Shown here piece after piece: positions 1-64,000 of a stretch of DNA of 64,000 bases; within the stretch, counting starts at the first letter, position 1; every line of letters begins with the position of its first letter. A model generated the notes under the pieces. It was given only the letters and a program-made list of their open reading frames with translations. It searched no databases and was not told the DNA's origin. The position numbers were made by a program, and so were the translations under genes. The DNA is from Psychrobium sp. MM17-31 (GTDB taxonomy: Bacteria > Pseudomonadota > Gammaproteobacteria > Enterobacterales > Psychrobiaceae). The DNA lies in NCBI RefSeq assembly GCF_022347785.1, contig NZ_JAKRGA010000009.1:1-64000 (forward strand), in the 5' to 3' direction.

Positions 1-100
1 TTGGTCCCACCTGATCCCATTCCGAACTCAGTAGTGAAACGACTTAGCGCCGATGGTAGTGTGGGGCTTCCCCATGTGAGAGTAGGACATTGCCAAACAC
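1..100 (+). rRNA. rrf: 5S ribosomal RNA, 3' part
   Basis: The first 100 bases match the gammaproteobacterial 5S rRNA from about nucleotide 20 to its 3' end. The conserved loop around CCGAACTCAG (22-31), the stretch TAGCGCCGATGGTAGTGTGG (45-64) and the closing GTGAGAGTAGG (76-86) are all visible. The 5' arm lies outside the window. A strong terminator follows at once, so this is the distal end of an rRNA operon. The exact 3' end is uncertain by 1-2 nt. Confidence 0.96.
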
Positions 101-110
101 CTATTTAGAG

Positions 111-143
111 AAAAGCCCCCGCATTGAGTGCGGGGGCTTTTTT
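111..143 (+). terminator. Rho-independent terminator of the rRNA operon
   Basis: A GC-rich stem (AGCCCCCGCA paired with TGCGGGGGCT around a five-base TTGAG loop) is followed by a T run. It lies 11 nt after the 5S 3' end, where an rrn terminator is expected. Confidence 0.95.
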
Positions 144-220
144 CGTTTCTGCGTGTGAATTAATTATCTAGATACATTTGAAATCAACGCACAGGCGGGG
201 ACTTTACTCTAAAGCGCTAC

Positions 221-365
221 CGCGCAGTCCAGCACTCGATGCTCAGCCGTGGGCTGCATTCGCTACATCCATGTAGCTCACCCTTCGGGCGGCCAATGCC
301 GTGCAAAATGGCTTTCCTGCCATTTTGTCCCCAACTTGCTTTCGCCTTGTTCGACGGACTGCGCG
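221..365. repeat. Structured intergenic element: 10-bp closing stem around three hairpins
   Basis: The gene-free stretch 144-632 contains a compact structured block. CGCGCAGTCC (221-230) pairs perfectly with GGACTGCGCG (356-365). Between these arms lie three perfect hairpins: CAGCC/GGCTG (244-256), GCTACAT/ATGTAGC (262-277) and CAAAATGGC/GCCATTTTG (304-327). Stop-free reading through the block gives only an 85-residue ORF with no recognisable family, which I reject as a gene. The fold could be an interspersed palindromic repeat or a structured RNA. I cannot tell which from one copy. The rest of 144-632 shows nothing I can support. Confidence 0.6.
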
Positions 366-632
366 TCAAGGGAGTAGGGCGCATTCAAACGTCTATTTAT
401 GATTATAGCTACTGTATTGAAGCAGGGGCTTTTTCTTGTTCATTCGGAGGGTTCTGTATTAATCGTTTGATTAACAAATCGAGCTATTTCGGTTGATTTG
501 GATAAAAAATGTCGGAAGTTGACGTAATATCGAACACTTTACAATTATTTCACATCTTTTGTATGGTCTTAATTGCAGTGGATAGGTAAAAAGTCTAGAT
601 TAGGGATATGGACGTTTGCTAAGGGGAAGACT

Positions 633-2132
633 TTGCGGCTGATTATATTATTCGTTACTACTGTGCTATCGCTCAGTGCGTTGGCAAATAGTAGTGGCGG
701 TCGACAAGTAAATATCGTGTTCGCGAGTGAAATGCCGGAAATTCACGAAGGAGATGGTCGCTATGCGCGCTTAGCAACTTTATTGGAGCAGCAACGTGCA
801 CTCAATAAAGACACCTTTTTCTTCTTCGGTGGAGGAAGTCTAGGGCCGAGTATTCTGTCTTCGTTTGATAAAGGTTCCCACATTATTGATTTGCTTAACT
901 CTCTAGAGCCTGATGCTATGGGGGTGAGTAAACGCGAATTTAGCTTTTATCCTGAAAATTTATCACTTAGGGCTTATGACGCTACCTTTCCTGTTGTTGC
1001 GTCTAACATCATAGATACTGCTACTGAAGAAGAACTCGATGGCATCGTAAGAAGCTCAATTAGTGTTCATAGTGATATTTCGATTGGTTTCCTATCTATT
1101 ATCGATTCTAGCGTTCTCGAAGATTATACATTCAGCCAGATTTCACTGTTAGATCCGCTTAAAGCTATCGAGAGTGAAGCTGCGAGTTTGCGTAGAAATG
1201 GCGCGGATATTATTTTGCTTCATTACACAGGATACTATCCAATCATCAATGAATTGCTTGATCGCAATGTAATCGACTTTAGTTTGCATAAGGACGAGAG
1301 TTATCAAGATGTCGATTATTCGAAACGAACCTATCACAATCGCGATATTTTCGTTAAATCAGCTTCTGGTGTTGCCCTACTAACGATGAAAGTTGCTTCT
1401 TCAGTACCGCGAAGATTGTCAGAATATTCATTAGATATTGTCGATGTTGATCGATACCCACAAAACAAGGTAGTGGCAACTTTGGTTAATGGCCATATTA
1501 ATCGTTTGAAGTCCATTTTAGCGGTGGAGATTGGTAAGTTTGAATTGCCTATTACCACGCGTCGAACTTTGGTACGTAGTAGAGAAAATGCATTTGGAAA
1601 CTATATCGCTGATAGTGTTAGAGCTTTTGCAAAGGCGCCATTAGCGATAATTAATAGTGGCTCTATTCGCGGCAACCGCGATTACCAAAAAGGCGATGTA
1701 ATTTCCCGTGGCACCATTGCTAATGAGCTACCATTTCGTGGCAAGCTTGCGTTGATTGAGATGAGTGGTGCGCAGCTGTTTGAAGCGATGGAGCATTCGG
1801 TGAGTGCGCTGAAAGTTTTTAGGGGGCGGTTTGCGCAGATATCTGGAATGACTGTCGTATATGACAGTAGTAAACCTGTTGGTAAGCGTATTAAGTCAAT
1901 CAAGATCAACGGTAAAGACGTTAAGCTGACAGAGCTATATCGGGTTGCTACTACTGATTATTTAGCGGCAGGAGGAGATGGGTATGACGTTTTTAAACAA
2001 GCAAAAAAATTACCAGCTAAGCATTTAGCGATTAGATTAGTATCAGACATTACCTCTGACAAAATTGCAATGGATAAGGTTTTAGCGCCCACCGTAGACG
2101 GGCGTTTAATTGATTTAGCAACTAAGAATTAA
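633..2132 (+). CDS. Degenerate 5'-nucleotidase / UshA-family periplasmic protein
   Basis: The C-terminal half carries the family's nucleotide-binding domain, with NSGSIRG (family NGGSIR) and GRFAQISG. The N-terminal metallophosphoesterase domain has lost its usual metal-site motifs. Where the family has TNDxHG, GD and GNHEFD, this protein has FAS, GGGSLG and SKREF. It therefore looks like a binding protein and not an active hydrolase. A hydrophobic signal segment follows the start. I place the start at TTG 633, six bases after AGGGG, which gives MRLIILFVTTVLSLSALA; a TTG at 573 is an alternative with a weaker site. The stop overlaps the start of the diguanylate cyclase (TAATG), so the two are translationally coupled. 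A role as ligand sensor for the cyclase is inference. Confidence 0.8.
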   Translation: MRLIILFVTTVLSLSALANSSGGRQVNIVFASEMPEIHEGDGRYARLATLLEQQRALNKDTFFFFGGGSLGPSILSSFDKGSHIIDLLNSLEPDAMGVSKREFSFYPENLSLRAYDATFPVVASNIIDTATEEELDGIVRSSISVHSDISIGFLSIIDSSVLEDYTFSQISLLDPLKAIESEAASLRRNGADIILLHYTGYYPIINELLDRNVIDFSLHKDESYQDVDYSKRTYHNRDIFVKSASGVALLTMKVASSVPRRLSEYSLDIVDVDRYPQNKVVATLVNGHINRLKSILAVEIGKFELPITTRRTLVRSRENAFGNYIADSVRAFAKAPLAIINSGSIRGNRDYQKGDVISRGTIANELPFRGKLALIEMSGAQLFEAMEHSVSALKVFRGRFAQISGMTVVYDSSKPVGKRIKSIKINGKDVKLTELYRVATTDYLAAGGDGYDVFKQAKKLPAKHLAIRLVSDITSDKIAMDKVLAPTVDGRLIDLATKN

Positions 2133-3769
2133 TGACGAATAACAATAATAAATCCGCAATGATCAATCAAAGTTCAGCTGACAGATTTCAGCCTGTTCAC
2201 TCCTCTTTGAATACGGTATTCATTACCGCATTTTCGATTATTCTCATCTTGAGCGCCATCGTTGCGATGATTGCCTATGATCGTTTGATAACCTTTCAAG
2301 GTCTATTAGAAGACACTACAGCGAGTTCATTTCCTAAGGTCATGAGCTACGCCAAGATGTATAGTCAGGTCAATGAACTAACTTATTCGACTGACAATTT
2401 AACCATCGCCAATACTCAAGGACAACGTAAAATCGCTTACGATGAATTGCGTGATAAGTTCGCTGGAATCGAACCCTTGGTGATGGAGCTTGGAAATAGT
2501 AGGCGTTTGCAAATGCAGCTTGATGTTATTGAACAAGAGATCAATGCACTCAATGGCCTGATTGAACAACAGTTAAGTATTAGAGATAAATTACAGGCTG
2601 AGCGAGATGGTGTATATCGAATTCACGATATTGCAATTCATGACGAAGACATTGCTCATAGTGATTTTGCTCATATGATTAGCCACTTGGTTATCATGTC
2701 GGAAGAGGCGTTATCATTTAAGCGCCTCAACCAAATAAAAAATACCAGTCGTGAGATTAGTAAAATTCACGCCAAAGCAAGTGACACGCTGACATTAACT
2801 CAAACCCAACAGCAATTGATGGACAAGTTACATAACGCGATTGTGGGACAGCAAGGCGTACTGGCATTAAAGGTCGAACTATTGCGGATTATGGGGCGAA
2901 CCCGAGGTCGTGCAGACTTTGTTAGAAATCTAGTGATCGATTATGCACGACTGGCTGAGTTTGAGTCTTTTAAATATAAGAGTTCTTTACTAAAAGAAAC
3001 CGAAGCATTTTCAGCAACGGTTGAACAGCAAACCAAAACCTTAGGTGTGATGGCGTTTTTTACTTTCTGTTCCATGATAGTCATCGTCTTTTTTATTCAG
3101 CGTCGTTTGATCAGGCGTTTGGTGTTGTTAAACAAGAAAGTTGTTTCTAGATTAGCTGGTGAAAAAATTGATCTAAAAGTTGGCGGCAAAGACGAGATTA
3201 CTGTTATTGCTAAATCGTTTGAAGAGTTTGCGCATACAATTGAGCGTCAGAAGAAAGAACTATTGCAATCGTCGTTAACTGATGGCTTGACCAATATTCC
3301 TAATAGACGCGCTTTGGATAAAGCCTTTAAACAGTTATTACTTTCAGCGCATCGTCAGCAGTGGCCGATTGCCGTCTTGATGATGGATGTCGATAATTTT
3401 AAAACCTACAATGATTTTTATGGTCACATCGCTGGTGATGAGTGTTTACAAAGAATTGCAGCTGTATTGAAAACAGTGATGCGACGACCTGAAGATTTTG
3501 TTGCGCGTTACGGCGGTGAAGAATTCGTTTGTCTTCTTCCAAATACACCCGTGGAGGGAGCTCAGGTTGTTGCAGATACAATCTTAAAACAACTTAGTAT
3601 CGAACATATCCCTCACGAGCGAAGCGATGTTGCTTCTCATGTCACCTTGAGTATCGGGATTACTGTGTATGATTCCGGTGAAGAGGAAACCAGTGATAAC
3701 TTGCTAAAACTCGCAGACACAGCACTGTATCGCGCCAAAAAACATGGCAAGAATTGTCACTCGATTTAG
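2132..3769 (+). CDS. Membrane diguanylate cyclase (HAMP-GGDEF)
   Basis: This inner-membrane protein should make cyclic di-GMP from two GTP. A first membrane segment lies at about 28-48. A roughly 250-residue, mostly helical periplasmic region follows, then a second membrane segment near 305-325, a HAMP-like linker and a C-terminal GGDEF domain. The active-site loop is intact as GGEEF (461-465). The inhibitory I-site RPED (452-455) sits five residues before it, so product inhibition is expected. The start overlaps the stop of the nucleotidase-like gene, suggesting that protein feeds the periplasmic sensor. The ligand is unknown. Confidence 0.93.
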   Translation: MTNNNNKSAMINQSSADRFQPVHSSLNTVFITAFSIILILSAIVAMIAYDRLITFQGLLEDTTASSFPKVMSYAKMYSQVNELTYSTDNLTIANTQGQRKIAYDELRDKFAGIEPLVMELGNSRRLQMQLDVIEQEINALNGLIEQQLSIRDKLQAERDGVYRIHDIAIHDEDIAHSDFAHMISHLVIMSEEALSFKRLNQIKNTSREISKIHAKASDTLTLTQTQQQLMDKLHNAIVGQQGVLALKVELLRIMGRTRGRADFVRNLVIDYARLAEFESFKYKSSLLKETEAFSATVEQQTKTLGVMAFFTFCSMIVIVFFIQRRLIRRLVLLNKKVVSRLAGEKIDLKVGGKDEITVIAKSFEEFAHTIERQKKELLQSSLTDGLTNIPNRRALDKAFKQLLLSAHRQQWPIAVLMMDVDNFKTYNDFYGHIAGDECLQRIAAVLKTVMRRPEDFVARYGGEEFVCLLPNTPVEGAQVVADTILKQLSIEHIPHERSDVASHVTLSIGITVYDSGEEETSDNLLKLADTALYRAKKHGKNCHSI

Positions 3770-3870
3770 ACATACTTTCATAATGATTAAGCAATTGAAT
3801 TAGGCGTGTGATGCGCTTATGAATTGTTGCTGATAAAATGTGCTTGAAATTTACGATAAAGATAATAAAA

Positions 3871-3901
3871 TGACGCTTCGTCATATTGTGACGAAGCGTC
3901 A
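3871..3901. promoter_or_regulatory. Double operator upstream of TetR gene (13-bp perfect inverted repeat)
   Basis: TGACGCTTCGTCA (3871-3883) and its exact reverse complement TGACGAAGCGTCA (3889-3901) are separated by five bases. Each arm also fits the small palindrome TGACGnnnCGTCA. The same palindrome recurs before the export operon at 4730. This is a strong candidate binding site for the adjacent TetR protein. Confidence 0.75.
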
Positions 3902-3934
3902 AAAACTTAAAGGGCGACATTAGTCGTTTTTCTG

Positions 3935-4705
3935 ATGATGCAAAAATGTGATAGCAGTGATAATCCGAAATGTTTTATTCGCCGAGCGTTAACCAAGCGC
4001 GAACAAAATGTGATAAATCGCGAAATTGAATTACTGGAAGTGGCTGAAGATATCATGGCTCGCGAGGGCTTTTCTGGGCTAACCATGGATAAGCTAGTAG
4101 CTGCTTGTGATTATTCTAAAGGCACCGTGTACAATCATTTCGCCAATAAAGAAGATCTGTTTTGTGCACTTTCGAATAAGGGAATGAAGTTTATTATATC
4201 CCTTGTGCGTAGGGCACTTGCGATAGAAGGTAATTCACGAGAAAAATGTTTAGCAATCATTTATGCTCATCAATTACATAGTCAAATGCATGTTACAGCA
4301 TCGTTTTGTGTACTCATGGTAAAAACGCCGACAGTATTAGAGCGGGCGAGTGCAGGACGAATTGCGCTTCAGCGTGAACTAGAGTTGGAAATAACACTAT
4401 TAGTGGACGATCTGATTAAGCAAGCGATTCAAGATGGCGAGATGGCACCTAGCATGCGTGAGCAAGTTGAAGGTGTTTGTTTTGCGTTGTGGTCAATGTC
4501 TTTTGGTTCGAGTGCGATTTTAGCGAGTGCGCAAGACACTGAAGCCGTGGCGAGGCTAGATATGAGTAGTGCATTGTTATTTAACATGAATGTTTTACTC
4601 GATGGTTTTGGTTGGGCGCCACTGACTAAAGATTGGGACTATCAAGCAACATGGCAGCGCATTGGAGAAGAAGTTTTTGCAGCAGAGGTAGCAGCGCTGA
4701 ATTAG
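3935..4705 (+). CDS. TetR/AcrR family transcriptional regulator
   Basis: A DNA-binding repressor of 256 residues. The N-terminal helix-turn-helix is at about 42-75 (FSGLTMDKLVAACDYSKGTV, then YNHFANKEDLF). A long alpha-helical ligand domain follows. The gene precedes the MMPL/RND export operon in the same direction. Sites of one shared palindrome lie upstream of both, so it probably represses itself and the exporter. Two adjacent ATG codons (3935, 3938) are possible starts and neither has a strong ribosome-binding site. The inducing ligand cannot be read from the sequence. Confidence 0.92.
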   Translation: MMQKCDSSDNPKCFIRRALTKREQNVINREIELLEVAEDIMAREGFSGLTMDKLVAACDYSKGTVYNHFANKEDLFCALSNKGMKFIISLVRRALAIEGNSREKCLAIIYAHQLHSQMHVTASFCVLMVKTPTVLERASAGRIALQRELELEITLLVDDLIKQAIQDGEMAPSMREQVEGVCFALWSMSFGSSAILASAQDTEAVARLDMSSALLFNMNVLLDGFGWAPLTKDWDYQATWQRIGEEVFAAEVAALN

Positions 4706-4720
4706 TGCTGCTTTTTATTT
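4689..4720 (+). terminator. Possible terminator/attenuator at the end of the TetR gene
   Basis: AGCAGCGC and GTGCTGCT form an imperfect stem across the TetR stop codon, followed by a short T run. It would separate tetR from the exporter operon. Confidence 0.5.
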
Positions 4721-4729
4721 GAACTTAAG

Positions 4730-4742
4730 TGACGAATCGTCA
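4730..4742. promoter_or_regulatory. Operator TGACGAATCGTCA before the MMPL export operon
   Basis: This 13-bp near-perfect palindrome matches the TGACGnnnCGTCA half of the double site before the TetR gene. It lies 18 bases upstream of the exporter start codon. Confidence 0.72.
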
Positions 4743-4760
4743 ATTTAAGGAAGAAAAATC

Positions 4761-7100
4761 ATGAAACGTTTATGGCTAGATGTCGTAATAAAGAAACCGT
4801 GGTTAATGCTGTTGTTTGGCATAGTGTTTTTTATGCTTGCAGGTATGGGCGGGCAGAGTCTGTATTTTCGTGGCGACTACAAAGTCTTCTTTGGCAAAGA
4901 TAATCCACAGTTGATGGCATTTGAAAGAATGCAGGAAACATTCAGTAAGAATGAAAGCGCCAATATCATCATCGCGCCAAAATCTGGCGATGTCTTTAAC
5001 AAGACAACTCTTCAACTAATTAAAGAATATACCGATGAAGCGTGGCAAACGCCGTTATCTAGTCGTGTCGACTCCCTTTCAAATTATCAACACACATGGG
5101 CCGAAGAAGACGATTTAATCGTTGAAGACTTGGTCATGGATATTGAATCTATGACACCAGAGTCAATCGCACGCGCTAAAGCCATTGCTACCACGGAGCC
5201 TAATCTAGTTAAACGGATTGTGTCAGAAGACGGCAAAGTGGCTGTAATTAGCGTTACCGTACAATTACCTGATGGCGATAATCCTGAGACTGCAGGTGAA
5301 GCGATGTTGGCGGTGACAGAAATTTCAGACTCAGTTCGCGCTCTCACCGAACGCTATAAAGCGAAATATCCTGACCATGAGTTTTATCATACTGGCATGG
5401 TGTTCATGAATGATGCCTTTGCGAGCGAAGCGCAAAAAGATGCTAGCACGCTAGTGCCGCTAATGTTCTTGATGGTGATTGTCATTTTATGGGTATTGCT
5501 ACGCTCATTCTCTGGCACCTTTGCCACGCTGATTATTATCATCGTTTCAATTGCAGCCACTATGGGGCTGTCTGGTTGGATGGGCTACTTCTTGAGTACA
5601 GCAACGGTCAATGTTCCAACCATGGTTATGACCTTAGCCGTTGCTGATTGTGTTCACGTTATCTCGTCAATGCTCTACGCGCTTAAACAAGGCAAGACGA
5701 AAGAAGAAGCTATCGAATACAGTATGAATCTGAATTTGATGCCAATTTTTATTACCTCAGCCACCACGGCAATAGGCTTTTTAACACTTAACTTCTCTGA
5801 CGTGCCAGTACTTGCCGATTTGGGTAATCTAACGGCGCTAGGGGTGATGATTGCATTTGTGCTGTCGGTGACAATGTTGCCTGCGCTATTGAAAATACTA
5901 CCAATGCGCACCGCTAAAGTTGCTAATGCTAAACATCACTGGATTGAGCGTTTAGGCGATAAAGTGATTGATAATCACAACAAATTGTTACCAGTGTCTC
6001 TGATTGTGATGGTGCTTGCTCTTACCGCTACTTTTAATAACGATATCAATGATGTTGCCACCGATTATTTTGACGAGAGCACAGCTTTTAGGCAGTCTAC
6101 TGATTTCCAGCAGGAAAATATCAGCGGGATGTCGACGATTGATTTTGCGCTATACAGTGATGAATCATCTGGTTTAAACAAACCTGAAATGCTTAACACC
6201 GTTAACGCATTTAGTGAATGGCTACGTACCCAGCCTGAAATTGATCACGTGCTGAGTATCAGCGACACCTTTAAGCGTCTTAATAAAAACATGCACGGTG
6301 ACGACGAGTCGTATTATCGCTTACCGCAAGATCGCGAACTTTCGGCGCAGTATTTATTACTTTATGAAATGTCACTTCCTTATGGTCTCGATTTAAACAA
6401 TCAAATCAATATCGATAAATCAGCGACCCGTATTACAGCTATTTTGCAAAATCTTGGCAGTGTTGAATTTACTGAATTTGAACGCCGTACTCAGCAATGG
6501 TTTATCGACAATGCGCCGCAAGTTCAAATGACGGCGGCGAGTCCTAACCTGATGTTTGCTCACATCGGCCAGCAGAATATGCAAAGCATGTTGGTGGGAA
6601 CCCTGCTTGCACTTATCCTGATCTCTGGCCTGCTGGTCTTCGCGTTGCGCTCATGGCGCTTAGGGGCCATTAGTTTAATTCCTAACTTAGTGCCTGCGTG
6701 TATTGGCTTTGGTATTTGGGGCTTATATTCTGGTGAAATCAATATGGGATTGTCAGTGGTGCTCAGTATGACACTAGGGATTATTGTCGATGATACCGTG
6801 CACTTTTTAAGTAAATACCAGCATGCGAAAAATGAAGGAAAGTCGACTGCAGACAGTATTCGTTATTCCTTTGCTAGTGTCGGACAAGCACTGTGGATCA
6901 CTACCTTAGTGCTGGCGATTGGCTTCTCTATTTTAGCCCTCTCGTCATTTAGGTTAAACGCAGATATGGGACTGTTGACGGCCATTATTATTGTGGCTGC
7001 ACTGATCGTTGATTTCCTATTCCTGCCAGCATTTTTATTATTGTTAGATAAAACGTCGTCTAAGAAAAAACAAGGAGTCAGCAATGAACAAGCTGCATAA
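4761..7100 (+). CDS. MMPL/RND family inner-membrane exporter
   Basis: A 779-residue proton-driven RND-superfamily transporter of the MMPL/HpnN-like type, expected to move hydrophobic or lipid-like substrates out of the inner membrane. The layout is the classical duplicate. There is one TM near the N-terminus (15-33), a periplasmic domain, and a block of TMs at about 230-380 with charged VADCVH in the fourth helix. A second periplasmic domain and a second TM block near 610-765 follow, with the equivalent motif IVDDTVHF. The downstream LolA-like and beta-barrel genes overlap or abut it, so the three probably form one envelope export route. TetR operators precede it. Confidence 0.92.
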   Translation: MKRLWLDVVIKKPWLMLLFGIVFFMLAGMGGQSLYFRGDYKVFFGKDNPQLMAFERMQETFSKNESANIIIAPKSGDVFNKTTLQLIKEYTDEAWQTPLSSRVDSLSNYQHTWAEEDDLIVEDLVMDIESMTPESIARAKAIATTEPNLVKRIVSEDGKVAVISVTVQLPDGDNPETAGEAMLAVTEISDSVRALTERYKAKYPDHEFYHTGMVFMNDAFASEAQKDASTLVPLMFLMVIVILWVLLRSFSGTFATLIIIIVSIAATMGLSGWMGYFLSTATVNVPTMVMTLAVADCVHVISSMLYALKQGKTKEEAIEYSMNLNLMPIFITSATTAIGFLTLNFSDVPVLADLGNLTALGVMIAFVLSVTMLPALLKILPMRTAKVANAKHHWIERLGDKVIDNHNKLLPVSLIVMVLALTATFNNDINDVATDYFDESTAFRQSTDFQQENISGMSTIDFALYSDESSGLNKPEMLNTVNAFSEWLRTQPEIDHVLSISDTFKRLNKNMHGDDESYYRLPQDRELSAQYLLLYEMSLPYGLDLNNQINIDKSATRITAILQNLGSVEFTEFERRTQQWFIDNAPQVQMTAASPNLMFAHIGQQNMQSMLVGTLLALILISGLLVFALRSWRLGAISLIPNLVPACIGFGIWGLYSGEINMGLSVVLSMTLGIIVDDTVHFLSKYQHAKNEGKSTADSIRYSFASVGQALWITTLVLAIGFSILALSSFRLNADMGLLTAIIIVAALIVDFLFLPAFLLLLDKTSSKKKQGVSNEQAA

Positions 7101-7878
7101 ACTATTTACAGTATCTGCCTTAGCGCTGAGTGTTATTTCACTGCCCACATTGGCACAAACTGCCGCTGAAAAAGGATTAGCCATTGCCAAAGAGCGTAAA
7201 GCGCGCGATATCGGTTGGGGGGATTCAACCGCCAAGGCGCAAATGATTTTACGCAATGCCAAAGGGCAAGAAACGGTGCGTAAAATGAAAATTAAGTCGC
7301 TAGAAGTCGCGGATGACGGCGACAAAGCACTAACGATTTTCCAGCAGCCACGTGACGTAAAAGGCACCGCGTTTTTAAGTTTTTCGCATGCGGTAAAAGC
7401 CGATGAGCAATGGATGTATCTGCCAGCACTTAAACGAGTAAAACGCATCGCATCACGTAACAAATCTGGCCCATTTATGGGTAGTGAGTTTGCGTTTGAA
7501 GATTTAAGCTCATTTGAAATAGAAAAGTTCACCTATAAGTATTTACGCGATGAAACCATCAATGGTGAGTTGTCGTTTGTGGTGGAACTCGATCCTGTCG
7601 ACAAAAACTCTGGCTACACTCGTCAGATTATTTGGATGGATCAGTCCCATTACCGCCCACATAAAATCGAGTTTTACGATCGCAAAAACAGCTTGTTAAA
7701 GACGCTGACGTTTTCAGACTACAAGCTGTATCTCGACAAATATTGGCGCTCGCACAAACAGCACATGATGAATAATCAAACTAAGAAAAGTACCGATTAT
7801 GTCATCGAAGAGCTAACGTTTAACACCGGTCTTAAGAGTAAAGACTTTAACAAGGCCACGTTAAAGAGAGCTAAATAA
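7084..7878 (+). CDS. Outer-membrane lipoprotein-sorting (LolA-like) protein
   Basis: A 264-residue secreted protein with signal peptide (about 1-24, ending PTLA-Q). The body matches the LolA-like family often encoded beside MMPL exporters: features include QMILRNAKGQE, MKIKSLE, DEQWMYLPALKRVKRI and the downstream GYTRQIIWMD. The start overlaps the exporter gene by 17 bases behind an AAGGAG site. Such proteins are thought to shuttle a hydrophobic cargo across the periplasm. The cargo here is unknown. Confidence 0.88.
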   Translation: MNKLHKLFTVSALALSVISLPTLAQTAAEKGLAIAKERKARDIGWGDSTAKAQMILRNAKGQETVRKMKIKSLEVADDGDKALTIFQQPRDVKGTAFLSFSHAVKADEQWMYLPALKRVKRIASRNKSGPFMGSEFAFEDLSSFEIEKFTYKYLRDETINGELSFVVELDPVDKNSGYTRQIIWMDQSHYRPHKIEFYDRKNSLLKTLTFSDYKLYLDKYWRSHKQHMMNNQTKKSTDYVIEELTFNTGLKSKDFNKATLKRAK

Positions 7879-9095
7879 TGAAGCGAATAAGCACGTTAGC
7901 AGCATTGTTAAGTGGCTTGCTCAGTGTTAGCTGCATTGCCGAGACGCAAGTCTCGGTGAAGGCGGCGGCTGATTATCGCGTCTATACCCAAGATGCGCTC
8001 TATCCGCAACAAGTGGACAAGCAATTGTCGATGTTTATCGAACCTGAAATTTATCATAGCTGGAATGACGATTTAGACAGCATTACCTTTAAACCTTTTT
8101 ATCGTTGGGACAATGAAGACGACGAGCGAAGTCATGGCGATATTCGCGAGTTAATGTGGCTTCATGTTGGTGACGATTGGGAGCTTCGCACTGGCATTGG
8201 TAGTGTGTTCTGGGGACAAACGGAATCGGCACACTTGGTTGATATTATTAATCAAACTGATGCGGTTGAGGCAGTAGATGGTGAAGATAAACTCGGCCAG
8301 CCAATGATTAACCTCACCCTAGTGCGAGAATGGGGCAACTTAGACTTGTTTGTGCTGCCAGGATTTCGCGAGCGCACCTTTGCCGGTGAAAAGGGGCGTT
8401 TACGTACTCCTTTGGTGATTGACACCGATAATGCAATGTATCAATCGTCAGATGAAGAACATCATATCGATTTTGCGGCACGCTGGAGCCATAGCATCGA
8501 TATTTGGGAGCTCGGTGTTTCTTATTTTGATGGTACTTCGCGTGAGCCTGAATTATCAGTGCGTAGAGATCATTTGGGAAATATCGCGTCGTACAATGTT
8601 TACTATCGCCAAATATCGCAATTGGGCATCGACGTACTGGCTGTTGTAGATTCGTGGCTTATAAAGTTTGAAGGTATAGCTCGTCATTTTGATAGCGGCT
8701 CAGCTTACTATGCAAATAATTACTTTGCGATGGTCACTGGCTTTGAATATACCACGGTGGGCGTTTGGGATTCAGTTTGGGACATCGGCTGGCTAATGGA
8801 GTACCAGTTTGATGATCGAAAGAATCATTTTGTTGCTTTAGGACAAAACGATCTCATGCTTGGCTCGCGCCTAGTACTTAACGATGTTAATGGTACCGAA
8901 GTGTTGTTTGGTCTAGTGCAAGATCTCGACCATTCCAACACTCGTAGTGGATTTGTTGAAGCATCGAGCCGTATTAACGACAACTGGAAATGGCGCGTTG
9001 ATGCGCGGATCTTTAGTACCAATGAGCCAAGTAATTTGCTCTACGGTCTGCGCAATGATGACAACATCGAAGTCAGTTTAGAGTATTACTTTTAG
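7878..9095 (+). CDS. Outer-membrane beta-barrel protein of the MMPL operon
   Basis: A 405-residue protein with an N-terminal signal peptide (about 1-21), alternating-residue beta strands throughout and a C-terminal phenylalanine (EVSLEYYF), as expected for an outer-membrane barrel. It starts at the stop of the LolA-like gene (TAATG), so the two are translationally coupled. It is the probable outer-membrane endpoint of the export route. I recognise no named family for it. Confidence 0.82.
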   Translation: MKRISTLAALLSGLLSVSCIAETQVSVKAAADYRVYTQDALYPQQVDKQLSMFIEPEIYHSWNDDLDSITFKPFYRWDNEDDERSHGDIRELMWLHVGDDWELRTGIGSVFWGQTESAHLVDIINQTDAVEAVDGEDKLGQPMINLTLVREWGNLDLFVLPGFRERTFAGEKGRLRTPLVIDTDNAMYQSSDEEHHIDFAARWSHSIDIWELGVSYFDGTSREPELSVRRDHLGNIASYNVYYRQISQLGIDVLAVVDSWLIKFEGIARHFDSGSAYYANNYFAMVTGFEYTTVGVWDSVWDIGWLMEYQFDDRKNHFVALGQNDLMLGSRLVLNDVNGTEVLFGLVQDLDHSNTRSGFVEASSRINDNWKWRVDARIFSTNEPSNLLYGLRNDDNIEVSLEYYF

Positions 9096-9114
9096 TCTAC
9101 TGATTGCACCATCA

Positions 9115-9166
9115 CGAGTGCCGATTAGCTAACCCGAACTCGGGTTAAGTAGTAATTCGGCACTCG
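9115..9166. terminator. Nested double hairpin between convergent genes
   Basis: The outer stem CGAGTGCCGA (9115-9124) pairs with TCGGCACTCG (9157-9166). The inner stem TAACCCGA (9130-9137) pairs with TCGGGTTA (9140-9147). The right half lies inside the last codons of the minus-strand ATP-grasp gene. It probably stops transcription from both sides, although no long T run follows. Confidence 0.6.
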
Positions 9167-10650
9167 ATCATCTTTTTAAACGCATTAACGATGCGTTGAA
9201 TTGGCGTCACTAGATACTCAAACGATTGCACGTAATCACTGTTAACCCGCATCCCCGCATTGGCCTCAAAAACTAATAGCTCATCGTCAGGTGTTATTGA
9301 AAAGTCGATGCCAAAATAATCGAGTTGCAACGCACTGTGGATCTCTTTAATTACCGCGATATGCTTGTCTGATAACACGCTAGTGTAGTCATCAACAAAG
9401 GCTTGCTCTTGGCTACGAAGCTCGTCGTTATTCTTCATTAACGTTAAACGTGATGAGCTGTGCACATTCCAATGGTTGTGAGCAACACAGTGCTCTGGAT
9501 AAATTTCCCCATCGATGACAAACACCCGATATTTTCGATATAGGCCATCTGCCGATTTAAAATCAATAAACGGGCATATATTTAGCACTTCGCCGCAGCT
9601 GTCCTTTAAGAAATGATCAAAAGATTGTTGATCTTGGAGCTTTACCAGTCCAATACCAGTGCTGCTGCCCAGTGGTCTAGCGAGGGCAGGAAAGCCACTA
9701 TTGTAGGTAGCAAACTGCGCATTGCCGTGAAAGATATTAGTTTCTGCGATTTTCAGTGGTAGTGGTGATAGCTGCTGATAAATATCGACTCGTGATGTAT
9801 TTAATATTGCTGAAGGTGGATTAATAATATCGTGATTAAAGCGCTCGAACTGCGTCAACAAGGTGAGGGCATTGGCACAGACTTCCATATCCGCAATGCA
9901 GTTGATGACTAAATCATATTGTCCCAGCTGCTTAACCGCATTTCTAAAGTTATCACTATCGCTGACAAAGAGACGGGCAATATCCACCGTTTTTGGGTCA
10001 ATAAACTTGTTTACGTCAAAATGGCCGCCGTAAATACTGAAGGCAATATCCTTGTCAATAATAGGATGAAAATCTAGATTCTCTAGCGCGTAAATAAGCA
10101 AAACTTTTGGTTTTCGACGCGTTGTTTGTTCATTGTATAGCGGATGGTAAGGCTTAATAGTTAGCGCTTTTTGCATCGCTCGTTGCGCCGCGTCTTTTTG
10201 GGTTAATAGCTGATGAGCAATGGCTTTATAAAATTGCACATCAAACGATGGCGCAGTGAAGGGGGCTAACACTTCTAAACAGCTTTTGGCCTTCTTTTTC
10301 TTAAGAAAGTAATCAGCAACACTGATTGCGCTAGCTCGGTGATTTTTAACTGCGTTTTTTAGTTGTTGAGTAAACAACATTCGAGCACTTTTGTGTTTGT
10401 GATGGCTAAGTAAATTCAATGCTTGCAGCGAATTTTTGATATAGGCGGAATTGTCTGGCGCTAAGGATAAGCTCAATGACATATAAGTGATGCCATCGGC
10501 GATGTCGTTGAGAATAATAGATAACATGCCGTAAAAATGAATGGCATTCTGAGCCGCAGGCTCTTCTACCAACTGCGCCTTAAAACCTTCTCGCGCTTCT
10601 TTGTATTTCCCTTGTTGCATCAAGGTAATAGGATCTAGGTTCTCAGTCAT
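9145..10650 (-). CDS. TPR-containing ATP-grasp protein
   Basis: This 501-residue cytosolic protein has two parts. Residues 1-190 are helical repeats of the tetratricopeptide type. Residues 200-500 form an ATP-grasp-like ligase domain, recognisable from SGFPALARPLGSSTGIGLVK (a nucleotide-binding glycine loop), YRKYRVFVIDGEIYPEH and the metal-binding end DYFGIDFSITPDDELLVFEANAGM. ATP-grasp enzymes join a carboxylate to an amine or thiol through an acyl-phosphate. No substrate is evident. It is monocistronic and divergent from the peroxidase gene. It resembles enzymes of ribosomally made peptides, but I see no precursor peptide nearby. Confidence 0.82.
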   Translation of the reverse strand: MTENLDPITLMQQGKYKEAREGFKAQLVEEPAAQNAIHFYGMLSIILNDIADGITYMSLSLSLAPDNSAYIKNSLQALNLLSHHKHKSARMLFTQQLKNAVKNHRASAISVADYFLKKKKAKSCLEVLAPFTAPSFDVQFYKAIAHQLLTQKDAAQRAMQKALTIKPYHPLYNEQTTRRKPKVLLIYALENLDFHPIIDKDIAFSIYGGHFDVNKFIDPKTVDIARLFVSDSDNFRNAVKQLGQYDLVINCIADMEVCANALTLLTQFERFNHDIINPPSAILNTSRVDIYQQLSPLPLKIAETNIFHGNAQFATYNSGFPALARPLGSSTGIGLVKLQDQQSFDHFLKDSCGEVLNICPFIDFKSADGLYRKYRVFVIDGEIYPEHCVAHNHWNVHSSSRLTLMKNNDELRSQEQAFVDDYTSVLSDKHIAVIKEIHSALQLDYFGIDFSITPDDELLVFEANAGMRVNSDYVQSFEYLVTPIQRIVNAFKKMIECRITT

Positions 10651-10685
10651 TACGCCCTACTTTAGTGATTCACGTCACGTTAAAT

Positions 10686-10717
10686 AACATTATTTCAAAT
10701 GTTACGAAATATTTCGT
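10686..10717. promoter_or_regulatory. Two palindromes in the divergent ATP-grasp / peroxidase promoter region
   Basis: AACATT (10686-10691) and AATGTT (10698-10703) form an inverted repeat. It is directly followed by the perfect 14-bp palindrome ACGAAATATTTCGT (10704-10717). Both lie between divergent genes, where operators are expected. No regulator can be assigned. Confidence 0.4.
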
Positions 10718-10833
10718 TAACATTCGCGTTCTTTTGAACTGTCGAAGGGAATTCTAGCTGTACTTTGATAGCTCAAGCATTGCTAGTGCCCAAAATCTAA
10801 TTTTAAATATACTGTGTAATCGGGAGCAATGTC

Positions 10834-11841
10834 TTGAAAAAAAGTGCTTTTTTATTGCGAATACCGCAATTTATTCTTGTCAGCTTGATGATGTTTTCGT
10901 TGTCTGCAAATGCCAACCAGTGGCAGGCGCTATATAAACGACCTGCTGAAATTCCATTTCCGAGTGACAATTTATACTCATCCGAAAAAGCGGCTTTGGG
11001 AAAAATGTTGTTCTTTGATCCGCGTTTATCGCGCAACTTCAACATGACCTGTGCCACTTGTCATAACCCGAGCTTTGGTTGGGAAGATGCGACAGCTGGC
11101 TCAACAGGTGCGCAAAATACCACGTTGCCTCGTCACTCACCAACGGTGATAAATGCCGCTTGGGGCGATAAATTCTTCTGGGATGGCCGTTCAGCGACGC
11201 TAGAAGAACAGGCGCTTGGTCCTATTGAATCGCCGATTGAAATGAATACCCCTATTGAAACCGTGGTAGAGCGCCTATCACAGGTGCCACAATATCGCAC
11301 TTGGTTTCAGCGCGTGTTTGGTGGTGAAGGGCTCACCAGTTTGACTATTCGCAAGGCGATAGCAACCTATGAGCGCACCATCGTCTCTGGTATTGCGCCT
11401 TTCGATCGTTGGATTGAAGGAGATGAGAAAGCTATTTCAGCATCAGCCAAACGCGGCTTCGAACTATTTAACGGCAAAGCGCTGTGTGTTACCTGCCACA
11501 CGGGCTGGAATTTCACCGATAACAGATTTCACGATATTGCATTATCAGGCAATGACAAAGGCCGCGGTGCGCTAACTAACAATCCGTTAGAGAATTTTGC
11601 TTTCAAAACGCCGGGACTGCGTAATATTGGTCAGCGCGCACCTTATATGCACGATGGTCGTTTTAAAACACTAGAAGAGGTTATTGAACATTATGCCTCT
11701 GATCTACCGATGCGCGAGTCTCGCTCTCCACTCTTGATAAACATCAGCCTTACGCCGCAAGAAGTACAAGATCTCAAGGCCTTTATGTTGACGCTTACAG
11801 GTCAAGACACTCCAGTCACACTGCCGCTATTACCGTATTAG
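10834..11841 (+). CDS. Dihaem cytochrome c peroxidase / MauG-family protein
   Basis: A periplasmic dihaem protein that reduces hydrogen peroxide or performs a related high-valent haem oxidation. A signal peptide spans about 1-27 (ending SANA-NQ). Two c-type haem sites are present: CATCH (73-77) and CVTCH (218-222). The family's C-terminal PYMHDGRFKTLEEVIEHY is also present, including the Met that can ligate the high-potential haem. Length (335) fits the family. The start is TTG at 10834, eight bases after GGGAG; the nearby ATG is out of frame. The chemoreceptor gene follows after nine bases, so the two are probably co-transcribed. Confidence 0.93.
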   Translation: MKKSAFLLRIPQFILVSLMMFSLSANANQWQALYKRPAEIPFPSDNLYSSEKAALGKMLFFDPRLSRNFNMTCATCHNPSFGWEDATAGSTGAQNTTLPRHSPTVINAAWGDKFFWDGRSATLEEQALGPIESPIEMNTPIETVVERLSQVPQYRTWFQRVFGGEGLTSLTIRKAIATYERTIVSGIAPFDRWIEGDEKAISASAKRGFELFNGKALCVTCHTGWNFTDNRFHDIALSGNDKGRGALTNNPLENFAFKTPGLRNIGQRAPYMHDGRFKTLEEVIEHYASDLPMRESRSPLLINISLTPQEVQDLKAFMLTLTGQDTPVTLPLLPY

Positions 11842-11850
11842 GATTGCATC

Positions 11851-13452
11851 ATGACTATTAAAAATAAGCTGTTGCTAAGCTTTATCAGCATGATTGTCGT
11901 TTTTTCGATCCTAAGCCTGTACTTGTTAATGGAACTAAAGAAACAAGGCGATATTAGTGTATTTGCCTTTAAGCAGCCATTAAATGCCGTAAGCAGTAGC
12001 CGCTCGGCAGGGGATTTTTTTAAACAAGCAAATCATTACGCCAATGGCATAATGCAAATGAGTCAGCCAGCAGTGAATGGCGATGTGAAACGCGACTTTG
12101 AAAACATTATTAAGCGCTTCGAAGAGCAGTTGACTATCGCAAAAAACAACAGCTTCTCACCGACGATGGAGCGTGAGATCAGCCAAATAGAGCAGCTTGA
12201 AAAAGCCTGGTCACAAGCGATCTTAGTGCGTATTTCTGGCAGCGGACAAAGCCAGTTGGTATCGCAAATTAGTTTAGATCAGCAGCAGGCGCAAATTGTT
12301 GAGCGTTTAGAGCGTTTAGTGCAAACCACTATCGCTGAAGCGCAGGCTCGCGCGGGCGAGGTGGAATCGTCTATCGATGACAAATTAACCTTGAGCTTGT
12401 CCCTTATGACGATTATCGGTTTGATTTCGTTAGTTGCGGCTATTGTTCTGGCGAATAAATTGACGCGACCACTAAATCGATTGATTGAAGCTGTAGTTGA
12501 GTTATCGCGTGGTGATGGTGATTTAACCAAGCGGTTAGACACCAAAAGCAGCGATGAAATAGGTCAATTATCGCGAGAATTTAACGAGTTTATCGCTAAA
12601 GTTCACCATACGGTAACCGATATTTCAGCCTCTGTTGCCACGACTAAGGCGAGTTTAGAAGATTTCTCTGACGTTGCCCTTGAGACGCAGCGTGGAACAT
12701 CACAACAAAAATCTGAAATCGATAACATTAGCAGTGCCATGGCGCAGGTAAATTCGTCGATGGATACTGTTGAACAAAGCGCCAGTCAGGTGAAAAGCCA
12801 AGCAGATGATATTCATCAAGAGACTCAGGTGAGTGTGCAGCTGGTGGAAGAAGCAGTGAATGAAATTGCTAACTTATCAGCGGATATCGAAAAAACCAGC
12901 GATGTGATTTATTCACTCAGTAATTCCAGTACCCAAATTGGCGATGTGTTAAACGTGATTGAAGCCATTGCCGATCAAACCAATCTACTGGCGCTTAACG
13001 CGGCTATTGAAGCGGCACGTGCCGGTGAATCGGGCCGTGGCTTCTCGGTGGTTGCAGATGAAATTCGTACCCTTGCTATGAAAACGCAAGAATCTACCAC
13101 TAATATTCACGACACTATCAGTACCATCTTAAAACAGGCGCAAGACGCTAAAACGATGATGGAGTCGGGTACCCAGCGAGCTCATAGTTGTGTCAATAAA
13201 AACTCAGAAGTGGCGAGTGCGTTAAGTCAGGTATTAGATCGCGTGGTAGGTATTCAAGAGCGCAGTGAGTTTGTGAATGAGCAAACCCAGCAGCAAAAAA
13301 CGGCGACTTTGCATGTTAATGATTACCTCACTCAAATCATTGATATCGCAGAGCAAACCGCTAAAGGCAGCATGGCGCTAGATTCCAATAGCACCCAAAT
13401 CATCGCGTCGATGGACGAAGTAAATCGCAACGTGGCGCAGTTTAAACTTTAA
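11851..13452 (+). CDS. Methyl-accepting chemotaxis protein
   Basis: A 533-residue chemoreceptor. A first TM (about 8-27) is followed by a short helical periplasmic domain of about 155 residues, resembling a four-helix bundle and not a Cache domain. A second TM (about 182-201), a HAMP domain and the cytoplasmic signalling coiled coil follow. The conserved tip reads [19 protein letters not shown]. It lies nine bases after the dihaem peroxidase gene, which hints at a peroxide- or redox-related taxis signal; that link is inference. Confidence 0.93.
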
Positions 13453-13519
13453 CACTGTTGACCTGCGATAACTTGGGCTAAGATACTTGGCAAATTAAAT
13501 TTGAAAGTACTCTTAGCCC

Positions 13520-14146
13520 ATGAAAAGCGTTAATCTCGATGGCAAGCCCATCACTCCTAGCAAAGTCATTTGTATCGGCCGTAACTACGTCGATCATATC
13601 CACGAGCTTGGCAATGAAATGCCAGATGACATGGTGGTGTTTCTAAAACCCAACAGTGCCATTTCTAATGAATTAATCAGCTTTCACCAAGAGCCACTGC
13701 ATTATGAAGGTGAAATCTGTTTAATGGTCATCGGCGGCGAATTTCGCGCCGTGGGTTTTGGCCTCGACCTCACCAAACGCCAGCTACAAGGTAAGTTGAA
13801 AACTAAAGGTCTGCCTTGGGAGCGCGCCAAAGCATTCGACGGCTCAGCGGTAATGGGAGATTTTGTCAGTATCGATAATCTTGATGACAGTCTGAGTCTA
13901 AAACTCACCATCGATGGTGAGCTTATCCAGCAAGGCGGCGTCGATCTCATGATGTACAAACCGCAACAAATCCTCGAATCTCTCAAACAGCACTTCACGC
14001 TTGAAGATGGTGATATCGTCATGACGGGAACGCCGAAAGGGGTTGGCGAAATCAAAGCGAGATCTGTGTTTGAGGGGAGTGTGTCTATCTCCGTACAAAA
14101 GCAAGCTACCCAAGAGTTGATTTCGAATACTTGGGTAGTGAAATAG
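13520..14146 (+). CDS. Fumarylacetoacetate hydrolase family protein
   Basis: A 208-residue single-domain FAH enzyme of the acylpyruvate-hydrolase / oxaloacetate-decarboxylase type. The family features are IGRNYVDHIHELGNEMP, the metal-binding E-x-E pair at HYEGEICLMV (E75 and E77 by count), and the C-terminal DGDIVMTGTPKGVGEI. It probably cleaves or decarboxylates small acylpyruvates in the cytosol. Its 3' end lies two bases from the convergent quinone oxidoreductase gene. The precise substrate cannot be read from the sequence. Confidence 0.9.
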   Translation: MKSVNLDGKPITPSKVICIGRNYVDHIHELGNEMPDDMVVFLKPNSAISNELISFHQEPLHYEGEICLMVIGGEFRAVGFGLDLTKRQLQGKLKTKGLPWERAKAFDGSAVMGDFVSIDNLDDSLSLKLTIDGELIQQGGVDLMMYKPQQILESLKQHFTLEDGDIVMTGTPKGVGEIKARSVFEGSVSISVQKQATQELISNTWVVK

Positions 14147-14148
14147 CT

Positions 14149-15138
14149 TTACTGCTCTGGCGTTAGCAATAACTTGCCCAGTACCTGTCCTGATTCCAAT
14201 TTATCGTGAGCTGCTTGGGCTTGCGATAGTGGCATCGTTGAATAAACCGGATTGAGTTTGCCTTGGGCTAATAAATCGAACACCTTGTTGAGTGATGATT
14301 TCACCAATGGAAAATCGTTAAAGTAGGTGGCGTAAATCTCTGAATAAGAGATTGTTGGCGCCTTGCCAAAGTGCTTTATTGCTTCTGCTTGTAAGTTGGT
14401 TTCGCCAACACCCGCTAGGAATCCGAAGATAACGATGTGTCCTAAGGTCGCTAATACCTCTAAGTCTTGCACTATGCTGTCACCTGCCACAGGGTTGAAG
14501 ATGTAATCAACGCCTTTGCCATTGGTGATGTTTTTCACTTCACTAACCCAATCTTTCGTCGAGTTAAGCGCAAAATCAGCACCGAGTTTTAGGGCTTGTT
14601 GATTTTTTTCATCTTGGCGATCGAGGGCAATGACTTTTAGGCCTGCGAGCTTTGCCAATTGAATTAATGCGGTTCCTACACCGCCTGTCGATGCGTAAAT
14701 AAGCGCGTACTTTTCGCTTTGTACACGAGCGACGTTGTGTAGCATGTGGTAAGCGGTGAAGTAAGTTACTGGTATTGAAGCGGCTTGATGTAAATCTGCA
14801 GCATCATCTAGCACAATGAGTTTGTCGGCATCGATTGCTGTGTATTGCGCATACATCGCAGCTCCAATCGGACCTAAATACGCAACCTTAGTACCTACTT
14901 TTAAATCGCTGCCGTTGCTATCAACCACAATGCCACTGCCTTCTACACCTGAAATGAATGGTAGTTGGGGCATCATGCCTGGTGGCATATTGCCTTGTCG
15001 AATGATGGTATCGATAAAGTTAACCGGTGCCGCTGCAACTTTTACCAGTACTTGTCCTGTTGCTAATACAGGTTGAGATAGTGTTTTGTATTGAAGAACG
15101 TCGCTATTACCTGTTTGTTCGATGACTATGGCTTGCAT
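14149..15138 (-). CDS. NADPH:quinone oxidoreductase (zinc-free MDR family)
   Basis: This 329-residue medium-chain dehydrogenase/reductase family member reduces quinones or enones with NADPH. The N-terminal catalytic fold has the quinone-reductase signature (PVNFIDTIIRQG) and lacks the cysteine cluster of zinc alcohol dehydrogenases. The Rossmann motif is YASTGGVGTALIQLAK. A LysR gene is divergent from it across 128 bases, a usual regulator-target pairing. Confidence 0.92.
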   Translation of the reverse strand: MQAIVIEQTGNSDVLQYKTLSQPVLATGQVLVKVAAAPVNFIDTIIRQGNMPPGMMPQLPFISGVEGSGIVVDSNGSDLKVGTKVAYLGPIGAAMYAQYTAIDADKLIVLDDAADLHQAASIPVTYFTAYHMLHNVARVQSEKYALIYASTGGVGTALIQLAKLAGLKVIALDRQDEKNQQALKLGADFALNSTKDWVSEVKNITNGKGVDYIFNPVAGDSIVQDLEVLATLGHIVIFGFLAGVGETNLQAEAIKHFGKAPTISYSEIYATYFNDFPLVKSSLNKVFDLLAQGKLNPVYSTMPLSQAQAAHDKLESGQVLGKLLLTPEQ

Positions 15139-15209
15139 AATGTGTATTCCTATTGCTGAATTGATGAGGTTAATTTAATTGAGAACACGGCAATTAAAAA
15201 TTCGCGATA

Positions 15210-15228
15210 TTGGACTTCATAATTCCAA
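15210..15228. promoter_or_regulatory. Possible LysR-type box (TTGGA-N9-TCCAA)
   Basis: TTGGA (15210-15214) and TCCAA (15224-15228) form an inverted repeat in the shared promoter region of the quinone oxidoreductase and the LysR gene. The dimensions suit a LysR dimer. Binding is not shown. Confidence 0.45.
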
Positions 15229-15266
15229 AAATGGGATACTGAGTTGTCACTAGGTGAGGATTTAGT

Positions 15267-16151
15267 ATGAAACGTGTGTTAGATGATTTAGCGATTTTTT
15301 GTGCGGTAGTTGAAGTGGGCACACTCAAAGGAGCGAGTGAGAAACTAGCTATTCCTCATAGCACTGTTAGCCGACGCATTGAGGCACTAGAGAATAGTTT
15401 GGGTTTATCGCTGTTGCATCGGACAACGCGAGAAGTGCGCGTGACGGAACGAGGGAATCAGCTTTATCAAGATTGTGTAGGGCAGCTCAATGCTGTTGTG
15501 CAGTCACTGGAATTCGCCATCGATGCTGAAGTTGAATTTAAAGGTAACCTTAGTGTGTCATTGCCCGTGCGGGCTGCGATAGACTTTCTCGGTGGCTGGT
15601 TGATTGATTTTGCTAGTGAACATCCGCAATTGCAGCTAGATATCTCTTTGTCCAATACAAATAAACATTTAATTAAAGACGAAATAGATTTGGCATTTCG
15701 GGTTGGGCCTCTTGCCGACTCATCGGCCATTGCATTGCATTTATGGGATATTCCTTATCAAGTTTACGCGCAGTCAGCGTTTATTACTCGTTATGAATTG
15801 GATGCGAACCAAGTAACGATGCAGCAATTAACGACTTTGCCCGCTGTTGTTTCAAGGCCATTATCGCGCTGGGCTTTTGTTGACAGCAATAGAGAAGAGT
15901 TGATGATGGAGCCTAATGCGAAACTGCTGGTGGATGACTTGGGGTTAGCAAGACATGCGGCGCAAACAGGACAATATCTGTGTTATTTACCTCAGTCGAC
16001 GAGTGCTGCAACAGATTTAGTGCCGTTAAAAATTGTTGATTTTAAGCCCCGCACGCGGGTTATGTACGCTTATTATTTGGGAAGGCGTCATGCACAAAGT
16101 CAAATCAAAACGCTAGTTGAATACATTAAGCAGCGTTATCGCGATAATTAA
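15267..16151 (+). CDS. LysR-family transcriptional regulator
   Basis: A 294-residue regulator. The N-terminal winged helix-turn-helix (about 1-60) contains GTLKGASEKLAIPHSTVSRR, and a periplasmic-binding-like effector domain follows. It is divergent from the quinone oxidoreductase gene, its likely target. It resembles the CrgA/DsdC-type LysR proteins that control oxidoreductases. Confidence 0.92.
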   Translation: MKRVLDDLAIFCAVVEVGTLKGASEKLAIPHSTVSRRIEALENSLGLSLLHRTTREVRVTERGNQLYQDCVGQLNAVVQSLEFAIDAEVEFKGNLSVSLPVRAAIDFLGGWLIDFASEHPQLQLDISLSNTNKHLIKDEIDLAFRVGPLADSSAIALHLWDIPYQVYAQSAFITRYELDANQVTMQQLTTLPAVVSRPLSRWAFVDSNREELMMEPNAKLLVDDLGLARHAAQTGQYLCYLPQSTSAATDLVPLKIVDFKPRTRVMYAYYLGRRHAQSQIKTLVEYIKQRYRDN

Positions 16152-16274
16152 TGCAGCATAGTGCATTGCTCAGTCACTTGGTTGACTGTGACAAAGATTA
16201 TAAATTCTATAATTAAGTCTGAGTACAGTTGTATTTTTGTATACAATATTCAAAATTTTATTTTGGAGATTGGT

Positions 16275-16799
16275 ATGAAGAAGTTTGTTGTTATTTTAGC
16301 CTCTGCACTGTTGTTTAGTGGCTGTGCATCGATTCAGAACGCAGGTAATTCACTTGGCGATAAATTAACGCGCACTGCAACTGAGCAGTATATAGGTCAA
16401 AAGTACTCTGAAGTCGCTAGTAAGCGGGATTGGTCGATTGAGCGTAAGTTGATCATTGGTGAGCCGATGGGGAATAAAAAGCTCGATAATGGCAACAGCG
16501 TTTATTACCACGAAATCCGTCAGGTATCACCAAGCACTAACAATGTATTTGGTGTGGTGTCATTTGGTGATAAGCATGTTCGATATGATTACTACGCTTA
16601 CTTGGTATCAACAGATGGTATTATTTTAGATTTTGCTCACAAGCGCACTAACCGTAAGTTTGATCACTTTGCGCTGCACGGTGAATACACTTCGTATGAA
16701 ACCGAAGGTGAAGAAGTTGATAACGAGGAGTTGGAACAAGTTGATTCGTTTATCACTTCTAAAGGTAAGAGTATTAGTAGCTGGAATACTAAGCAATAA
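16275..16799 (+). CDS. Putative lipoprotein
   Basis: A 174-residue small secreted protein with a lipoprotein signal: MKKFVVILASALLFSGC places the lipid-carrying cysteine at residue 17. The ATG at 16275 follows GGAGAT at a good distance. An upstream in-frame ATG (16161) would bury the signal and is rejected. The mature part contains a conserved-looking stretch (NGNSVYYHEIRQ, then YDYYAYLVSTDGIILDFA) and an acidic C-terminus. I do not recognise the family. Confidence 0.82.
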   Translation: MKKFVVILASALLFSGCASIQNAGNSLGDKLTRTATEQYIGQKYSEVASKRDWSIERKLIIGEPMGNKKLDNGNSVYYHEIRQVSPSTNNVFGVVSFGDKHVRYDYYAYLVSTDGIILDFAHKRTNRKFDHFALHGEYTSYETEGEEVDNEELEQVDSFITSKGKSISSWNTKQ

Positions 16800-16817
16800 T
16801 GGTAAAATATTGATAAT

Positions 16818-16854
16818 AAAAAGGTGCAACGAATAATTCGATGCACCTTTTTTT
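16818..16854. terminator. Bidirectional Rho-independent terminator
   Basis: AAAGGTGCAACGAA and TTCGATGCACCTTT pair around TAA with one mismatch. A-rich and T-rich flanks allow it to work for both the lipoprotein gene and the convergent GST gene. Confidence 0.85.
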
Positions 16855-16867
16855 ATGCCCTTAATGA

Positions 16868-17476
16868 TTAACCATAGGATTTAGCAAGTAGATAAGCTTT
16901 ACGCTGTTCTATTTGTTTTAGGTAACTTAAGGTGTGTGGATAGTTAGTTAACATATCGCGTGCTTTTGCCCCCAGCAGTAAGAAGGTCATCATCACATCA
17001 GCGGCCGTAAACTCTTCACCTGCAAAATAAGCATTTTCGGCAAGACGTGACTCGATATAAGCAAAGTCTAGTGCCAGCTCTTTGACAATGTAGCCGTCGA
17101 TTGGTTTGTCGCCAGTGCGCTCTTCCATGCCGAGAATCAATGATGAGATGACGGGTAAGCTCAATGAGCCTTCGGCAAAGTGTAGCCATTCTAGATAGTG
17201 ATAGTAGTTTGCAGCGCCTTTAGCTGGACGTAACTTGCTATCGCCTGCTTGATCTAATAAATATTCCATGACTGCACCAGACTCACAGAGTGTGGTATTT
17301 CCATCAACTACCACAGGAGCTTTTGCTAACAGATGCACTTGCTTGAGACTCTCTGGAGCAAGCATGGTTTGTGGATCACGCTGGTGATTAACCACCTCGT
17401 AGTCAAGGCCGAGCTCTTCTAGTAGCCAAATAACACGCATAGAGCGCGATTGATTTAAGTGATGAACTGTAATCAT
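16868..17476 (-). CDS. Glutathione S-transferase
   Basis: A 202-residue cytosolic GST. The N-terminal thioredoxin-fold glutathione domain contains SRSMRVIWLLEELGL, the cis-proline KAPVVVDG and the glutathione-contacting ESGAVMEYL. A helical C-terminal domain has FAEGSL and TAADVMM. It is the last gene of a minus-strand group with the CurA-like reductase, two bases downstream of it, consistent with joint detoxification of electrophiles. Confidence 0.93.
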   Translation of the reverse strand: MITVHHLNQSRSMRVIWLLEELGLDYEVVNHQRDPQTMLAPESLKQVHLLAKAPVVVDGNTTLCESGAVMEYLLDQAGDSKLRPAKGAANYYHYLEWLHFAEGSLSLPVISSLILGMEERTGDKPIDGYIVKELALDFAYIESRLAENAYFAGEEFTAADVMMTFLLLGAKARDMLTNYPHTLSYLKQIEQRKAYLLAKSYG

Positions 17477-17477
17477 A

Positions 17478-18524
17478 TTAACCTTCTAAGCTATCTGGAC
17501 CGACGCGAACAACTAATTTACCGAAGTTTTTACCGTCTAACAGACCAATAAAGGCTTCAGCAGCATTATCTAAGCCTTCCACCATATCTTCTTTGTAGTG
17601 AATTTTACCTTCAGCTAGCCACTGACCCATTGCTTGGGCGAATTCACCATAGCGATGACCATAATCGTCAAACACGATAAAGCCTTGCATTTTGATGCGT
17701 TTAACTAACAAAGTGCCCATAAGCAAACCGATGCGATCAGCGCCTTGCGGTAGTTCTGTTGCATTGTATTGCGAAATTAAACCACATAGCGGAATACGCG
17801 CACTTGGATTTAGTATTGGCATTACGGCATCAAATACTTTGCCACCAACGTTTTCATAATAGACGTCGATACCTTGTGGACAGGCTTGCGCTAATAACTG
17901 CGCTAATTCTTCGTCACGATGATCAATACAAGCGTCGAAACCTAGTGTATTAACGACGTAATCACACTTTTCCTGTCCGCCAGCAATACCAACAACGCGA
18001 CAACCTTGTAGTTTAGCTATTTGGCCGACTAAGCTACCAACAGCACCACTAGCTGCCGCAACAACTACGGTTTCGCCTGTCTGTGGTTTACCAATGTCGA
18101 GCAGGCCCATGTAAGCAGTTAAACCAGGCATACCAAGTACACCAAGTGCATAAGAAGGGTTAGCTAGCTTGCTGTCTAATTTGAGTAATTCACTGCCATC
18201 ACTAACACTGTAGTCTTGCCAGCCACAATAAGAAACTACCCAGTCACCCACTTGATAATCGCTGTTGTTTGAGGCTTCAACACGACAAACACAGCCGCCA
18301 ACCATGACTTCGTCGATAGCTACTGGTGGCGCGTAAGATTTTTGGTCATTCATGCGGCCGCGCATGTATGGGTCTAGTGACAGATAAACAGTACGCAGTA
18401 ACACTTCGCCGTCTTTGGGGGTTGGAACATCACTGTTTACAAAGGCAAAGTTATTAGGTGTTGGTGCGCCCGTCGGGCGCGAAGCCAAAGTAATTTGGCG
18501 ATTGATATTTTTAGTTTGAGTCAT
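17478..18524 (-). CDS. NADP-dependent enone oxidoreductase (CurA-like)
   Basis: A 348-residue MDR-family reductase of the leukotriene B4 dehydrogenase / curcumin reductase group, which saturates alpha,beta-unsaturated carbonyls with NADPH. Visible features are the N-terminal NRQITLASRPTGAPTPNNF, SLDPYMRGRM, the nucleotide motif AAASGAVGSLVGQIAK and GGQEKCDYV. It is followed directly by the GST gene. A terminator separates it from the upstream alcohol dehydrogenase, so it may have its own promoter or receive partial read-through. Confidence 0.92.
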   Translation of the reverse strand: MTQTKNINRQITLASRPTGAPTPNNFAFVNSDVPTPKDGEVLLRTVYLSLDPYMRGRMNDQKSYAPPVAIDEVMVGGCVCRVEASNNSDYQVGDWVVSYCGWQDYSVSDGSELLKLDSKLANPSYALGVLGMPGLTAYMGLLDIGKPQTGETVVVAAASGAVGSLVGQIAKLQGCRVVGIAGGQEKCDYVVNTLGFDACIDHRDEELAQLLAQACPQGIDVYYENVGGKVFDAVMPILNPSARIPLCGLISQYNATELPQGADRIGLLMGTLLVKRIKMQGFIVFDDYGHRYGEFAQAMGQWLAEGKIHYKEDMVEGLDNAAEAFIGLLDGKNFGKLVVRVGPDSLEG

Positions 18525-18540
18525 GTTTAATTCTTCTGCT

Positions 18541-18566
18541 AAAAAATCCTAGCGTTGCTAGGATTT
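18541..18566 (-). terminator. Rho-independent terminator within the detoxification cluster
   Basis: On the minus strand, AAATCCTAGC and GCTAGGATTT form a perfect 10-bp stem around a three-base loop, with further Ts after it. It lies between the alcohol dehydrogenase and the CurA-like gene. Confidence 0.82.
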
Positions 18567-18581
18567 ATCGACTAATTCAAT

Positions 18582-19739
18582 TTATAGTGCGGTCAGTAAT
18601 ATTTGCTTGCTGGTGGCAAGGTCGATGTCACCGTGCTCACCAAGAGCTTTCATGCCGTGCTGCTCTAGCTTGTCGACAATCTTGTCAACGTCACTGGCAT
18701 CGAGTTCGACATCTGAAAGGCGCACAGGCACGCCCATCGCTTTAAAGAACTCTTCAGTTTTCGCGATACCTTGCGCAATAATTTCATCGTCGGTCGCCGC
18801 TGAAACTTGCCATACGCGCTTGGCGTATTGCAGCAATTTGTCGCGTTTTTGCGCTTGTTTTACCTTCATTACGCCCGGTAAAACAATAGATAACGTGCGA
18901 GCGTGATCGATGCCGTATAGTCCCGTTAACTCATGACCAATCATATGAGTCGCCCAGTCTTGTGGTACTCCAGCGCCAATGAGGCCGTTGAGGGCCAGCG
19001 TTGCTGACCACATAATATTGGCGCGTACTTCTAGATCTTCCTTTGATTCACTAGCTAATGCCTTAGGGCCTTCTTCGATTAGGGTTTGCAGTAAACCTTC
19101 GGCGAATCTGTCTTGTACTTTGGCGTTTACATCATAAGTGAGGTATTGCTCCATGATGTGAACAAAAGCATCCACCACGCCGTTACTCACTTGGCGCTCA
19201 GATAGCGATAGGGTGAAGGCTGGATCTAAAACAGCAAATTGTGGTTTAACCAAAGCGCTGGAAAAGGCAAGTTTATTGTCACCACGAGTTACTACGCTAT
19301 TGCCGTTACTTTCAGAACCAGTCGCTGGCAGCGTTAATACTGCGCCAATTGGCAGCGCACTAGTCACGCTTTCTTGCTTGGCCAGAATATTCCATGCGTC
19401 GTCACCTTCATAATGCGCAGCCGCGGCAATAAATTTAACGCCATCGACCACAGAGCCGCCACCAACAGCGAGTAAGTAGTCGATGTTGTTATCTTGAATA
19501 ATCGGTAGCGCTTTGATTAAGGTGTCGTAGCTAGGGTTTGGTTCAATACCAGAAAACTCAAGCCATTGGTGAGCTTTTAGGCTGGCAACAACTTGATCGT
19601 AAACGCCGTTTTTCTTAATCGAGCCACCGCCGTAAATTAACAGTACTTTGGCGTCTGTTGGAATCTCTTGCGCAATTTGTGTGATTTGGTCGGTGCCAAA
19701 ATGAATCTTTGTGGGATTGTGAAAACTAAAATCTAACAT
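18582..19739 (-). CDS. Iron-containing alcohol dehydrogenase (YqhD-like)
   Basis: A 385-residue group III alcohol dehydrogenase that reduces aldehydes with NADPH. Features include FHNPTKIHFG at the N-terminus, YGGGSIKKNGVYDQV, the cofactor motif LAVGGGSVVDGVKFIA, the TLPATGSESNGNSVVT segment and the metal-ligand region DWATHMIGHELTGLYGIDHA. Close relatives include E. coli YqhD (broad aldehyde reductase) and butanol dehydrogenases. It lies 14 bases downstream of the DJ-1/PfpI gene and shares its promoter. Confidence 0.94.
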   Translation of the reverse strand: MLDFSFHNPTKIHFGTDQITQIAQEIPTDAKVLLIYGGGSIKKNGVYDQVVASLKAHQWLEFSGIEPNPSYDTLIKALPIIQDNNIDYLLAVGGGSVVDGVKFIAAAAHYEGDDAWNILAKQESVTSALPIGAVLTLPATGSESNGNSVVTRGDNKLAFSSALVKPQFAVLDPAFTLSLSERQVSNGVVDAFVHIMEQYLTYDVNAKVQDRFAEGLLQTLIEEGPKALASESKEDLEVRANIMWSATLALNGLIGAGVPQDWATHMIGHELTGLYGIDHARTLSIVLPGVMKVKQAQKRDKLLQYAKRVWQVSAATDDEIIAQGIAKTEEFFKAMGVPVRLSDVELDASDVDKIVDKLEQHGMKALGEHGDIDLATSKQILLTAL

Positions 19740-19753
19740 TGCTAATCTCTTTA

Positions 19754-20440
19754 TTATTTTGCTAAGTGCTTAATTAATTTTTGTGCCACCAAACTTGAGC
19801 TCGCTGGGTTTTGCCCCGTGATAATCAAGCCGTCTTGGACAGCGTATGGCATCCAGTCATCGGCGCGCTGGTAGTCGCCGCCGCGTTGTTTTAGTTCATC
19901 TTCTAATAGGAAAGGTACAACATCTGTTAGTGCCACAGCATCTTCTTCTGAATTACTAAAGCCCGATACAGCTTTATCTTTGATTATGTAGTTACCTTCG
20001 CTGTCTTTAACATCAAGCAATACTGCAGTTGAATGACAAACCGTTGCCACTGGTCTTTGGGCGGCTAGTGTATTGCTAATTAGCTCAATTGACGTTTGAT
20101 CTGACACGAGATCCCATAATGGGCCGTGACCACCAGGGTAGAATACGGCGTCGTAGTCATCGCTGTTAACGTCGCCAAGTGCGATAGTCGCGGCTAGTTG
20201 TGCTTTGGCATCGCTGTCGGCGTCAAAACGCTTGGTGTGCTCAGTTTGAAAATCGTCAAGCTCACTCTTGGGATCGATAGGTGGCTGACCACCTTGGGGT
20301 GACGCGAGAGTGATCTCGAATCCTGCGTCTTTAAATTCGTAATAGGGCGCGGCAAATTCTTCAACCCAGAAACCTGTTTTTTCACCTGTGTTGCCTAACT
20401 GATCGTGTGATGTTAGTACCATTAAAACTTTCTTTGTCAT
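19754..20440 (-). CDS. DJ-1/PfpI-family glutamine amidotransferase-like protein (Hsp31-like)
   Basis: A protein of about 228 residues with the class I glutamine-amidotransferase fold. The nucleophile elbow reads VATVCHSTAVLL, with the catalytic cysteine followed by histidine as in Hsp31/YhbO-type enzymes that act on glyoxals and glycated groups. FYPGGHGPLWDL precedes it. I choose the ATG at 20440 behind AAGGG; a TTG at 20467 is less likely. It is the first gene of the aldehyde-detoxification group and is divergent from a LysR regulator. Confidence 0.92.
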   Translation of the reverse strand: MTKKVLMVLTSHDQLGNTGEKTGFWVEEFAAPYYEFKDAGFEITLASPQGGQPPIDPKSELDDFQTEHTKRFDADSDAKAQLAATIALGDVNSDDYDAVFYPGGHGPLWDLVSDQTSIELISNTLAAQRPVATVCHSTAVLLDVKDSEGNYIIKDKAVSGFSNSEEDAVALTDVVPFLLEDELKQRGGDYQRADDWMPYAVQDGLIITGQNPASSSLVAQKLIKHLAK

Positions 20441-20572
20441 TGTGTTTACCCTTACTTTGCCAATCAAGCTTGGCGTTATTGACGATAATGACTATTGTTG
20501 TGTGTTTTAATTGACAATACAATGCAAATATATTTTGTTTCTTTGTATCAATAATTTTAACAATGGTGTGGC

Positions 20573-21484
20573 GTGAAAATTTCGTTTGAGCAGTTGAAAA
20601 GCATGGTGGTGTTCGCGCAAGTCGTCGAGCAGGGCACACTAAGCGGTGCGGCGAGTAAATTAGGGTTATCACGGGCCGTTGTTAGCTACCATATTAAGAA
20701 GCTAGAGCAACAGCTAGGGGTAAAACTACTCAATCGTTCGACCCGTTCTATTAGTGTCACGCCGGCGGGAGAAGACTATTATCAGCATTGCCGAGTTATC
20801 GCTCAACAGGCGGCACTTGCTAATCAAGAAATCGAAAACTTGAAAAACGAGCCAATAGGCTTGTTGAAAATTACCTGCCCGGTGAACGTAGGGTTACAAA
20901 CCATAGTGCCAGCCCTTAATGAGTTTAGGCATATGTATCCGAAGATTGAATTGGATGTCAATTTAACCGACGAAGTGGTGAATATTGTGCAGCAGGGTAT
21001 CGACTTGGCAATTCGCGGTGCGCCACTCGCTGACTCTGGCCTACAAGCGAGTAAATTAGCCACCTTAGAGACCTGTTTATGCGGCGCACCCAGTTATTTC
21101 GAGCGTTGCGGTATGCCGGAACATCCAAGTGATTTGGCAAGTCATCAGTGGGTGCTTTATAAGTTGACCTCCAATCACCTTGAACTAACCAAAGCTAATC
21201 GCTCTTTCTCGGTGACCATGCAAGGGGGCATAACCACCAATAATGCGGCGGCGAGAACTGCTTTTGTTGAAGCGGGTCATGGCATTGCAAGAATACCTGT
21301 CTACGATGCGGCGCCTAAAATCAAAGACGGCAAGTTAATGACAGTACTTGATGGTTATCAGTTAAAGGCTATCGAGGTGTATGGAGTGTTTCCACCGGGT
21401 GGTGCCAATACTAAAAAATTACGCCTATTACTGGATTTCCTCAAAGACTATTTCAAACGCCAGAGCGTGTTAAATCAAGGTTAG
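20573..21484 (+). CDS. LysR-family transcriptional regulator
   Basis: A 303-residue regulator starting at GTG. The winged helix-turn-helix (TLSGAASKLGLSRAVVSYHI) occupies the first 60 residues, followed by the effector-binding domain. It is of the AaeR/CrgA-like group common beside oxidoreductases. Being divergent from the PfpI/alcohol dehydrogenase genes, it probably controls them. The effector could be an aldehyde, which is inference. Confidence 0.92.
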   Translation: MKISFEQLKSMVVFAQVVEQGTLSGAASKLGLSRAVVSYHIKKLEQQLGVKLLNRSTRSISVTPAGEDYYQHCRVIAQQAALANQEIENLKNEPIGLLKITCPVNVGLQTIVPALNEFRHMYPKIELDVNLTDEVVNIVQQGIDLAIRGAPLADSGLQASKLATLETCLCGAPSYFERCGMPEHPSDLASHQWVLYKLTSNHLELTKANRSFSVTMQGGITTNNAAARTAFVEAGHGIARIPVYDAAPKIKDGKLMTVLDGYQLKAIEVYGVFPPGGANTKKLRLLLDFLKDYFKRQSVLNQG

Positions 21485-21556
21485 GGCTGCTTCAACACTT
21501 TCGTCGATGCGGCAAATTACTTATACTATCGCGGTCTAAAGCAATTATTAAAAATT

Positions 21557-22204
21557 ATGAGTGATGTGAATATTCTTGAAAATCGTCCAACACAGCCTGT
21601 TGGTCGAATTCGTCAGAAAAACCAACTGCGAATTATTGCAGCCGCCGAAGAGGAGTTTGTTACCTTTGGCTTTAAAGGGGCATCGATGAAGCGCATCGCC
21701 GAACGTGCTGAATTACCCCGCGCAAATATTCACTACTACTTTAAGAATAAAGTCGATTTATACGCCGCCGTATTAGGCGATATCGTCGAAGTGTGGAATG
21801 CGACTATTACCGATATCAAGCCGGAAGATGATCCCAAGCAAACACTAACCGATTACATACGTGCCAAGGTGCTATCGGCGCGTGATAACCCAAATGCATC
21901 ACGCATTTTCGCCAGTGAAATCATTCACGGTGCACCGCATATTGGTCAGTATCTCAAGCAGGATTTTCGTCAAACTATTCTCAATATTACCGGCGGTTTT
22001 CAGTCGTGGATCGATCAAGGTAAGATGGACAAGATCGATCCTATGCACTTGCTGTTTATGATTTGGGGCTCAACTCAGCATTACGCAGATTTTGGGGTGC
22101 AGGTTCGCGCCGCCATGGGCAAAGAAGAACTAGACGGTGAAGACTTTGAACGCGTCATCGACTCTATTACCCATATCACGCTAAAAGGTGTGGGGCTGAG
22201 TTAA
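21557..22204 (+). CDS. TetR-family regulator (RutR-like)
   Basis: A 215-residue repressor-type protein. The helix-turn-helix region is FGFKGASMKRIAERAELPRA followed by NIHYYFKNKVDLY. The C-terminal domain resembles the YcdC/RutR family (SRIFASEIIHGAPHIGQYL, MIWGSTQHYADF). RutR binds uracil or thymine in E. coli. The local context here, upstream of a convergent FadD, does not settle its ligand. A terminator follows directly. Confidence 0.9.
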   Translation: MSDVNILENRPTQPVGRIRQKNQLRIIAAAEEEFVTFGFKGASMKRIAERAELPRANIHYYFKNKVDLYAAVLGDIVEVWNATITDIKPEDDPKQTLTDYIRAKVLSARDNPNASRIFASEIIHGAPHIGQYLKQDFRQTILNITGGFQSWIDQGKMDKIDPMHLLFMIWGSTQHYADFGVQVRAAMGKEELDGEDFERVIDSITHITLKGVGLS

Positions 22205-22222
22205 TAGCGAACTATCGGACAC

Positions 22223-22254
22223 AAAAAAGGGCAATCAGTTGATTGCCCTTTTTG
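22223..22254. terminator. Bidirectional Rho-independent terminator
   Basis: AAAAGGGCAATCA and TGATTGCCCTTTT form a perfect stem with a two-base loop, flanked by As on one side and Ts on the other. It serves the RutR-like gene and the convergent fadD. Confidence 0.9.
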
Positions 22255-22271
22255 ATTTTTAATTCATATAG

Positions 22272-23960
22272 TTAACGTAATTCGCGGCGTAGAATTTTAC
22301 CAACTGGTGTCATTGGCAACTCATCGCGATATTCAACCTTGCGTGGCAGTTTGTAAGCGGTGAGGTGCTCGCGACAGAAATCTTTGATTTCGTCGATAGA
22401 CAATTGCTTATCACCTTTAGCAACGATAAATACTTTGACTGTTTCACCAGACTTTTCGTCAGCGACACCGATAGCTGCACAGTTTTCCACTTCTGGATGT
22501 TGTGATAATACGTCTTCAACTTCGTTAGGATAAACGTTAAAGCCAGAAACAATAATCATATCTTTGATGCGATCTACAATAGAAACGAAGCCATCTTCGT
22601 CGATAATGGCAACATCACCTGTTTTTAGCCACTCGCCGTCACTGGTAAAGGTATCTTTAGTGGCTTGCTCGTTCTTCCAGTAGCCTTTCATGACTTGCGG
22701 GCCTTTGATACACAGTTCGCCGCGCTCGCCAAGAGGCACTTCGTTTTCTTGATCGTCAATACACTTAACTGCCGTGCCTTGCAGCGGCATACCAACGGTG
22801 CCAACGCGCTCGAAGCCGTTGAGCGGGTTCATACAAGCTGCTGGTGAGGTTTCAGTTAGGCCGTAGGCTTCGGAAATGGCGCAGCCAGTCATTTCTTTCC
22901 AACGTGCTGACGTATCTGATGCCAGCGCTGTTCCACCAGAAAGGGTGAAAACTAGCTTGCTAAAATCGAGATTTTTGAAATCAGGGTGATTCATTAGCGA
23001 TACGAAGAGCGTGTTTAAGCCGATGAAACCAGAGAGTTTCCACGGCTTAATAGCTTTAATAAACAAATTAGTATCGCGTGGATTGGCGATCAGAATACTG
23101 TGGACGCCAAGGTGAACAAAGGCCATCAAATGCACGGTAAATGAATAGATGTGGTACAGCGGCAGTGGTGCCACAACATTGGCTTCTGTGGTGTTAAAGA
23201 TGCGATTACCACTATCATCTTCTTGATGCAGTAACTCTGCTGCTTGCAGCATGTTTGCCACCAGATTGCGGTTGGTGAGTTCGGCGCCTTTTGAAACACC
23301 TGTTGTACCACCAGTGTACTGTAAAACTATGGTGTCATTGGGCTCTGACAGGTGCGCTGGCTTGAAGCCTTTACCGAGATTGTCTTTGAGAATTTGTCTA
23401 AACGAAATCGCCTCTGGCAGATGATAAGCTGGCACCATCTTTTTAACGCGCTTGATCATGGTGTTGACGATCCAGCGTTTTAAGGTGGGTAGCATGTCAC
23501 CCATTGAGGTGATCATGACTGTTTTAATGCCCGTTTGGCTTTGGATGTTTTGTACCGATTTAGCGAAGATATCCATACACAACAGGGCTGTTGCACCTGA
23601 GTCGTTGAATTGATGGATCATTTCGCGTTCGGTGTACAGTGGGTTAGTGTTAACAACCACGAGTCCCGCACGCATTGCACCGTACATTGCAATTGGATAT
23701 TGCAGGGTATTTGGCATTTGAATGGCAATTTTGTCGCCGGGTTTTAAATCGGTGTGATTTTGCAGGTAATGGGTGAACGCCGCGCTGTATTGATCGATTT
23801 CACGAAAGGTCAGTGAATGCCCAAAGCCAGTGAACGCCTTGCGCTCAGGATACTTTTGCATCGCTTGTTCGATAACTTCAATCGCCGAGCTAAATTGTTC
23901 AAAGTCGAGATTGTTTGCAACACCAGGGGCGCGTTTTCCGTCCCAAAAAGAAGCGTCCAT
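22272..23960 (-). CDS. fadD: Long-chain fatty acid-CoA ligase
   Basis: An acyl-CoA synthetase of 562 residues in the adenylate-forming family. It activates fatty acids with ATP and CoA for beta-oxidation. Visible motifs are the P-loop YTGGTTGVSKGAELTNRN, EAYGLTETSP, GWLKTGD-like EWLKTGDVAIIDEDG, the fatty-acid signature region GFVSIVDRIKDMIIVSGFN and the C-terminal catalytic lysine segment PMTPVGKILRREL. I choose the ATG at 23960 because GGAGGA lies six bases upstream; a TTG 12 bases earlier overlaps that site. It is downstream of a TetR gene by 16 bases. Confidence 0.95.
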   Translation of the reverse strand: MDASFWDGKRAPGVANNLDFEQFSSAIEVIEQAMQKYPERKAFTGFGHSLTFREIDQYSAAFTHYLQNHTDLKPGDKIAIQMPNTLQYPIAMYGAMRAGLVVVNTNPLYTEREMIHQFNDSGATALLCMDIFAKSVQNIQSQTGIKTVMITSMGDMLPTLKRWIVNTMIKRVKKMVPAYHLPEAISFRQILKDNLGKGFKPAHLSEPNDTIVLQYTGGTTGVSKGAELTNRNLVANMLQAAELLHQEDDSGNRIFNTTEANVVAPLPLYHIYSFTVHLMAFVHLGVHSILIANPRDTNLFIKAIKPWKLSGFIGLNTLFVSLMNHPDFKNLDFSKLVFTLSGGTALASDTSARWKEMTGCAISEAYGLTETSPAACMNPLNGFERVGTVGMPLQGTAVKCIDDQENEVPLGERGELCIKGPQVMKGYWKNEQATKDTFTSDGEWLKTGDVAIIDEDGFVSIVDRIKDMIIVSGFNVYPNEVEDVLSQHPEVENCAAIGVADEKSGETVKVFIVAKGDKQLSIDEIKDFCREHLTAYKLPRKVEYRDELPMTPVGKILRRELR

Positions 23961-23976
23961 TATGTCCTCCAAATAC

Positions 23977-24642
23977 CTAATTTATTATTGTTGTTTGCTT
24001 TGTTGCTTCGGTGTTTAACACCATTTGCAACGTCATATCTGCGAGTTGTTCAAGCGATAAATCACCATCGGCTTTGTACCAATTTAACGACCAGTTGATG
24101 GCGCCGTTTAACAGGCGTCGCAATATGTGATGGTCGATATTTATCATGCCTTGCTGTTTGGCTTGTGCCAAGACATCTAGCCAATATTGTTCGTACTCGT
24201 CTCTCAGTTTTAACATGATCGCTTGATTGTCTTCACTCAACGAGCGCCATTCAAAGACCAATACCGAAATATGGGCACTGGTATCTAAGATTAGCGCTTG
24301 AAATTCACACAAAATTAATGCGAGTAATTTGTCTTTGATGGTGTGGTTGAGTGAAAGTGCCATTTCAACGCGACGAATATTTAGCATAATCGCCTGTTGC
24401 ATAACTTGCTTAAGAATTTCTTGTTTATTGGGATAGTGGTGAAACAAACTTCCCGATTGAATACCAATGGCCTTAGCCAGATCCCGCACTGTGGTTTTAT
24501 CGAAACCGCGATCGCGAAACAATGTCGCGGCCGCATTGAGCAATCGTCCTTTGGGACTTTGCGGATCAACGATGACCGACTCGCTAATGAGCTGGGATAA
24601 TATTTGCTGGTTGTTTTGCTGTGATAATGCAACAAAAGCCAT
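23977..24642 (-). CDS. TetR-family regulator upstream of fadD
   Basis: A 221-residue TetR protein. The helix-turn-helix is FDKTTVRDLAKAIGIQSGSL followed by FHHYPNKQEIL. A helical ligand domain follows. It is the first gene of an operon with fadD, so acyl-CoA or fatty acid is a plausible ligand, as for several TetR regulators of fatty acid degradation. A 12-bp perfect palindrome sits 23 bases before its start, suggesting autoregulation. Confidence 0.9.
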   Translation of the reverse strand: MAFVALSQQNNQQILSQLISESVIVDPQSPKGRLLNAAATLFRDRGFDKTTVRDLAKAIGIQSGSLFHHYPNKQEILKQVMQQAIMLNIRRVEMALSLNHTIKDKLLALILCEFQALILDTSAHISVLVFEWRSLSEDNQAIMLKLRDEYEQYWLDVLAQAKQQGMINIDHHILRRLLNGAINWSLNWYKADGDLSLEQLADMTLQMVLNTEATKQTTIIN

Positions 24643-24665
24643 AGAAACCTTCTAATTTTGCGGCG

Positions 24666-24677
24666 TAACCTAGGTTA
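24666..24677. promoter_or_regulatory. Palindrome TAACCTAGGTTA before TetR-fadD operon
   Basis: A perfect 12-bp palindrome 24-35 bases upstream of the TetR start, where an autoregulatory operator would lie. A second perfect palindrome, CAAGCGCTTG, occurs at 24741-24750 in the same intergenic region. Confidence 0.5.
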
Positions 24678-24809
24678 TGGGTTCGCTGATTTTTTATTCT
24701 TATTCGAGCCACCTTACCAGCTTTTATTTCAATAACCAAGCAAGCGCTTGGCTTGTGCGATTTATAGGCAGTATTTCTTTGCTAAATAGTCTGTTTTTTA
24801 CGCCTGAAT

Positions 24810-25078
24810 TTAGGGCTTGTTGACCTTTCGAGGATGAATTTTGTGCAATTGACAAGGCTTTTTCGCAAGGCATGAGGAGCGATGCCTAGTTTACCTAGGC
24901 GAGCGACGAAAAACGCGGCGAAAATGTCTTGTCATTGCATCCGAAGGACAGCGTTTGTTTGTGATTTCTACGGCGTTATCGCCTGCTAGCTTAGCCCACT
25001 AAGCGTCGCAGGCTCTGCCTTGTATAAATCCCGAACAATTCGCTGTAAAAACCTTCACCAAAGATCAACAGGCCCTAA
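24810..25078. mobile_element. MITE-like element with 19-bp terminal inverted repeats
   Basis: The left end TTAGGGCTTGTTGACCTTT (24810-24828) and the reverse complement of the right end, TTAGGGCCTGTTGATCTTT (25060-25078), match at 17 of 19 positions. The 269-bp interior has no credible ORF but several small palindromes, such as CCTAG/CTAGG near 24886-24899. TA dinucleotides at both borders are compatible with a TA target duplication, as made by Tc1/mariner-type (IS630) transposases. No transposase is in the window, so it would be non-autonomous. It fills most of the 491-bp gap between the TetR gene and the RegB-like kinase gene. Confidence 0.7.
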
Positions 25079-25099
25079 CATCAACTGAGTCAAAAGGTG

Positions 25100-25105
25100 T
25101 ATAAT
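25100..25105 (+). promoter_or_regulatory. -10 element of the regB-like promoter
   Basis: TATAAT lies 28 bases before the kinase GTG start. A -35 hexamer at normal spacing would fall at 25077-25082, on the border of the MITE-like element, and is poor in sequence. Confidence 0.55.
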
Positions 25106-25133
25106 CAGGACAACAAAAAAGTGAGGTAAAACA

Positions 25134-26360
25134 GTGAGTTTAATTGACTTTAAAATGATGGGAGCCATAGAGCGAATCTTGTTGCTTAGAAGCGTGGCTA
25201 TTGTTATTCAGCTTTGTGCTGTCATTGGCGTTTATTTGTTTATTCCTCACGACATTAGCGTGTTGCCGCTGTTGCTTATTATCGCTTTTGAGATTGTTTT
25301 TCACCTGCTAAGTTGGCAGCGTTATCGCCACCGTCAGGCGTCTACCATCGCCGTTGCCATTCAAGCCATCGCCGACATTGTTTTTCTCACTTTGTTAATG
25401 GCTTATAGCGGTGGCGCGACTAACGCCTTTGTGTCTTTGTTACTGATGCCTATTGTGATTGGCGCAGTGAGTTTACCCACTCGTATGTTAGCTGTTGTTT
25501 CTTTAGGGGCGGTGCTGGCATATAGCGCATTGTTAATGAGTTTGCCGACACACCAACATCACATGGATATGACTAATCACTTTATTGGCATGTGGGTAAA
25601 CTTTTTGCTGTCGGTGATTGTGGTAACGCTAGTGGTTGGCACTATGTCGAAGATGATCACCAATCGCGAGCGCGCTATTGCTAGACAACGTGAAGATCAA
25701 TTAAAGAGTGAGCAATTGGTGTCATTAGGCGTTGCATCGGCGCAGGTGACTCATCAACTGGCGACGCCATTAGCGAACTTACAATTGTTATTTGAAGAAA
25801 TCAGCGAAGAATTTCCTGACGATGAAGCAGTAAAAGCCATGGCGTCACCGTTAGCTACTTGTCGTAATGAACTTAATCATTTTCGAGAGTTAGCAACGGC
25901 TATTCGCGAGAATCAAATTAGCGCGATTTCGCCACTCACCTTGTTTAGCAATATTAAAACCGCCAGCAATCTGCAATACCCTGAATTGGAGCTGGTTACT
26001 CATATCTCCGAGCACGACTTCGCCAATATACGGATAAATTCCGATGCTATGTTACTGCCTGCAATTTGTAATTTATTGCAAAATGCCGTGAAAGCGAATC
26101 AGCAAGCGGGCATCAATCAAGTGGAGCTTGGACTCGGCGTTGAGGCTGGTCATGTCATTATTTCAATTCGCGATTTCGGCGGCGGTATTGATGCCACGGC
26201 AGCCCATGGCGCTGCGCTGGTGGAAAGTGATAAGGGATTTGGGATGGCGCTAATGTTATCTAACAGCACCTTTGAGCGTTTAGATGGCGAGTTGTCTCTA
26301 TCAAATCATGCTGATTTAGGCGCGGTGGCGTCGGTTAAACTTCCGATGGTGAATTCATGA
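25134..26360 (+). CDS. regB: RegB/PrrB-type redox sensor histidine kinase
   Basis: A 408-residue inner-membrane kinase with six predicted TMs in the first 185 residues. GGATNAF (93-99) corresponds to the RegB quinone-site heptad (usually GGxxNPF, so Pro is replaced by Ala). The phospho-acceptor is H207 in THQLATP, near the RegB form HELGTP. The ATP-binding domain has NLLQNAVKAN and DFGGGI. The redox-active cysteine that RegB proteins carry near the H-box is not seen. The start is GTG behind GAGG. It overlaps the regA-like gene by four bases. RegBA pairs tune respiration to redox state. Confidence 0.9.
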   Translation: MSLIDFKMMGAIERILLLRSVAIVIQLCAVIGVYLFIPHDISVLPLLLIIAFEIVFHLLSWQRYRHRQASTIAVAIQAIADIVFLTLLMAYSGGATNAFVSLLLMPIVIGAVSLPTRMLAVVSLGAVLAYSALLMSLPTHQHHMDMTNHFIGMWVNFLLSVIVVTLVVGTMSKMITNRERAIARQREDQLKSEQLVSLGVASAQVTHQLATPLANLQLLFEEISEEFPDDEAVKAMASPLATCRNELNHFRELATAIRENQISAISPLTLFSNIKTASNLQYPELELVTHISEHDFANIRINSDAMLLPAICNLLQNAVKANQQAGINQVELGLGVEAGHVIISIRDFGGGIDATAAHGAALVESDKGFGMALMLSNSTFERLDGELSLSNHADLGAVASVKLPMVNS

Positions 26361-26887
26361 AGTTGTTAATTATTGAAGATGATGTTGCCTTTGCACAAAC
26401 CTTGGCGCGTCGGCTAACCAAGAATAATTTTGACGCGCATCTATGTCATAGCGCTAGCGATGCTTTGGCGATGTGCCTCGATATTGCGCCTGAGTATATT
26501 TTACTGGATATGAATTTGGCGGGAGATAGCGGTTTACAGCTACTTACCCCAATTCGAACCCAGTTGCCGCAGGCGAAAATAGTGCTGCTCACTGGTTATG
26601 CCAGCATTGCTACGGCGGTGGAAGCGATGCGTCTTGGTGCCGATGATTATTTAGCAAAACCTGTTACTACGCCGATGTTACTCAAATCGTTATTAGGCGA
26701 AGAGCAAAATAGTGCAGGTGAAAACTTGCAAGTGGATGAAGCTATGTCGCCAGAGCGCGTGGAATGGGAGCACATTCAGCAAGTGCTGGCGGCTAATGAT
26801 GGTAATGTGTCTGCAACGGCGCGTCAGCTCAATATGCATCGTCGAACGCTGCAACGAAAACTACAAAAGAAGCCTGTTTTTAGGTGA
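26357..26887 (+). CDS. regA: RegA/PrrA-type response regulator
   Basis: A 176-residue response regulator. The receiver domain has an acidic pocket (EDD at 7-9), phospho-acceptor D51 and the switch lysine in AKPVTTP. The C-terminus is a Fis-type helix-turn-helix (NDGNVSATARQLNMHRRTLQ then RKLQKK) as in RegA/PrrA/ActR. The start overlaps the kinase stop (ATGA), so they are one operon. Targets are probably respiratory genes. The nearest downstream gene is a convergent TonB receptor. Confidence 0.93.
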   Translation: MKLLIIEDDVAFAQTLARRLTKNNFDAHLCHSASDALAMCLDIAPEYILLDMNLAGDSGLQLLTPIRTQLPQAKIVLLTGYASIATAVEAMRLGADDYLAKPVTTPMLLKSLLGEEQNSAGENLQVDEAMSPERVEWEHIQQVLAANDGNVSATARQLNMHRRTLQRKLQKKPVFR

Positions 26888-26902
26888 GGGGCGGAAGAGG
26901 AT

Positions 26903-26935
26903 AAGCGACTGTCACGGGTCCTTTGACAGCCGCTT
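26903..26935. terminator. Hairpin between regA-like gene and TonB receptor
   Basis: AAGCGACTGTCA and TGACAGCCGCTT pair with one mismatch around a nine-base loop. The genes converge here. An A-rich tail is present on the plus-strand right, so termination of the minus-strand gene is less well supported. Confidence 0.6.
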
Positions 26936-26954
26936 AAAACGGGGAAAGGCTAAG

Positions 26955-29015
26955 TTAGAATTGGTAATCTAACGAGATATACATCGCACGGCCACGGGCG
27001 CTAATACGCTCGCCAACAGCAAAGTCACTGCCATTAGCGCGATTAACACCCCCTAGGTGCGGTTGGTAATTCTTATTGAGTAAATTAGTTACGCCAAGGC
27101 CAAGCGCCAGTTGGTTGTTGACGTCATAACTCGCTTTCCAATCGACAACGGCATAGCCTGCTGAACGCTGCTCATTATTGAGCTCAGATACGCGATTTTG
27201 TTTGTCGAAAGCGTGAATGGACAGCTGACTCTGCCAGTTTTGATAACTGTAGTGCAGAGCAATTTGTGCGTTGAGCGGACTAATACGATATAAATCATCG
27301 TTGCTATCTTCGCGCTTACCTCGCACGTAATTTACCAAACCACTTAGCGCAAACTGCTCGTTAATTGGCGCGCGCCAGTTGATATCTAGGCCGTAGATAG
27401 TCGCATCGATATTACTAAATTGCAGTGGTGCGCTGTCGCCCATCATGTTTGCTACCATCATCGCACTTGGGTTATCGGTGATGGAAACACCTTGAATGTA
27501 ATCATCCACTTTTTGATAGAAAAGGTGAGGTTCAATGCTAATGCCATTGGCTTGATAATGTGCGCCAACATCGATTTGGTAAGCCGTTTCAGGATCGAGA
27601 TTAATGTTGCCGATGTAAGTTTTGCCATCAGCTAAACCGCCCGTGGCTTGCATTGGCAGCCATAAGTAGCGCTCTTGATAGCTTGGCGCACGTTGTTTTA
27701 CACCTGCACCAGCGAGCAGTGTCCAAGTATCATCGATGACCGTCTGGCTATTGGCCACTAAATCAAAAGTGGTGTCTGAGGTGCTTTTATCGCTTTGATT
27801 AAATGCTGTTTGCAGAGTTTTAACGTGCGGATTCATCATTGCCATTGAGCTTGAAACATCGCCTGAATCGCTGCTATTAAACTTAACGCGTGCCCCTAGC
27901 GTGTAATTGAACTTATCGCTGTCTTGGCTGTATTGTGCAAATACCGAATGACGCTGATCTTTTACGTCATTGAAATTGCGGATCAAAAACATCGCGTTAT
28001 TTGGGTTTTCGATGTCTGCATCGTGAGTTGCGCTTACGCCATCAACGCCGAGTAGCCACTGTGCGAGTTCCAGCTCAATTTTGTAGTCGTAGGTTGTGGC
28101 AATAGCTGTCGTGTAGCGGTGCATACCCGCCATCATATTAGTGCGCAGTTGGTAGTTATCCATACCGTGGGTAGCATCTTGATATCCCAGATGCCAAGTT
28201 AGCACGTAATCGGCATCGGTAATTTTGCCATCGATGCCAAAGCGATCGGTATCTATATAATCGATGTCCATCGGCAGGGCAGGTGTACCTGTTTCATCGG
28301 TTTTTGAATGGTGCCAGCTCACACCGAATTCATGTTTGCCGTCGTCGAAACGCAGATCTAAACCCGCTTGCGTTTTGTCATATTGGCTGGTCTTGATAAC
28401 ACGCTTGTTGGCATCTTCGTAGTCATCCGCTTGTTGTTGGTTGGCATAGATAAACATCCCGAAGTTGTCACTGCTGGTTTGCAAGTTGCCACTAACCGTT
28501 GACGCGTCATTATGCTCGTTGTGATTGAGGTGAACCATGCCATTGATGCCATCGTTAGCCTGTGGATCAGCTTGCTTTAGTTTTACATCGATGGCACCGC
28601 CAATAGTGTCAATACCACTGCTCACTGGGGCAATACCGCGATATACCGATAGCGACTCAATCATAACTGGATTTAAATAAGTCAACGGTGCGTCCATCGC
28701 ATTAGGACCTGCGCTAACGATTTTTTGACCGCCGATGCTTTTTGCTATGCGCGAGCCAAACATGCCGCGATATTGTGCGATCCCCGTGATTGGCCCATTT
28801 TTATTGATGCTGGCGCCCGGTACTGTGCTTAGCCAATCGGCAACATCTGGTTCAATGTAACTGCCTGTGGCAAAAGTTGATTGATCTTGAGTGAGGCGCG
28901 GTGCTGTAATGGTAATAACATCAAGCGTTTCTGGTGCCGCTTTAGTGGTTGCCGCAACAGCTTGAGGAAGACATAAAATACTGGCAATTAATGCCGATAA
29001 AGAACTAATTTTCAT
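26955..29015 (-). CDS. TonB-dependent outer-membrane receptor
   Basis: A 686-residue outer-membrane active transporter. A signal peptide spans about 1-22. A plug domain of about 100-120 residues begins after the TonB-box region DVITITAP; it contains QYRGMFGSRIAKSIGGQKI and IGGAIDVKLKQ. A 22-strand-type barrel ends in aromatic YISLDYQF. The plug pattern with RGMxGSR, GGQ and MDAPLTYLNP recalls OprC/NosA-like copper receptors, and the barrel is methionine-rich in places (MAMMNPH, MMVANMMGD). Metal uptake is therefore possible but not proven. Confidence 0.9.
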   Translation of the reverse strand: MKISSLSALIASILCLPQAVAATTKAAPETLDVITITAPRLTQDQSTFATGSYIEPDVADWLSTVPGASINKNGPITGIAQYRGMFGSRIAKSIGGQKIVSAGPNAMDAPLTYLNPVMIESLSVYRGIAPVSSGIDTIGGAIDVKLKQADPQANDGINGMVHLNHNEHNDASTVSGNLQTSSDNFGMFIYANQQQADDYEDANKRVIKTSQYDKTQAGLDLRFDDGKHEFGVSWHHSKTDETGTPALPMDIDYIDTDRFGIDGKITDADYVLTWHLGYQDATHGMDNYQLRTNMMAGMHRYTTAIATTYDYKIELELAQWLLGVDGVSATHDADIENPNNAMFLIRNFNDVKDQRHSVFAQYSQDSDKFNYTLGARVKFNSSDSGDVSSSMAMMNPHVKTLQTAFNQSDKSTSDTTFDLVANSQTVIDDTWTLLAGAGVKQRAPSYQERYLWLPMQATGGLADGKTYIGNINLDPETAYQIDVGAHYQANGISIEPHLFYQKVDDYIQGVSITDNPSAMMVANMMGDSAPLQFSNIDATIYGLDINWRAPINEQFALSGLVNYVRGKREDSNDDLYRISPLNAQIALHYSYQNWQSQLSIHAFDKQNRVSELNNEQRSAGYAVVDWKASYDVNNQLALGLGVTNLLNKNYQPHLGGVNRANGSDFAVGERISARGRAMYISLDYQF

Positions 29016-29099
29016 AACGGGCTCTGGCTAATAAAGTACCCTTATATTTTGAAGGGAGTTAACGCGCTAAACAAACGAATGGCTCGGCTAATTGGCAAA

Positions 29100-29118
29100 G
29101 TGCGACAATATGTCGCAC
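29100..29118. promoter_or_regulatory. Perfect palindrome GTGCGACAATATGTCGCAC
   Basis: Eight-base perfect arms around ATA lie between the divergent TonB receptor gene (84 bases away) and the DUF924 gene (39 bases away). Position and symmetry suggest an operator for one or both promoters. No cognate regulator can be named. Confidence 0.5.
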
Positions 29119-29157
29119 CCTTTAATACAAGAAAGAAAATACGAGAGAGGGTAAGAG

Positions 29158-29691
29158 ATGCAAGAGGTTTTAAATTTCTGGTTTAACGAGATCGAGCAGT
29201 CGCAATGGTGGACCAAAGATCGTGATTTTGACAATGAAATAATTGAGCGTTTTTCAAAGGTTCATCAAGCTGCGGTGGCTTGTGAGTTATATGATTGGCG
29301 AAAAACTCCAGAGGGACGCTTGGCCGAGATTATCGTGCTAGATCAATTCTCTCGTAATATGTTTCGCGCTACGCCTCAGTCCTTTGCCTATGATTCATTG
29401 GCGCTGGCCTTGGCACAAGAAGCTATCAATGTTGGGGCAGATAAAGCATTGGATGAAACACAGCGCAGCTTTTTGTATATGCCATTTATGCACAGTGAAT
29501 CATTGGCAATTCACGAGCGTGCTGTTGAGCTATTTAGTCAGCCTAATATGGAGCACAATTTGGACTTTGAGATCCGCCATAAAGAAATTATCGAGCGATT
29601 TGGCCGTTATCCTCATCGTAACGACATTCTTGGGCGTAAATCTAGCGCCGAAGAAGTTGAATTTTTAACTCAGCCGGGCTCGTCGTTTTAA
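29158..29691 (+). CDS. DUF924-family protein
   Basis: A 177-residue cytosolic protein matching the DUF924 family along its length: VLNFWFNEIEQSQWWTKD at the N-terminus, then GRLAEIIVLDQFSRNMFR and FLYMPFMHSESL. The family has a helical TPR-like fold and no firm biochemical function. The gene stands alone. Confidence 0.9.
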   Translation: MQEVLNFWFNEIEQSQWWTKDRDFDNEIIERFSKVHQAAVACELYDWRKTPEGRLAEIIVLDQFSRNMFRATPQSFAYDSLALALAQEAINVGADKALDETQRSFLYMPFMHSESLAIHERAVELFSQPNMEHNLDFEIRHKEIIERFGRYPHRNDILGRKSSAEEVEFLTQPGSSF

Positions 29692-29717
29692 CTTTTTTTA
29701 AAAAAATTCAATTTTTC

Positions 29718-29746
29718 TGCGACGATTTATCAACCTTAATTGTTAT
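29718..29746 (+). promoter_or_regulatory. Candidate ECF-sigma promoter before the plus-strand sigma gene
   Basis: TGCGACGATTT (29718-29728) begins 63 bases before the sigma start codon. A matching TGCGACGGTTT lies 62 bases before the minus-strand paralogue. A possible -10 TGTTAT starts at 29741. Shared sequence and position suggest autoregulation by the ECF factors. Confidence 0.6.
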
Positions 29747-29780
29747 TTATATTAACGCAACACAAAAGGATTACATTTAC

Positions 29781-30308
29781 ATGGCATGGAACGATGATGA
29801 TATCAGTGCCTTAGGCGAGGGCTGCAGGGTTTCTCAGCATAAATGTTATGTCGAGTTTTCTCCAATTTTATACACTGCAATTTTTAAGATTTGCGGAAAT
29901 AAAGAGGTAGCTAGTGATCTTCTCCATGACTCATTTATTGATATTTTTCGTTATATCTCAAGTTTTAATTCTCATACTAACTTTGTTGCATGGATTAAGC
30001 GAATAGCGATGAATAATACGTTTAACTACATCAAGCGTCAGAAGACCTCTTTGAAATTAGTAGAACAGATTAATACTGAGCACGAAGAGCAATTTATTGA
30101 GCCTAACTCAACCCAATTAGATAAATTGCTAAATAGGTTAGTACCAGAGCAGCGAATGATCGTTTGGATGAGTGTTGTCGAACAATATACTCATAAGGAA
30201 ATAGCAAATATTACTGGCAAATCTGAAAGTTATTCTAAGTCAATTGTTTCCAGAAGTTTATCTAAGTTAAGAACATCTACGGAGGTGAATCTTTATGTCG
30301 CCAATTAA
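29781..30308 (+). CDS. ECF-type RNA polymerase sigma factor
   Basis: A 175-residue sigma-70 family factor with only regions 2 and 4. Region 2 includes ASDLLHDSFIDIFRYI and FVAWIKRIAMNNTFNYIKRQ; region 4 includes VVEQYTHKEIANITGKSESY and SKSIVSRSLSKLR. It overlaps the next gene, a membrane anti-sigma-like protein, by 14 bases, the usual sigma/anti-sigma coupling. It is paralogous to the factor at 35997-36539, sharing the exact SYSKSIVSR stretch. Confidence 0.92.
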   Translation: MAWNDDDISALGEGCRVSQHKCYVEFSPILYTAIFKICGNKEVASDLLHDSFIDIFRYISSFNSHTNFVAWIKRIAMNNTFNYIKRQKTSLKLVEQINTEHEEQFIEPNSTQLDKLLNRLVPEQRMIVWMSVVEQYTHKEIANITGKSESYSKSIVSRSLSKLRTSTEVNLYVAN

Positions 30309-30810
30309 TAATCAAAATGCCACTGTTTCCGATATTGAAATGCAGCAAATATCACGTTCATTGAGAACTGAAGAATTATTAGAAACACCTATGATTCCGC
30401 CACAAGCTGTTTGGGAGAGAATTGAAGCGACGATCGATGAAAATATTACTAAAGAGCGTAATTTAAAAAAACGTTCTAGCCAGAATCGGAATAAAAGCTT
30501 TAATTGGGGAGCATGTGCAGCAGCTGTGACTGTAGCCGTTTCGTGTTGGATAGGATGGTCAAACTATCAATTACAAATGCAGTTCGCGTCTTTATTAGAA
30601 CAGAATCAGTATTTGGAACAACAATTGTCTAAGCCGGGATTTACATCTTACTCAGAGGCAAACTTGATGCAGGATTTAGACGGAATTGAACTTCAACTAT
30701 TACAGGCTTCGAGTAAAGAAGAACGTTTAGCACTATTAAAACAACGTCGAAAAAATATTGAAAAGCTTATAGATATCCAAAAAGGTAAACCTCAAGAGTT
30801 CTATCTGTAA
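30295..30810 (+). CDS. Putative anti-sigma factor, single TM
   Basis: A 171-residue protein with a cytosolic N-terminus containing PPQAVWERIEATID (compare PPTEAWETISRAI in the second cassette). A single membrane segment follows at about 73-90, then a periplasmic coiled coil rich in Gln/Leu/Glu. It has no zinc-binding HxxxCxxC motif, so it is not a ZAS-type anti-sigma. Its place directly after, and overlapping, the sigma gene is the main argument for an anti-sigma role. Confidence 0.75.
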   Translation: MSPINNQNATVSDIEMQQISRSLRTEELLETPMIPPQAVWERIEATIDENITKERNLKKRSSQNRNKSFNWGACAAAVTVAVSCWIGWSNYQLQMQFASLLEQNQYLEQQLSKPGFTSYSEANLMQDLDGIELQLLQASSKEERLALLKQRRKNIEKLIDIQKGKPQEFYL

Positions 30811-30846
30811 ACAACGTTTTAATAACAACATAAAAAGGAAAGTAAA

Positions 30847-31356
30847 ATGAAAAAATTAATATTAGCCAGTGCTTTGGGATTGTGTAGCTTAGCAGCGCAA
30901 GCGAGTGAATCAAACGTATCGGTTGAGTTTGTTCAACCCGAACGTTATCAAGATATTAACGCTAGTGGTAATCAAAACCAGGCACGATATCAAGAACGGT
31001 TATTTAAGACGCTGGAAAAGCAATTTCAGGAGTCAGCAAATGACTTGCCAAATGGAATGACACTTGACGTTAAGGTTCTGGATATTGATCTAGCCGGTGC
31101 AGTTGCAATGGGATTGGGAATGGGTCAGGACATCCGTCAAGTTTCGGACAAGGACTTTCCGCGTATTCTGTTTTATGTTGTGTTGAAAGATCAAAACGGA
31201 AAAATCTTATTGCAGGGTAAGCAAAATTTACGCGACGCTAATTTACGCCACAATGAATTTAGATTACGTGGTAGCCAGTCTGATTTCTATATGGAAACAG
31301 CGATTGTTAAAAAGTGGTTTGACGGTGCACTTATTCCAGCGGTCGCAAAGCTATAA
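30847..31356 (+). CDS. DUF3016-family secreted protein
   Basis: A 169-residue periplasmic protein with signal peptide (about 1-19, AAQA-SE). The mature part fits DUF3016: NVSVEFVQPERYQDINAS at the start, LDVKVLDIDLAGA in the middle and a conserved C-terminal region (LRDANLRHNEFR, VKKWFDG). The function of the family is unknown. It is the third gene of the plus-strand ECF cassette. Confidence 0.87.
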   Translation: MKKLILASALGLCSLAAQASESNVSVEFVQPERYQDINASGNQNQARYQERLFKTLEKQFQESANDLPNGMTLDVKVLDIDLAGAVAMGLGMGQDIRQVSDKDFPRILFYVVLKDQNGKILLQGKQNLRDANLRHNEFRLRGSQSDFYMETAIVKKWFDGALIPAVAKL

Positions 31357-31379
31357 GAAGAATTACTAGAGGAATAGGG

Positions 31380-31400
31380 TAACAGAACTGTTTTCTGTTA
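31380..31400 (+). promoter_or_regulatory. Intergenic hairpin TAACAGAA/TTCTGTTA
   Basis: Perfect eight-base arms around a five-base loop lie between the DUF3016 gene and the large PDZ gene. There is no T run. It may be an attenuator or an mRNA-processing site. Confidence 0.35.
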
Positions 31401-31421
31401 ATTCAACTCAAGGTGGAAATT

Positions 31422-33020
31422 ATGAAATACGCAAATCAATTACTCTTAATCGGTTTGTTTGGTGTTGGGACCAATCAAGCGATCGCATCACAGTCTTGTT
31501 CATCAATGACAATATCGGACACTGCGAATAATGCGGTTTTTGAGTTAGTCGGTCATAACATGAATCGTGTTTCTGAAAGACGACGGATGTCAGAACGATT
31601 ATTAGATGAGCAGAGCTTTACCCTAGAACCAGGTAATCATACGATGACTTTTTATCGTTGGGATAAATCAAAGTTGCGAGGTGTATTACGCAATCCTCAG
31701 TTTTATTCCGGTATTAAGGCTGAGCCTGTCACAATTTCTGTAAACGTTGAAGCAAATAAGCATTACCAGCTGATTAATTCGTTGAAAGATAATAAATCTG
31801 TACTCGAAGTTGTATCAGTAACTAACAAAATATGTGATAACGATAAAAAGCTAAAAGCTCAAGCAAATGGTGGGATTGCCAAGGTTATTTTGCCAGAGTT
31901 AATTCAATATCGATTGGATTTGCTAATGGAAGAAATCAATCGCACTGGTGGTTCAAAACCGAATGTCATACCAACTAATGTCGTTAGTTATTTTGGTGCA
32001 ATAGTTAAGCCAGCAACTAATAATAAAATGGTTATTTTAGCCGTATCACCATACTCCTTAGCAGATAAAATGGGGTTAAAAACTGGCGATAATATTACTC
32101 ATTTGGGGGGAAACTCTATTACATCGTTGAGTAATGAAAGCAATTCGCCATTAACTGACTATTTAGAGCAATTACGAGATGGCGCAATAATGGAAGTAAC
32201 CGTTGAACGCTCTGGAGAACAACTTGTAATGTCTAAGCGGTTTGATGTAAAGGTTGTCCCAGAGATTCAATATAGTTTTGCAACTAATGAACTAAAAAGA
32301 CCTGCTCTAGTTAATAGTTCTAGTTTGCTTCCTGAGCTCGATCGAAAATTGGATAAGTTATTAATTGAAATTAGTGACCTACCTGAGCTAAAACATCGTG
32401 AAAATTTGAAACAGTTACGCATAGAAAGAGCAAAGTCATACGATAAGAAATATGGCATTACTGGTGAGATGGCTCAAACTAGAGATGGTTTTATAGTTCA
32501 TCGTGTTAAAGCCAATAGTGCCGCTGATAATGTTGGCATACGCGCCGACGATGTCATTGTGGATTTTAACGGCGCAGATCTCAATGGTTTAAGTATCGCT
32601 GAAGTGTCAGGTATTATTTCTGATGTAAATGTTGGTGAGAAATATTCTCTAACGGTATCGAGAAATGGTCAGTTAATTGATCTTTCAGGAACGCTAAACC
32701 CCTTAGAGCTTCCTGCGTATCAACTTGCAATCAATACAGATTCTATTAGTAAAGCTAAGAATATTTTAGCCAATGTGACTAAAATTGTCCCTGTTCGCCG
32801 GATCGATAGAGTACAGTCTGGTGAAATCATAGGGTTCTACTTTGACCCTTGGGCTACTAATTTAAGCCGCTTAAGTAATAGAGATGGTGACTTAACCGGG
32901 CGCAGAGCATTAAATTCCAAAAATGCGTCCAATACCGCATCATCTAGCCGAAGTAGCTCTAATACAAGTAGCGGCTCGTCAAACAGTAAGCCTTCAGGCG
33001 CGTCTAATACTAATAACTAA
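31422..33020 (+). CDS. Periplasmic protein with two PDZ domains
   Basis: A protein of about 532 residues with a signal peptide (IASQ-SC). The N-terminal domain of about 120 residues is bounded by cysteines (SCSSM, KICD) and has a PEGA-like beta pattern (LEPGNHTMTF, VEANKHYQLI). Two PDZ domains follow: one around 185-270 (ILAVSPYSLADKMGLKTGDN) and one around 345-425 (VKANSAADNVGIRADDVIVD). The low-complexity Ser/Asn tail covers the last 35 residues. There is no protease domain, so it is not DegS/HtrA. The ATG at 31422 has AAGGTGG before it; a GTG nine bases earlier is less likely. Confidence 0.85.
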   Translation: MKYANQLLLIGLFGVGTNQAIASQSCSSMTISDTANNAVFELVGHNMNRVSERRRMSERLLDEQSFTLEPGNHTMTFYRWDKSKLRGVLRNPQFYSGIKAEPVTISVNVEANKHYQLINSLKDNKSVLEVVSVTNKICDNDKKLKAQANGGIAKVILPELIQYRLDLLMEEINRTGGSKPNVIPTNVVSYFGAIVKPATNNKMVILAVSPYSLADKMGLKTGDNITHLGGNSITSLSNESNSPLTDYLEQLRDGAIMEVTVERSGEQLVMSKRFDVKVVPEIQYSFATNELKRPALVNSSSLLPELDRKLDKLLIEISDLPELKHRENLKQLRIERAKSYDKKYGITGEMAQTRDGFIVHRVKANSAADNVGIRADDVIVDFNGADLNGLSIAEVSGIISDVNVGEKYSLTVSRNGQLIDLSGTLNPLELPAYQLAINTDSISKAKNILANVTKIVPVRRIDRVQSGEIIGFYFDPWATNLSRLSNRDGDLTGRRALNSKNASNTASSSRSSSNTSSGSSNSKPSGASNTNN

Positions 33021-33028
33021 TTGAAAAT

Positions 33029-33060
33029 ATTGCCTCCTTAATCGGAGGCAATTTTATTTT
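33029..33060 (+). terminator. Rho-independent terminator after the PDZ gene
   Basis: ATTGCCTCC and GGAGGCAAT form a perfect nine-base stem with a six-base loop, then TTTATTTTG. The right arm also contains GGAGG, the only ribosome-binding-like sequence ahead of the next gene. Confidence 0.82.
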
Positions 33061-33070
33061 GATAATATCT

Positions 33071-33526
33071 ATGAAACAATTAAGTACCTTTTTAGTAATT
33101 TTATTTATTGTTGTGGTTAGTGGTTGTAATTCAATGATTATAACGCCCGAGTTAGACAGTGGTAGCTATCGATTGGAGAGTTACAAAGCACCTGTAACTG
33201 ACATTAAAATGGATCAAATTTCATTGGCTTGTTATCAGGGAAGAGTTGCTGTTTGGCAACAAGGCTATAGGTTAAATCCGGAGCAAACAATGTTCCTTGT
33301 AAAAGCTCAATATCGCCATTTCTATGCATTGGTTGAGATGCAGGCGAATTTAGCTCCTGACAACCGTTATCGACTTAATAGGGCAATAGAAAAAGATGCC
33401 ATTGATATCTGGATTGAAAATGAGGTAACTGGCGAACGTGTCGCAAAAGCTAAAACAGTATTATTGAAATCCATGCCCGCCAATGGGTTGAAAATATCTC
33501 GCCGCGACTGTCAGCCTTATATCTAA
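33071..33526 (+). CDS. Putative lipoprotein of the ECF cassette
   Basis: A protein of about 151 residues with a lipoprotein signal (MKQLSTFLVILFIVVVSGC). The mature part has the LAPDNRYRLNR pattern, which recalls the KHYQLI/KQYRLLT strand of the neighbouring PDZ proteins, and two cysteines besides the lipidated one. The start is uncertain: ATG 33071 suits the signal, but a TTG at 33059 lies 10 bases behind GGAGG. It follows a terminator and so may be expressed by read-through only. Confidence 0.72.
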   Translation: MKQLSTFLVILFIVVVSGCNSMIITPELDSGSYRLESYKAPVTDIKMDQISLACYQGRVAVWQQGYRLNPEQTMFLVKAQYRHFYALVEMQANLAPDNRYRLNRAIEKDAIDIWIENEVTGERVAKAKTVLLKSMPANGLKISRRDCQPYI

Positions 33527-33643
33527 GTCCTTTTTCAATTAATTGTCTCGTCCTGAAATGTGTTTACACTTATAGGACGAGGCAAGTGACAATCGCATTC
33601 CCCGCCAATTTGTAACGGTCTTTAGCATCGAGATTAGTTATAA

Positions 33644-33669
33644 ATGAAAGTAAGCATGTTTACTTTCAT
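33644..33669. terminator. Hairpin between the two converging ECF cassettes
   Basis: ATGAAAGTAA and TTACTTTCAT form a perfect 10-bp stem around GCATGT. A second stem, CTCGTCCT/AGGACGAG, lies at about 33546-33582. Both are in the 186-bp gap where the two gene groups meet. Confidence 0.55.
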
Positions 33670-33712
33670 GTTTGATAACTTTGGCAAGATAATCTGAACA
33701 TTATCAAATGTC

Positions 33713-34738
33713 TCAGGATTTTATGCTTAAGGTCGTTGTAGGTATTTTCATCGAAGGAGGCATTGATTTTAAAATTTGTGGTTTGCCGGCTCGCAGTACT
33801 TTTATCACCATTTCTTTCCCTTCTTGATGACTAAATAATTGTTCTTTAAATAGCTGCAATGATTCTTCATAAGGTAGTTTACTATGCAGGCTTAGCTGAG
33901 ATATTTCACTGATTACATCTCCTTTTCTTAGCCCTAGTTGATGCGCAAGAGAATTGGGTAAAACTAACTTTACTCTTAATTGATTTATATGAGTTGGTTC
34001 TAGCAGTAACCCTACATTCTTTGCGATATGAGGAGGAATTTTAAAACTTAAATTATCAGCGGAAGATTGCTCTGAATTTAAATAGACGTAGATGTCCTGT
34101 GATAGTAGCTCCAACTTTTTTTGAATGTGAGCCGGTAGTTTATCAGTTGAACTGATCGGTGTTTGCATATCTAGCGCATGGAAAATTTCATCACTAGAGC
34201 ATTTCATATCCTTTTCAGAACGAACTTTCACTTCATAATAGTAAGACAAAGGGTTTTGTTTATTTTCTCGGGCGATAGTAAGAAGTCGGTATTGTTTGTT
34301 TGGATTCACTTTAATCTGAAAATTTATTTCATTACTTTTTCTGTTCGTTTTGTTGTATTTAGAGTGCGAAGGCAGATGACGCTCTTTGAGCTTACTGACT
34401 TTCTCATTGTGTTTTGAAGGATATTTAAGAGATGTATTATGAGGATTATTATCTAATCCCCGATAAGTCGTTGTGTAGTGCATTGGTCGGCTAGTCGAAA
34501 TACCTAAGCTTCTTTGAGCCGTAAAATTATGCAACCCTGGAGCCAGAGCTATTTTGCGTTTAGGTTTGGAAAAGTATTTCCCGTTGTGACTTGTTAATTC
34601 AATTGTGCCCCACTTTCCGGAAGGGGTGTGAAAATTGGTAGAAATATAGGCGCAATTGCTCTCTTGCTCTTGTGCTGAAACGGTTGCTAGCAATGGCATT
34701 GTTACTAATGATAGTAAAGTTATTAGTTTAATTTGCAT
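33713..34738 (-). CDS. Periplasmic PDZ-domain protein (cassette 2)
   Basis: A 341-residue protein with signal peptide (VSAQ-EQ). An N-terminal cysteine-bounded domain (SNCAY, MKCSSD) contains LAPGLHNFTA and VNPNKQYRLLT, the same layout as the large PDZ protein of cassette 1. A single PDZ domain sits at about 230-320 (LPNSLAHQLGLRKGDVISEI). No protease motif is present. The start has GGAGGG upstream. It is the last gene of the minus-strand ECF operon. Confidence 0.83.
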   Translation of the reverse strand: MQIKLITLLSLVTMPLLATVSAQEQESNCAYISTNFHTPSGKWGTIELTSHNGKYFSKPKRKIALAPGLHNFTAQRSLGISTSRPMHYTTTYRGLDNNPHNTSLKYPSKHNEKVSKLKERHLPSHSKYNKTNRKSNEINFQIKVNPNKQYRLLTIARENKQNPLSYYYEVKVRSEKDMKCSSDEIFHALDMQTPISSTDKLPAHIQKKLELLSQDIYVYLNSEQSSADNLSFKIPPHIAKNVGLLLEPTHINQLRVKLVLPNSLAHQLGLRKGDVISEISQLSLHSKLPYEESLQLFKEQLFSHQEGKEMVIKVLRAGKPQILKSMPPSMKIPTTTLSIKS

Positions 34739-34753
34739 GAGTACCCTCCTTAT

Positions 34754-35581
34754 TTAAGATTGAAGCTGTAGACGAATTGTTAGTTTTCCGAGCTCTTGGA
34801 GCTCTTGCTGCAAAGTCAATTTTTTATTGTTTCGAATTAATGTAATTCGAATGCTTTTTGCTAATGTTGCTTGTTTGAAGGCCATCTCTAGAGCATTAGT
34901 GGCTTCTTCGTATGTTTGGAGTCCAGTTATTGCAGCATTGTTGATTGAAACAATGGTATCCATTGTCTTTAATCCGATTAGGGATGCTGTCGAATGAGGT
35001 TTAATGCTATTAATGATTAAGCCTTCTTTGAGTGAGCTTTTTCTAGATATTGTAACGCCCAAGTATTGAGGATATTGGGGAGAAATTGAGATAAGGGGAA
35101 TCTGAGTTTTTCCGAGACTTTTATAATGAGCTATGAGTTCTAAAACAAGATCATCGAGTCTATAAGCAAGCGGGAATGGTAGTTCAGAGCCATTCGAATA
35201 TGTAGAGATAACGTCGAAATCGGAAGTGATTAGAGTTTTTTCCTGACCGCAGTGAAATATTGATTGTTTTGATTGGCTAAGCTGTAGTGGAGATTGCGGA
35301 TCATTAGTTGGGTTTAACGTAACTTTATAATGGTATCCAGCGGAGATCACCAATTCAATGGAAAAGGGAATGCTGTTCGTTGTTGCCCCTAAAAAGCCTG
35401 AAAATAAATAACGCCCGGTGTTAAACCTATAGTCATCTATCGAATTAACTGCATTGTGATTGATATGAGAAACTCGTACTTTGCCATACGTGTCGTCAAA
35501 TGAAATAAGCGCACAACTAGTTTCGCCCTTTATATAAAATGGAAATAATAAACTAGTAACCAGAATTAGTACTCTTAACAT
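34754..35581 (-). CDS. Periplasmic PDZ-domain protein (cassette 2)
   Basis: A 275-residue protein with signal peptide (about 1-19). It shares the cysteine-bounded N-terminal domain (SCALISFDD, FHCGQ) with AGYHYKVTL in the place of the KQYRLLT strand. One PDZ domain follows at about 170-265 (IKPHSTASLIGLKTMDTIVS). It lies nine bases after the anti-sigma-like gene and 15 before the second PDZ gene. Confidence 0.83.
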   Translation of the reverse strand: MLRVLILVTSLLFPFYIKGETSCALISFDDTYGKVRVSHINHNAVNSIDDYRFNTGRYLFSGFLGATTNSIPFSIELVISAGYHYKVTLNPTNDPQSPLQLSQSKQSIFHCGQEKTLITSDFDVISTYSNGSELPFPLAYRLDDLVLELIAHYKSLGKTQIPLISISPQYPQYLGVTISRKSSLKEGLIINSIKPHSTASLIGLKTMDTIVSINNAAITGLQTYEEATNALEMAFKQATLAKSIRITLIRNNKKLTLQQELQELGKLTIRLQLQS

Positions 35582-35590
35582 CTTTATTCC

Positions 35591-36013
35591 TTATATAAAT
35601 CTTTCTAATTGCTGTTCTTCGACAGAAAGTGCATTGATTAAATCTGTTTTGAGTTTAGTCAGTGCAACCCGATCTTCTATTTTTTCAGTTGTGGTAAGTA
35701 ATTCTTCTATTTCAATTATCCTTATTTCAATTTCTACAATTGGCATTGACTTGTAGGATATTGATGAAATTGAAACTGGTATTTGTTCATTAGTTGATAT
35801 CTGGCGCTGTGCTTTAAAGGTGTCCATAAAATAAGGGGCCAAGCATATAATAGATATTGCTGCAGCTAATGCTTGCCACTTTGTTTTATTTGATTTTTTA
35901 GGCTGAATTGCACGAGAGATTGTTTCCCAAGCTTCAGTCGGTGGCTCATAAGTTTGCAGCGTATCTAGTTCCTTTTGTAGCTTCCTAATATGACTTTCAT
36001 GATCCGTTGGCAT
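35591..36013 (-). CDS. Putative anti-sigma factor, single TM (cassette 2)
   Basis: A protein of about 140 residues. The cytosolic N-terminus contains PPTEAWETISRAI, like PPQAVWERIEATI in cassette 1. A membrane segment at about 47-63 (LAAAISIICLAPYFM) and a periplasmic, glutamate-rich coiled coil follow. The ATG at 36013 follows GGAG at normal spacing; a longer ORF from 36094 would overlap the sigma gene by 98 bases and is rejected. It overlaps the sigma gene by 17 bases. The anti-sigma role is inferred from position. Confidence 0.75.
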   Translation of the reverse strand: MPTDHESHIRKLQKELDTLQTYEPPTEAWETISRAIQPKKSNKTKWQALAAAISIICLAPYFMDTFKAQRQISTNEQIPVSISSISYKSMPIVEIEIRIIEIEELLTTTEKIEDRVALTKLKTDLINALSVEEQQLERFI

Positions 36014-36539
36014 AAGGATTCTCCAGTTGCGTTTTGCTGATGCTAGATAATGTTCTAGATACGATGCTTTTTGAATAGCTGGGAGACCTTTCAAATAGTG
36101 CCCCTAGTTCTTCATGGGTATAACCTTCAGCGATATATAGCCATAAAATTAATCGAGTTTGCGGTGGAACTCTTAGCATTATCCTCGTTAAGGTGCTTTG
36201 CTGTTCAATTGTGAAATGAATGTCTGAGTTATCGATGAGATCTTGGGTATCTGCTAATACGGTTTGTTGGTATTTCTCATTTTTTCTTAGCCAACTTATA
36301 GTTTTGTTATAGCTAATTTTTTTGCACCATGGAATAAAGTTTTCCGGCTCATTTAGCGAATCCAAACTGTTAAAGGCTTGGATAAAGGTCTCCTGCAAAA
36401 TGTCCTGAGCTGTAGAACGACAGTGACAAATTCGCAATACGGTTGAGTAGATTGTTGGTGATAGTCTTTGATAGCAAATAGAAAAAGCGCGTTGCTCGCC
36501 ATTTTTCATTTGTTCAAAAAGTTGAATATCAAAGCCCAT
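35997..36539 (-). CDS. ECF-type RNA polymerase sigma factor (cassette 2)
   Basis: A 180-residue sigma factor with region 2 (RSTAQDILQETFIQAFNSLD, FIPWCKKISYNKTISWLRK) and region 4 (IAEGYTHEELGALFERSPSY, SKSIVSRTLSSI). It is the paralogue of the plus-strand sigma at 29781. Its own upstream region has the TGCGACG element at the same distance. It heads the operon sigma, anti-sigma-like, PDZ, PDZ. Confidence 0.92.
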   Translation of the reverse strand: MGFDIQLFEQMKNGEQRAFSICYQRLSPTIYSTVLRICHCRSTAQDILQETFIQAFNSLDSLNEPENFIPWCKKISYNKTISWLRKNEKYQQTVLADTQDLIDNSDIHFTIEQQSTLTRIMLRVPPQTRLILWLYIAEGYTHEELGALFERSPSYSKSIVSRTLSSISKTQLENPYANGS

Positions 36540-36570
36540 GCAAATCTCTAAAATTTAAGTTCTTAATCTG

Positions 36571-36602
36571 TTAGACGTTTAGTATGCCTAAAACCGTCGC
36601 AA
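36571..36602 (-). promoter_or_regulatory. Candidate ECF-sigma promoter before the minus-strand sigma gene
   Basis: Read on the minus strand, TTGCGACGGTTT (36602-36591) is followed after 13 bases by CGTCTAA (36577-36571), an ECF-like -10. The element lies 62 bases before the sigma start and matches the one at 29718. Confidence 0.62.
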
Positions 36603-36650
36603 CAAAGTTAAATTAAATTTAGATTGCAGCAGATCTTGATGAGATATGAA

Positions 36651-36947
36651 TCAATCGTCGCTGTGAAAGCTAATTTGCTTGCTGATATCGAAAGATTTTA
36701 CGTCGATGTCAGATAAATGCTTGGCGATGATGTGGCGAATGATGTTATCTAGCTGTTGTTGCATTGAATCGAGTAATGCGTGCTGATCGTGAAAATAGCA
36801 GCTAACGTGCAGTGATTGTGGCAATTTATTAAAGTCGACGAGATGAGTTAACCACGAGAATTCGTCAAAACTGTCTTTGATTTCTTCACAAGCAATGGTC
36901 AATGCTTGGCGAATTTGGTTATCGAGTTTTTTATGAGTCTTTTTCAT
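36651..36947 (-). CDS. Conserved hypothetical protein
   Basis: A small cytosolic protein of 98 residues (MKKTHKKLDNQIRQALTIAC at the start). It resembles a gammaproteobacterial family sometimes mislabelled as Fis-family regulator, with LDNQIRQALT, FSWLTHLVDF and SLHVSCYFHD. I see no real Fis helix-turn-helix. An ATG 21 bases upstream (36968) is an alternative start; neither has a clear ribosome-binding site. It is divergent from the small membrane protein gene. Confidence 0.78.
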   Translation of the reverse strand: MKKTHKKLDNQIRQALTIACEEIKDSFDEFSWLTHLVDFNKLPQSLHVSCYFHDQHALLDSMQQQLDNIIRHIIAKHLSDIDVKSFDISKQISFHSDD

Positions 36948-36996
36948 CGCGCGCGTTTGGTTTAGCATGGAGTTTTAATTACGGACGCCATATTAC

Positions 36997-37296
36997 ATGA
37001 CTTCGCCAGAACAAACCGTGCTAATGCTCAACGTTATTGTTGTTTTACTGGGCTATCTCGTGATCTATCCGCGTGTCGCTGGCAATAATTTTAATAAGAT
37101 CACCGGTCATGATCTTATTGCAACCAGTATAGTATTAATCACATCGGCATCGATGTATTACGACAGTGGCATCGAATTTAACTTGCTGGTGGGCACAGTA
37201 AATTGGTTTTGGTTTACGCTAATAACCTATATGGCCATCGAAATTCCAGTACTGCTGTGGTACATCAAAAAATACAAAGTGACATTGCCTAAATAG
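36997..37296 (+). CDS. Small membrane protein
   Basis: A 99-residue protein with three hydrophobic segments (about 8-25, 43-57, 64-88). No family is recognised. It precedes a DUF2007 gene by 10 bases and is probably co-transcribed with it. Confidence 0.78.
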   Translation: MTSPEQTVLMLNVIVVLLGYLVIYPRVAGNNFNKITGHDLIATSIVLITSASMYYDSGIEFNLLVGTVNWFWFTLITYMAIEIPVLLWYIKKYKVTLPK

Positions 37297-37306
37297 AGGA
37301 GCGATT

Positions 37307-37606
37307 ATGGAACTAGTCTATAGTAACGATCAGTTGTTAATGGTAAATCACGTGCGTAATTTGCTCGACAGCGCCTATATTGAAAGTGAGCTTCGCAATG
37401 AGTTTCTTGGCAGCGGTGCTGGCGATTTAGCGCCACTAGACACATGGCCTGAGCTGTGGGTAGCAGAAGAAGACGTTGAAAAAGCTAAATCAATCATCGC
37501 AAATATGGACAACGAGTCTGCTCTCGTTTGGTATTGTCAGCATTGTGATGAAGAAAATCCTGCCGCCTTTGATATTTGTTGGCAGTGTGAAAAGGCAAAG
37601 GAATAG
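37307..37606 (+). CDS. DUF2007 protein with C-terminal zinc ribbon
   Basis: A 99-residue cytosolic protein. Residues 1-65 fit DUF2007 (putative signal-transducing, ACT-like fold: LVYSNDQLLMVNHVRNLLDS, ELWVAEEDVEKAKSII). The C-terminus adds a zinc finger with two CxxC pairs (CQHC, CWQC) spaced as in RanBP2-type or zinc-ribbon knuckles. A GAGGAG site precedes the ATG. The molecular role is unknown. Confidence 0.86.
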   Translation: MELVYSNDQLLMVNHVRNLLDSAYIESELRNEFLGSGAGDLAPLDTWPELWVAEEDVEKAKSIIANMDNESALVWYCQHCDEENPAAFDICWQCEKAKE

Positions 37607-37610
37607 TGAA

Positions 37611-38192
37611 ATGAAGATATTGAAGCATCTTGGTTTAGTTACTTTGTTATTGAGTGCACCTAGTGTTTACGCCGATAACAGCGAGTTACTGGTTAACGCG
37701 GCAATGGAGCGCCTCAAGCATCAAGTGCGTTATGATGGAGCTTATGTAAAGCTCGATTACCCGATGGGAGATGTACCCGCCGATACAGGTGTTTGTACCG
37801 ATGTGGTTATTCGTAGTTATCGTCAATTGGGAATCGACTTTCAACAGCTGGTTCACGAAGATATCAAAGCCAACTTCAATCAATATCCGTCGAAGCGAAA
37901 CTGGGGGCTCACTCGTCCCGATAAAAATATCGATCACCGCCGCGTTCCTAACTTGCAAGCCTTTTTCAAACGTCATGGTAAATCTATAGAGGTGACGAAA
38001 AATGGCAACGATTATAAAGCGGGAGATTTGGTGACCTGGATGGTTAATGGCAGCCTGCCGCACATTGGTATTGTGGTGAAAAAACGCAGCGCAGATGGTA
38101 AACGACCAATGATTGTCCATAATATAGGTCGCGGTCCAGAATTAGAGGACATGTTGTTTGATTATCCGATTACTGGGCATTATCGATATTAA
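37611..38192 (+). CDS. DUF1287-family secreted protein
   Basis: A 193-residue protein with signal peptide (VYA-DN). DUF1287 is an NlpC/P60-like fold family. The likely catalytic cysteine is in GVCTDVVIRSYRQLG and the histidine in SLPHIGIVV; HNIGRGPELEDMLF near the end is also typical. Hydrolysis of a cell-wall or other peptide bond is plausible but unproven. The ATG at 37611 is four bases after the DUF2007 stop; an upstream in-frame ATG lies inside that gene. Confidence 0.88.
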   Translation: MKILKHLGLVTLLLSAPSVYADNSELLVNAAMERLKHQVRYDGAYVKLDYPMGDVPADTGVCTDVVIRSYRQLGIDFQQLVHEDIKANFNQYPSKRNWGLTRPDKNIDHRRVPNLQAFFKRHGKSIEVTKNGNDYKAGDLVTWMVNGSLPHIGIVVKKRSADGKRPMIVHNIGRGPELEDMLFDYPITGHYRY

Positions 38193-38200
38193 TTTTATCT

Positions 38201-39568
38201 CTATTCTACCCGTGCCTTCATCGCTTCAATATTAATAATTCCCGAGCGGTTTAAGGTGATTTTAAAGCGTTGGGAATATTGTTCACTACCACTACTTTGC
38301 ACCAGCACGACGTTTATTTGATAGCGTCGTTCTACCCCTTGTTGACTGATTTTCTGACCGTCGAGGGAGTACAATCTGCCTTCACCTTTTTTAAGATAGC
38401 GCACTAGCGGCGTAAGGTTGAACATTATTTGTTCTTGAATTTCGTCGTAGCCAGGTAAAAACTTCTTAGCGATAACCTTAGTATCACTGCGAAAATGAAG
38501 GATTTGCGCGGCTAGTCTGTTTTGATGACGCCGTTTATTAAAATGCCGCTGCACATATTCAGGTACACGTTTTTCTTTAATAAACTCCAACCACACGGTT
38601 TGTTTCGCCACCTTGGTTTTAGTGGCGCTGTTGGAAAACAGCTGTTGCCATTTAGGTAGCCCTCGTTGGATGCGCCGCCATATTGATTGAGTAATATCGT
38701 CTTTAAAGGTTTCTCGTAGGCCGTAAATAACCCCGAGAATAGCCACTAATACCAAGGTTACTTCGGCAAAAGATGAGCGGGCATTAAGTACTAACGCCAT
38801 CACAAACGCCATCATTACTGTCGTGACACCGCCGCGGACAAAGCGTTTTAAGTTGCGATTAAGATGACGCATGTCTTTGTTAAATACGACGCCGTATTCG
38901 ATTAATCGCTGTAATAGGCGCATTTTATTGGTGATCCGGTTGGGATCATCTAGCGTGATTTGCGAGTTGTATTGATTGCTCTCGCGATAGCTATTTTCAT
39001 CGCGGCATAATTGCAGCAATTGCTCACGAACTTCTGAATTTTCACTGGTTTTCGGACCTTTTGCCAATAACTTTAGGAATGATTGCTCCACATGCCAGCT
39101 AAGGTAGTTGTCGGCATTTTCGTGGTATGACTTAAATTTCTTATCGCTGGGCGTATTACGTCTTAGCTTCTTCAATAAGTTTTTGCTTTGTTCGGCTAAC
39201 TCTAATGCTGTTGGATAAAACTCATCACTTTCTCGTTGTTGCAGTGCTTGTTTGATGTCGATATCGAGCGCGGTTTTAATTTGATAACAAAACAGGTTGA
39301 GGTTTACGCGATATTCGTCTTGCTGGCCTTTTTTAGCGCTGATAAAGCGACTGCGGACTAACGGCAAATGCAATTGATCAGAATAATAGGCAGAGCGTGT
39401 TTTAATACTGGAATGAAAGTAATCTGCTTCGTCGAGAGTTTGCGGGCTAATTCCCATTTCATTGGGCAGAGAAAAATAAAGATCGATGCGTTGTTGAGCT
39501 TGCGGCAGCAGTTGGTGACGCAATGTAAAAGAAAGGGCTTCGTCTTGACTTAACTTGGTTATTTTCAC
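38201..39568 (-). CDS. Two-TM protein divergent from the condensin-like operon
   Basis: A 455-residue protein. The N-terminal 235 residues and C-terminal 170 residues are soluble and charged. They flank two membrane segments at about 244-280 (VTTVMMAFVMALVLNA and VTLVLVAILGVIYGL) with a very short loop, so both large domains face the cytosol. No known domain is recognised. It is divergent from the SMC-like gene across 169 bases, so it could share control with that system. The functional link is inference. Confidence 0.8.
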   Translation of the reverse strand: MKITKLSQDEALSFTLRHQLLPQAQQRIDLYFSLPNEMGISPQTLDEADYFHSSIKTRSAYYSDQLHLPLVRSRFISAKKGQQDEYRVNLNLFCYQIKTALDIDIKQALQQRESDEFYPTALELAEQSKNLLKKLRRNTPSDKKFKSYHENADNYLSWHVEQSFLKLLAKGPKTSENSEVREQLLQLCRDENSYRESNQYNSQITLDDPNRITNKMRLLQRLIEYGVVFNKDMRHLNRNLKRFVRGGVTTVMMAFVMALVLNARSSFAEVTLVLVAILGVIYGLRETFKDDITQSIWRRIQRGLPKWQQLFSNSATKTKVAKQTVWLEFIKEKRVPEYVQRHFNKRRHQNRLAAQILHFRSDTKVIAKKFLPGYDEIQEQIMFNLTPLVRYLKKGEGRLYSLDGQKISQQGVERRYQINVVLVQSSGSEQYSQRFKITLNRSGIINIEAMKARVE

Positions 39569-39737
39569 TAGTAGATAGGTACCTCTTTTTTATCTATCTG
39601 AATGCACTACCTTACCGCTATAACAAGCACTTAGCAATGCTAACGGTTCAAATAATGACTCGACGGCTTGCGTTTCCTTGAATCGGTTAAAAATCCCTAT
39701 ATTATGTGTGTCAAATGGATGCTTATCTGAGGTTTCA

Positions 39738-42700
39738 ATGGCAAGTTTGCGCCGCATTATTCTTATTAATACTCACCTGCCGGGCGTGGTGGAATTATCT
39801 CTCGATGGCCACACCAATATCTGTGGTACCAATGCATCGGGTAAAACGACTCTACAACGTTTAGTACCGGTTTTTTATGGTGAACTGCCAAGCCGAGTTG
39901 TACCCAAAACGCGTAGCAAGTTCGGTGACTTTTACTTACCGAAATCTAACAGCTACTTGGTGTATGAATATCAGCGGGAAGAAGGGGATTTATGCCAAGC
40001 GGTACTAACGCATACTGCAAAAGACGGCATTAGCTACCGATTTGTCGATGCTGCTTATGATAAGATTCAGCTGTTATTCCAAGAAAGTAATGGCAAAGTT
40101 AAAGCCTTTGAGTCTGATCAATGGCTTACTCAATTATCGTCACTTGAGATTAAATACTCGCGTAAGATAAGCGCTACTAGTGAATATCGCGCTATCGTTC
40201 AAAACGATGTTTCGTCATTGCGTGGTAATACGCAAGATGGCATTAAACTGCGCCAATTAGCAGCCCGCTATTCGTTGGTTGCACCGCGCCATAAGGTGCG
40301 TCACCTCGAAAAACTCGTTAGTGCCGTGCACGCCAAAGAAGGCAAGATGGACACGCTAAAAACCATGTTGGCGGCAATCTTCGAAGAAGATGGGTTAGTG
40401 CAGCCAACAACACGTGTTAAAAACACCAAGGCACGTGAATGGATCAAGCAAATGCGTCAATCGATGCGCCTGAGTTCGCTTGAGCAGCAACATGAAAAAG
40501 TACAGCAGATCGCCACCAGTTTAAATGCAATCGAAGCACAATTACTGCAATTAACCCCATTATTGAGTGATGATTTAGAACGCAGTAAAACCGAGCGTGC
40601 GGATCTACAGGCTAGTGACAAAGATTTACGCGATAAGATCTCCGCTCTTAAAACTAATTTCCATGAAGCTGAGTCTAATATCAACAGTGAACTTAGTAAG
40701 GCCAATGCCGAGCTAAAAACCACTGAGCAACAACTCGATGAGCTGCAAACGACTTATGATAATTACCAAGATGGTGATTACGAACAGTTGGCCATTGATA
40801 CCGATGCGCTGCCATTGTGGAATGAAGAGCTGGTGGAGCAACAAAGTCATTACCGCATTCTGTTAGAACAATTTGGTGAATTAGAGCAGCAGCTTAATCA
40901 GCAAAAACTCACCCTTAATGAGTCATTAGAACGCCTGACGGTTAAAAACCGCAAACTGATTCGCGAGCACGAAGAAAACCGTGAGAAAACGCGTCAGCAG
41001 CAAAGTGATAAAAAAGACGAATTATCTGAGCAATACCTCACCCGTAAAGAGCAACTCACTGAAGATTTTGATGGCCAAATTGCGATATTTAGGCATCAGC
41101 AAATCGAGCGCCAAGCGCAAATCGATAACATGGGACCAACGGCGCAAGAGCAAGAAGACCTGTCTTTAAGCGATAAGCGTCTTGAGCTAGCGCAAGATAA
41201 CTGGCGTCATACTAGTGACCTATTGGCGAAGAAAGAGCGCGAACATCAAAATGCGCGCAATGAGCAGCATAAAGCGCAAACTAAGCTAGAAAATGCGCGA
41301 ACTAGCGTGCATCAGTTGCAAAAACAACTGAGATTGTTAGAGCAGCAAATTTCACCTGAGCAAGGCTCACTGCGTCATTTCTTACGCGCCAATGTCGATG
41401 GTTGGGAAAACTCTATTGGTAAGGTGATTAATCAAGAGCTATTAGAGCGCTTAGATCTTCATCCGCAAATTGGCGACAGCCACAGCGAACTTTATGGCGT
41501 AGCGCTAAAACTCAGTGAAATCGATGCGCCGAGCTATGCTCAAGATGAAGCGGCGCTGCGTATTAACAAAGAAGAGTTAGAGCGCAAGGTATCTGCTGCA
41601 CTCGATGCGCAAAGTGAATGCGAAGTTGGCCTAACACTCGCTCACAATGCGGTGAAAGCCTTGGCAGATGAAGTCGCTAAGCTTAAACAAACACAGACCG
41701 AGCAAGCCAACGAAGTAAATTTCGCCAAAGAGTCGAAACAGCGCTTACAACAAACCAATAAAGAAAGTTTAGCGGCACGTCGTAAGGCGGCGAGTAGCGG
41801 CCTAGATGAAGCAAACGCGCAAATCAAACAGCTAAGTGAGCAAAAACGCGAAGCATTAGCCACGCTCAAAGACGATCATCACGCGCAGCTATTAGAGTTT
41901 AAAGCCGATTGGCAGCAAGAAATCGACGCCATTAGCAGCCAAATTAGCGAACTTGAGGCGCAAGTTGATCACAAGCGTCAAACCAATAAGGCGCAGATTA
42001 AACAACTAGAAGAGGCCTTTAAGCTTGAGCTGGCCAATAAAGACATCGATCCTAAGACTATTCAGGCGCTAAAAGAGCGCATTAAGCAACTTGAAGAAGA
42101 TATTGCTCGCGTGCGTTCACGCCAAGATGATTTACGTGAATATCGCAACTTTATTAATGTGTTGTGGCAAAAATCTCGCCCGCAATATCTAGAGCAAGAA
42201 GCTAACCTAAAAGCGTCAATTCAAAGCTTAACCGGTAAGCTTAATCAGCAGAAGACTGAGTTTAAACAAGCGCGCCAGAAACTTGAAGACGAGCGCGAGC
42301 AGCTGCAAACAGATATCGCTCGTTTATCTAAATTGATTGAACAATTGCTACCGCTTACTACTAAGTTGGGCCAGTTAACGATAGATGCCAAACTGATTGT
42401 CGGCTTGCCGCCAATACAAGGGGATCAAGACGAGCGCATTACTCGCGCCACTCATGGCTTAGAACAGCGTAGTAAGACAGAAAATACCTTAAAAGATAAG
42501 ATTTACACCCTTGAGGCTGAGTTGTCGCAAGACGCGCAAAAGCAGTTCTTAGACTTGATGACCAGTGAGTTGTCACGTTTAGGTGAAGAGAGTGATTTAC
42601 GTGATCGTTTACCGATATTTAGCGATCTTCTACGTATTTTAGCCGACCAACAGCGTCAAATTTTAGAACAGGGCGAAACCATCGGTGGCGACTTGCACAA

Positions 42701-43403
42701 GTTTTTTACCGTATTTAGCGACATCAATCGCCGTATTGCGGGACAATCGAAGCGTTTAACCGCTGCGGTAAGTGATGATCTAACCCTTGATGGCATCAAT
42801 CGTTCGGAAGTGAAGATCATCTCAACCGTCGATGAGCTAAATTTCTGGCAACCACTAAAGCGTTTCTCAAGTTTGTATGAGCAGTGGAAAGAGACAGGCA
42901 AGGAGTTACCAACAGATGAGTATATTAACGCGTTAAGCGATGTGGTTGATTTGTTGCGCGCCGATTCTAGCTACTCTATTGAATCGCTATTGCGCCTCGA
43001 ATTGCATCTTAATGAAGGTGGTAATGACTTGGTGATCAAAAACGATCGTCAGTTATTAGAGTCATCGAGTCACGGTATGGCTTACTTAATCTTATGTAAG
43101 TTCTTATTGGCCTTTACCCGTTTATTGCGTGGTGATGCGCAGATCAGCGTTAACTGGCCAATCGATGAAATTGGTACGCTGGCTTATCACAACGTTGAAA
43201 AACTATTTAACGCCTGTGACAGTAATAATATTTGCATCGTTGGTGCCTTCCCGAATCCAGAGTCTGATGTCTTAACGTTATTCAAGCACAGATATCTCAT
43301 CGACAAACAATACAAGCGCTTGCAGCGAATTGAACCGAAAGTGAATCGAATTGAAGCGAAAATCGCTCAGCAGCTGCAAAAATCTAGCGAAGGAGTTAAC
43401 TAA
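39738..43403 (+). CDS. SMC-like ATPase of a Wadjet/Mks-type condensin (JetC/MksB-like)
   Basis: A 1221-residue SMC-like protein. Walker A is GTNASGKT (30-37). Coiled coil rich in Gln/Glu/Leu/Lys spans roughly 250-1000 with an interruption near 540-600 that would be the hinge. At the C-terminus the signature SSSHGMAYLILCKFLLAF and Walker B NWPIDEIG complete the ATPase head, as in MukB/MksB/JetC. The ATG at 39738 follows GAGG; a TTG 60 bases earlier adds an unlike extension. Three genes follow with almost no gaps. Such complexes extrude and recognise small circular DNA for cleavage (Wadjet) or organise the chromosome (Mks). Confidence 0.9.
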   Translation: MASLRRIILINTHLPGVVELSLDGHTNICGTNASGKTTLQRLVPVFYGELPSRVVPKTRSKFGDFYLPKSNSYLVYEYQREEGDLCQAVLTHTAKDGISYRFVDAAYDKIQLLFQESNGKVKAFESDQWLTQLSSLEIKYSRKISATSEYRAIVQNDVSSLRGNTQDGIKLRQLAARYSLVAPRHKVRHLEKLVSAVHAKEGKMDTLKTMLAAIFEEDGLVQPTTRVKNTKAREWIKQMRQSMRLSSLEQQHEKVQQIATSLNAIEAQLLQLTPLLSDDLERSKTERADLQASDKDLRDKISALKTNFHEAESNINSELSKANAELKTTEQQLDELQTTYDNYQDGDYEQLAIDTDALPLWNEELVEQQSHYRILLEQFGELEQQLNQQKLTLNESLERLTVKNRKLIREHEENREKTRQQQSDKKDELSEQYLTRKEQLTEDFDGQIAIFRHQQIERQAQIDNMGPTAQEQEDLSLSDKRLELAQDNWRHTSDLLAKKEREHQNARNEQHKAQTKLENARTSVHQLQKQLRLLEQQISPEQGSLRHFLRANVDGWENSIGKVINQELLERLDLHPQIGDSHSELYGVALKLSEIDAPSYAQDEAALRINKEELERKVSAALDAQSECEVGLTLAHNAVKALADEVAKLKQTQTEQANEVNFAKESKQRLQQTNKESLAARRKAASSGLDEANAQIKQLSEQKREALATLKDDHHAQLLEFKADWQQEIDAISSQISELEAQVDHKRQTNKAQIKQLEEAFKLELANKDIDPKTIQALKERIKQLEEDIARVRSRQDDLREYRNFINVLWQKSRPQYLEQEANLKASIQSLTGKLNQQKTEFKQARQKLEDEREQLQTDIARLSKLIEQLLPLTTKLGQLTIDAKLIVGLPPIQGDQDERITRATHGLEQRSKTENTLKDKIYTLEAELSQDAQKQFLDLMTSELSRLGEESDLRDRLPIFSDLLRILADQQRQILEQGETIGGDLHKFFTVFSDINRRIAGQSKRLTAAVSDDLTLDGINRSEVKIISTVDELNFWQPLKRFSSLYEQWKETGKELPTDEYINALSDVVDLLRADSSYSIESLLRLELHLNEGGNDLVIKNDRQLLESSSHGMAYLILCKFLLAFTRLLRGDAQISVNWPIDEIGTLAYHNVEKLFNACDSNNICIVGAFPNPESDVLTLFKHRYLIDKQYKRLQRIEPKVNRIEAKIAQQLQKSSEGVN

Positions 43404-44023
43404 TGATCGAACATGGCCCATTATTAGAATCGCTTCTTGCTGGCGCGAGTATTTGTCAGGTGACTAACGAAGAAGCTTATCGTCGGCTATCCGATGAAGT
43501 AGTGCGTGAAGAGCTTAATCACTTCTTGCGACCACTGAATCGCCGTGTTGCTTCAAGCAGTGATAACAGCGTGTATTTCTTAGCGTATCAAGAGCTTAAT
43601 AGCGATGCTCGTGAGCATTTATCGAAAGAGTTTAAGCAGACTATTCAGTCGTTATTGCCATTGCTCGAATGGATGCAATTAGTACAAGAGAGTTTGGGGC
43701 GGGACGGCGCATTAAGTGCTGGCGATACCATTAAATTTCAAGAGTTTGCGCTGCGTACCGAAGATAACCAGTCGTTGCGTCAACGTTTTACTCAGCTTGC
43801 TAGCGATCGCTTTTTTAAATCGAGCAGCGACAATTTAGACGCGCAGCTAAAACAAGTTTTTAAACGTTTGAAAGAAACTGGTTACTTGCATCAGCCCCAT
43901 AAAGATCGTCAGTTTTATGTGGTAACAGGCAAAATTGAGCAGCTGGTGGAAATGGTACGCTTCATTAAAGATGAAGAGTCACTACCGCTTGATGATATGC
44001 CGCAACAAGAGTCGATGTTCTAA
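43403..44023 (+). CDS. MksE/JetB-like condensin subunit
   Basis: A 206-residue protein that overlaps the SMC-like gene by one base. Its size and position, and a winged-helix-like C-terminal half (LDAQLKQVFKRLKETGYLHQ then RQFYVV), match the MukE/MksE/JetB type, the dimeric subunit that binds the kleisin. Direct sequence identity to MukE is not obvious by eye, so the assignment rests on operon structure. Confidence 0.78.
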   Translation: MIEHGPLLESLLAGASICQVTNEEAYRRLSDEVVREELNHFLRPLNRRVASSSDNSVYFLAYQELNSDAREHLSKEFKQTIQSLLPLLEWMQLVQESLGRDGALSAGDTIKFQEFALRTEDNQSLRQRFTQLASDRFFKSSSDNLDAQLKQVFKRLKETGYLHQPHKDRQFYVVTGKIEQLVEMVRFIKDEESLPLDDMPQQESMF

Positions 44024-45270
44024 TGGCTCGCCGCAAGCAAGAGAAAGATCAAAGCCCACAGAGCCGCCTGCATGCGCTCGGTGTGGCGCGCCTAAATTTG
44101 ATTGGCAAGTACAGCTCGCAGTTGATGGATGCCTATATCAAAGGGCATTTTGACGAGACTAGTATCAATGATTCAGCGCTAGATAAACTGGTTAAAGGGC
44201 GTATTTTACATCGTCCCGATGAGTCGCAGCCGCTGAGTTTGCGCCCTGATATGAACGCGCTGATTGCCAGTCTTACCGAAGATGAGCGTAAGCGTCAGAT
44301 CAACGCTGATGTTGCAGGTCAGTTAGAGCAAATCCGCACCCTCGTGAAGCATTTTTCCGATGCCCAATATCGCGGTGATTATGTGGGGAGTGAGCATCAT
44401 TTCCAACTATTGACCGAGAAAGTGCACGATATGACGGGGCAGTTTAGCGACGCCATTGTTAGTCTGTGGAATCGTCTCAATTCCGATTTTGGTTTTGTGA
44501 GTAACTTGAGTGACAAGATTCGTGAGAATGAACTGGCTCAGAAACAGCTGCGTCGTCTACTTGATGGTTTTGAGCTCATCGATTTTAACGAGATGATTGA
44601 GCTAGCCCAAAGTAGTGGTCCGCTGCGTAAATTGCTGGTGAGTCAGTTACAAGTAGTAATTTCCGATCATTCTAGCTCATTACTTGAGGTGCAAAAGCGT
44701 CTGGTTGAGCTAATGGCGCGCTTTAGGCAGCAGCAAGAGCGTGCGCAGTTGATCAGCAATATGGCGGCGTTCTTAAAACAGCATCCAAAATTCGAAGTGG
44801 GGGATTATCCAAATCGCACCGTGGTGCCGGAGAATATTAATCACGCCGCGCCTATTATCGCCAGTGCCAGTGTCGCACTGGATCGCGTTGGCGATCAGCA
44901 GCCGCTAGGCGATATTGTACGTACCCTTGAGTTATCGACTAACGAATATGTAGAACCGCTAAGCAGTGGCGGCGAGTTTGATCTCGAAGAAGTATTAGCA
45001 GTTGAAGCCAAGCACCAACAGCTTAAAGAAGATGTCGAAAACTTCTTTATTAGCCTATTTGATAGCGAAGGCGTGGTGAGTGCTCTGGATTATCTAGAAC
45101 AAAGCAAGCTCGATTGGGATGGGGAAACTTGGTTGTTCCAAGTGATTGCTGAATACGAAGGGCTAGCGAGAGATATTCGCAAGCGTTTTGCCTTTGATAA
45201 AAAGTCGCACGAAACCAGTGTCTTTAACCAGCTGCACGTGATTGAAGATGTGCATTTGAGTGTGGTGTAA
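44023..45270 (+). CDS. Kleisin-like subunit (MksF/JetA-like)
   Basis: A 415-residue protein starting at the stop of the MksE-like gene. It is mostly helical, with a long central coiled coil (about 80-260), a short extended segment (about 270-310) and a C-terminal winged-helix-like domain. This fits the kleisin that bridges two SMC heads. The order SMC, MksE-like, kleisin is reversed compared with the classical jetABC and mksFEB orders. Confidence 0.75.
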   Translation: MARRKQEKDQSPQSRLHALGVARLNLIGKYSSQLMDAYIKGHFDETSINDSALDKLVKGRILHRPDESQPLSLRPDMNALIASLTEDERKRQINADVAGQLEQIRTLVKHFSDAQYRGDYVGSEHHFQLLTEKVHDMTGQFSDAIVSLWNRLNSDFGFVSNLSDKIRENELAQKQLRRLLDGFELIDFNEMIELAQSSGPLRKLLVSQLQVVISDHSSSLLEVQKRLVELMARFRQQQERAQLISNMAAFLKQHPKFEVGDYPNRTVVPENINHAAPIIASASVALDRVGDQQPLGDIVRTLELSTNEYVEPLSSGGEFDLEEVLAVEAKHQQLKEDVENFFISLFDSEGVVSALDYLEQSKLDWDGETWLFQVIAEYEGLARDIRKRFAFDKKSHETSVFNQLHVIEDVHLSVV

Positions 45271-45302
45271 AGTTGTCTCATTAAATCGAAGGAGTCATTT
45301 TC

Positions 45303-46199
45303 ATGGATGAAAACTTATCTAAACAGGCGCTTACCGAATTAACCAAGGCCTTTAAAGCACTACAGCTTGAAACAAGTTACAAAGCTAAGCGCAATGCCGC
45401 TTGGCTCAAGAAAACACTGGCATGGTGTGACGAGCACGCCATTAATCTCGGCCGCGAGGGCGATAGCAAACATTATTACATCGATCGAGATGGCATCCGA
45501 AAACTCGATGCTAAGCTGCAAAGTCTAGGTTATTCATCGCTAAGAGAATTCCAACAGGGAACCAGTGGCGACAGGTTGGATGCTGCCAAGGTTTCTCCCA
45601 ATGAAAAAGACGCTAAAGAGCTACCTACCGAGCATCTAGTGCTGGCGGCGTGCAGTGATTTATCAATGCGCCTTGCCTATCAGTCTTTGTTTCAACTTGC
45701 CGAATCACCTGCGCAAATTCAAATTGAGTTAGATATTCGTACATTGGACTTAGCGTCTTATGACTATTTGGTGGTGGTAGAAAATCGCGATTGTTTTTCC
45801 GCATGGCATCAGTATCAAATTCCAAGTGAGCTAGCTAACGCGTTAGTTGTTTATCGCGGCCACGAGAGCCATCATTCTAAAGCATGTCAAACTTTGAAAG
45901 CTCATTGGTTTGCGGAAAAAGGGCAACATGGGCAAGTATTTTTTGGTGATTATGATCCGCATGGTATGGGCTTAGCAATAGACGTGAAAGCGCCTTATCA
46001 ACATGTGCTGTTTCCTGATCTCGATTGGTTAAAGTGTAATCACGTATTTGGCCACTTTGATGAAAGCAAGGCATACTCAAAACGCTTCCAGCATGAACGT
46101 TGTCCAGAAAACTGGCTAGAGTTACTCGATGTTATGTATCAAAAAGAGATTGGACTGCGTCAACAATGGATGTTTGATACGCAGCTAAGACTTTACTAA
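45303..46199 (+). CDS. TOPRIM nuclease subunit (JetD/MksG-like)
   Basis: A 298-residue protein. Its C-terminal half has the TOPRIM pattern of JetD: the glutamate in LVVVENRDC (E160), then YRGHESHHSK, and the metal-binding FFGDYDPHG with D216 and D218. In Wadjet, JetD cleaves DNA after loop extrusion stalls. The N-terminal 100 residues look like a winged helix for DNA binding. The gene lies 32 bases after the kleisin behind GAAGGAG. Its last four bases overlap the convergent cytochrome b561 gene. Confidence 0.82.
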   Translation: MDENLSKQALTELTKAFKALQLETSYKAKRNAAWLKKTLAWCDEHAINLGREGDSKHYYIDRDGIRKLDAKLQSLGYSSLREFQQGTSGDRLDAAKVSPNEKDAKELPTEHLVLAACSDLSMRLAYQSLFQLAESPAQIQIELDIRTLDLASYDYLVVVENRDCFSAWHQYQIPSELANALVVYRGHESHHSKACQTLKAHWFAEKGQHGQVFFGDYDPHGMGLAIDVKAPYQHVLFPDLDWLKCNHVFGHFDESKAYSKRFQHERCPENWLELLDVMYQKEIGLRQQWMFDTQLRLY

Positions 46200-46717
46200 C
46201 GCTTACTATAAATCGCTGCGCCGACGTGCCCAACAATAAACACATACATTGCATTGAGCATCCACATGTGGGTAGTGCGGGCATCGGTAAATGTTGCTAA
46301 ATCGCCACCGTTTTCGGCAAAGGATAGTGAACCGAGGAGATTGAGTGGGTGCTCATAGTTGTTGATCATGATGATTCCGGTGGCGATCATGCTAAACAAA
46401 GCGCCGTACATCAATAAATGCATAATAGTGACCACGACTTTATGTAATGGTGATTTAAATTGTGGTTTTTTCTCTTTCTCAAGTACGAACGCAGACCATA
46501 AAATACGGCCGACGATAAGGCTTAATAAGCCCAAGCCCATCATAAAATGTAAATTAATGGCGTCTTGCTTGTGCAGCACTGCGCCTTTGATGGTGTAGTC
46601 GGTGGAATGGATCTCTGCACCCATTGTCGACACCATACCTAACATTAATAAAGCGGCTGACCAATGTAAGATGCGGTCAATTACGTACTTAGTATTGCTT
46701 GCAGTTTCAGTGTTCAT
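46196..46717 (-). CDS. Cytochrome b561-type membrane protein
   Basis: A 173-residue four-helix membrane haem protein. Conserved haem-ligating histidines are seen in RILHWSAAL, INLHFMMGL, TIMHLLMYG and FIVGHVGAAIY. It accepts or donates electrons at the quinone pool. It converges on the TOPRIM gene with a four-base overlap and appears to be transcribed alone. Confidence 0.9.
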   Translation of the reverse strand: MNTETASNTKYVIDRILHWSAALLMLGMVSTMGAEIHSTDYTIKGAVLHKQDAINLHFMMGLGLLSLIVGRILWSAFVLEKEKKPQFKSPLHKVVVTIMHLLMYGALFSMIATGIIMINNYEHPLNLLGSLSFAENGGDLATFTDARTTHMWMLNAMYVFIVGHVGAAIYSKR

Positions 46718-46784
46718 AAATCAGTCCTTGAATGCTATTGTTCAAAAAGTTGCCATAGCATAGCAGATTAACTTTCAATAAATA

Positions 46785-46811
46785 CTGAAACTTTAGAATC
46801 TTTAGTTTCAG
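46785..46811. promoter_or_regulatory. Inverted repeat CTGAAACT-N11-AGTTTCAG
   Basis: Perfect eight-base arms with an 11-base spacer lie 67 bases upstream of the cytochrome b561 start, in the 281-bp region divergent from dnaB. It could be an operator for either gene. The rest of the gap shows no other feature I can support. Confidence 0.4.
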
Positions 46812-46998
46812 TTTTGTAACACTGTGTTTCCAATATTAATTAACTAATTACGCTTAAGGTTCATTACGGCTTCAGTTATGAAGAGTTATAAAGTGCCAAC
46901 TCGCGCAAGTGACGAGAATTGTATGTTGATAAAGTGCTGCTTTATTTAGATAATGACCTCCATTAAAACGACCCTCATTAAAAACGACAGTAGGCATC

Positions 46999-48414
46999 AT
47001 GGCTCAAGCTCCTTTTAAACCTAAGAAACAGAAAACGCCTAAAACCGATGCGCAGATTGAAGCGCTCAAGGTTCCGCCGCACTCGCTTGAGGCTGAGCAG
47101 TCGGTACTTGGTGGTTTGATGTTAGATAACGATGCGTGGGATCGCGTATCTGAGCTTGTTGTAGCCGAAGATTTCTATCGCCGTGATCACCGCATTATTT
47201 TTAAATACATGGCGGATTTGATTGAACACGGTAATCCTATTGATTTAGTTACCCTGTCTGAAGCCCTTGAGCGTGAGAATGAGCTCGATAGTGTTGGTGG
47301 CTTTGCTTACATTGGTGAAATGGCTAAAAATACGCCAAGTGCGGCGAACATTGCGGCTTATGCGACTATCGTTCGTGAACGTGCGGTTGTTCGTGACATG
47401 ATTGGTGTGGCAAATGAAATTGCCGAAGCGGGTTTCGAGCCAGAAGGGCGTGACAGTGCGGCACTACTAGATTTTGCCGAGGGTAAAGTTTTTAAAATCG
47501 CAGAGAGTCGTTCAAATGCCTCTGAAGGCCCGCAAGATATCAAGCAAATCTTGGCGTCGACTATCGATAAAATTGAAGAATTATATAACGCGCCAAATGA
47601 AGGTATTACTGGTGTTTCCAGTGGTTATGATGATCTCGACAAGATGACATCGGGTTTCCAAGAATCAGATTTAATTATCGTGGCGGCTCGTCCGTCGATG
47701 GGTAAAACTACCTTCGCTATGAATCTCGCCGAATATGCAGCGATGAACGAAGATAAGCCGGTAATTATCTTCTCGTTAGAGATGCCGTCGGAATCTATTA
47801 TGATGAGGATGCTGGCATCCTTAGGCCGCGTCGACCAAACCCGTGTTCGTACTGGTAACTTGGAAGATGAGGATTGGGCGCGTGTATCATCGACGATGGG
47901 CTTGTTGCTAGAGCAGGGCAAGATGTATATCGATGACTCTTCTGGCTTAACCCCGACCGAGGTTCGTTCGCGCTCTCGTCGTATCGCCCGTGAGCACGGC
48001 GGCGTATCGATGATTATGATCGATTACTTGCAGTTAATGCAGGTACCAGCCCTTGCCGACAACCGTACCTTGGAAATCGCCGAAATTTCTCGCTCGCTTA
48101 AAGCGTTAGCAAAAGAACTGAAATGTCCGGTTATTGCACTGTCACAGCTAAACCGTGGCCTTGAACAACGTGCCGATAAGCGTCCGATCAACTCGGATTT
48201 ACGTGAATCTGGCTCTATCGAGCAGGATGCCGACTTAATCATGTTTATCTACCGCGACGAGGTATATAACGATGATAGTCAGGAGAAAGGCACTGCGGAA
48301 ATTATTATTGGTAAGCAGCGTAACGGCCCTATCGGTAAGTGTCGTTTGACCTTCCAAGGTCAATTCTCTCGATTTGATAACTACGCAGGCCCTGCGTTTG
48401 ACGACGAATATTAA
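46999..48414 (+). CDS. dnaB: Replicative DNA helicase
   Basis: A 471-residue hexameric helicase that unwinds DNA at the replication fork. The N-terminal domain starts PPHSLEAEQSVLGGLML. The RecA-like domain carries Walker A in RPSMGKTTFAMN (about 231-242) and Walker B in MIMIDYLQLM. The C-terminal segment includes SQLNRGLEQRADKRP and DLRESGSIEQDADLIMFIYR. No intein interrupts it. It shares a TAATG overlap with alr, as in many gammaproteobacteria. Confidence 0.97.
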   Translation: MAQAPFKPKKQKTPKTDAQIEALKVPPHSLEAEQSVLGGLMLDNDAWDRVSELVVAEDFYRRDHRIIFKYMADLIEHGNPIDLVTLSEALERENELDSVGGFAYIGEMAKNTPSAANIAAYATIVRERAVVRDMIGVANEIAEAGFEPEGRDSAALLDFAEGKVFKIAESRSNASEGPQDIKQILASTIDKIEELYNAPNEGITGVSSGYDDLDKMTSGFQESDLIIVAARPSMGKTTFAMNLAEYAAMNEDKPVIIFSLEMPSESIMMRMLASLGRVDQTRVRTGNLEDEDWARVSSTMGLLLEQGKMYIDDSSGLTPTEVRSRSRRIAREHGGVSMIMIDYLQLMQVPALADNRTLEIAEISRSLKALAKELKCPVIALSQLNRGLEQRADKRPINSDLRESGSIEQDADLIMFIYRDEVYNDDSQEKGTAEIIIGKQRNGPIGKCRLTFQGQFSRFDNYAGPAFDDEY

Positions 48415-49505
48415 TGAGTGCAGTTAACGCGGTTATTAGCCGCAAAGCGGTGCGCCATAATTTTGAGCGCATTAAGTCAATCGTCAAAGATAGCCGTATT
48501 ATTAGTGTGCTCAAAGCCAATGCCTATGGTCATGGTGTATTGGAAATGGCGCGTATTCTTTCTGATTCCGATGCCTTTGGCGTTGCTCGATTAGAAGAGG
48601 CGTTACAGCTGAGAAAAGCGCAATTCACAACGCCAATTTTGCTAATGGAAGGTTTTTTCCAAACTGTCGACATTGATGTGTTACTCAAGCACGATATTCA
48701 GACTGTGGTTCACAGCCTAGAGCAGATCCGCCAGCTTGAGACTTTCGCAAAGAGCGTTAATAGTTCACAAGAGAAACTCAAGGTATGGCTTAAAGTCGAT
48801 ACCGGTATGAACCGATTAGGCATCGCACCGAGTGAGTTTGATGAAGCTGTCCAGCGATTAAAAGCATTGAACTTCGTTGATGGTCATCTCAATTTTATGA
48901 CGCACTTTTCCTGTGCCGACGATCTGAAAAATAACTTTACTAGCGAGCAAATGGCGCAGTTTTATGCCCTTGTTGATGGCCAAGATGGCGAGTTAACACT
49001 GGCTAATTCAGCGGGAATTCTCGCGTGGCCAAATTCTCATGCCGATTGGGTGAGACCTGGTCTGTTGCTGTATGGATGTTCGCCAATGCTTAATCGCACT
49101 GGCGCACAAGATGATTTTGTGGCGGCGATGACGCTTAGCACTAGCGTTATTGCCATCAAGCCCCTAGCCAAAGGTGAAAACGTTGGTTATGGCGCTCATT
49201 GGCAAGCAACTCAAGACACGCAATTGGCGGTGATTGCCATTGGTTATGGTGATGGTTACCCGCGCCATGCTAAAGCGGGCACGCCAGTGCTTATTAACGG
49301 CAAGCGTTACCCTATTGTTGGCCGTGTTTCTATGGATATGGTGACGGTAGATTTGGGACTTGATCATAAAGTGAAGTGTGGCGATCCCGTTATTATGTGG
49401 GGGCCACAACTGCCAGTTGAAGAAATCGCGCAGTGGTCTGATACTATTTGTTATGAACTCATTCTTCAGCTTACCTCTCGAGTTGATATCACCTTTGTGG
49501 AATAG
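48414..49505 (+). CDS. alr: Alanine racemase
   Basis: A 363-residue PLP enzyme that makes D-alanine for peptidoglycan. The PLP lysine is K34 in VLKANAYGHG. The second catalytic tyrosine is in NVGYGAHW, and YPIVGRVSMDMVTVDLG is characteristic. The start overlaps the dnaB stop. Confidence 0.97.
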   Translation: MSAVNAVISRKAVRHNFERIKSIVKDSRIISVLKANAYGHGVLEMARILSDSDAFGVARLEEALQLRKAQFTTPILLMEGFFQTVDIDVLLKHDIQTVVHSLEQIRQLETFAKSVNSSQEKLKVWLKVDTGMNRLGIAPSEFDEAVQRLKALNFVDGHLNFMTHFSCADDLKNNFTSEQMAQFYALVDGQDGELTLANSAGILAWPNSHADWVRPGLLLYGCSPMLNRTGAQDDFVAAMTLSTSVIAIKPLAKGENVGYGAHWQATQDTQLAVIAIGYGDGYPRHAKAGTPVLINGKRYPIVGRVSMDMVTVDLGLDHKVKCGDPVIMWGPQLPVEEIAQWSDTICYELILQLTSRVDITFVE

Positions 49506-49514
49506 GAAGGAAAA

Positions 49515-50228
49515 ATGTTAAAACGTACCGCATGGATTTTAGCGTTAACTCTGTCATTTAGCGCTTTCGCTCAAGACAATGATAAAACACAGCAGTTGGC
49601 TCAAGTTAAAGCCGCAGTGAAAGTCACCTTGGGTATGCGCATCGATAGCGTGAAAGAAACGCCAATCGCCGGGCTTTATGAAGTGATGACGGAACGTGGC
49701 ATTTTTTACGCGACTAAAGACGCTAAGTATTTAGTACGCGGTAATATGTTTGACGCTAGCAATGGTTTTGAAGATTTAACTGAAGCGTCTATGGGCAAAA
49801 TGCGCTTGGCGAAAATGGCCAGTTTCGAGCCGTCGATGATCGTTTATAAAGCCAAAAACGAAAAGCATCGTATTACTGTATTTACCGATGTTGACTGTGG
49901 TTATTGTCGTAAGATGCACCGCGAAATGCAGCAGTATAATGATTTAGGTATTACTGTGCGTTATATGGCGTTTCCGCGTGGTGGTGAAGGATATCCAGCG
50001 TGGAGCGCCATGCAATCGCTATGGTGTAGTGATGACCAACACAAAGCGATGGACGAGCTAAAAGCAGGTACGCGCATTGCCACAAATTTATGTGACAATA
50101 AGGTGCCGCAGCATTATCAGTTAGGCGTTGAGTTTGGAGTAAACGCAACGCCATCGATTATCTTGGATAATGGCAGTTTGTTAGTAGGCTATCGCCCACC
50201 GCAAGACTTACTTAATATTCTTCAGTAG
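49515..50228 (+). CDS. dsbC: Thiol:disulfide isomerase DsbC
   Basis: A 237-residue periplasmic disulfide isomerase. A signal peptide spans about 1-19 (SAFA-QD). The N-terminal dimerisation domain is followed by a thioredoxin fold with active site C128-G-Y-C131 and the cis-proline in NATPSIIL. It starts nine bases after alr behind GGAAGG and ends in a seven-base overlap with a convergent histidine kinase gene. Confidence 0.95.
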   Translation: MLKRTAWILALTLSFSAFAQDNDKTQQLAQVKAAVKVTLGMRIDSVKETPIAGLYEVMTERGIFYATKDAKYLVRGNMFDASNGFEDLTEASMGKMRLAKMASFEPSMIVYKAKNEKHRITVFTDVDCGYCRKMHREMQQYNDLGITVRYMAFPRGGEGYPAWSAMQSLWCSDDQHKAMDELKAGTRIATNLCDNKVPQHYQLGVEFGVNATPSIILDNGSLLVGYRPPQDLLNILQ

Positions 50229-51478
50229 TCTTGCCTAGTCTTATCGGTCGTAAAATTTACGGTGGCAGTGCAGCCTTGGTCTGGATTATTGACGAGGGAA
50301 AACTGCCACTGATACTTGTTACAAATATCCCTAACCACATTTAGTCCAATACCAAATCCCTCATAACCACGACTTTTGCCATCAAGGCCAACGCCGTTGT
50401 CGGTCACGGTAAGTTTATTGCTATCTATAACTAAGGTAACAGCGCCATTGATACTGCAGTTAACTGCATTGAGCACTAGATTGCTAATTAACGACTTTAC
50501 AAGAATTGGTTCTGCGCTTAACGAAATATTCTGTGTTAGTGTTGCTTGATAACGAACATTGTTAGACGCAATTCGCTTGGCAATACTCTGTTCAATATTG
50601 TCGATAACTTCCTGTGATATTTCACATTGCGATTGATTGCCTTCCTCATCACGTGCCAGTAGTAGGAAGGTTTGAGTAAGCTGCTCCATTTCTTCCATTG
50701 CGTGTTCAATGCGCTTTACTTGCTTGGCGACTGTAGGATCTTCATTGCGGCGCAATAAGCTCAGACTGCCTTTAACGACTGTCATCGGCGTTCGCAGTTC
50801 ATGGCTAACATAGCGAGTAAAAGATTGCTCTCGCTCAAGCGCTTCTTTAATGCGCGCACGGAAGTGATTTACTCCGTCTAAGGTTTGCATAAGCTCTTTA
50901 GATTGCTCACCGTTGGTGACTATTGGTGATAGCTGGTGATCGCTTTCAGATTGCAGCTGGGAAGCTAATTCACTAAAGGGTTGTGAAAGCCGCTTGGATA
51001 ATCGAATTACTGCAAACGTAGTAGCGACGAATAAAATAACGCCGAATACAAATAGAGCTATTTCAACTACGATGAAATCGAAATCACTCCACTCGATCAA
51101 ACCGACATCTTCAACGGCATAGGTGATTCGCCCTTGTTGGTTTGCCATTGCAAAAATACTGGCTTCTAAATCCTCTTCTACGATGTGTAAAACGCCTGAC
51201 CATTGAGGGTCGATATAGGACTGTACTTCTTTTGGCAGCAGGTGAAAGTGACTATAGATGGTTGTTATAGGATCGGTTTGTATGACCTGTTCTAATTTAT
51301 TGTTGTTAAAAAGTGATAAATGGTGTGGTGCGACTAATGATAGCCTTTGTTGGCTATTGAGGTTTTCAGCGTGATGCACCGTTAACTCAACAACAATTGT
51401 GTAAAATGAAATAATAAAGGCGCAAACACATACAAAAACGGTGGAAATTTTATGGCTAAATGGCTGTAACTTTTTCAT
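50222..51478 (-). CDS. Sensor histidine kinase
   Basis: A 418-residue inner-membrane kinase. TMs lie at about 9-31 and 135-160, with a roughly 100-residue periplasmic sensor between them. A HAMP-like region and the phospho-acceptor H226 in YVSHELRTPM follow, then the ATP domain (NLVLNAVNCS, VTDNGVGL, GFGIGLNVV). It overlaps the response regulator by four bases. Being downstream of two lipid-glycosyltransferase genes, it probably senses envelope or lipid A conditions in the manner of PmrB-like kinases; this is inference. Confidence 0.92.
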   Translation of the reverse strand: MKKLQPFSHKISTVFVCVCAFIISFYTIVVELTVHHAENLNSQQRLSLVAPHHLSLFNNNKLEQVIQTDPITTIYSHFHLLPKEVQSYIDPQWSGVLHIVEEDLEASIFAMANQQGRITYAVEDVGLIEWSDFDFIVVEIALFVFGVILFVATTFAVIRLSKRLSQPFSELASQLQSESDHQLSPIVTNGEQSKELMQTLDGVNHFRARIKEALEREQSFTRYVSHELRTPMTVVKGSLSLLRRNEDPTVAKQVKRIEHAMEEMEQLTQTFLLLARDEEGNQSQCEISQEVIDNIEQSIAKRIASNNVRYQATLTQNISLSAEPILVKSLISNLVLNAVNCSINGAVTLVIDSNKLTVTDNGVGLDGKSRGYEGFGIGLNVVRDICNKYQWQFSLVNNPDQGCTATVNFTTDKTRQDY

Positions 51479-52149
51479 AGGGATTCCGAGATGCGATAAC
51501 CGAGTTTTGGCACTGTTTGGATAAGCTCTTGAGTGAATGGTTTATCGATTTTGCTACGCAGTTGATAGATGTGTTTGCGTAAAATATCTTGATCGGGCAT
51601 ATCGTCTGGCCACAAGACGTTTTCAATTTCTTGTCTACTAGCAATAGCAGGTGATTTTTCCATTAATAGTTTTAAGATTTTAAAACAGCTCGGGTTTAGC
51701 TTGATTTGTGTTTCGCCGCGCCAAACATGGTAGTTTTTCAGATCGATTTTTAACTCACCACAAGTCAAAAAATTCTTAAAGCCACTGCCAGCACTGCGGC
51801 GTATAAGGGATTGAATGCGCGCTTCCAATATTTCGATATCAAACGGCTTAACTAAATAGTCATCAGCACCTATGTTAAGTCCTTGTTTGATATCGAGATT
51901 GGTATCACGGGCAGTTAGCATAATGATTGGCGTATTATTGCCTTTTTCGCGAAGTTGGCTACACAGAGACAGTCCGTCAATTCCAGGTAACATGACATCT
52001 AAAATAATGCAGTCAAAGGCTTGTTCCAGCGCGAGTTGTAGCCCTAACGTGCCAGTAGCTGCATAATCGAGTTCGATATCAGAATCTTCAAAGTAATCGA
52101 AGATGATTTCGGCGACTTCTTGGCTGTCTTCAATGAGTAATACATTCAC
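51475..52149 (-). CDS. OmpR/PhoB-family response regulator
   Basis: A 224-residue regulator. The receiver has E7-D8, phospho-acceptor D51 (IILDVMLPG) and the switch lysine in VKPFDIE. The winged helix has SRQEIENVLWPDDMPDQDIL and HIYQLRSKI. It is co-transcribed with the kinase and lies 25 bases after the GT-C transferase gene. The probable targets are this same operon and other envelope genes. Confidence 0.93.
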   Translation of the reverse strand: MNVLLIEDSQEVAEIIFDYFEDSDIELDYAATGTLGLQLALEQAFDCIILDVMLPGIDGLSLCSQLREKGNNTPIIMLTARDTNLDIKQGLNIGADDYLVKPFDIEILEARIQSLIRRSAGSGFKNFLTCGELKIDLKNYHVWRGETQIKLNPSCFKILKLLMEKSPAIASRQEIENVLWPDDMPDQDILRKHIYQLRSKIDKPFTQELIQTVPKLGYRISESL

Positions 52150-52174
52150 GTTATTGCATTCCTTTTTCGGTTGA

Positions 52175-53593
52175 CTAACGGCAGCGAAGTAATAAGCGTT
52201 CTGATGTTTCTTCTAGCGTGGAACATTGCTTTGCTAGGTACTGTTCGAGCTCTTGTACATCAGTATGAGCGATAGCTAAATAAAATTCATCATTAGCTTG
52301 CAATTGTTGCTCAAGCTGCGCTTTATGAGTGATAAGTTTGGCATGCCCTTTGGAATAAAACTGCGCTGAAAACGGGCGCTTTTTCCAATAGTACAACGGT
52401 GTTTGTTGAATTTGCTCCATGTGATTAGTTAGTAATGACTGCTCCGTTTTCTTAGAAACTTTACCTAATAATACCCAAGATATCGCTGCGACTAATAAGG
52501 TATAGGAAGCAATCGCCATAACCGCTAATACGCGCTCGTTGCTCATGAGTAGCGCAGTGAGTAATCCCATGGCTGCAATACCAGGTAAAACGTAGGCCGG
52601 TAAAATATTACCTGACATAGTGAACAATAGTAATGGCGCTAACATCCAGCAGCACAGGTAACTGGTTAATGGATTTTGAGGTTGTGATTGATTGCGTTTT
52701 ACTTTGTTAACTCCCGCTTTTAAAAAGCGAGTTATCAGTAACAATGACCATGGAAAAGCTCCCGCCAGCCAGAAAATCCAGATCATTCCGCGTGGCTCTT
52801 TATGAGCTGTGCCGTATAAATCACCTTGCCAGCCGGAAACTAAAAAGCGTTGGATGTGCTCACCAATAATGAAGTATTCGAAAAAGCCGGGGCTGCGAAT
52901 TTCTGCCCAGATATACCAAGGCAGCGTTAGAGCAAGGAAAAGTCCCATGCCTTTTAACCATGGCAACACACTTAGTGCTTTAATGAAACAGCGTTGTGAA
53001 ATGCTCCACGTTACTAAGGCAATACCGATAATTACAACAGCCACAGGCCCTTTTATAAGCATACCAAGACTTAGTGCGGCAAAAAATAGTAGACCATTTT
53101 GTGTAGGGTTATCGCCGATATAGCAGCGCCAATAGCTCGTCATAGCTAACGTTGTTGCCATGAGTAAAGCGCTGTCTGTCATCACAGTACCAGCGGTAAT
53201 AGTAAAACCGATACACGCGGATAAGATAATGACGCTATTGATAGCACGCTGCAGCCCCATGGTTTGCTGAGCAAAGCGATAGACTAAACCTAGTGTGATT
53301 AAGCTGCATAAAAAATGCGGCAGTCTGGCGGCAAATTCATTAACGCCAAAAATGCCAAAACTGGCGGCGCTTATCCATGTTTGAAATGGTGGCTTGCCCC
53401 AAAAAGGAATGTTGTAATCAAATTGTGGGGTAACCCAATTACCTGTTTCGAGCATAATCCGGGCGATTTCACCATAGCGTGCTTCGGTTGTGTCGTATAA
53501 CGGATAAAAGCCAAGGGATATTAACCTGAATAGTAATACACTTAAGCCTAGTGCTAATAACCAGCGCAATGGCTGACTAACTGTATTAGCCAT
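52175..53593 (-). CDS. ArnT/PMT-like GT-C glycosyltransferase
   Basis: A 472-residue multi-span membrane enzyme that transfers a sugar from undecaprenyl phosphate onto an envelope acceptor. The catalytic first periplasmic loop has YDTTEARYGEIARIML, the acidic DxxE-type motif of the ArnT/PMT clan, and GKPPFQTWISAASF. About 11-12 TMs follow, then a small C-terminal soluble domain. It resembles ArnT but the other arn genes are absent, so the sugar need not be aminoarabinose. It overlaps the GT2 gene by eight bases. Confidence 0.88.
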   Translation of the reverse strand: MANTVSQPLRWLLALGLSVLLFRLISLGFYPLYDTTEARYGEIARIMLETGNWVTPQFDYNIPFWGKPPFQTWISAASFGIFGVNEFAARLPHFLCSLITLGLVYRFAQQTMGLQRAINSVIILSACIGFTITAGTVMTDSALLMATTLAMTSYWRCYIGDNPTQNGLLFFAALSLGMLIKGPVAVVIIGIALVTWSISQRCFIKALSVLPWLKGMGLFLALTLPWYIWAEIRSPGFFEYFIIGEHIQRFLVSGWQGDLYGTAHKEPRGMIWIFWLAGAFPWSLLLITRFLKAGVNKVKRNQSQPQNPLTSYLCCWMLAPLLLFTMSGNILPAYVLPGIAAMGLLTALLMSNERVLAVMAIASYTLLVAAISWVLLGKVSKKTEQSLLTNHMEQIQQTPLYYWKKRPFSAQFYSKGHAKLITHKAQLEQQLQANDEFYLAIAHTDVQELEQYLAKQCSTLEETSERLLLRCR

Positions 53594-54584
53594 GGTTTAG
53601 TTCTCCTACTGCTTGTTCTTGTGCAACTTTCACTTCGTTGTCCATTACGATATAGATTGGACGTCCCTTTGATTCGGTGAAGATGCGAGCGATATATTCA
53701 CCAACCACGCCAATAGCTAATAGCTGCAAGCCTCCTAACATTAAAATCACCAACATCATGGTGGGGTAACCAGCAACACTCTCGCCGATAAATAGCGTTT
53801 TAAAAACCACAAACATGGCATAACAAAATGCTGATAAGGACACTAATCCGCCTGCCCAAGTGGCTAAGCGCAATGGTTTTACACTAAATGAAGTAATACC
53901 TGATAAGCCCAAGCCCACCAGTTGTAAAAAAGACCACTTAGTTTCACCAGCGACGCGAGCTTGGCGGTCAAAGCTCAGGGTGGTTTGTACGAATCCGGGC
54001 CACGACAAGATGCCTTTCATGTATCTGTTGCGCTCAGGAAGCTTTTTAATCGCTTCGACGACGCGGCGACTGAGTAATCTAAAATCACCGACATCTTGTT
54101 GTAGCTCGACATCTGAAAGCCTTGTGAGTAATCGATAATAGAGGAAAGCACTAAACTTTTTGAACGCTGACTCGCCCACGCGCTGTTTACGTTTCATGTT
54201 AACGACGTCGAATCCTTCTCGCCATTTTTCTAACATCTGCGGAATGAGTTCTGGTGGATCCTGTAAATCGGCATCGAGGAAAATGATCGCTTGGCCTGTC
54301 GCATGATCAAGCCCTGCCGTCATGGCGGCTTCTTTACCAAAGTTGCGACTGAGGTTAATACAGCGAATTTTACAGTGACTTAGCGGGCACGAGAGGCTTT
54401 GCATGCACAACCAACTGCTGTCTTTGCTGCCGTCGTTAACATAGACCAATTCAAATGTTTCATTGGGTAATGTCGCTAGTGTTTTCAGCACTTCGTGATG
54501 AAAAGTGGGCAACATTTGTACTTCGTTATAGACAGGCACAATTATGCTTAATGTGACGTCGTTGTTTGGCGATATAAGCTTCAT
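53586..54584 (-). CDS. Polyprenyl-phosphate glycosyltransferase, GT2 family (GtrB/ArnC-like)
   Basis: A 332-residue enzyme. The GT-A catalytic domain has IIVPVYNEVQMLP, YVNDGSKDSS, the metal motif DADLQDPPE and LSRNFGKEAAMTAGLDHA. Two C-terminal TMs (about 236-260 and 272-295) anchor it. GtrB-type enzymes load glucose from UDP-glucose onto undecaprenyl phosphate. It is the first gene of a minus-strand operon: GT2, ArnT-like, response regulator, kinase. Confidence 0.92.
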   Translation of the reverse strand: MKLISPNNDVTLSIIVPVYNEVQMLPTFHHEVLKTLATLPNETFELVYVNDGSKDSSWLCMQSLSCPLSHCKIRCINLSRNFGKEAAMTAGLDHATGQAIIFLDADLQDPPELIPQMLEKWREGFDVVNMKRKQRVGESAFKKFSAFLYYRLLTRLSDVELQQDVGDFRLLSRRVVEAIKKLPERNRYMKGILSWPGFVQTTLSFDRQARVAGETKWSFLQLVGLGLSGITSFSVKPLRLATWAGGLVSLSAFCYAMFVVFKTLFIGESVAGYPTMMLVILMLGGLQLLAIGVVGEYIARIFTESKGRPIYIVMDNEVKVAQEQAVGELNHG

Positions 54585-54754
54585 AACTACGGATTCCTAA
54601 TGAATGAGCAGCTAGCTTAAATAATGCAAGGTCTAAAAAAGGTCACGCAAATGTAAAGTTGCGACATTTTGTTGACCTTTGCCGCGATAATCTAGCGTTT
54701 TTAAAGCAGAGATAATCTTGTCTCGGTTACGCTAAATTATGAGGTGGGAATAGT

Positions 54755-55120
54755 ATGAAAAGAGTAAGTGCATTTGCCATCGTGGGCATGGTTGGTTTTA
54801 TCGCTGACGCTGGCGCCTTTACGCTGTTTTACTATTTTCTTGAGCAACCAATGTGGGCGCGAGTGTTCGCGTTTTGGGTTGCGGCTTCAGTCACTTGGTT
54901 AGGCAATAGATATTTTACTTTTAGTGAATGCGATAAATCGCATAAGTTGCGTCAGTGGGTAAGGCATATGGCTGTTGCTCACGTTGCAGGGATACTCAAC
55001 TTGGCGGTCTTTTACGTGACCGCCTTGTGGGGACATGTCGCCATTGCATTTGTAGCAGGTATCGGTGCTGGTTTATGTTTAAATTATATGATGTCGAGTC
55101 GTTTGGTATTTAAGACGTAG
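54755..55120 (+). CDS. GtrA-family membrane protein (polyprenyl-P-sugar flippase-like)
   Basis: A 121-residue protein with four TMs and the GtrA-family features FAIVGMVGFIADAG at the start and TWLGNRYFTF after TM2. GtrA proteins are thought to flip undecaprenyl-phosphate sugars across the inner membrane. It is divergent from the GtrB-like gene and followed by galU, which suits UndP-glucose handling. The ATG follows GAGGTGGG. Confidence 0.9.
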   Translation: MKRVSAFAIVGMVGFIADAGAFTLFYYFLEQPMWARVFAFWVAASVTWLGNRYFTFSECDKSHKLRQWVRHMAVAHVAGILNLAVFYVTALWGHVAIAFVAGIGAGLCLNYMMSSRLVFKT

Positions 55121-55187
55121 ACTTAATTTAGACATCGACGTCGATAAATTGCTCAATTTAACTCAGTTAATCTAGGAGCAGAACGCA

Positions 55188-56114
55188 ATGTCTAAGGTTG
55201 TCAGAAAAGCCGTTATTCCCGTCGCTGGCCTTGGAACAAGGATGTTACCTGCCACTAAAGCCATTCCCAAAGAAATGCTACCGATAGTCGATCGACCGAT
55301 TATTCAATACATTGTTGATGAGTGTGTTGCCGCTGGAATTAAAGAAATTATTTTAGTGACACATGCCTCTAAAAATGCCATCGAGAATCACTTTGATACC
55401 TCATTTGAACTAGAAAGTACGCTAGAAAAGCGAGTTAAACGCCAGTTACTCGATGAGATAAAATCCATCGTTCCTTCTGATGTCACCATAATGCATGTGC
55501 GTCAAGGTGAAGCACTGGGTCTTGGCGATGCTGTGCTTAAAGCATATCCACTAGTTGGTGATGAGCCATTTGCTGTTGTATTGCCGGATGTATTGATCGC
55601 GCAAAATTCTACTGGTGCTGATTTAGCTGTGATGCTAGATAATTTTAATCAATGGCAAGCCAGTCAAATAATGGTGGAGCCTGTACCATCACATCTGGTA
55701 GAGCGCTATGGCATTGTCGATTGCCAAAATGCAGAAAAACAGGCGGCTGCTAATGTAAGTAGTTTGAATTGGCCGATTTATAATGTTGTTGAAAAGCCAG
55801 ACTATCAAGATGCACCCTCAAATCTAGCCATCGTAGGTCGTTACGTGTTTTCGTCATCTATTTGGTCATTGCTCAGCGATGTTAAACCCGGTGTCGGTGG
55901 TGAAATTCAATTAACGGATGCTATTGCTAAATTGATTGAGCAGGAGTCGGTTTCAGCTTATCAGTTGCAAGGAAAGTCACATGATTGTGGTAGTAAGCTC
56001 GGTTATTTAACGGCGTGTGTTGAATATGCATTGGGACATAGCGAGTTAGGATTGCCTTTTCAAGCGGCATTGGAAGTTATGCTTAATCAAAAACATCTGC
56101 CAGAAACGGCATAA
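55188..56114 (+). CDS. galU: UTP-glucose-1-phosphate uridylyltransferase
   Basis: A 308-residue nucleotidyltransferase that makes UDP-glucose. The signature [35 protein letters not shown], the metal aspartate in VVLPDVLI, and VEKP are all present. It supplies UDP-glucose for envelope glycans and presumably for the neighbouring GT2. A strong terminator follows. Confidence 0.95.
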
Positions 56115-56119
56115 ACAAC

Positions 56120-56157
56120 AAGGCGTGATGAAGATTTCATCACGCCTTATTTTTTTT
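56120..56157 (+). terminator. Rho-independent terminator after galU
   Basis: AAGGCGTGATGAA and TTCATCACGCCTT form a perfect 13-bp stem around GAT, followed by ATTTTTTTT. Confidence 0.95.
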
Positions 56158-56188
56158 ACTAGGTTTTCAATAAGATGAGGCGTTAATG

Positions 56189-56863
56189 TTACGCCAGTCG
56201 GTATCCTTTAGCGTAGACCGTGCTAATAATGTCGCGATCTAGTTGGTCTTTTATGGATTGGCGTAAGCGGTAAATATGGGTTCGCAGTGGTGAACTCTCT
56301 GGCAGAGCGCCTGCCCAGATTTCTTGCTCCAATACTTCACGAGATACGGTATTTGGATAGTGTTGTGCTAACACTTTGATAATGCGCATTTGCATCTGGT
56401 GGAGCTTGATTTTGCGATCGCCACGGCTAACGGTTGAGGCATTGTAATCAACGAGAAGATCATTAATTTCTTGCTGACCTATGCCTCGTAGTGGCCCACG
56501 TTTACTGACCGCTTTTAGTCGATAATAAAGCTCTTGTGGTGCATAAGGCTTCACTAAGATATCATCGACCCCTGCTTCAAATCCTTCAATTTTATAAGTC
56601 AGTTCATCATTGGCCGCTAACAGAATAATGGGCACGCTGGAAAACAGCTGTTGACGCATCTTTTTGGTCAATGATAAAGCGTCTAGTTTGGTAATTTTCG
56701 AATCGATTATCAGAATATCGTATTCATTTTTAATCATTAGCTCTAACGCACTAATGCCGTGATAGGCGAAATCTAAATCAATATTATTTTCGGCGAACTG
56801 TTCACTGAGCTGTGTTGTTGATTGGATACAGCGATCTGCGATCAATACTCTGATATTACTCAT
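56189..56863 (-). CDS. Orphan OmpR-family response regulator
   Basis: A protein of about 224 residues. The receiver has the likely phospho-acceptor Asp in ILIIDSKITKLDA, but the usual acidic pair near residue 10 is reduced to AD, so metal binding may be weakened. The switch lysine is in LVKPYAPQ. The winged helix has SREVLEQEIWAGALPESSPL and HIYRLRQSI. No kinase is adjacent. I choose ATG 56863; a TTG 21 bases upstream is the alternative. Confidence 0.88.
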   Translation of the reverse strand: MSNIRVLIADRCIQSTTQLSEQFAENNIDLDFAYHGISALELMIKNEYDILIIDSKITKLDALSLTKKMRQQLFSSVPIILLAANDELTYKIEGFEAGVDDILVKPYAPQELYYRLKAVSKRGPLRGIGQQEINDLLVDYNASTVSRGDRKIKLHQMQMRIIKVLAQHYPNTVSREVLEQEIWAGALPESSPLRTHIYRLRQSIKDQLDRDIISTVYAKGYRLA

Positions 56864-56970
56864 AATTTCTACAACCTTTTTCAATTTAGATCGTAGACTA
56901 AACGGGCAATAGTCAAAAAAAAGTCAACAGATGTTTATTCGTTGGTCGGTTATAAGGTTTTATTTGTTCA

Positions 56971-58950
56971 TTATCGGCGATAGTTAGCGGTAATTTTAGT
57001 TGTTACCAGCTGATCTGCTGTGGCTTCATTGCGGGTAAATGCTTCACCAAATACCCTAATGATATAGGTTTCACCGCCGCGAACATCCCACGCCAACGCA
57101 TGAGCATCGTATTGTTCGTAGTAGGATGACTGGGCCACAACTTTGCCTCGATTGACGATGTTAAAAGAAAATTTATGTGTTTGTCCTTGGCTGTCACTAT
57201 CAGCAATAAAGATGTCAATAGTGCCGTCATAGGGGGCTTTGAATTTTAGATAGCGCAACGTGCCAGGGCGCATTTCAGAAATACTCTCTAATGCCCCGTT
57301 AAAATAAATCTCATTGGATTTATCGAGAGATAGCTCTTGATACAACGGATATTGGGCTTGCTCAGGCAGTAACTGACCATTGTAACCTATGATATGAGAA
57401 GTAAGCGGTAGTTGGTCACTGCCCCATTCGTCATTAAATATTAATTCGAGTTGTTGTCCTAATTCGTCGATGTTTTGGGATTGAAGCGGTGTATCGACTT
57501 TTAACTGGTGCGCTAAATTGTAGATAGTTGTAAGGGCCGCAGAGTCTTTTAGTCGCAACATTGCGCGGTGAAAACCACTAAAGCCAATCTCTTGTGATAA
57601 TTGGCTAGTTCGCAAACTGTAAGGAGAGTTAGGATCGATGATCGATAACACAAAATAGGTAACGGTTTGTTCAATAAAAGGCGAAAAATCAAAGGCTGGG
57701 CGCTGATAAGTTTCGCCATCCTTGGTGGTTAATTTCCGCATTCGTTCGGTTTTATCTTGATGAATTATGGCTTTGGTGTTTATCGCAAATCTTTGTTTAT
57801 CGGGATCAAAACTCACGCGTTTATAATGCCAATTTTCTAAAATGGTTTTGGCCAGCGCAGTTGCCACACCTTCCGAGAAGGCTAAGGTGAGAGAACCAAA
57901 GCCAAAGGCGGTGTGGTGGCCAGCTTGAGTGTCGTCCCGTCTTGTAATTTGACGCATGTAGTAGTGGCCAAATTCATGCAAAATGGTGTGTTCGTTCCAC
58001 TCTGAAATCGTACTAATAGGCTTTTGATTAGTATCTAGCGCGTTATTACCGCTGATATAGATTAAGTTGTAGTACGGTGAGTAATAGCCTGTTGATTGTT
58101 CTACAATATCGGGATCTTGGCTCCAAGTAACGGTGAGCACCTGCTCTTTGGGTGTTATCTCGATGTCGTGTTGTTTGAGGTATAAAAAGCCTTTGGCAAG
58201 GGTGTCTAAAATGGCAAACGGCTGCGCCTGACTATGCATAGGTTCAAATTCGCGCAAGGTATGATGCCAGCCGGTATGTAAGTTTAAATTTTGCGTGTTT
58301 TCACTATCTGTTAATACAAATAGCTCTGAAGTAGCCCGATAGAGACGGCGATAGGTGGTTCGCTCTGGGTATGCATTTCCTTGATTAACTACTTGAGTAA
58401 TCACTTCGTTATTGTGATTGTCGGAAAATACCATTTGGGAGACGGCTTCTAGGTAATATTGCTGGCCAGCGTCGGCTATTTCAACTTGATAACGGCCCAT
58501 TTCATCAGTGCTGGTTCGAGCAATGATGTTGTGCTGACTATCTCGGATGTTTAGACGCATAAAGCGCAAGGGTTGTTGAATCGGCGCATCTGGATCAAAT
58601 TGATAACTGACAATATCGTCTTCGTGTGATTCTTGAAACGTAAGCCGATCAAATGATAAAACGCCACTGAGTTGACGTAATGCTACCGAATGTTTAGAGC
58701 GAGATATCGATGGGTGGGGGGCTTCAGCTTTGTCGTGCGATAAAGCCTGCGTTGAACTTTCGATATCAGCAATGATTTGTCGTTGTATATTTGGCAGTTG
58801 ATGCTGATGGGCGGATGCTTTATTGCTGCTAGATTCGATATGTGAAATTGCTGTAGGTTTGGCAATTTCTAGCCAGCGCCATTGATAGACGACATATCCC
58901 AATGCCAATAAAATGGTTAACCACAGCGTGTATTCGAGAAATTTCTTCAA
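56971..58950 (-). CDS. Membrane-anchored zinc metallopeptidase (HEFGH)
   Basis: A 659-residue protein. A single TM near the N-terminus (about 9-24) would leave the rest outside the inner membrane. A beta-sandwich resembling a carboxypeptidase-regulatory domain lies at about 130-185 (DEMGRYQVEI). The metal site is H325-E-F-G-H329 with a probable third ligand E360 in FSEGVATAL, which makes it a gluzincin-like peptidase. A C-terminal beta domain resembling pre-peptidase domains starts near 545. I recognise no exact family. It lies between an orphan response regulator and two small genes, all on the minus strand. Confidence 0.78.
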   Translation of the reverse strand: MKKFLEYTLWLTILLALGYVVYQWRWLEIAKPTAISHIESSSNKASAHQHQLPNIQRQIIADIESSTQALSHDKAEAPHPSISRSKHSVALRQLSGVLSFDRLTFQESHEDDIVSYQFDPDAPIQQPLRFMRLNIRDSQHNIIARTSTDEMGRYQVEIADAGQQYYLEAVSQMVFSDNHNNEVITQVVNQGNAYPERTTYRRLYRATSELFVLTDSENTQNLNLHTGWHHTLREFEPMHSQAQPFAILDTLAKGFLYLKQHDIEITPKEQVLTVTWSQDPDIVEQSTGYYSPYYNLIYISGNNALDTNQKPISTISEWNEHTILHEFGHYYMRQITRRDDTQAGHHTAFGFGSLTLAFSEGVATALAKTILENWHYKRVSFDPDKQRFAINTKAIIHQDKTERMRKLTTKDGETYQRPAFDFSPFIEQTVTYFVLSIIDPNSPYSLRTSQLSQEIGFSGFHRAMLRLKDSAALTTIYNLAHQLKVDTPLQSQNIDELGQQLELIFNDEWGSDQLPLTSHIIGYNGQLLPEQAQYPLYQELSLDKSNEIYFNGALESISEMRPGTLRYLKFKAPYDGTIDIFIADSDSQGQTHKFSFNIVNRGKVVAQSSYYEQYDAHALAWDVRGGETYIIRVFGEAFTRNEATADQLVTTKITANYRR

Positions 58951-59013
58951 GGCAAAAGCTAGTCAAATCGATAATAGCCTGATTACATCTAACTTTTAGA
59001 TTTGTCGCAAGTT

Positions 59014-59250
59014 TTATTGCGGATTAGGCGGTAAGATTCTATTAGCAATTTTTTGTGCGATAGGGGAAATGATAAATGCAGCTGGGAATGCGATAGGCCA
59101 AGCAAATAAAAAGGCATTTAACCAAGCGCTATAAAACTCTAGTGCCATCGGCGAAATCTTTAGCGCCATGATGCAACCACTCATAATCGCAGCCATAAAA
59201 AATGACATTAGACCCGCCATTATTAATCGATATTTTAGTTGGTAAGACAT
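59014..59250 (-). CDS. DUF2798-family small membrane protein
   Basis: A 78-residue protein with two TMs (about 8-30 and 44-66), fitting DUF2798 (LKYRLIMAGLMSFFMAAIMS, WLNAFLFAWPIAFPAAFII). The function is unknown. It starts nine bases after the zinc-ribbon gene and is probably in the same transcript. Confidence 0.85.
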   Translation of the reverse strand: MSYQLKYRLIMAGLMSFFMAAIMSGCIMALKISPMALEFYSAWLNAFLFAWPIAFPAAFIISPIAQKIANRILPPNPQ

Positions 59251-59259
59251 TTTTCAGCG

Positions 59260-59466
59260 CTATTCCTTGTCCATGTTGATCGCAGTGCAGCCCTTTTTAC
59301 AGCCAATGTGAACTTGTTCTTTATTAGAGTCCAACATAGTGATAGGTTGGTTACAGGTGGGGCACAAAACTTTATCGCCTTTGAATACCTTTTTAATAAG
59401 ATTGCGTTGTTGATGGAAAGATGCCGAAGCATTTTTGTTAAGCGCTGAAAAATCGAGTTTGTTCAT
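59260..59466 (-). CDS. Small zinc-ribbon protein
   Basis: A 68-residue cytosolic protein with CPTC and a spaced C-x3-C (GCKKGC) that could form a zinc ribbon. Such proteins are conserved in marine gammaproteobacteria without known function. It is the first gene of a two-gene unit with the DUF2798 protein. Confidence 0.78.
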   Translation of the reverse strand: MNKLDFSALNKNASASFHQQRNLIKKVFKGDKVLCPTCNQPITMLDSNKEQVHIGCKKGCTAINMDKE

Positions 59467-59573
59467 ATTGTGTTTTATAAAGTTAGGCGAGGCCTAAGTT
59501 TACTATGGAACTCGGTTAGTTTCTATTTCTCGCTTGATGTCACATTCTAAAGTTGTTAGCATTTTATGGAAAA

Positions 59574-59593
59574 GTTTCCGATAGGAAACTTGA
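59574..59593. other. Hairpin AAGTTTCC/GGAAACTT in the porin upstream region
   Basis: Perfect eight-base arms around a GATA tetraloop lie within the 417-bp gap 59467-59883. Its role is unknown. Apart from this and the repeat at 59818, the gap shows no ORF or other clear feature. Confidence 0.4.
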
Positions 59594-59817
59594 AGTCCGA
59601 TGAGCTAGTAAGGACTTGAGGAATAAAATAATTTAGCGCAATAATGATAATTCCTAACTAATTTTTAAAATTTCCTGATTTAGTACTGCTGCTATATTAC
59701 GCTGTTATAGCGGTACGCATCATCAAATTTGTATTTGTAAGTAGTAAAACTGGTTACTGATATGGATGTCACAAATTGATTCAACGCAACCAGACGCAGT
59801 TGCAAACAGTGTATTTT

Positions 59818-59842
59818 GTACTTAACTAGACGAGTTAAGTAC
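59818..59842. promoter_or_regulatory. Inverted repeat GTACTTAACT-N5-AGTTAAGTAC before the porin
   Basis: Perfect 10-base arms around a five-base spacer end 41 bases before the porin ATG. It is either an operator at the promoter or a hairpin in the leader that protects or regulates the mRNA. Confidence 0.55.
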
Positions 59843-59883
59843 TTTACTTATTTCTATCGACCAAACCTCATTTAGGAGGAACT

Positions 59884-60966
59884 ATGAAGAAATCTCGTTT
59901 TTTACCTTATTTTGTGGGATGTGCAGCGCTTTCAGCATCTGGATTATCTTTGGCAAATGATGCTGAAATTGAAAGTCTGAAAAAGCGTTTAGCAGCGTTG
60001 GAAAAGAAACAGACTATCACCGAACAGCGCTCTAGCAGCGGCAAGTTTTACACCACATTAAGACCCAGCCTAACCCATAATAACGGTGATGACTCTAATA
60101 TCGATGTCACTGATTTTCTTTCCCACGCAGGCTTTTATTTTGAGCATGAACTAGCTAATGGCTGGACGGGTATTGGCCATGGCGAATGGTCGGTCGATAT
60201 TTCCAATAATGGTGACTTCGGCAAAGCACGACGTGCTTATGTCGGTATTGATAGTCCTTATGGCCGAGTTGCAATAGGTAAACAACGTCCGGTGCACTAC
60301 CTGCTAATTGCAGAATATGTCGATATTTTTAATCATGCTAATGCGCCTTTCGCTTATGATAACTACAGCCCGTTCTTTGTTAATAATCTAGTGACTTACA
60401 AGAAACAGTGGCAGCATGTGTCGTTTTTAGCTCATGCGCAATTTAACGGTTTAGAATCTGACGATGCTGCCGATATGGTAAATGTGGGAATAAGCTATGA
60501 TCGCGATGATCTTCATTTGGCGGTGGCTTATTTAACACAAGATTTTGCTGACGCTAACAATGAGCAGCAAGTGGGAGAAACAGCAGACACCATTGCACTA
60601 TCAGCTGCTAATAAATTTGATAATGGTTTTTACATTGCGGCGGCTTGGCAAGAGCGTGATTTAGAAGTGATAGGTGGTAGCGACTCCACCCAAACAACAG
60701 TTGACGTTTCTATGGCCTATCCACTCTCGAAGAAATACACAGTGAAAGCGGGATACTTTCATTTAGATAATGACGCACCAGAATCTGTGAATAACTCACA
60801 TCATGGGATCAATGTGACGTTAGAACATCACTTCTCTGATAATTTTCAAATTCACGGCGAAGTGCTGCGTAAAACTTTTGATTATCAAGAAGACTCTACT
60901 GCAGTTAGCATAGGTCTTAAGTACAACTTTTCAATGAAATGGCAAGCCGGTTCGAAGGCTAACTAA
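59884..60966 (+). CDS. Outer-membrane porin
   Basis: A 360-residue porin. The signal peptide spans about 1-24 (LSLA-ND). A short coiled-coil stretch (EIESLKKRLAALEKKQT) follows, as in some trimeric porins, then a beta barrel with GWTGIGHGEWSV, ARRAYVGIDSPYGRVAIGKQ (Gram-negative porin pattern) and a final barrel strand VSIGLKYNF. A GGAGG site precedes the ATG. The chemoreceptor follows after 24 bases. Confidence 0.92.
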   Translation: MKKSRFLPYFVGCAALSASGLSLANDAEIESLKKRLAALEKKQTITEQRSSSGKFYTTLRPSLTHNNGDDSNIDVTDFLSHAGFYFEHELANGWTGIGHGEWSVDISNNGDFGKARRAYVGIDSPYGRVAIGKQRPVHYLLIAEYVDIFNHANAPFAYDNYSPFFVNNLVTYKKQWQHVSFLAHAQFNGLESDDAADMVNVGISYDRDDLHLAVAYLTQDFADANNEQQVGETADTIALSAANKFDNGFYIAAAWQERDLEVIGGSDSTQTTVDVSMAYPLSKKYTVKAGYFHLDNDAPESVNNSHHGINVTLEHHFSDNFQIHGEVLRKTFDYQEDSTAVSIGLKYNFSMKWQAGSKAN

Positions 60967-60990
60967 TCTCAGCGCTTATAGGAGAGTGTT

Positions 60991-62865
60991 ATGCAATTTA
61001 AATTTAAACTAGTCGGTGCAACGTCCATTATCTTGTTGTTATCACTGAGTTTACTTTCACTTAATCAATATTTGAATGTTAAGAGCAGCCTCGATGAAAT
61101 GGTTGAAGAAAGCATTGATGAAATCAGTAATGGCTTGTCTGAGAATATTGCCAGCATTATGGAAGGCAAGAAAATCTTAGGCGGCTATGTGATGGATCTC
61201 ATTGAAGATGACGTATCTGTCGAAAATATTGATCGCATTTATACCAAGCCAGCCGTTCGCGAAGCATTTATTTTAGCTGGTGTGGGTTTTGAATCAGATG
61301 GCTCTATCGTTGATAACGACCCTAATTGGAATCCTGCTCCAGGCTATGATTCACGTAAGCGTCCTTGGTATATCGAAGCCAAGCGAGCTAATAAAATTAT
61401 TTATACGGCGCCATACCCAGATAGTGTGACCAAAGAAATTGTTGTATCCATGGGTATTCCGATGGATAAAGATGGCAGTTTTCACGGCGCAATGTTCCTA
61501 GATGTTAGCTTATCTGGCTTAGGTGAAATCCTCAATAAAGTTGCGATAATGAAATCGGGATATGCATTTCTTGTCAGTAGCGACGGCCAAATTATTTCTC
61601 ATCCAGAAGTGAGCTACAACGGCAAAATGATGACAGATTATTTTGGACGTTCACTTAATATCAATGGCAATGAGTTTGAGCATTTCGAGTTAAATGGTCA
61701 AAAATGGATGACTAAATTCACAAAGGTTAACGGTGTAGACTGGTATCTAGGTGTCGCAATTGACGAAGAGCAAGTTAACGCGTTAGCGACATCGCTGCGT
61801 AATCAAGCGGTATTCTATTCTCTTGCGGCCTTGGTCTTTGGTGTTATTGCGATGCTAGCCCTGATCAAGCGCTTAATGCGTCCATTAGATGAGATTTCTA
61901 CCGCGATGCAGGATATTGCTGGTGGCGAAGGGGATTTAACTCAGCGTTTATCAACTAAAGGCGACGTTGAATTCGCAACACTTGCACGTGGATTTAATGC
62001 ATTTGCGATTAACCTACAATCACTTATTGGTGATTGTAAGTCACTGGCAACTGATATTGCTCACAACGCAGAGCAAACCACGCAAGGGGCTGAAGAAGCG
62101 GTTAACGCTATGCATCAACAGCTATCTGAATTAGAGCAGTTGGCTACCGCAATGAATGAAATGTCTTCAACCGCGCTCGAAGTATCTGGTTACGCGAAAC
62201 AAGCAGCTGATTCGGCGTCTGAAGCTGATATTGCAGCTCAGCAAGGGGCATCTATTGTTAGCGATACCTCTGAATCGATTCTTTCATTATCGCGTCACAT
62301 CGAAGATGCCGTGAATGAAGTGAAGCAACTTGAGGAATCAACTGCATCAATCGAAACTATTTTGTCAGTAATCAATGGTATTGCTGAGCAAACTAACCTG
62401 TTAGCACTAAACGCGGCAATCGAAGCGGCGCGTGCCGGTGAGCAGGGACGAGGTTTTGCGGTTGTTGCAGATGAAGTTCGTAACCTTGCACAGCGTACTC
62501 AAGAGTCAACATCTGAAATCAAGAATATGATTGATGTGTTGCAACAAGGCTCAATGTCGGTAGCTAACGTGATGTCACAATCACAAGAAGAGGCAACTGA
62601 TTGTGTCGATAAAGCACAGTCTGCTAACGAAGCGCTAAGCAGTATCAGCAAGGCGATTAATCAAATTACCGAAATGAACTTGCAAATAGCTTCAGCGGCC
62701 CAAGAGCAAAGCTTGGTTGCGGAAGAAGTGAATCGCAATACCACCAATATTAAGGACTTGTCGCAAAAGGTTGTAGATAACGCGCAAACAACTAATACTG
62801 CGATGGAAGAGCAACGGGAAGTGACGCAAAAACAACACGGCTTGTTGAGTCGCTTCACCATCTAG
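60991..62865 (+). CDS. Methyl-accepting chemotaxis protein with dCache domain
   Basis: A 624-residue chemoreceptor with TMs at about 8-26 and 272-292. The periplasmic part is a double Cache domain. Its membrane-distal motif Y119-x4-R124-P-W126-Y127, the later tyrosine in [10 protein letters not shown] and the aspartate in FLDVSL match the pattern of amino-acid-binding dCache_1 domains. HAMP and the signalling hairpin ([20 protein letters not shown]) follow. It lies 24 bases after the porin gene. The ligand remains to be tested. Confidence 0.93.
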
Positions 62866-62881
62866 AACTGGTTTTTCTTTT

Positions 62882-62925
62882 CTCTCCCAAACACTTTTAT
62901 TATTCTGATAAAGGTGTTTTGGGAG
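62882..62925 (+). terminator. Stem-loop after the chemoreceptor gene
   Basis: CTCCCAAACAC and GTGTTTTGGGAG pair with one bulge, extended by an AT-rich stem. There is no T run directly after it, so termination efficiency is uncertain. Confidence 0.55.
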
Positions 62926-63019
62926 TTCGCTCAATGTTTTCCCCATCATTAACATGTTATGTTCAAACGGATTTCTAATAACAGTTCCAACATCGGAATT
63001 TGTTAGCTAAAGGATTTTT

Positions 63020-63946
63020 ATGATTGTTTATAATTTTGGTTCGATAAACATTGATCATGTTTATCGAGTTTCGCATTTCGTCCGTCCCGGTGAGACCATG
63101 ACATCTAATGATTATCAGCAGGTGTTAGGTGGTAAGGGAGCCAATCAATCTATTGCCCTCGGACGCGCTCAATGCCAGGTAAAACACGTTGGCGCAATTT
63201 CTCACAGTGATAAAGGCCTGTTAGAGGTTTTAAAAAACAGCAATGTTGACGTGTCTGAAGTTGTTTTGGGCGATGTACCCACTGGTCACGCCATTATTCA
63301 AGTTAATGATGAAGCTGAAAATGCCATTGTCTTATTTGCTGGTGCTAACCACTGTATTACTTCGCAGCAGATTGATAGCGTCTTAAGTCAAGCATCGAAA
63401 GATGATTGGGTTTTACTGCAAAATGAAACTAATAATATTGATGTCATTATCGAACGTGCAAAGCACTTTGGATTATCGGTAGCCTTTAATCCTGCACCGA
63501 TGAATGCTGATGTAGTTAAGCCATTAATTGAACATATCGATTTACTGATTGTGAATGAAGTTGAAGCGATGGATCTCTGTGGTGTTGACTCTGTTGCTAG
63601 CGCGCAGCAGCAATTACAAACCAGCTATCCAGAATTAAAAGTGATGCTGACCTTAGGTAGTCAAGGGGTACGTTACTTACATCAAAACAATGTTGTTGAA
63701 GTCAATGCATTTAGTGTTGATGCGGTTGATACAACTGCCGCTGGCGATACCTTTATTGGCTATGCATTAGCTGGATTACAATCTATTTCTTATAAGCATC
63801 AGTCTGGTAATGACGAACAATCCGTAGAACAAGTATTGCGCCGAGCTTGTGCTGCATCGGCACTGTGTGTCACTAAACATGGCGCATCTAGCGCTATTCC
63901 ACCTTTAGCAAGCGTTAACGAGTTTTTGGAGCAGCACGATGCGTAA
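63020..63946 (+). CDS. rbsK: Ribokinase
   Basis: A 308-residue PfkB-family sugar kinase that phosphorylates ribose. N-terminal features include NFGSINIDHVYRV and the signature GGKGANQSIALGRA. The C-terminal ATP/anion-hole motif is DTTAAGDTFIGY, containing the catalytic Asp. It overlaps the nucleoside hydrolase gene by eight bases, so ribose released from nucleosides would feed this kinase. Confidence 0.93.
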   Translation: MIVYNFGSINIDHVYRVSHFVRPGETMTSNDYQQVLGGKGANQSIALGRAQCQVKHVGAISHSDKGLLEVLKNSNVDVSEVVLGDVPTGHAIIQVNDEAENAIVLFAGANHCITSQQIDSVLSQASKDDWVLLQNETNNIDVIIERAKHFGLSVAFNPAPMNADVVKPLIEHIDLLIVNEVEAMDLCGVDSVASAQQQLQTSYPELKVMLTLGSQGVRYLHQNNVVEVNAFSVDAVDTTAAGDTFIGYALAGLQSISYKHQSGNDEQSVEQVLRRACAASALCVTKHGASSAIPPLASVNEFLEQHDA

Positions 63947-64000
63947 AATTATTATAGATACCGATCCGGGGATCGATGACGCTATGGCCATCTTGTTGGC
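63939..64000 (+). CDS. Nucleoside hydrolase, 5' end only
   Basis: The first 20 codons (MRKIIIDTDPGIDDAMAILL) show the DTDPGIDDA calcium-binding motif of inosine/uridine-preferring nucleoside hydrolases, which split nucleosides into base and ribose. The gene continues beyond the window. It overlaps the ribokinase gene by eight bases, so the two are translationally coupled. Confidence 0.9.
   Translation, partial: MRKIIIDTDPGIDDAMAILL

Follow-up and report, generated by a model that had tools for sequence, protein, structure and literature searches.

The operon at positions 39738 to 46199 of the window, the stretch of 64,000 nucleotides from Psychrobium sp. MM17-31 analyzed here, encodes an SMC ATPase (C), a KITE protein (B), a kleisin (A) and a TOPRIM nuclease (D) in the order C-B-A-D, as revealed by open reading frame calls together with profile and fold searches. 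Judged by homology and architecture, its products almost certainly form a distinct SMC complex related to MukBEF, Mks and Wadjet. Taken as a whole, the data make it fairly probable that this complex is a chromosomal condensin which turns into a plasmid cutter resembling Wadjet where D is present and which is perhaps tethered to the sliding clamp.

The four genes and their products

All four genes are located on the forward strand. There is a one-base overlap at both the C/B and the B/A junction, and 32 bases separate A and D. In the genus, the locus is bordered upstream by a gene on the reverse strand (38201 to 39568) for a 455-aa protein to which no function is assigned (cluster 20, found in all eight C-holding loci of the genus) and downstream by dnaB on the forward strand (46999 to 48414; cluster 27, found in 6 of these eight loci). 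In the D-less locus L146, dnaB directly follows the 3' end of A. A four-gene operon of this composition had been proposed in the preliminary description, and its reading frames, overlaps, Walker motifs and the TOPRIM residues E160 and D216-x-D218 were all confirmed.

Gene C (39738 to 43403) codes for an SMC-type ATPase of 1221 aa when read from the ATG; an alternative TTG start lies at 39678. The Pfam family PF12128 (DUF3584) covers the protein from end to end (E 1.7e-240). The Walker A motif GTNASGKT is encoded at 39825 to 39848 and the Walker B motif NWPIDEIG at 43152 to 43175, both on the forward strand. Columns G30, N32, G35 and K36 as well as D1143 and E1144 are invariant. The Walker A pattern G-x-N-x-x-G-K-(T/S), the S and G of the signature and the D-E of Walker B, the latter scored by alignment, are kept in all 115 aligned C homologues; the tryptophan of Walker B is replaced by L in family f12. 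A PDB sequence search with the window C returned only one ribosomal match (E 0.66), and the best 60 of the 124 PDB matches of the C profile are mostly coiled-coil and ABC proteins.

The B protein (43403 to 44023, forward strand, 206 aa) is a KITE. The claim that it is MksE-like held for its homologues: 19 of 20 B members of alignment A5 match PF21980 (MksE) at E<=0.01, while the window copy alone reaches 23.6 bits and stays under the cut-off of 27. For the kleisin A (44023 to 45270, forward strand, 415 aa), no Pfam family was found above its cut-off in the window copy. Its AlphaFold model (mean pLDDT 75.7, pTM 0.40) gave chains of MukBEF, MukBEF, JetABCD and MukE-MukF entries as the first four PDB fold matches. 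From their lengths, the chains of the MukBEF and MukE-MukF entries would be MukF. The predicted fold is thus MukF/JetA-like, in agreement with the kleisin assignment made previously.

D (45303 to 46199, forward strand, 298 aa) matches PF23947 (DUF7281) with an E value of 1.2e-26. In the alignment of 66 D homologues, the TOPRIM glutamate E160 (45780 to 45782) and the neighboring N161 are kept in 66/66, and D216 and D218 (D216-x-D218; 45948 to 45956) in 65/65 where aligned. HHalign relates D to JetD with 92.3% probability, the aligned part being the TOPRIM only, and some D proteins exceed the JetD_C cut-off. Four of five D models are poor (pLDDT 56-59). The first Foldseek match of D is the Corynebacterium glutamicum nuclease 8b7f, although weak (E 0.15, probability 0.25). 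The last gene, as had been suggested, therefore encodes a TOPRIM protein related to JetD/MksG, and by analogy D is predicted to be a metal-dependent endonuclease. A PDB sequence search with the window D gave no match; the D profile found three ribosomal entries and one Topo VI-A entry at E 1-2 (Topo VI-A: E 1.1). One of 20 D members matches TOP6A-Spo11_Toprim. Near the C-terminus, R-L-E-Q-E is invariant in nine JetD proteins, whereas the window D reads R-Q-Q. With the correspondence set by eye, the E-Q-E of JetD mostly appears as x-Q-(E/Q) in D: among the 63/66 residues listed, the first position holds K, Q, T, R, M or a gap, and position 288 is E in 37 and Q in 28 of 66.

The subunits had also been called divergent, and they are indeed far from the known Wadjet models. 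The PADLOC models of JetA, JetB, JetC and JetD found no match for A and B, while the best matches were 3.3e-5 for C, over residues 1-42, and 7.9e-4 for D. Comparisons of two-sequence profiles with type I JetC, JetB and JetA showed no significant similarity (probability 2.3 for C, 1.5 for B and 0.6 for A).

A fixed core with a facultative nuclease

Across the bacterial order, all 101 surveyed loci have the gene order C-B-A. In 58 of them A is followed by D, and in 43 no D was found; one of the latter (L223) ends behind A, so that the absence of D is unsure there. These loci come from 100 genomes: of the 104 C-positive genomes of the order, four (G008, G024, G199, G274) have no usable C locus and one (G280) gives two. 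Two of the 43 D-less loci belong to genomes (G280, G171) that have a DUF7281 match at another place. Among the remaining loci, L107 holds C only, and the named locus L100 was scored as C-A-B, its A frame starting far upstream in GC-rich DNA, and shows no more of D than a short D-like start. Being a duplicate of L165, L098 is counted neither in the tree nor among the 116 B proteins analyzed below. The order had been described as unusual. It does mark a distinct branch but is the fixed order of its own family.

Several families keep the same neighboring genes with and without D, as seen from clusters of flanking genes. Where loci with and without D were aligned as DNA, the match is lost at the end of A and returns downstream of D; in L195, a degenerate remnant of D lies in the place of the L190 gene. 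At least 19 changes of the D state were counted on the C tree (115 rows). The state is clustered on this tree, the 19 changes being below every one of 200 shuffles, and only L195 hints at the direction of change, gain or loss. As a candidate for the place of D, a replacement effector behind A in D-less loci was considered and is not evident: in the comparable rows among those listed, the next genes are family-specific neighbors that also follow D in D-containing relatives (e.g., clusters 1, 4, 10 and 27). For family f2, this comparison rests on cluster sizes (clusters 6, 7 and 8 with 11 members each) and the DNA alignment.

The core is under strong purifying selection whether or not D is present. 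In D-less pairs, dN/dS of C, B and A ranges from 0.008 to 0.147 where computable; saturation prevented the calculation for C in 3/10, B in 5/10 and A in 5/10 of these pairs, and for A and D of the pair window/L058. Six pairs with D gave 0.019-0.046 for C and 0.072-0.132 for D, which diverges faster. In some pairs of family f6, C is 82-89% identical yet D only 38-45%. In addition, the Walker A, signature and Walker B residues are intact in 50/50 D-less C proteins. We conclude that C-B-A very likely has a function which is independent of D.

The distribution points to a fixed chromosomal component. The SMC-carrying genomes listed in f2 (11), f6 (21) and f10 (12) are exactly those listed with C, and each of these 44 genomes has C-B-A. 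The C complex and SMC coexist in f1, f2, f6, f10 and part of f7. In the f12 genus, 21 genomes have C; ScpA was found in 0/21 of them, SMC by direct search in 0/21 (controls 5/5 in both cases) and full-length MukB in none of the 21. Here C-B-A is possibly the sole condensin. D is kept in 20/22 f12 loci, and its dispensability may therefore be doubtful in this genus.

Copies were also found on mobile elements. All 13 opened copies with C-B-A also hold D; they are 12/12 plasmid records retrieved via C and a single phage. The plasmid sample comprised 14 of the 45 records with C; two of these, L230 with a truncated C next to IS elements and L241, in which A and D were not found, lack the four genes. 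L232, retrieved by way of D, is not counted among the 13. It adjoins a methyltransferase and a helicase, and L239 adjoins HerA/DUF4297, all of them defence genes. In the opened plasmid and phage records, the genes carry the labels ATP-binding protein, hypothetical protein and, in two cases, DUF2399; one record is unannotated. A scan of viral contigs with C gave 321 pattern matches and no relatives.

The C-terminal tail of the KITE protein

The B protein ends with the pentapeptide QESMF (44006 to 44020, forward strand), which resembles a beta-sliding-clamp-binding motif. Neither this tail nor the facultative nature of D had been noticed in the preliminary description. Within the last 12 residues, the loose pattern Q..[LMI][FLIVMWY] occurs in 110/116 B proteins vs 11/697 flanking proteins, and the strict pattern Q..[LM][FL] in 85/116 vs 7/697. 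A variable linker precedes it. The motif is kept in 48/50 D-less and 61/65 D-containing loci and so must do more than serve for the docking of D. For JetB, a passage in PMC10586767 describes an N-terminal IFDR motif that contacts JetD; a loose IFDR pattern was found in the first 40 aa of 0/116 B proteins, but also in the first 60 aa of only 1/4 type I JetB.

The clamp-binding consensus is given in a section of PMC3716654 as QL[S/D]LF, of the Q-x-x-L-F type and often at the extreme C-terminus. At its second position, the B tails mostly have E, G, R or S instead of L. From the sequence, the chances are about even that the tail anchors the complex on DnaN, the beta sliding clamp. Internal contacts can likewise be made by short conserved tails, and it is conceivable, if less than probable, that the tail docks inside the SMC complex, e.g., on the SMC head or the kleisin. 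Such a contact would fit the lack of the pattern in 5/12 B clusters and 7/14 mobile copies (it is present in 7/12 clusters at 50% identity and 7/14 mobile copies). It fits less well with a clamp-motif pattern placed behind a variable linker. It also fits less well with the absence of the pattern in other KITEs (type I JetB 0/4, short-SMC KITEs 0/8, putative type III B 0/1 and putative MukE 0/1, together 0/14), though their partners are homologous; the last two (L086 and L257, the latter located before mukB) are unannotated and were named by place and size.

Proposed function and relation to known SMC systems

In the mechanism that we propose, C-B-A would act as an ATP-driven, loop-extruding condensin on the chromosome. 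Like JetD in Wadjet, D would cut small DNA circles when their extrusion is complete, and the four-gene version in the window would also restrict plasmids. By this analogy, plasmid restriction by C-B-A-D is moderately likely. The QxxL(L/F)-like tail of B may tie the complex to DnaN and hence to newly replicated DNA. The broadest reading can only be put forward tentatively: a fourth bacterial condensin family, clamp-tethered through the KITE tail and the sole condensin of at least one genus, which switches in place between chromosome folder and plasmid cutter by gain or loss of one nuclease gene.

The constrained D-less cores speak against an ordinary Wadjet as the whole answer, and this reading was rejected. 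It had been suggested that the operon could be a distinct Wadjet branch; it is a distinct clade, but not simply Wadjet, as C-B-A stands without D in 43/101 loci. A further Wadjet type, whose four proteins only act together against plasmids and whose D-less loci are decaying remnants, would account for the relationship of D to JetD/MksG, its fast evolution, the presence of D in all opened plasmid copies with C-B-A (12/12) and the one phage copy, and the defence genes beside some of them (L232, L239). We regard it as unlikely, since the D-less cores are not decayed (50/50 C motifs intact, dN/dS 0.008-0.147 where computable) and all 44 genomes with SMC that were sampled in f2, f6 and f10 have C-B-A. 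Even less probable is a housekeeping chromosome machine throughout, in which D is not a defence nuclease but a chromosome-processing enzyme that cuts tangles in a Topo VI-A/Spo11-like manner. Against such a role, D is present in some close relatives and missing in others, evolves more quickly than the three core genes (as in some f6 pairs with 82-89% identical C and 38-45% identical D) and occurs in mobile copies; the role would suit f12, with D in 20/22 loci and no other detected condensin, as well as the weak Topo VI-A match (E 1.1) and the one of 20 D members matching TOP6A-Spo11_Toprim.

In the review PMC10586767, defence SMC systems and chromosomal condensins are suggested to have arisen from one another. 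The present loci show both states at one chromosomal position in related species, with shared core proteins, which makes the transition open to testing through the deletion or addition of one gene. A clamp-binding KITE, if true, would imply an SMC loading route independent of ParB and of any DNA sequence. Likewise, a genus that retains C-B-A with neither SMC-ScpAB nor MukBEF detectable would, if true, offer a new model of how chromosomes are folded. The family is easily overlooked: matches in PADLOC-DB 2.0.0 are marginal (window C and D, and C of one f6 relative). A literature search on DUF7281 found no paper, and no title among the DUF3584 papers found concerns a C-B-A(-D) system; the clade is possibly described in 10.1093/nar/gkaa726 or PMC3179180 (Petrushenko, 2011).

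As in Wadjet (types I-III), a single operon unites SMC, KITE, kleisin and TOPRIM nuclease. The JetD TOPRIM can be aligned with D, which keeps its E and DxD; some D pass JetD_C and two plasmid D are annotated as DUF2399. It differs from Wadjet in its order (C-B-A-D vs jetABCD), in the length of D (298 aa vs 382-413 aa in the JetD proteins compared), in the E-Q-E of JetD, which is not kept, in the B tail pattern, absent from 4/4 type I JetB, and in a nuclease that does not always accompany the SMC core (not found in 43/101 loci). MukBEF or MukE-MukF chains rank 1, 2 and 4 among the fold matches of A. The gene order of MukBEF is mukFEB and differs from C-B-A, a nuclease gene is often present in C-B-A loci, and the MukB N-terminal domain PF04310 has no match in the own genome. 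With MksBEFG, the system shares a B protein that belongs with PF21980 (MksE), and the DUF7281 nuclease is common to D and short-SMC systems of the order A-B-C-D. The canonical Mks order is given as F-E-B-G in a section of PMC10123090; here it is reversed to SMC-KITE-kleisin(-nuclease), the SMC has about 1220 aa vs 917-978 aa, and the B tail pattern is found in 0/8 short-SMC systems, two of whose KITEs were tested and match MksE. Compared with SMC-ScpAB, C reaches 22.7 bits against the TIGR02168 (SMC) cut-off of 567.35 and thus lies far below it, but both systems appear to be chromosomally fixed.

Subunits of the operon

The four open reading frames of the preliminary description (39738-46199, forward strand) were confirmed, with one-base overlaps between C (the SMC-type ATPase) and B (an MksE-like KITE protein) and between B and A (the kleisin), and a gap of 32 bases before D (the TOPRIM nuclease). 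In Pfam, C matches DUF3584 over its full length (E 1.7e-240), D matches DUF7281 (E 1.2e-26) and B matches MksE below threshold (7.3e-5); A has no family above cut-off. PADLOC gave marginal matches of C to JetC1 (3.3e-5, residues 1-42 only) and of D to JetD3 (7.9e-4), and none for A and B. SMC_prok_B was ruled out for C (22.7 bits, cut-off 567.35). Among 20 relatives of B, 19 match MksE (PF21980) and 6 match DUF4194, a domain annotated in JetB. No significant match emerged when the profiles of C, B and A were set against their type I counterparts JetC, JetB and JetA, which places the clade far from type I.

The top four PDB matches of an AlphaFold model of A (12 sequences, mean pLDDT 75.7, pTM 0.40) are chains of 9gm7 (MukBEF), 7nz2 (MukBEF-MatP), 8q72 (JetABCD) and 3euh (MukE-MukF), with E values of 1.4e-3 to 2.9e-3. 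Judged by their lengths, these chains are presumably MukF and JetA, so that A would be a MukF/JetA-type kleisin. The model of D (8 sequences, mean pLDDT 73.9, pTM 0.57; remaining four models 56-59) consists of an N-terminal part of helices and strands, followed by a C-terminal part that bears the TOPRIM residues. Its first PDB match is weak (E 0.15): 8b7f, a C. glutamicum nuclease which we take to be MksG. Compared with nine JetD proteins by profile, D gave 92.3% probability across the TOPRIM domain, and several D proteins score above the 22-bit threshold of JetD_C (G185, 32.6; G106, 26.2; G074, 25.0; G091, 24.2; G196, 23.0). E160 and N161 are conserved in 66/66 D proteins, D216 and D218 in 65/65 aligned ones; the R-L-E-Q-E invariant in JetD is mostly x-Q-(E/Q) in D. 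DUF7281-like nucleases also accompany systems with a short SMC (917-978 aa), in the order A-B-C-D by size and place (L080, L082, L084, L089, L090) or D-C-A-B (L085, L088). Those tested have only marginal JetC matches in PADLOC; the L088 nuclease matches JetD1 (5.1e-8).

Distribution of the core and of the nuclease gene

Within the window's family, 8 of 9 genomes have DUF7281; the figures are 64 of 295 for its order (61 above cut-off) and 13 of 369 for its class (11 above cut-off). DUF3584 is above cut-off in 104 of the 295 genomes of the order; JetD_C proteins, by contrast, are scattered (53/295, some counted through D itself). From 100 of the 104 DUF3584 genomes, 101 usable loci were obtained. 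All have the gene order C-B-A; D lies behind A in 58 and was not found in 43. The 58 include two f12 loci (L202, L210) in which other genes separate A from a D located some 5 kb further downstream; among the 43, absence is unsure at L223, where the sequence stops behind A, and two other D-less loci have a DUF7281 match elsewhere in the genome (G280, G171). The Shewanellaceae genome G280 has two copies (L173 and L174), one a D-less C-B-A and the other a distant C-B-A-D on a different contig. By family, numbered in the order with f1 as the window's own, loci with and without D number 7 and 1 in f1, 5 and 6 in f2, 2 and 3 in f3, 12 and 10 in f6 (Shewanellaceae), 0 and 12 in f7, 4 and 8 in f10, 20 and 2 in f12, 1 and 0 in f14, 2 and 0 in f16, 2 and 1 in f20, and 3 and 0 in f21. 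Named relatives come from Halomonadaceae, Pseudomonadaceae, Alteromonadaceae, Idiomarinaceae, Shewanellaceae, Ferrimonadaceae and Chromatiaceae. The Shewanella salipaludis locus (L098) has the same surroundings as that of G170 (f6), and one Succinivibrionaceae contig holds C only (L107).

Among the rows listed, members of a family share flanking genes with or without D. In f10, 10 of 12 loci are followed by flanking cluster 10, two of them (L066, L190) with D interposed; a symporter (cluster 1) stands after A or D in most Shewanellaceae loci; f12 loci share clusters 2, 9 and 19 upstream and 4, 5 and 26 downstream. In f2 the shared clusters are 6, 7 and 8, of 11 members apiece. In the window's genus a 455-aa gene lies upstream and dnaB-alr downstream, and in the D-less genome G002 of that genus (L146) dnaB directly follows A. 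In DNA alignments of close relatives, collinearity is interrupted at the end of A and restored past D. A degenerate D remnant at L195 is a clear loss; at L066 and the f2 loci, the difference may reflect either gain or loss of D. The tree of C (115 rows) requires at least 19 changes of D state. These are fewer than in free shuffles (mean 37.8, minimum 30) or shuffles within families (mean 26.6, minimum 21), so the presence or absence of D is to some extent inherited and changes often. Whole-operon exchange also occurs: L056 and L057 of the window's genus occupy the window's position, where identity to the window is 89-90% for dnaB and 71% for the upstream gene, but their C matches window C across 223 residues only (35-36%).

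Some loci show further peculiarities. In L055 (4407-8075), also of the window's genus, one in-frame stop splits C, and D is only 33% identical to that of the window, A 75%. At L064, positions 2643-3476 directly upstream of C encode another TOPRIM-like protein (Toprim_2, 19 bits against a cut-off of 22.1), so the operon there has a nuclease-like gene on both sides. The window itself has a low-GC region (about 0.36-0.39) at 29781-36539, where two sigma-70-family genes and several PDZ-domain genes form convergent groups.

A tblastn search with C found 45 plasmid records and one phage, of which 14 plasmid records and the phage were examined. C-B-A-D is present on 12 plasmids (Rhodoferax, two Pseudomonas, three Acinetobacter, three Vibrio, Variovorax, Aromatoleum, Azospira) and, complete and with genes labelled hypothetical proteins, on the Dolichospermum cyanophage Dfl-JY45 (L233, 86907-93262). 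C and A are split in the Vibrio campbellii plasmid copy; L230 retains just the start of C, adjoined by IS elements, and A and D were not found in L241. A Marinobacter plasmid detected via D adds another C-B-A-D copy. Of the mobile C-B-A copies found through C, 13 of 13 have D, compared with 58 of the 101 loci on chromosomes (Fisher p 0.0017, rows not independent).

Across the order, SMC (TIGR02168) is above cut-off in 133/295 genomes and MukB (PF04310) occurs in 126/295, a few weak. The window's genome has SMC (C3:308317-311763), ScpA and one C. SMC-listed and C-listed genomes coincide exactly in f2 (11), f6 (21) and f10 (12); in f7, 12 of 22 SMC-listed genomes are also C-listed. The 23 C-listed f12 genomes, all of a single genus, include none in the SMC list and a sole, weak MukB match (G127, 23.8 bits, E 8.3e-5). 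Searches of 21 f12 genomes for ScpA, and with the SMC protein of the window's genome as query, each gave 0/21 and 5/5 controls (38-100% identity with the SMC query). SMC, ScpA and full-length MukB are thus undetectable in 21 genomes of this genus (for example L062, L198-L218). For f12 the lists, which do not name every no-match genome, cover the C-listed genomes, and divergent condensins may have escaped detection.

Selection and the C-terminal tail of B

Computable D-less pairs in f2, f6 and f10 have dN/dS values of 0.008-0.065 for C, B and A, and one f3 pair 0.075-0.147. In pairs with D, values are 0.019-0.046 for C (seven pairs) and 0.072-0.132 for D (six pairs). Identities of D and C are correlated (Spearman 0.67, 1953 pairs); in some Shewanellaceae pairs D is 38-45% identical while C is 82-89%, suggesting that D changes fast or has been replaced. 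Short of proof, these sequence comparisons suggest a C-B-A core with its own function and an effector D under other pressures.

B ends in a QxxL(L/F)-like peptide (QESMF in the window), whose Gln, fifth from the end in the window's B, is among the five columns that are invariant in 20 aligned B proteins. Scored in the last 12 residues, the loose pattern Q..[LMI][FLIVMWY] occurs in 110/116 B, 0/116 A, 1/116 C, 6/66 D and 11/697 flanking proteins, the strict pattern Q..[LM][FL] in 85/116 B and 7/697 flanking proteins. In 80 of the 110 B proteins it forms the extreme C-terminus, preceded by a variable linker. It is retained in 48/50 D-less and 61/65 D-positive loci, 7/12 B clusters (<50% identity) and 7/14 mobile copies. 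None was found in type I JetB (0/4), short-SMC KITEs (0/8), or two putative relatives, a type III B and a MukE (0/2). The clamp-binding consensus is QL[S/D]LF with a highly conserved Gln, and in translesion polymerases it tends to lie at the C-terminus (PMC3716654). From the resemblance of the tail to this motif we predict that B binds the beta sliding clamp (DnaN). Titles and opening lines of the abstracts listed for MukE, clamp and condensin mention no clamp binding of this kind.

Proposed mechanism and relation to known systems

Through its tail, B would attach the complex to DnaN where DNA is being replicated; ATP-driven C-B-A may then extrude loops, which on the chromosome would organise DNA. 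In Wadjet, according to passages of two reports, full extrusion of a small circle presents its DNA to the nuclease (PMC12287153, PMC10586767). By analogy, where D is present a fully extruded small circle could offer its DNA to the TOPRIM nuclease. Among known systems the operon belongs with SMC complexes and Wadjet, apparently as a variant that works like Wadjet plus condensin. The earlier proposal of a distinct Wadjet branch is supported in part: the operon differs from Wadjet in its gene order, in the separability of core and nuclease and in escaping recognition by the Wadjet models, and from Mks in its gene order.
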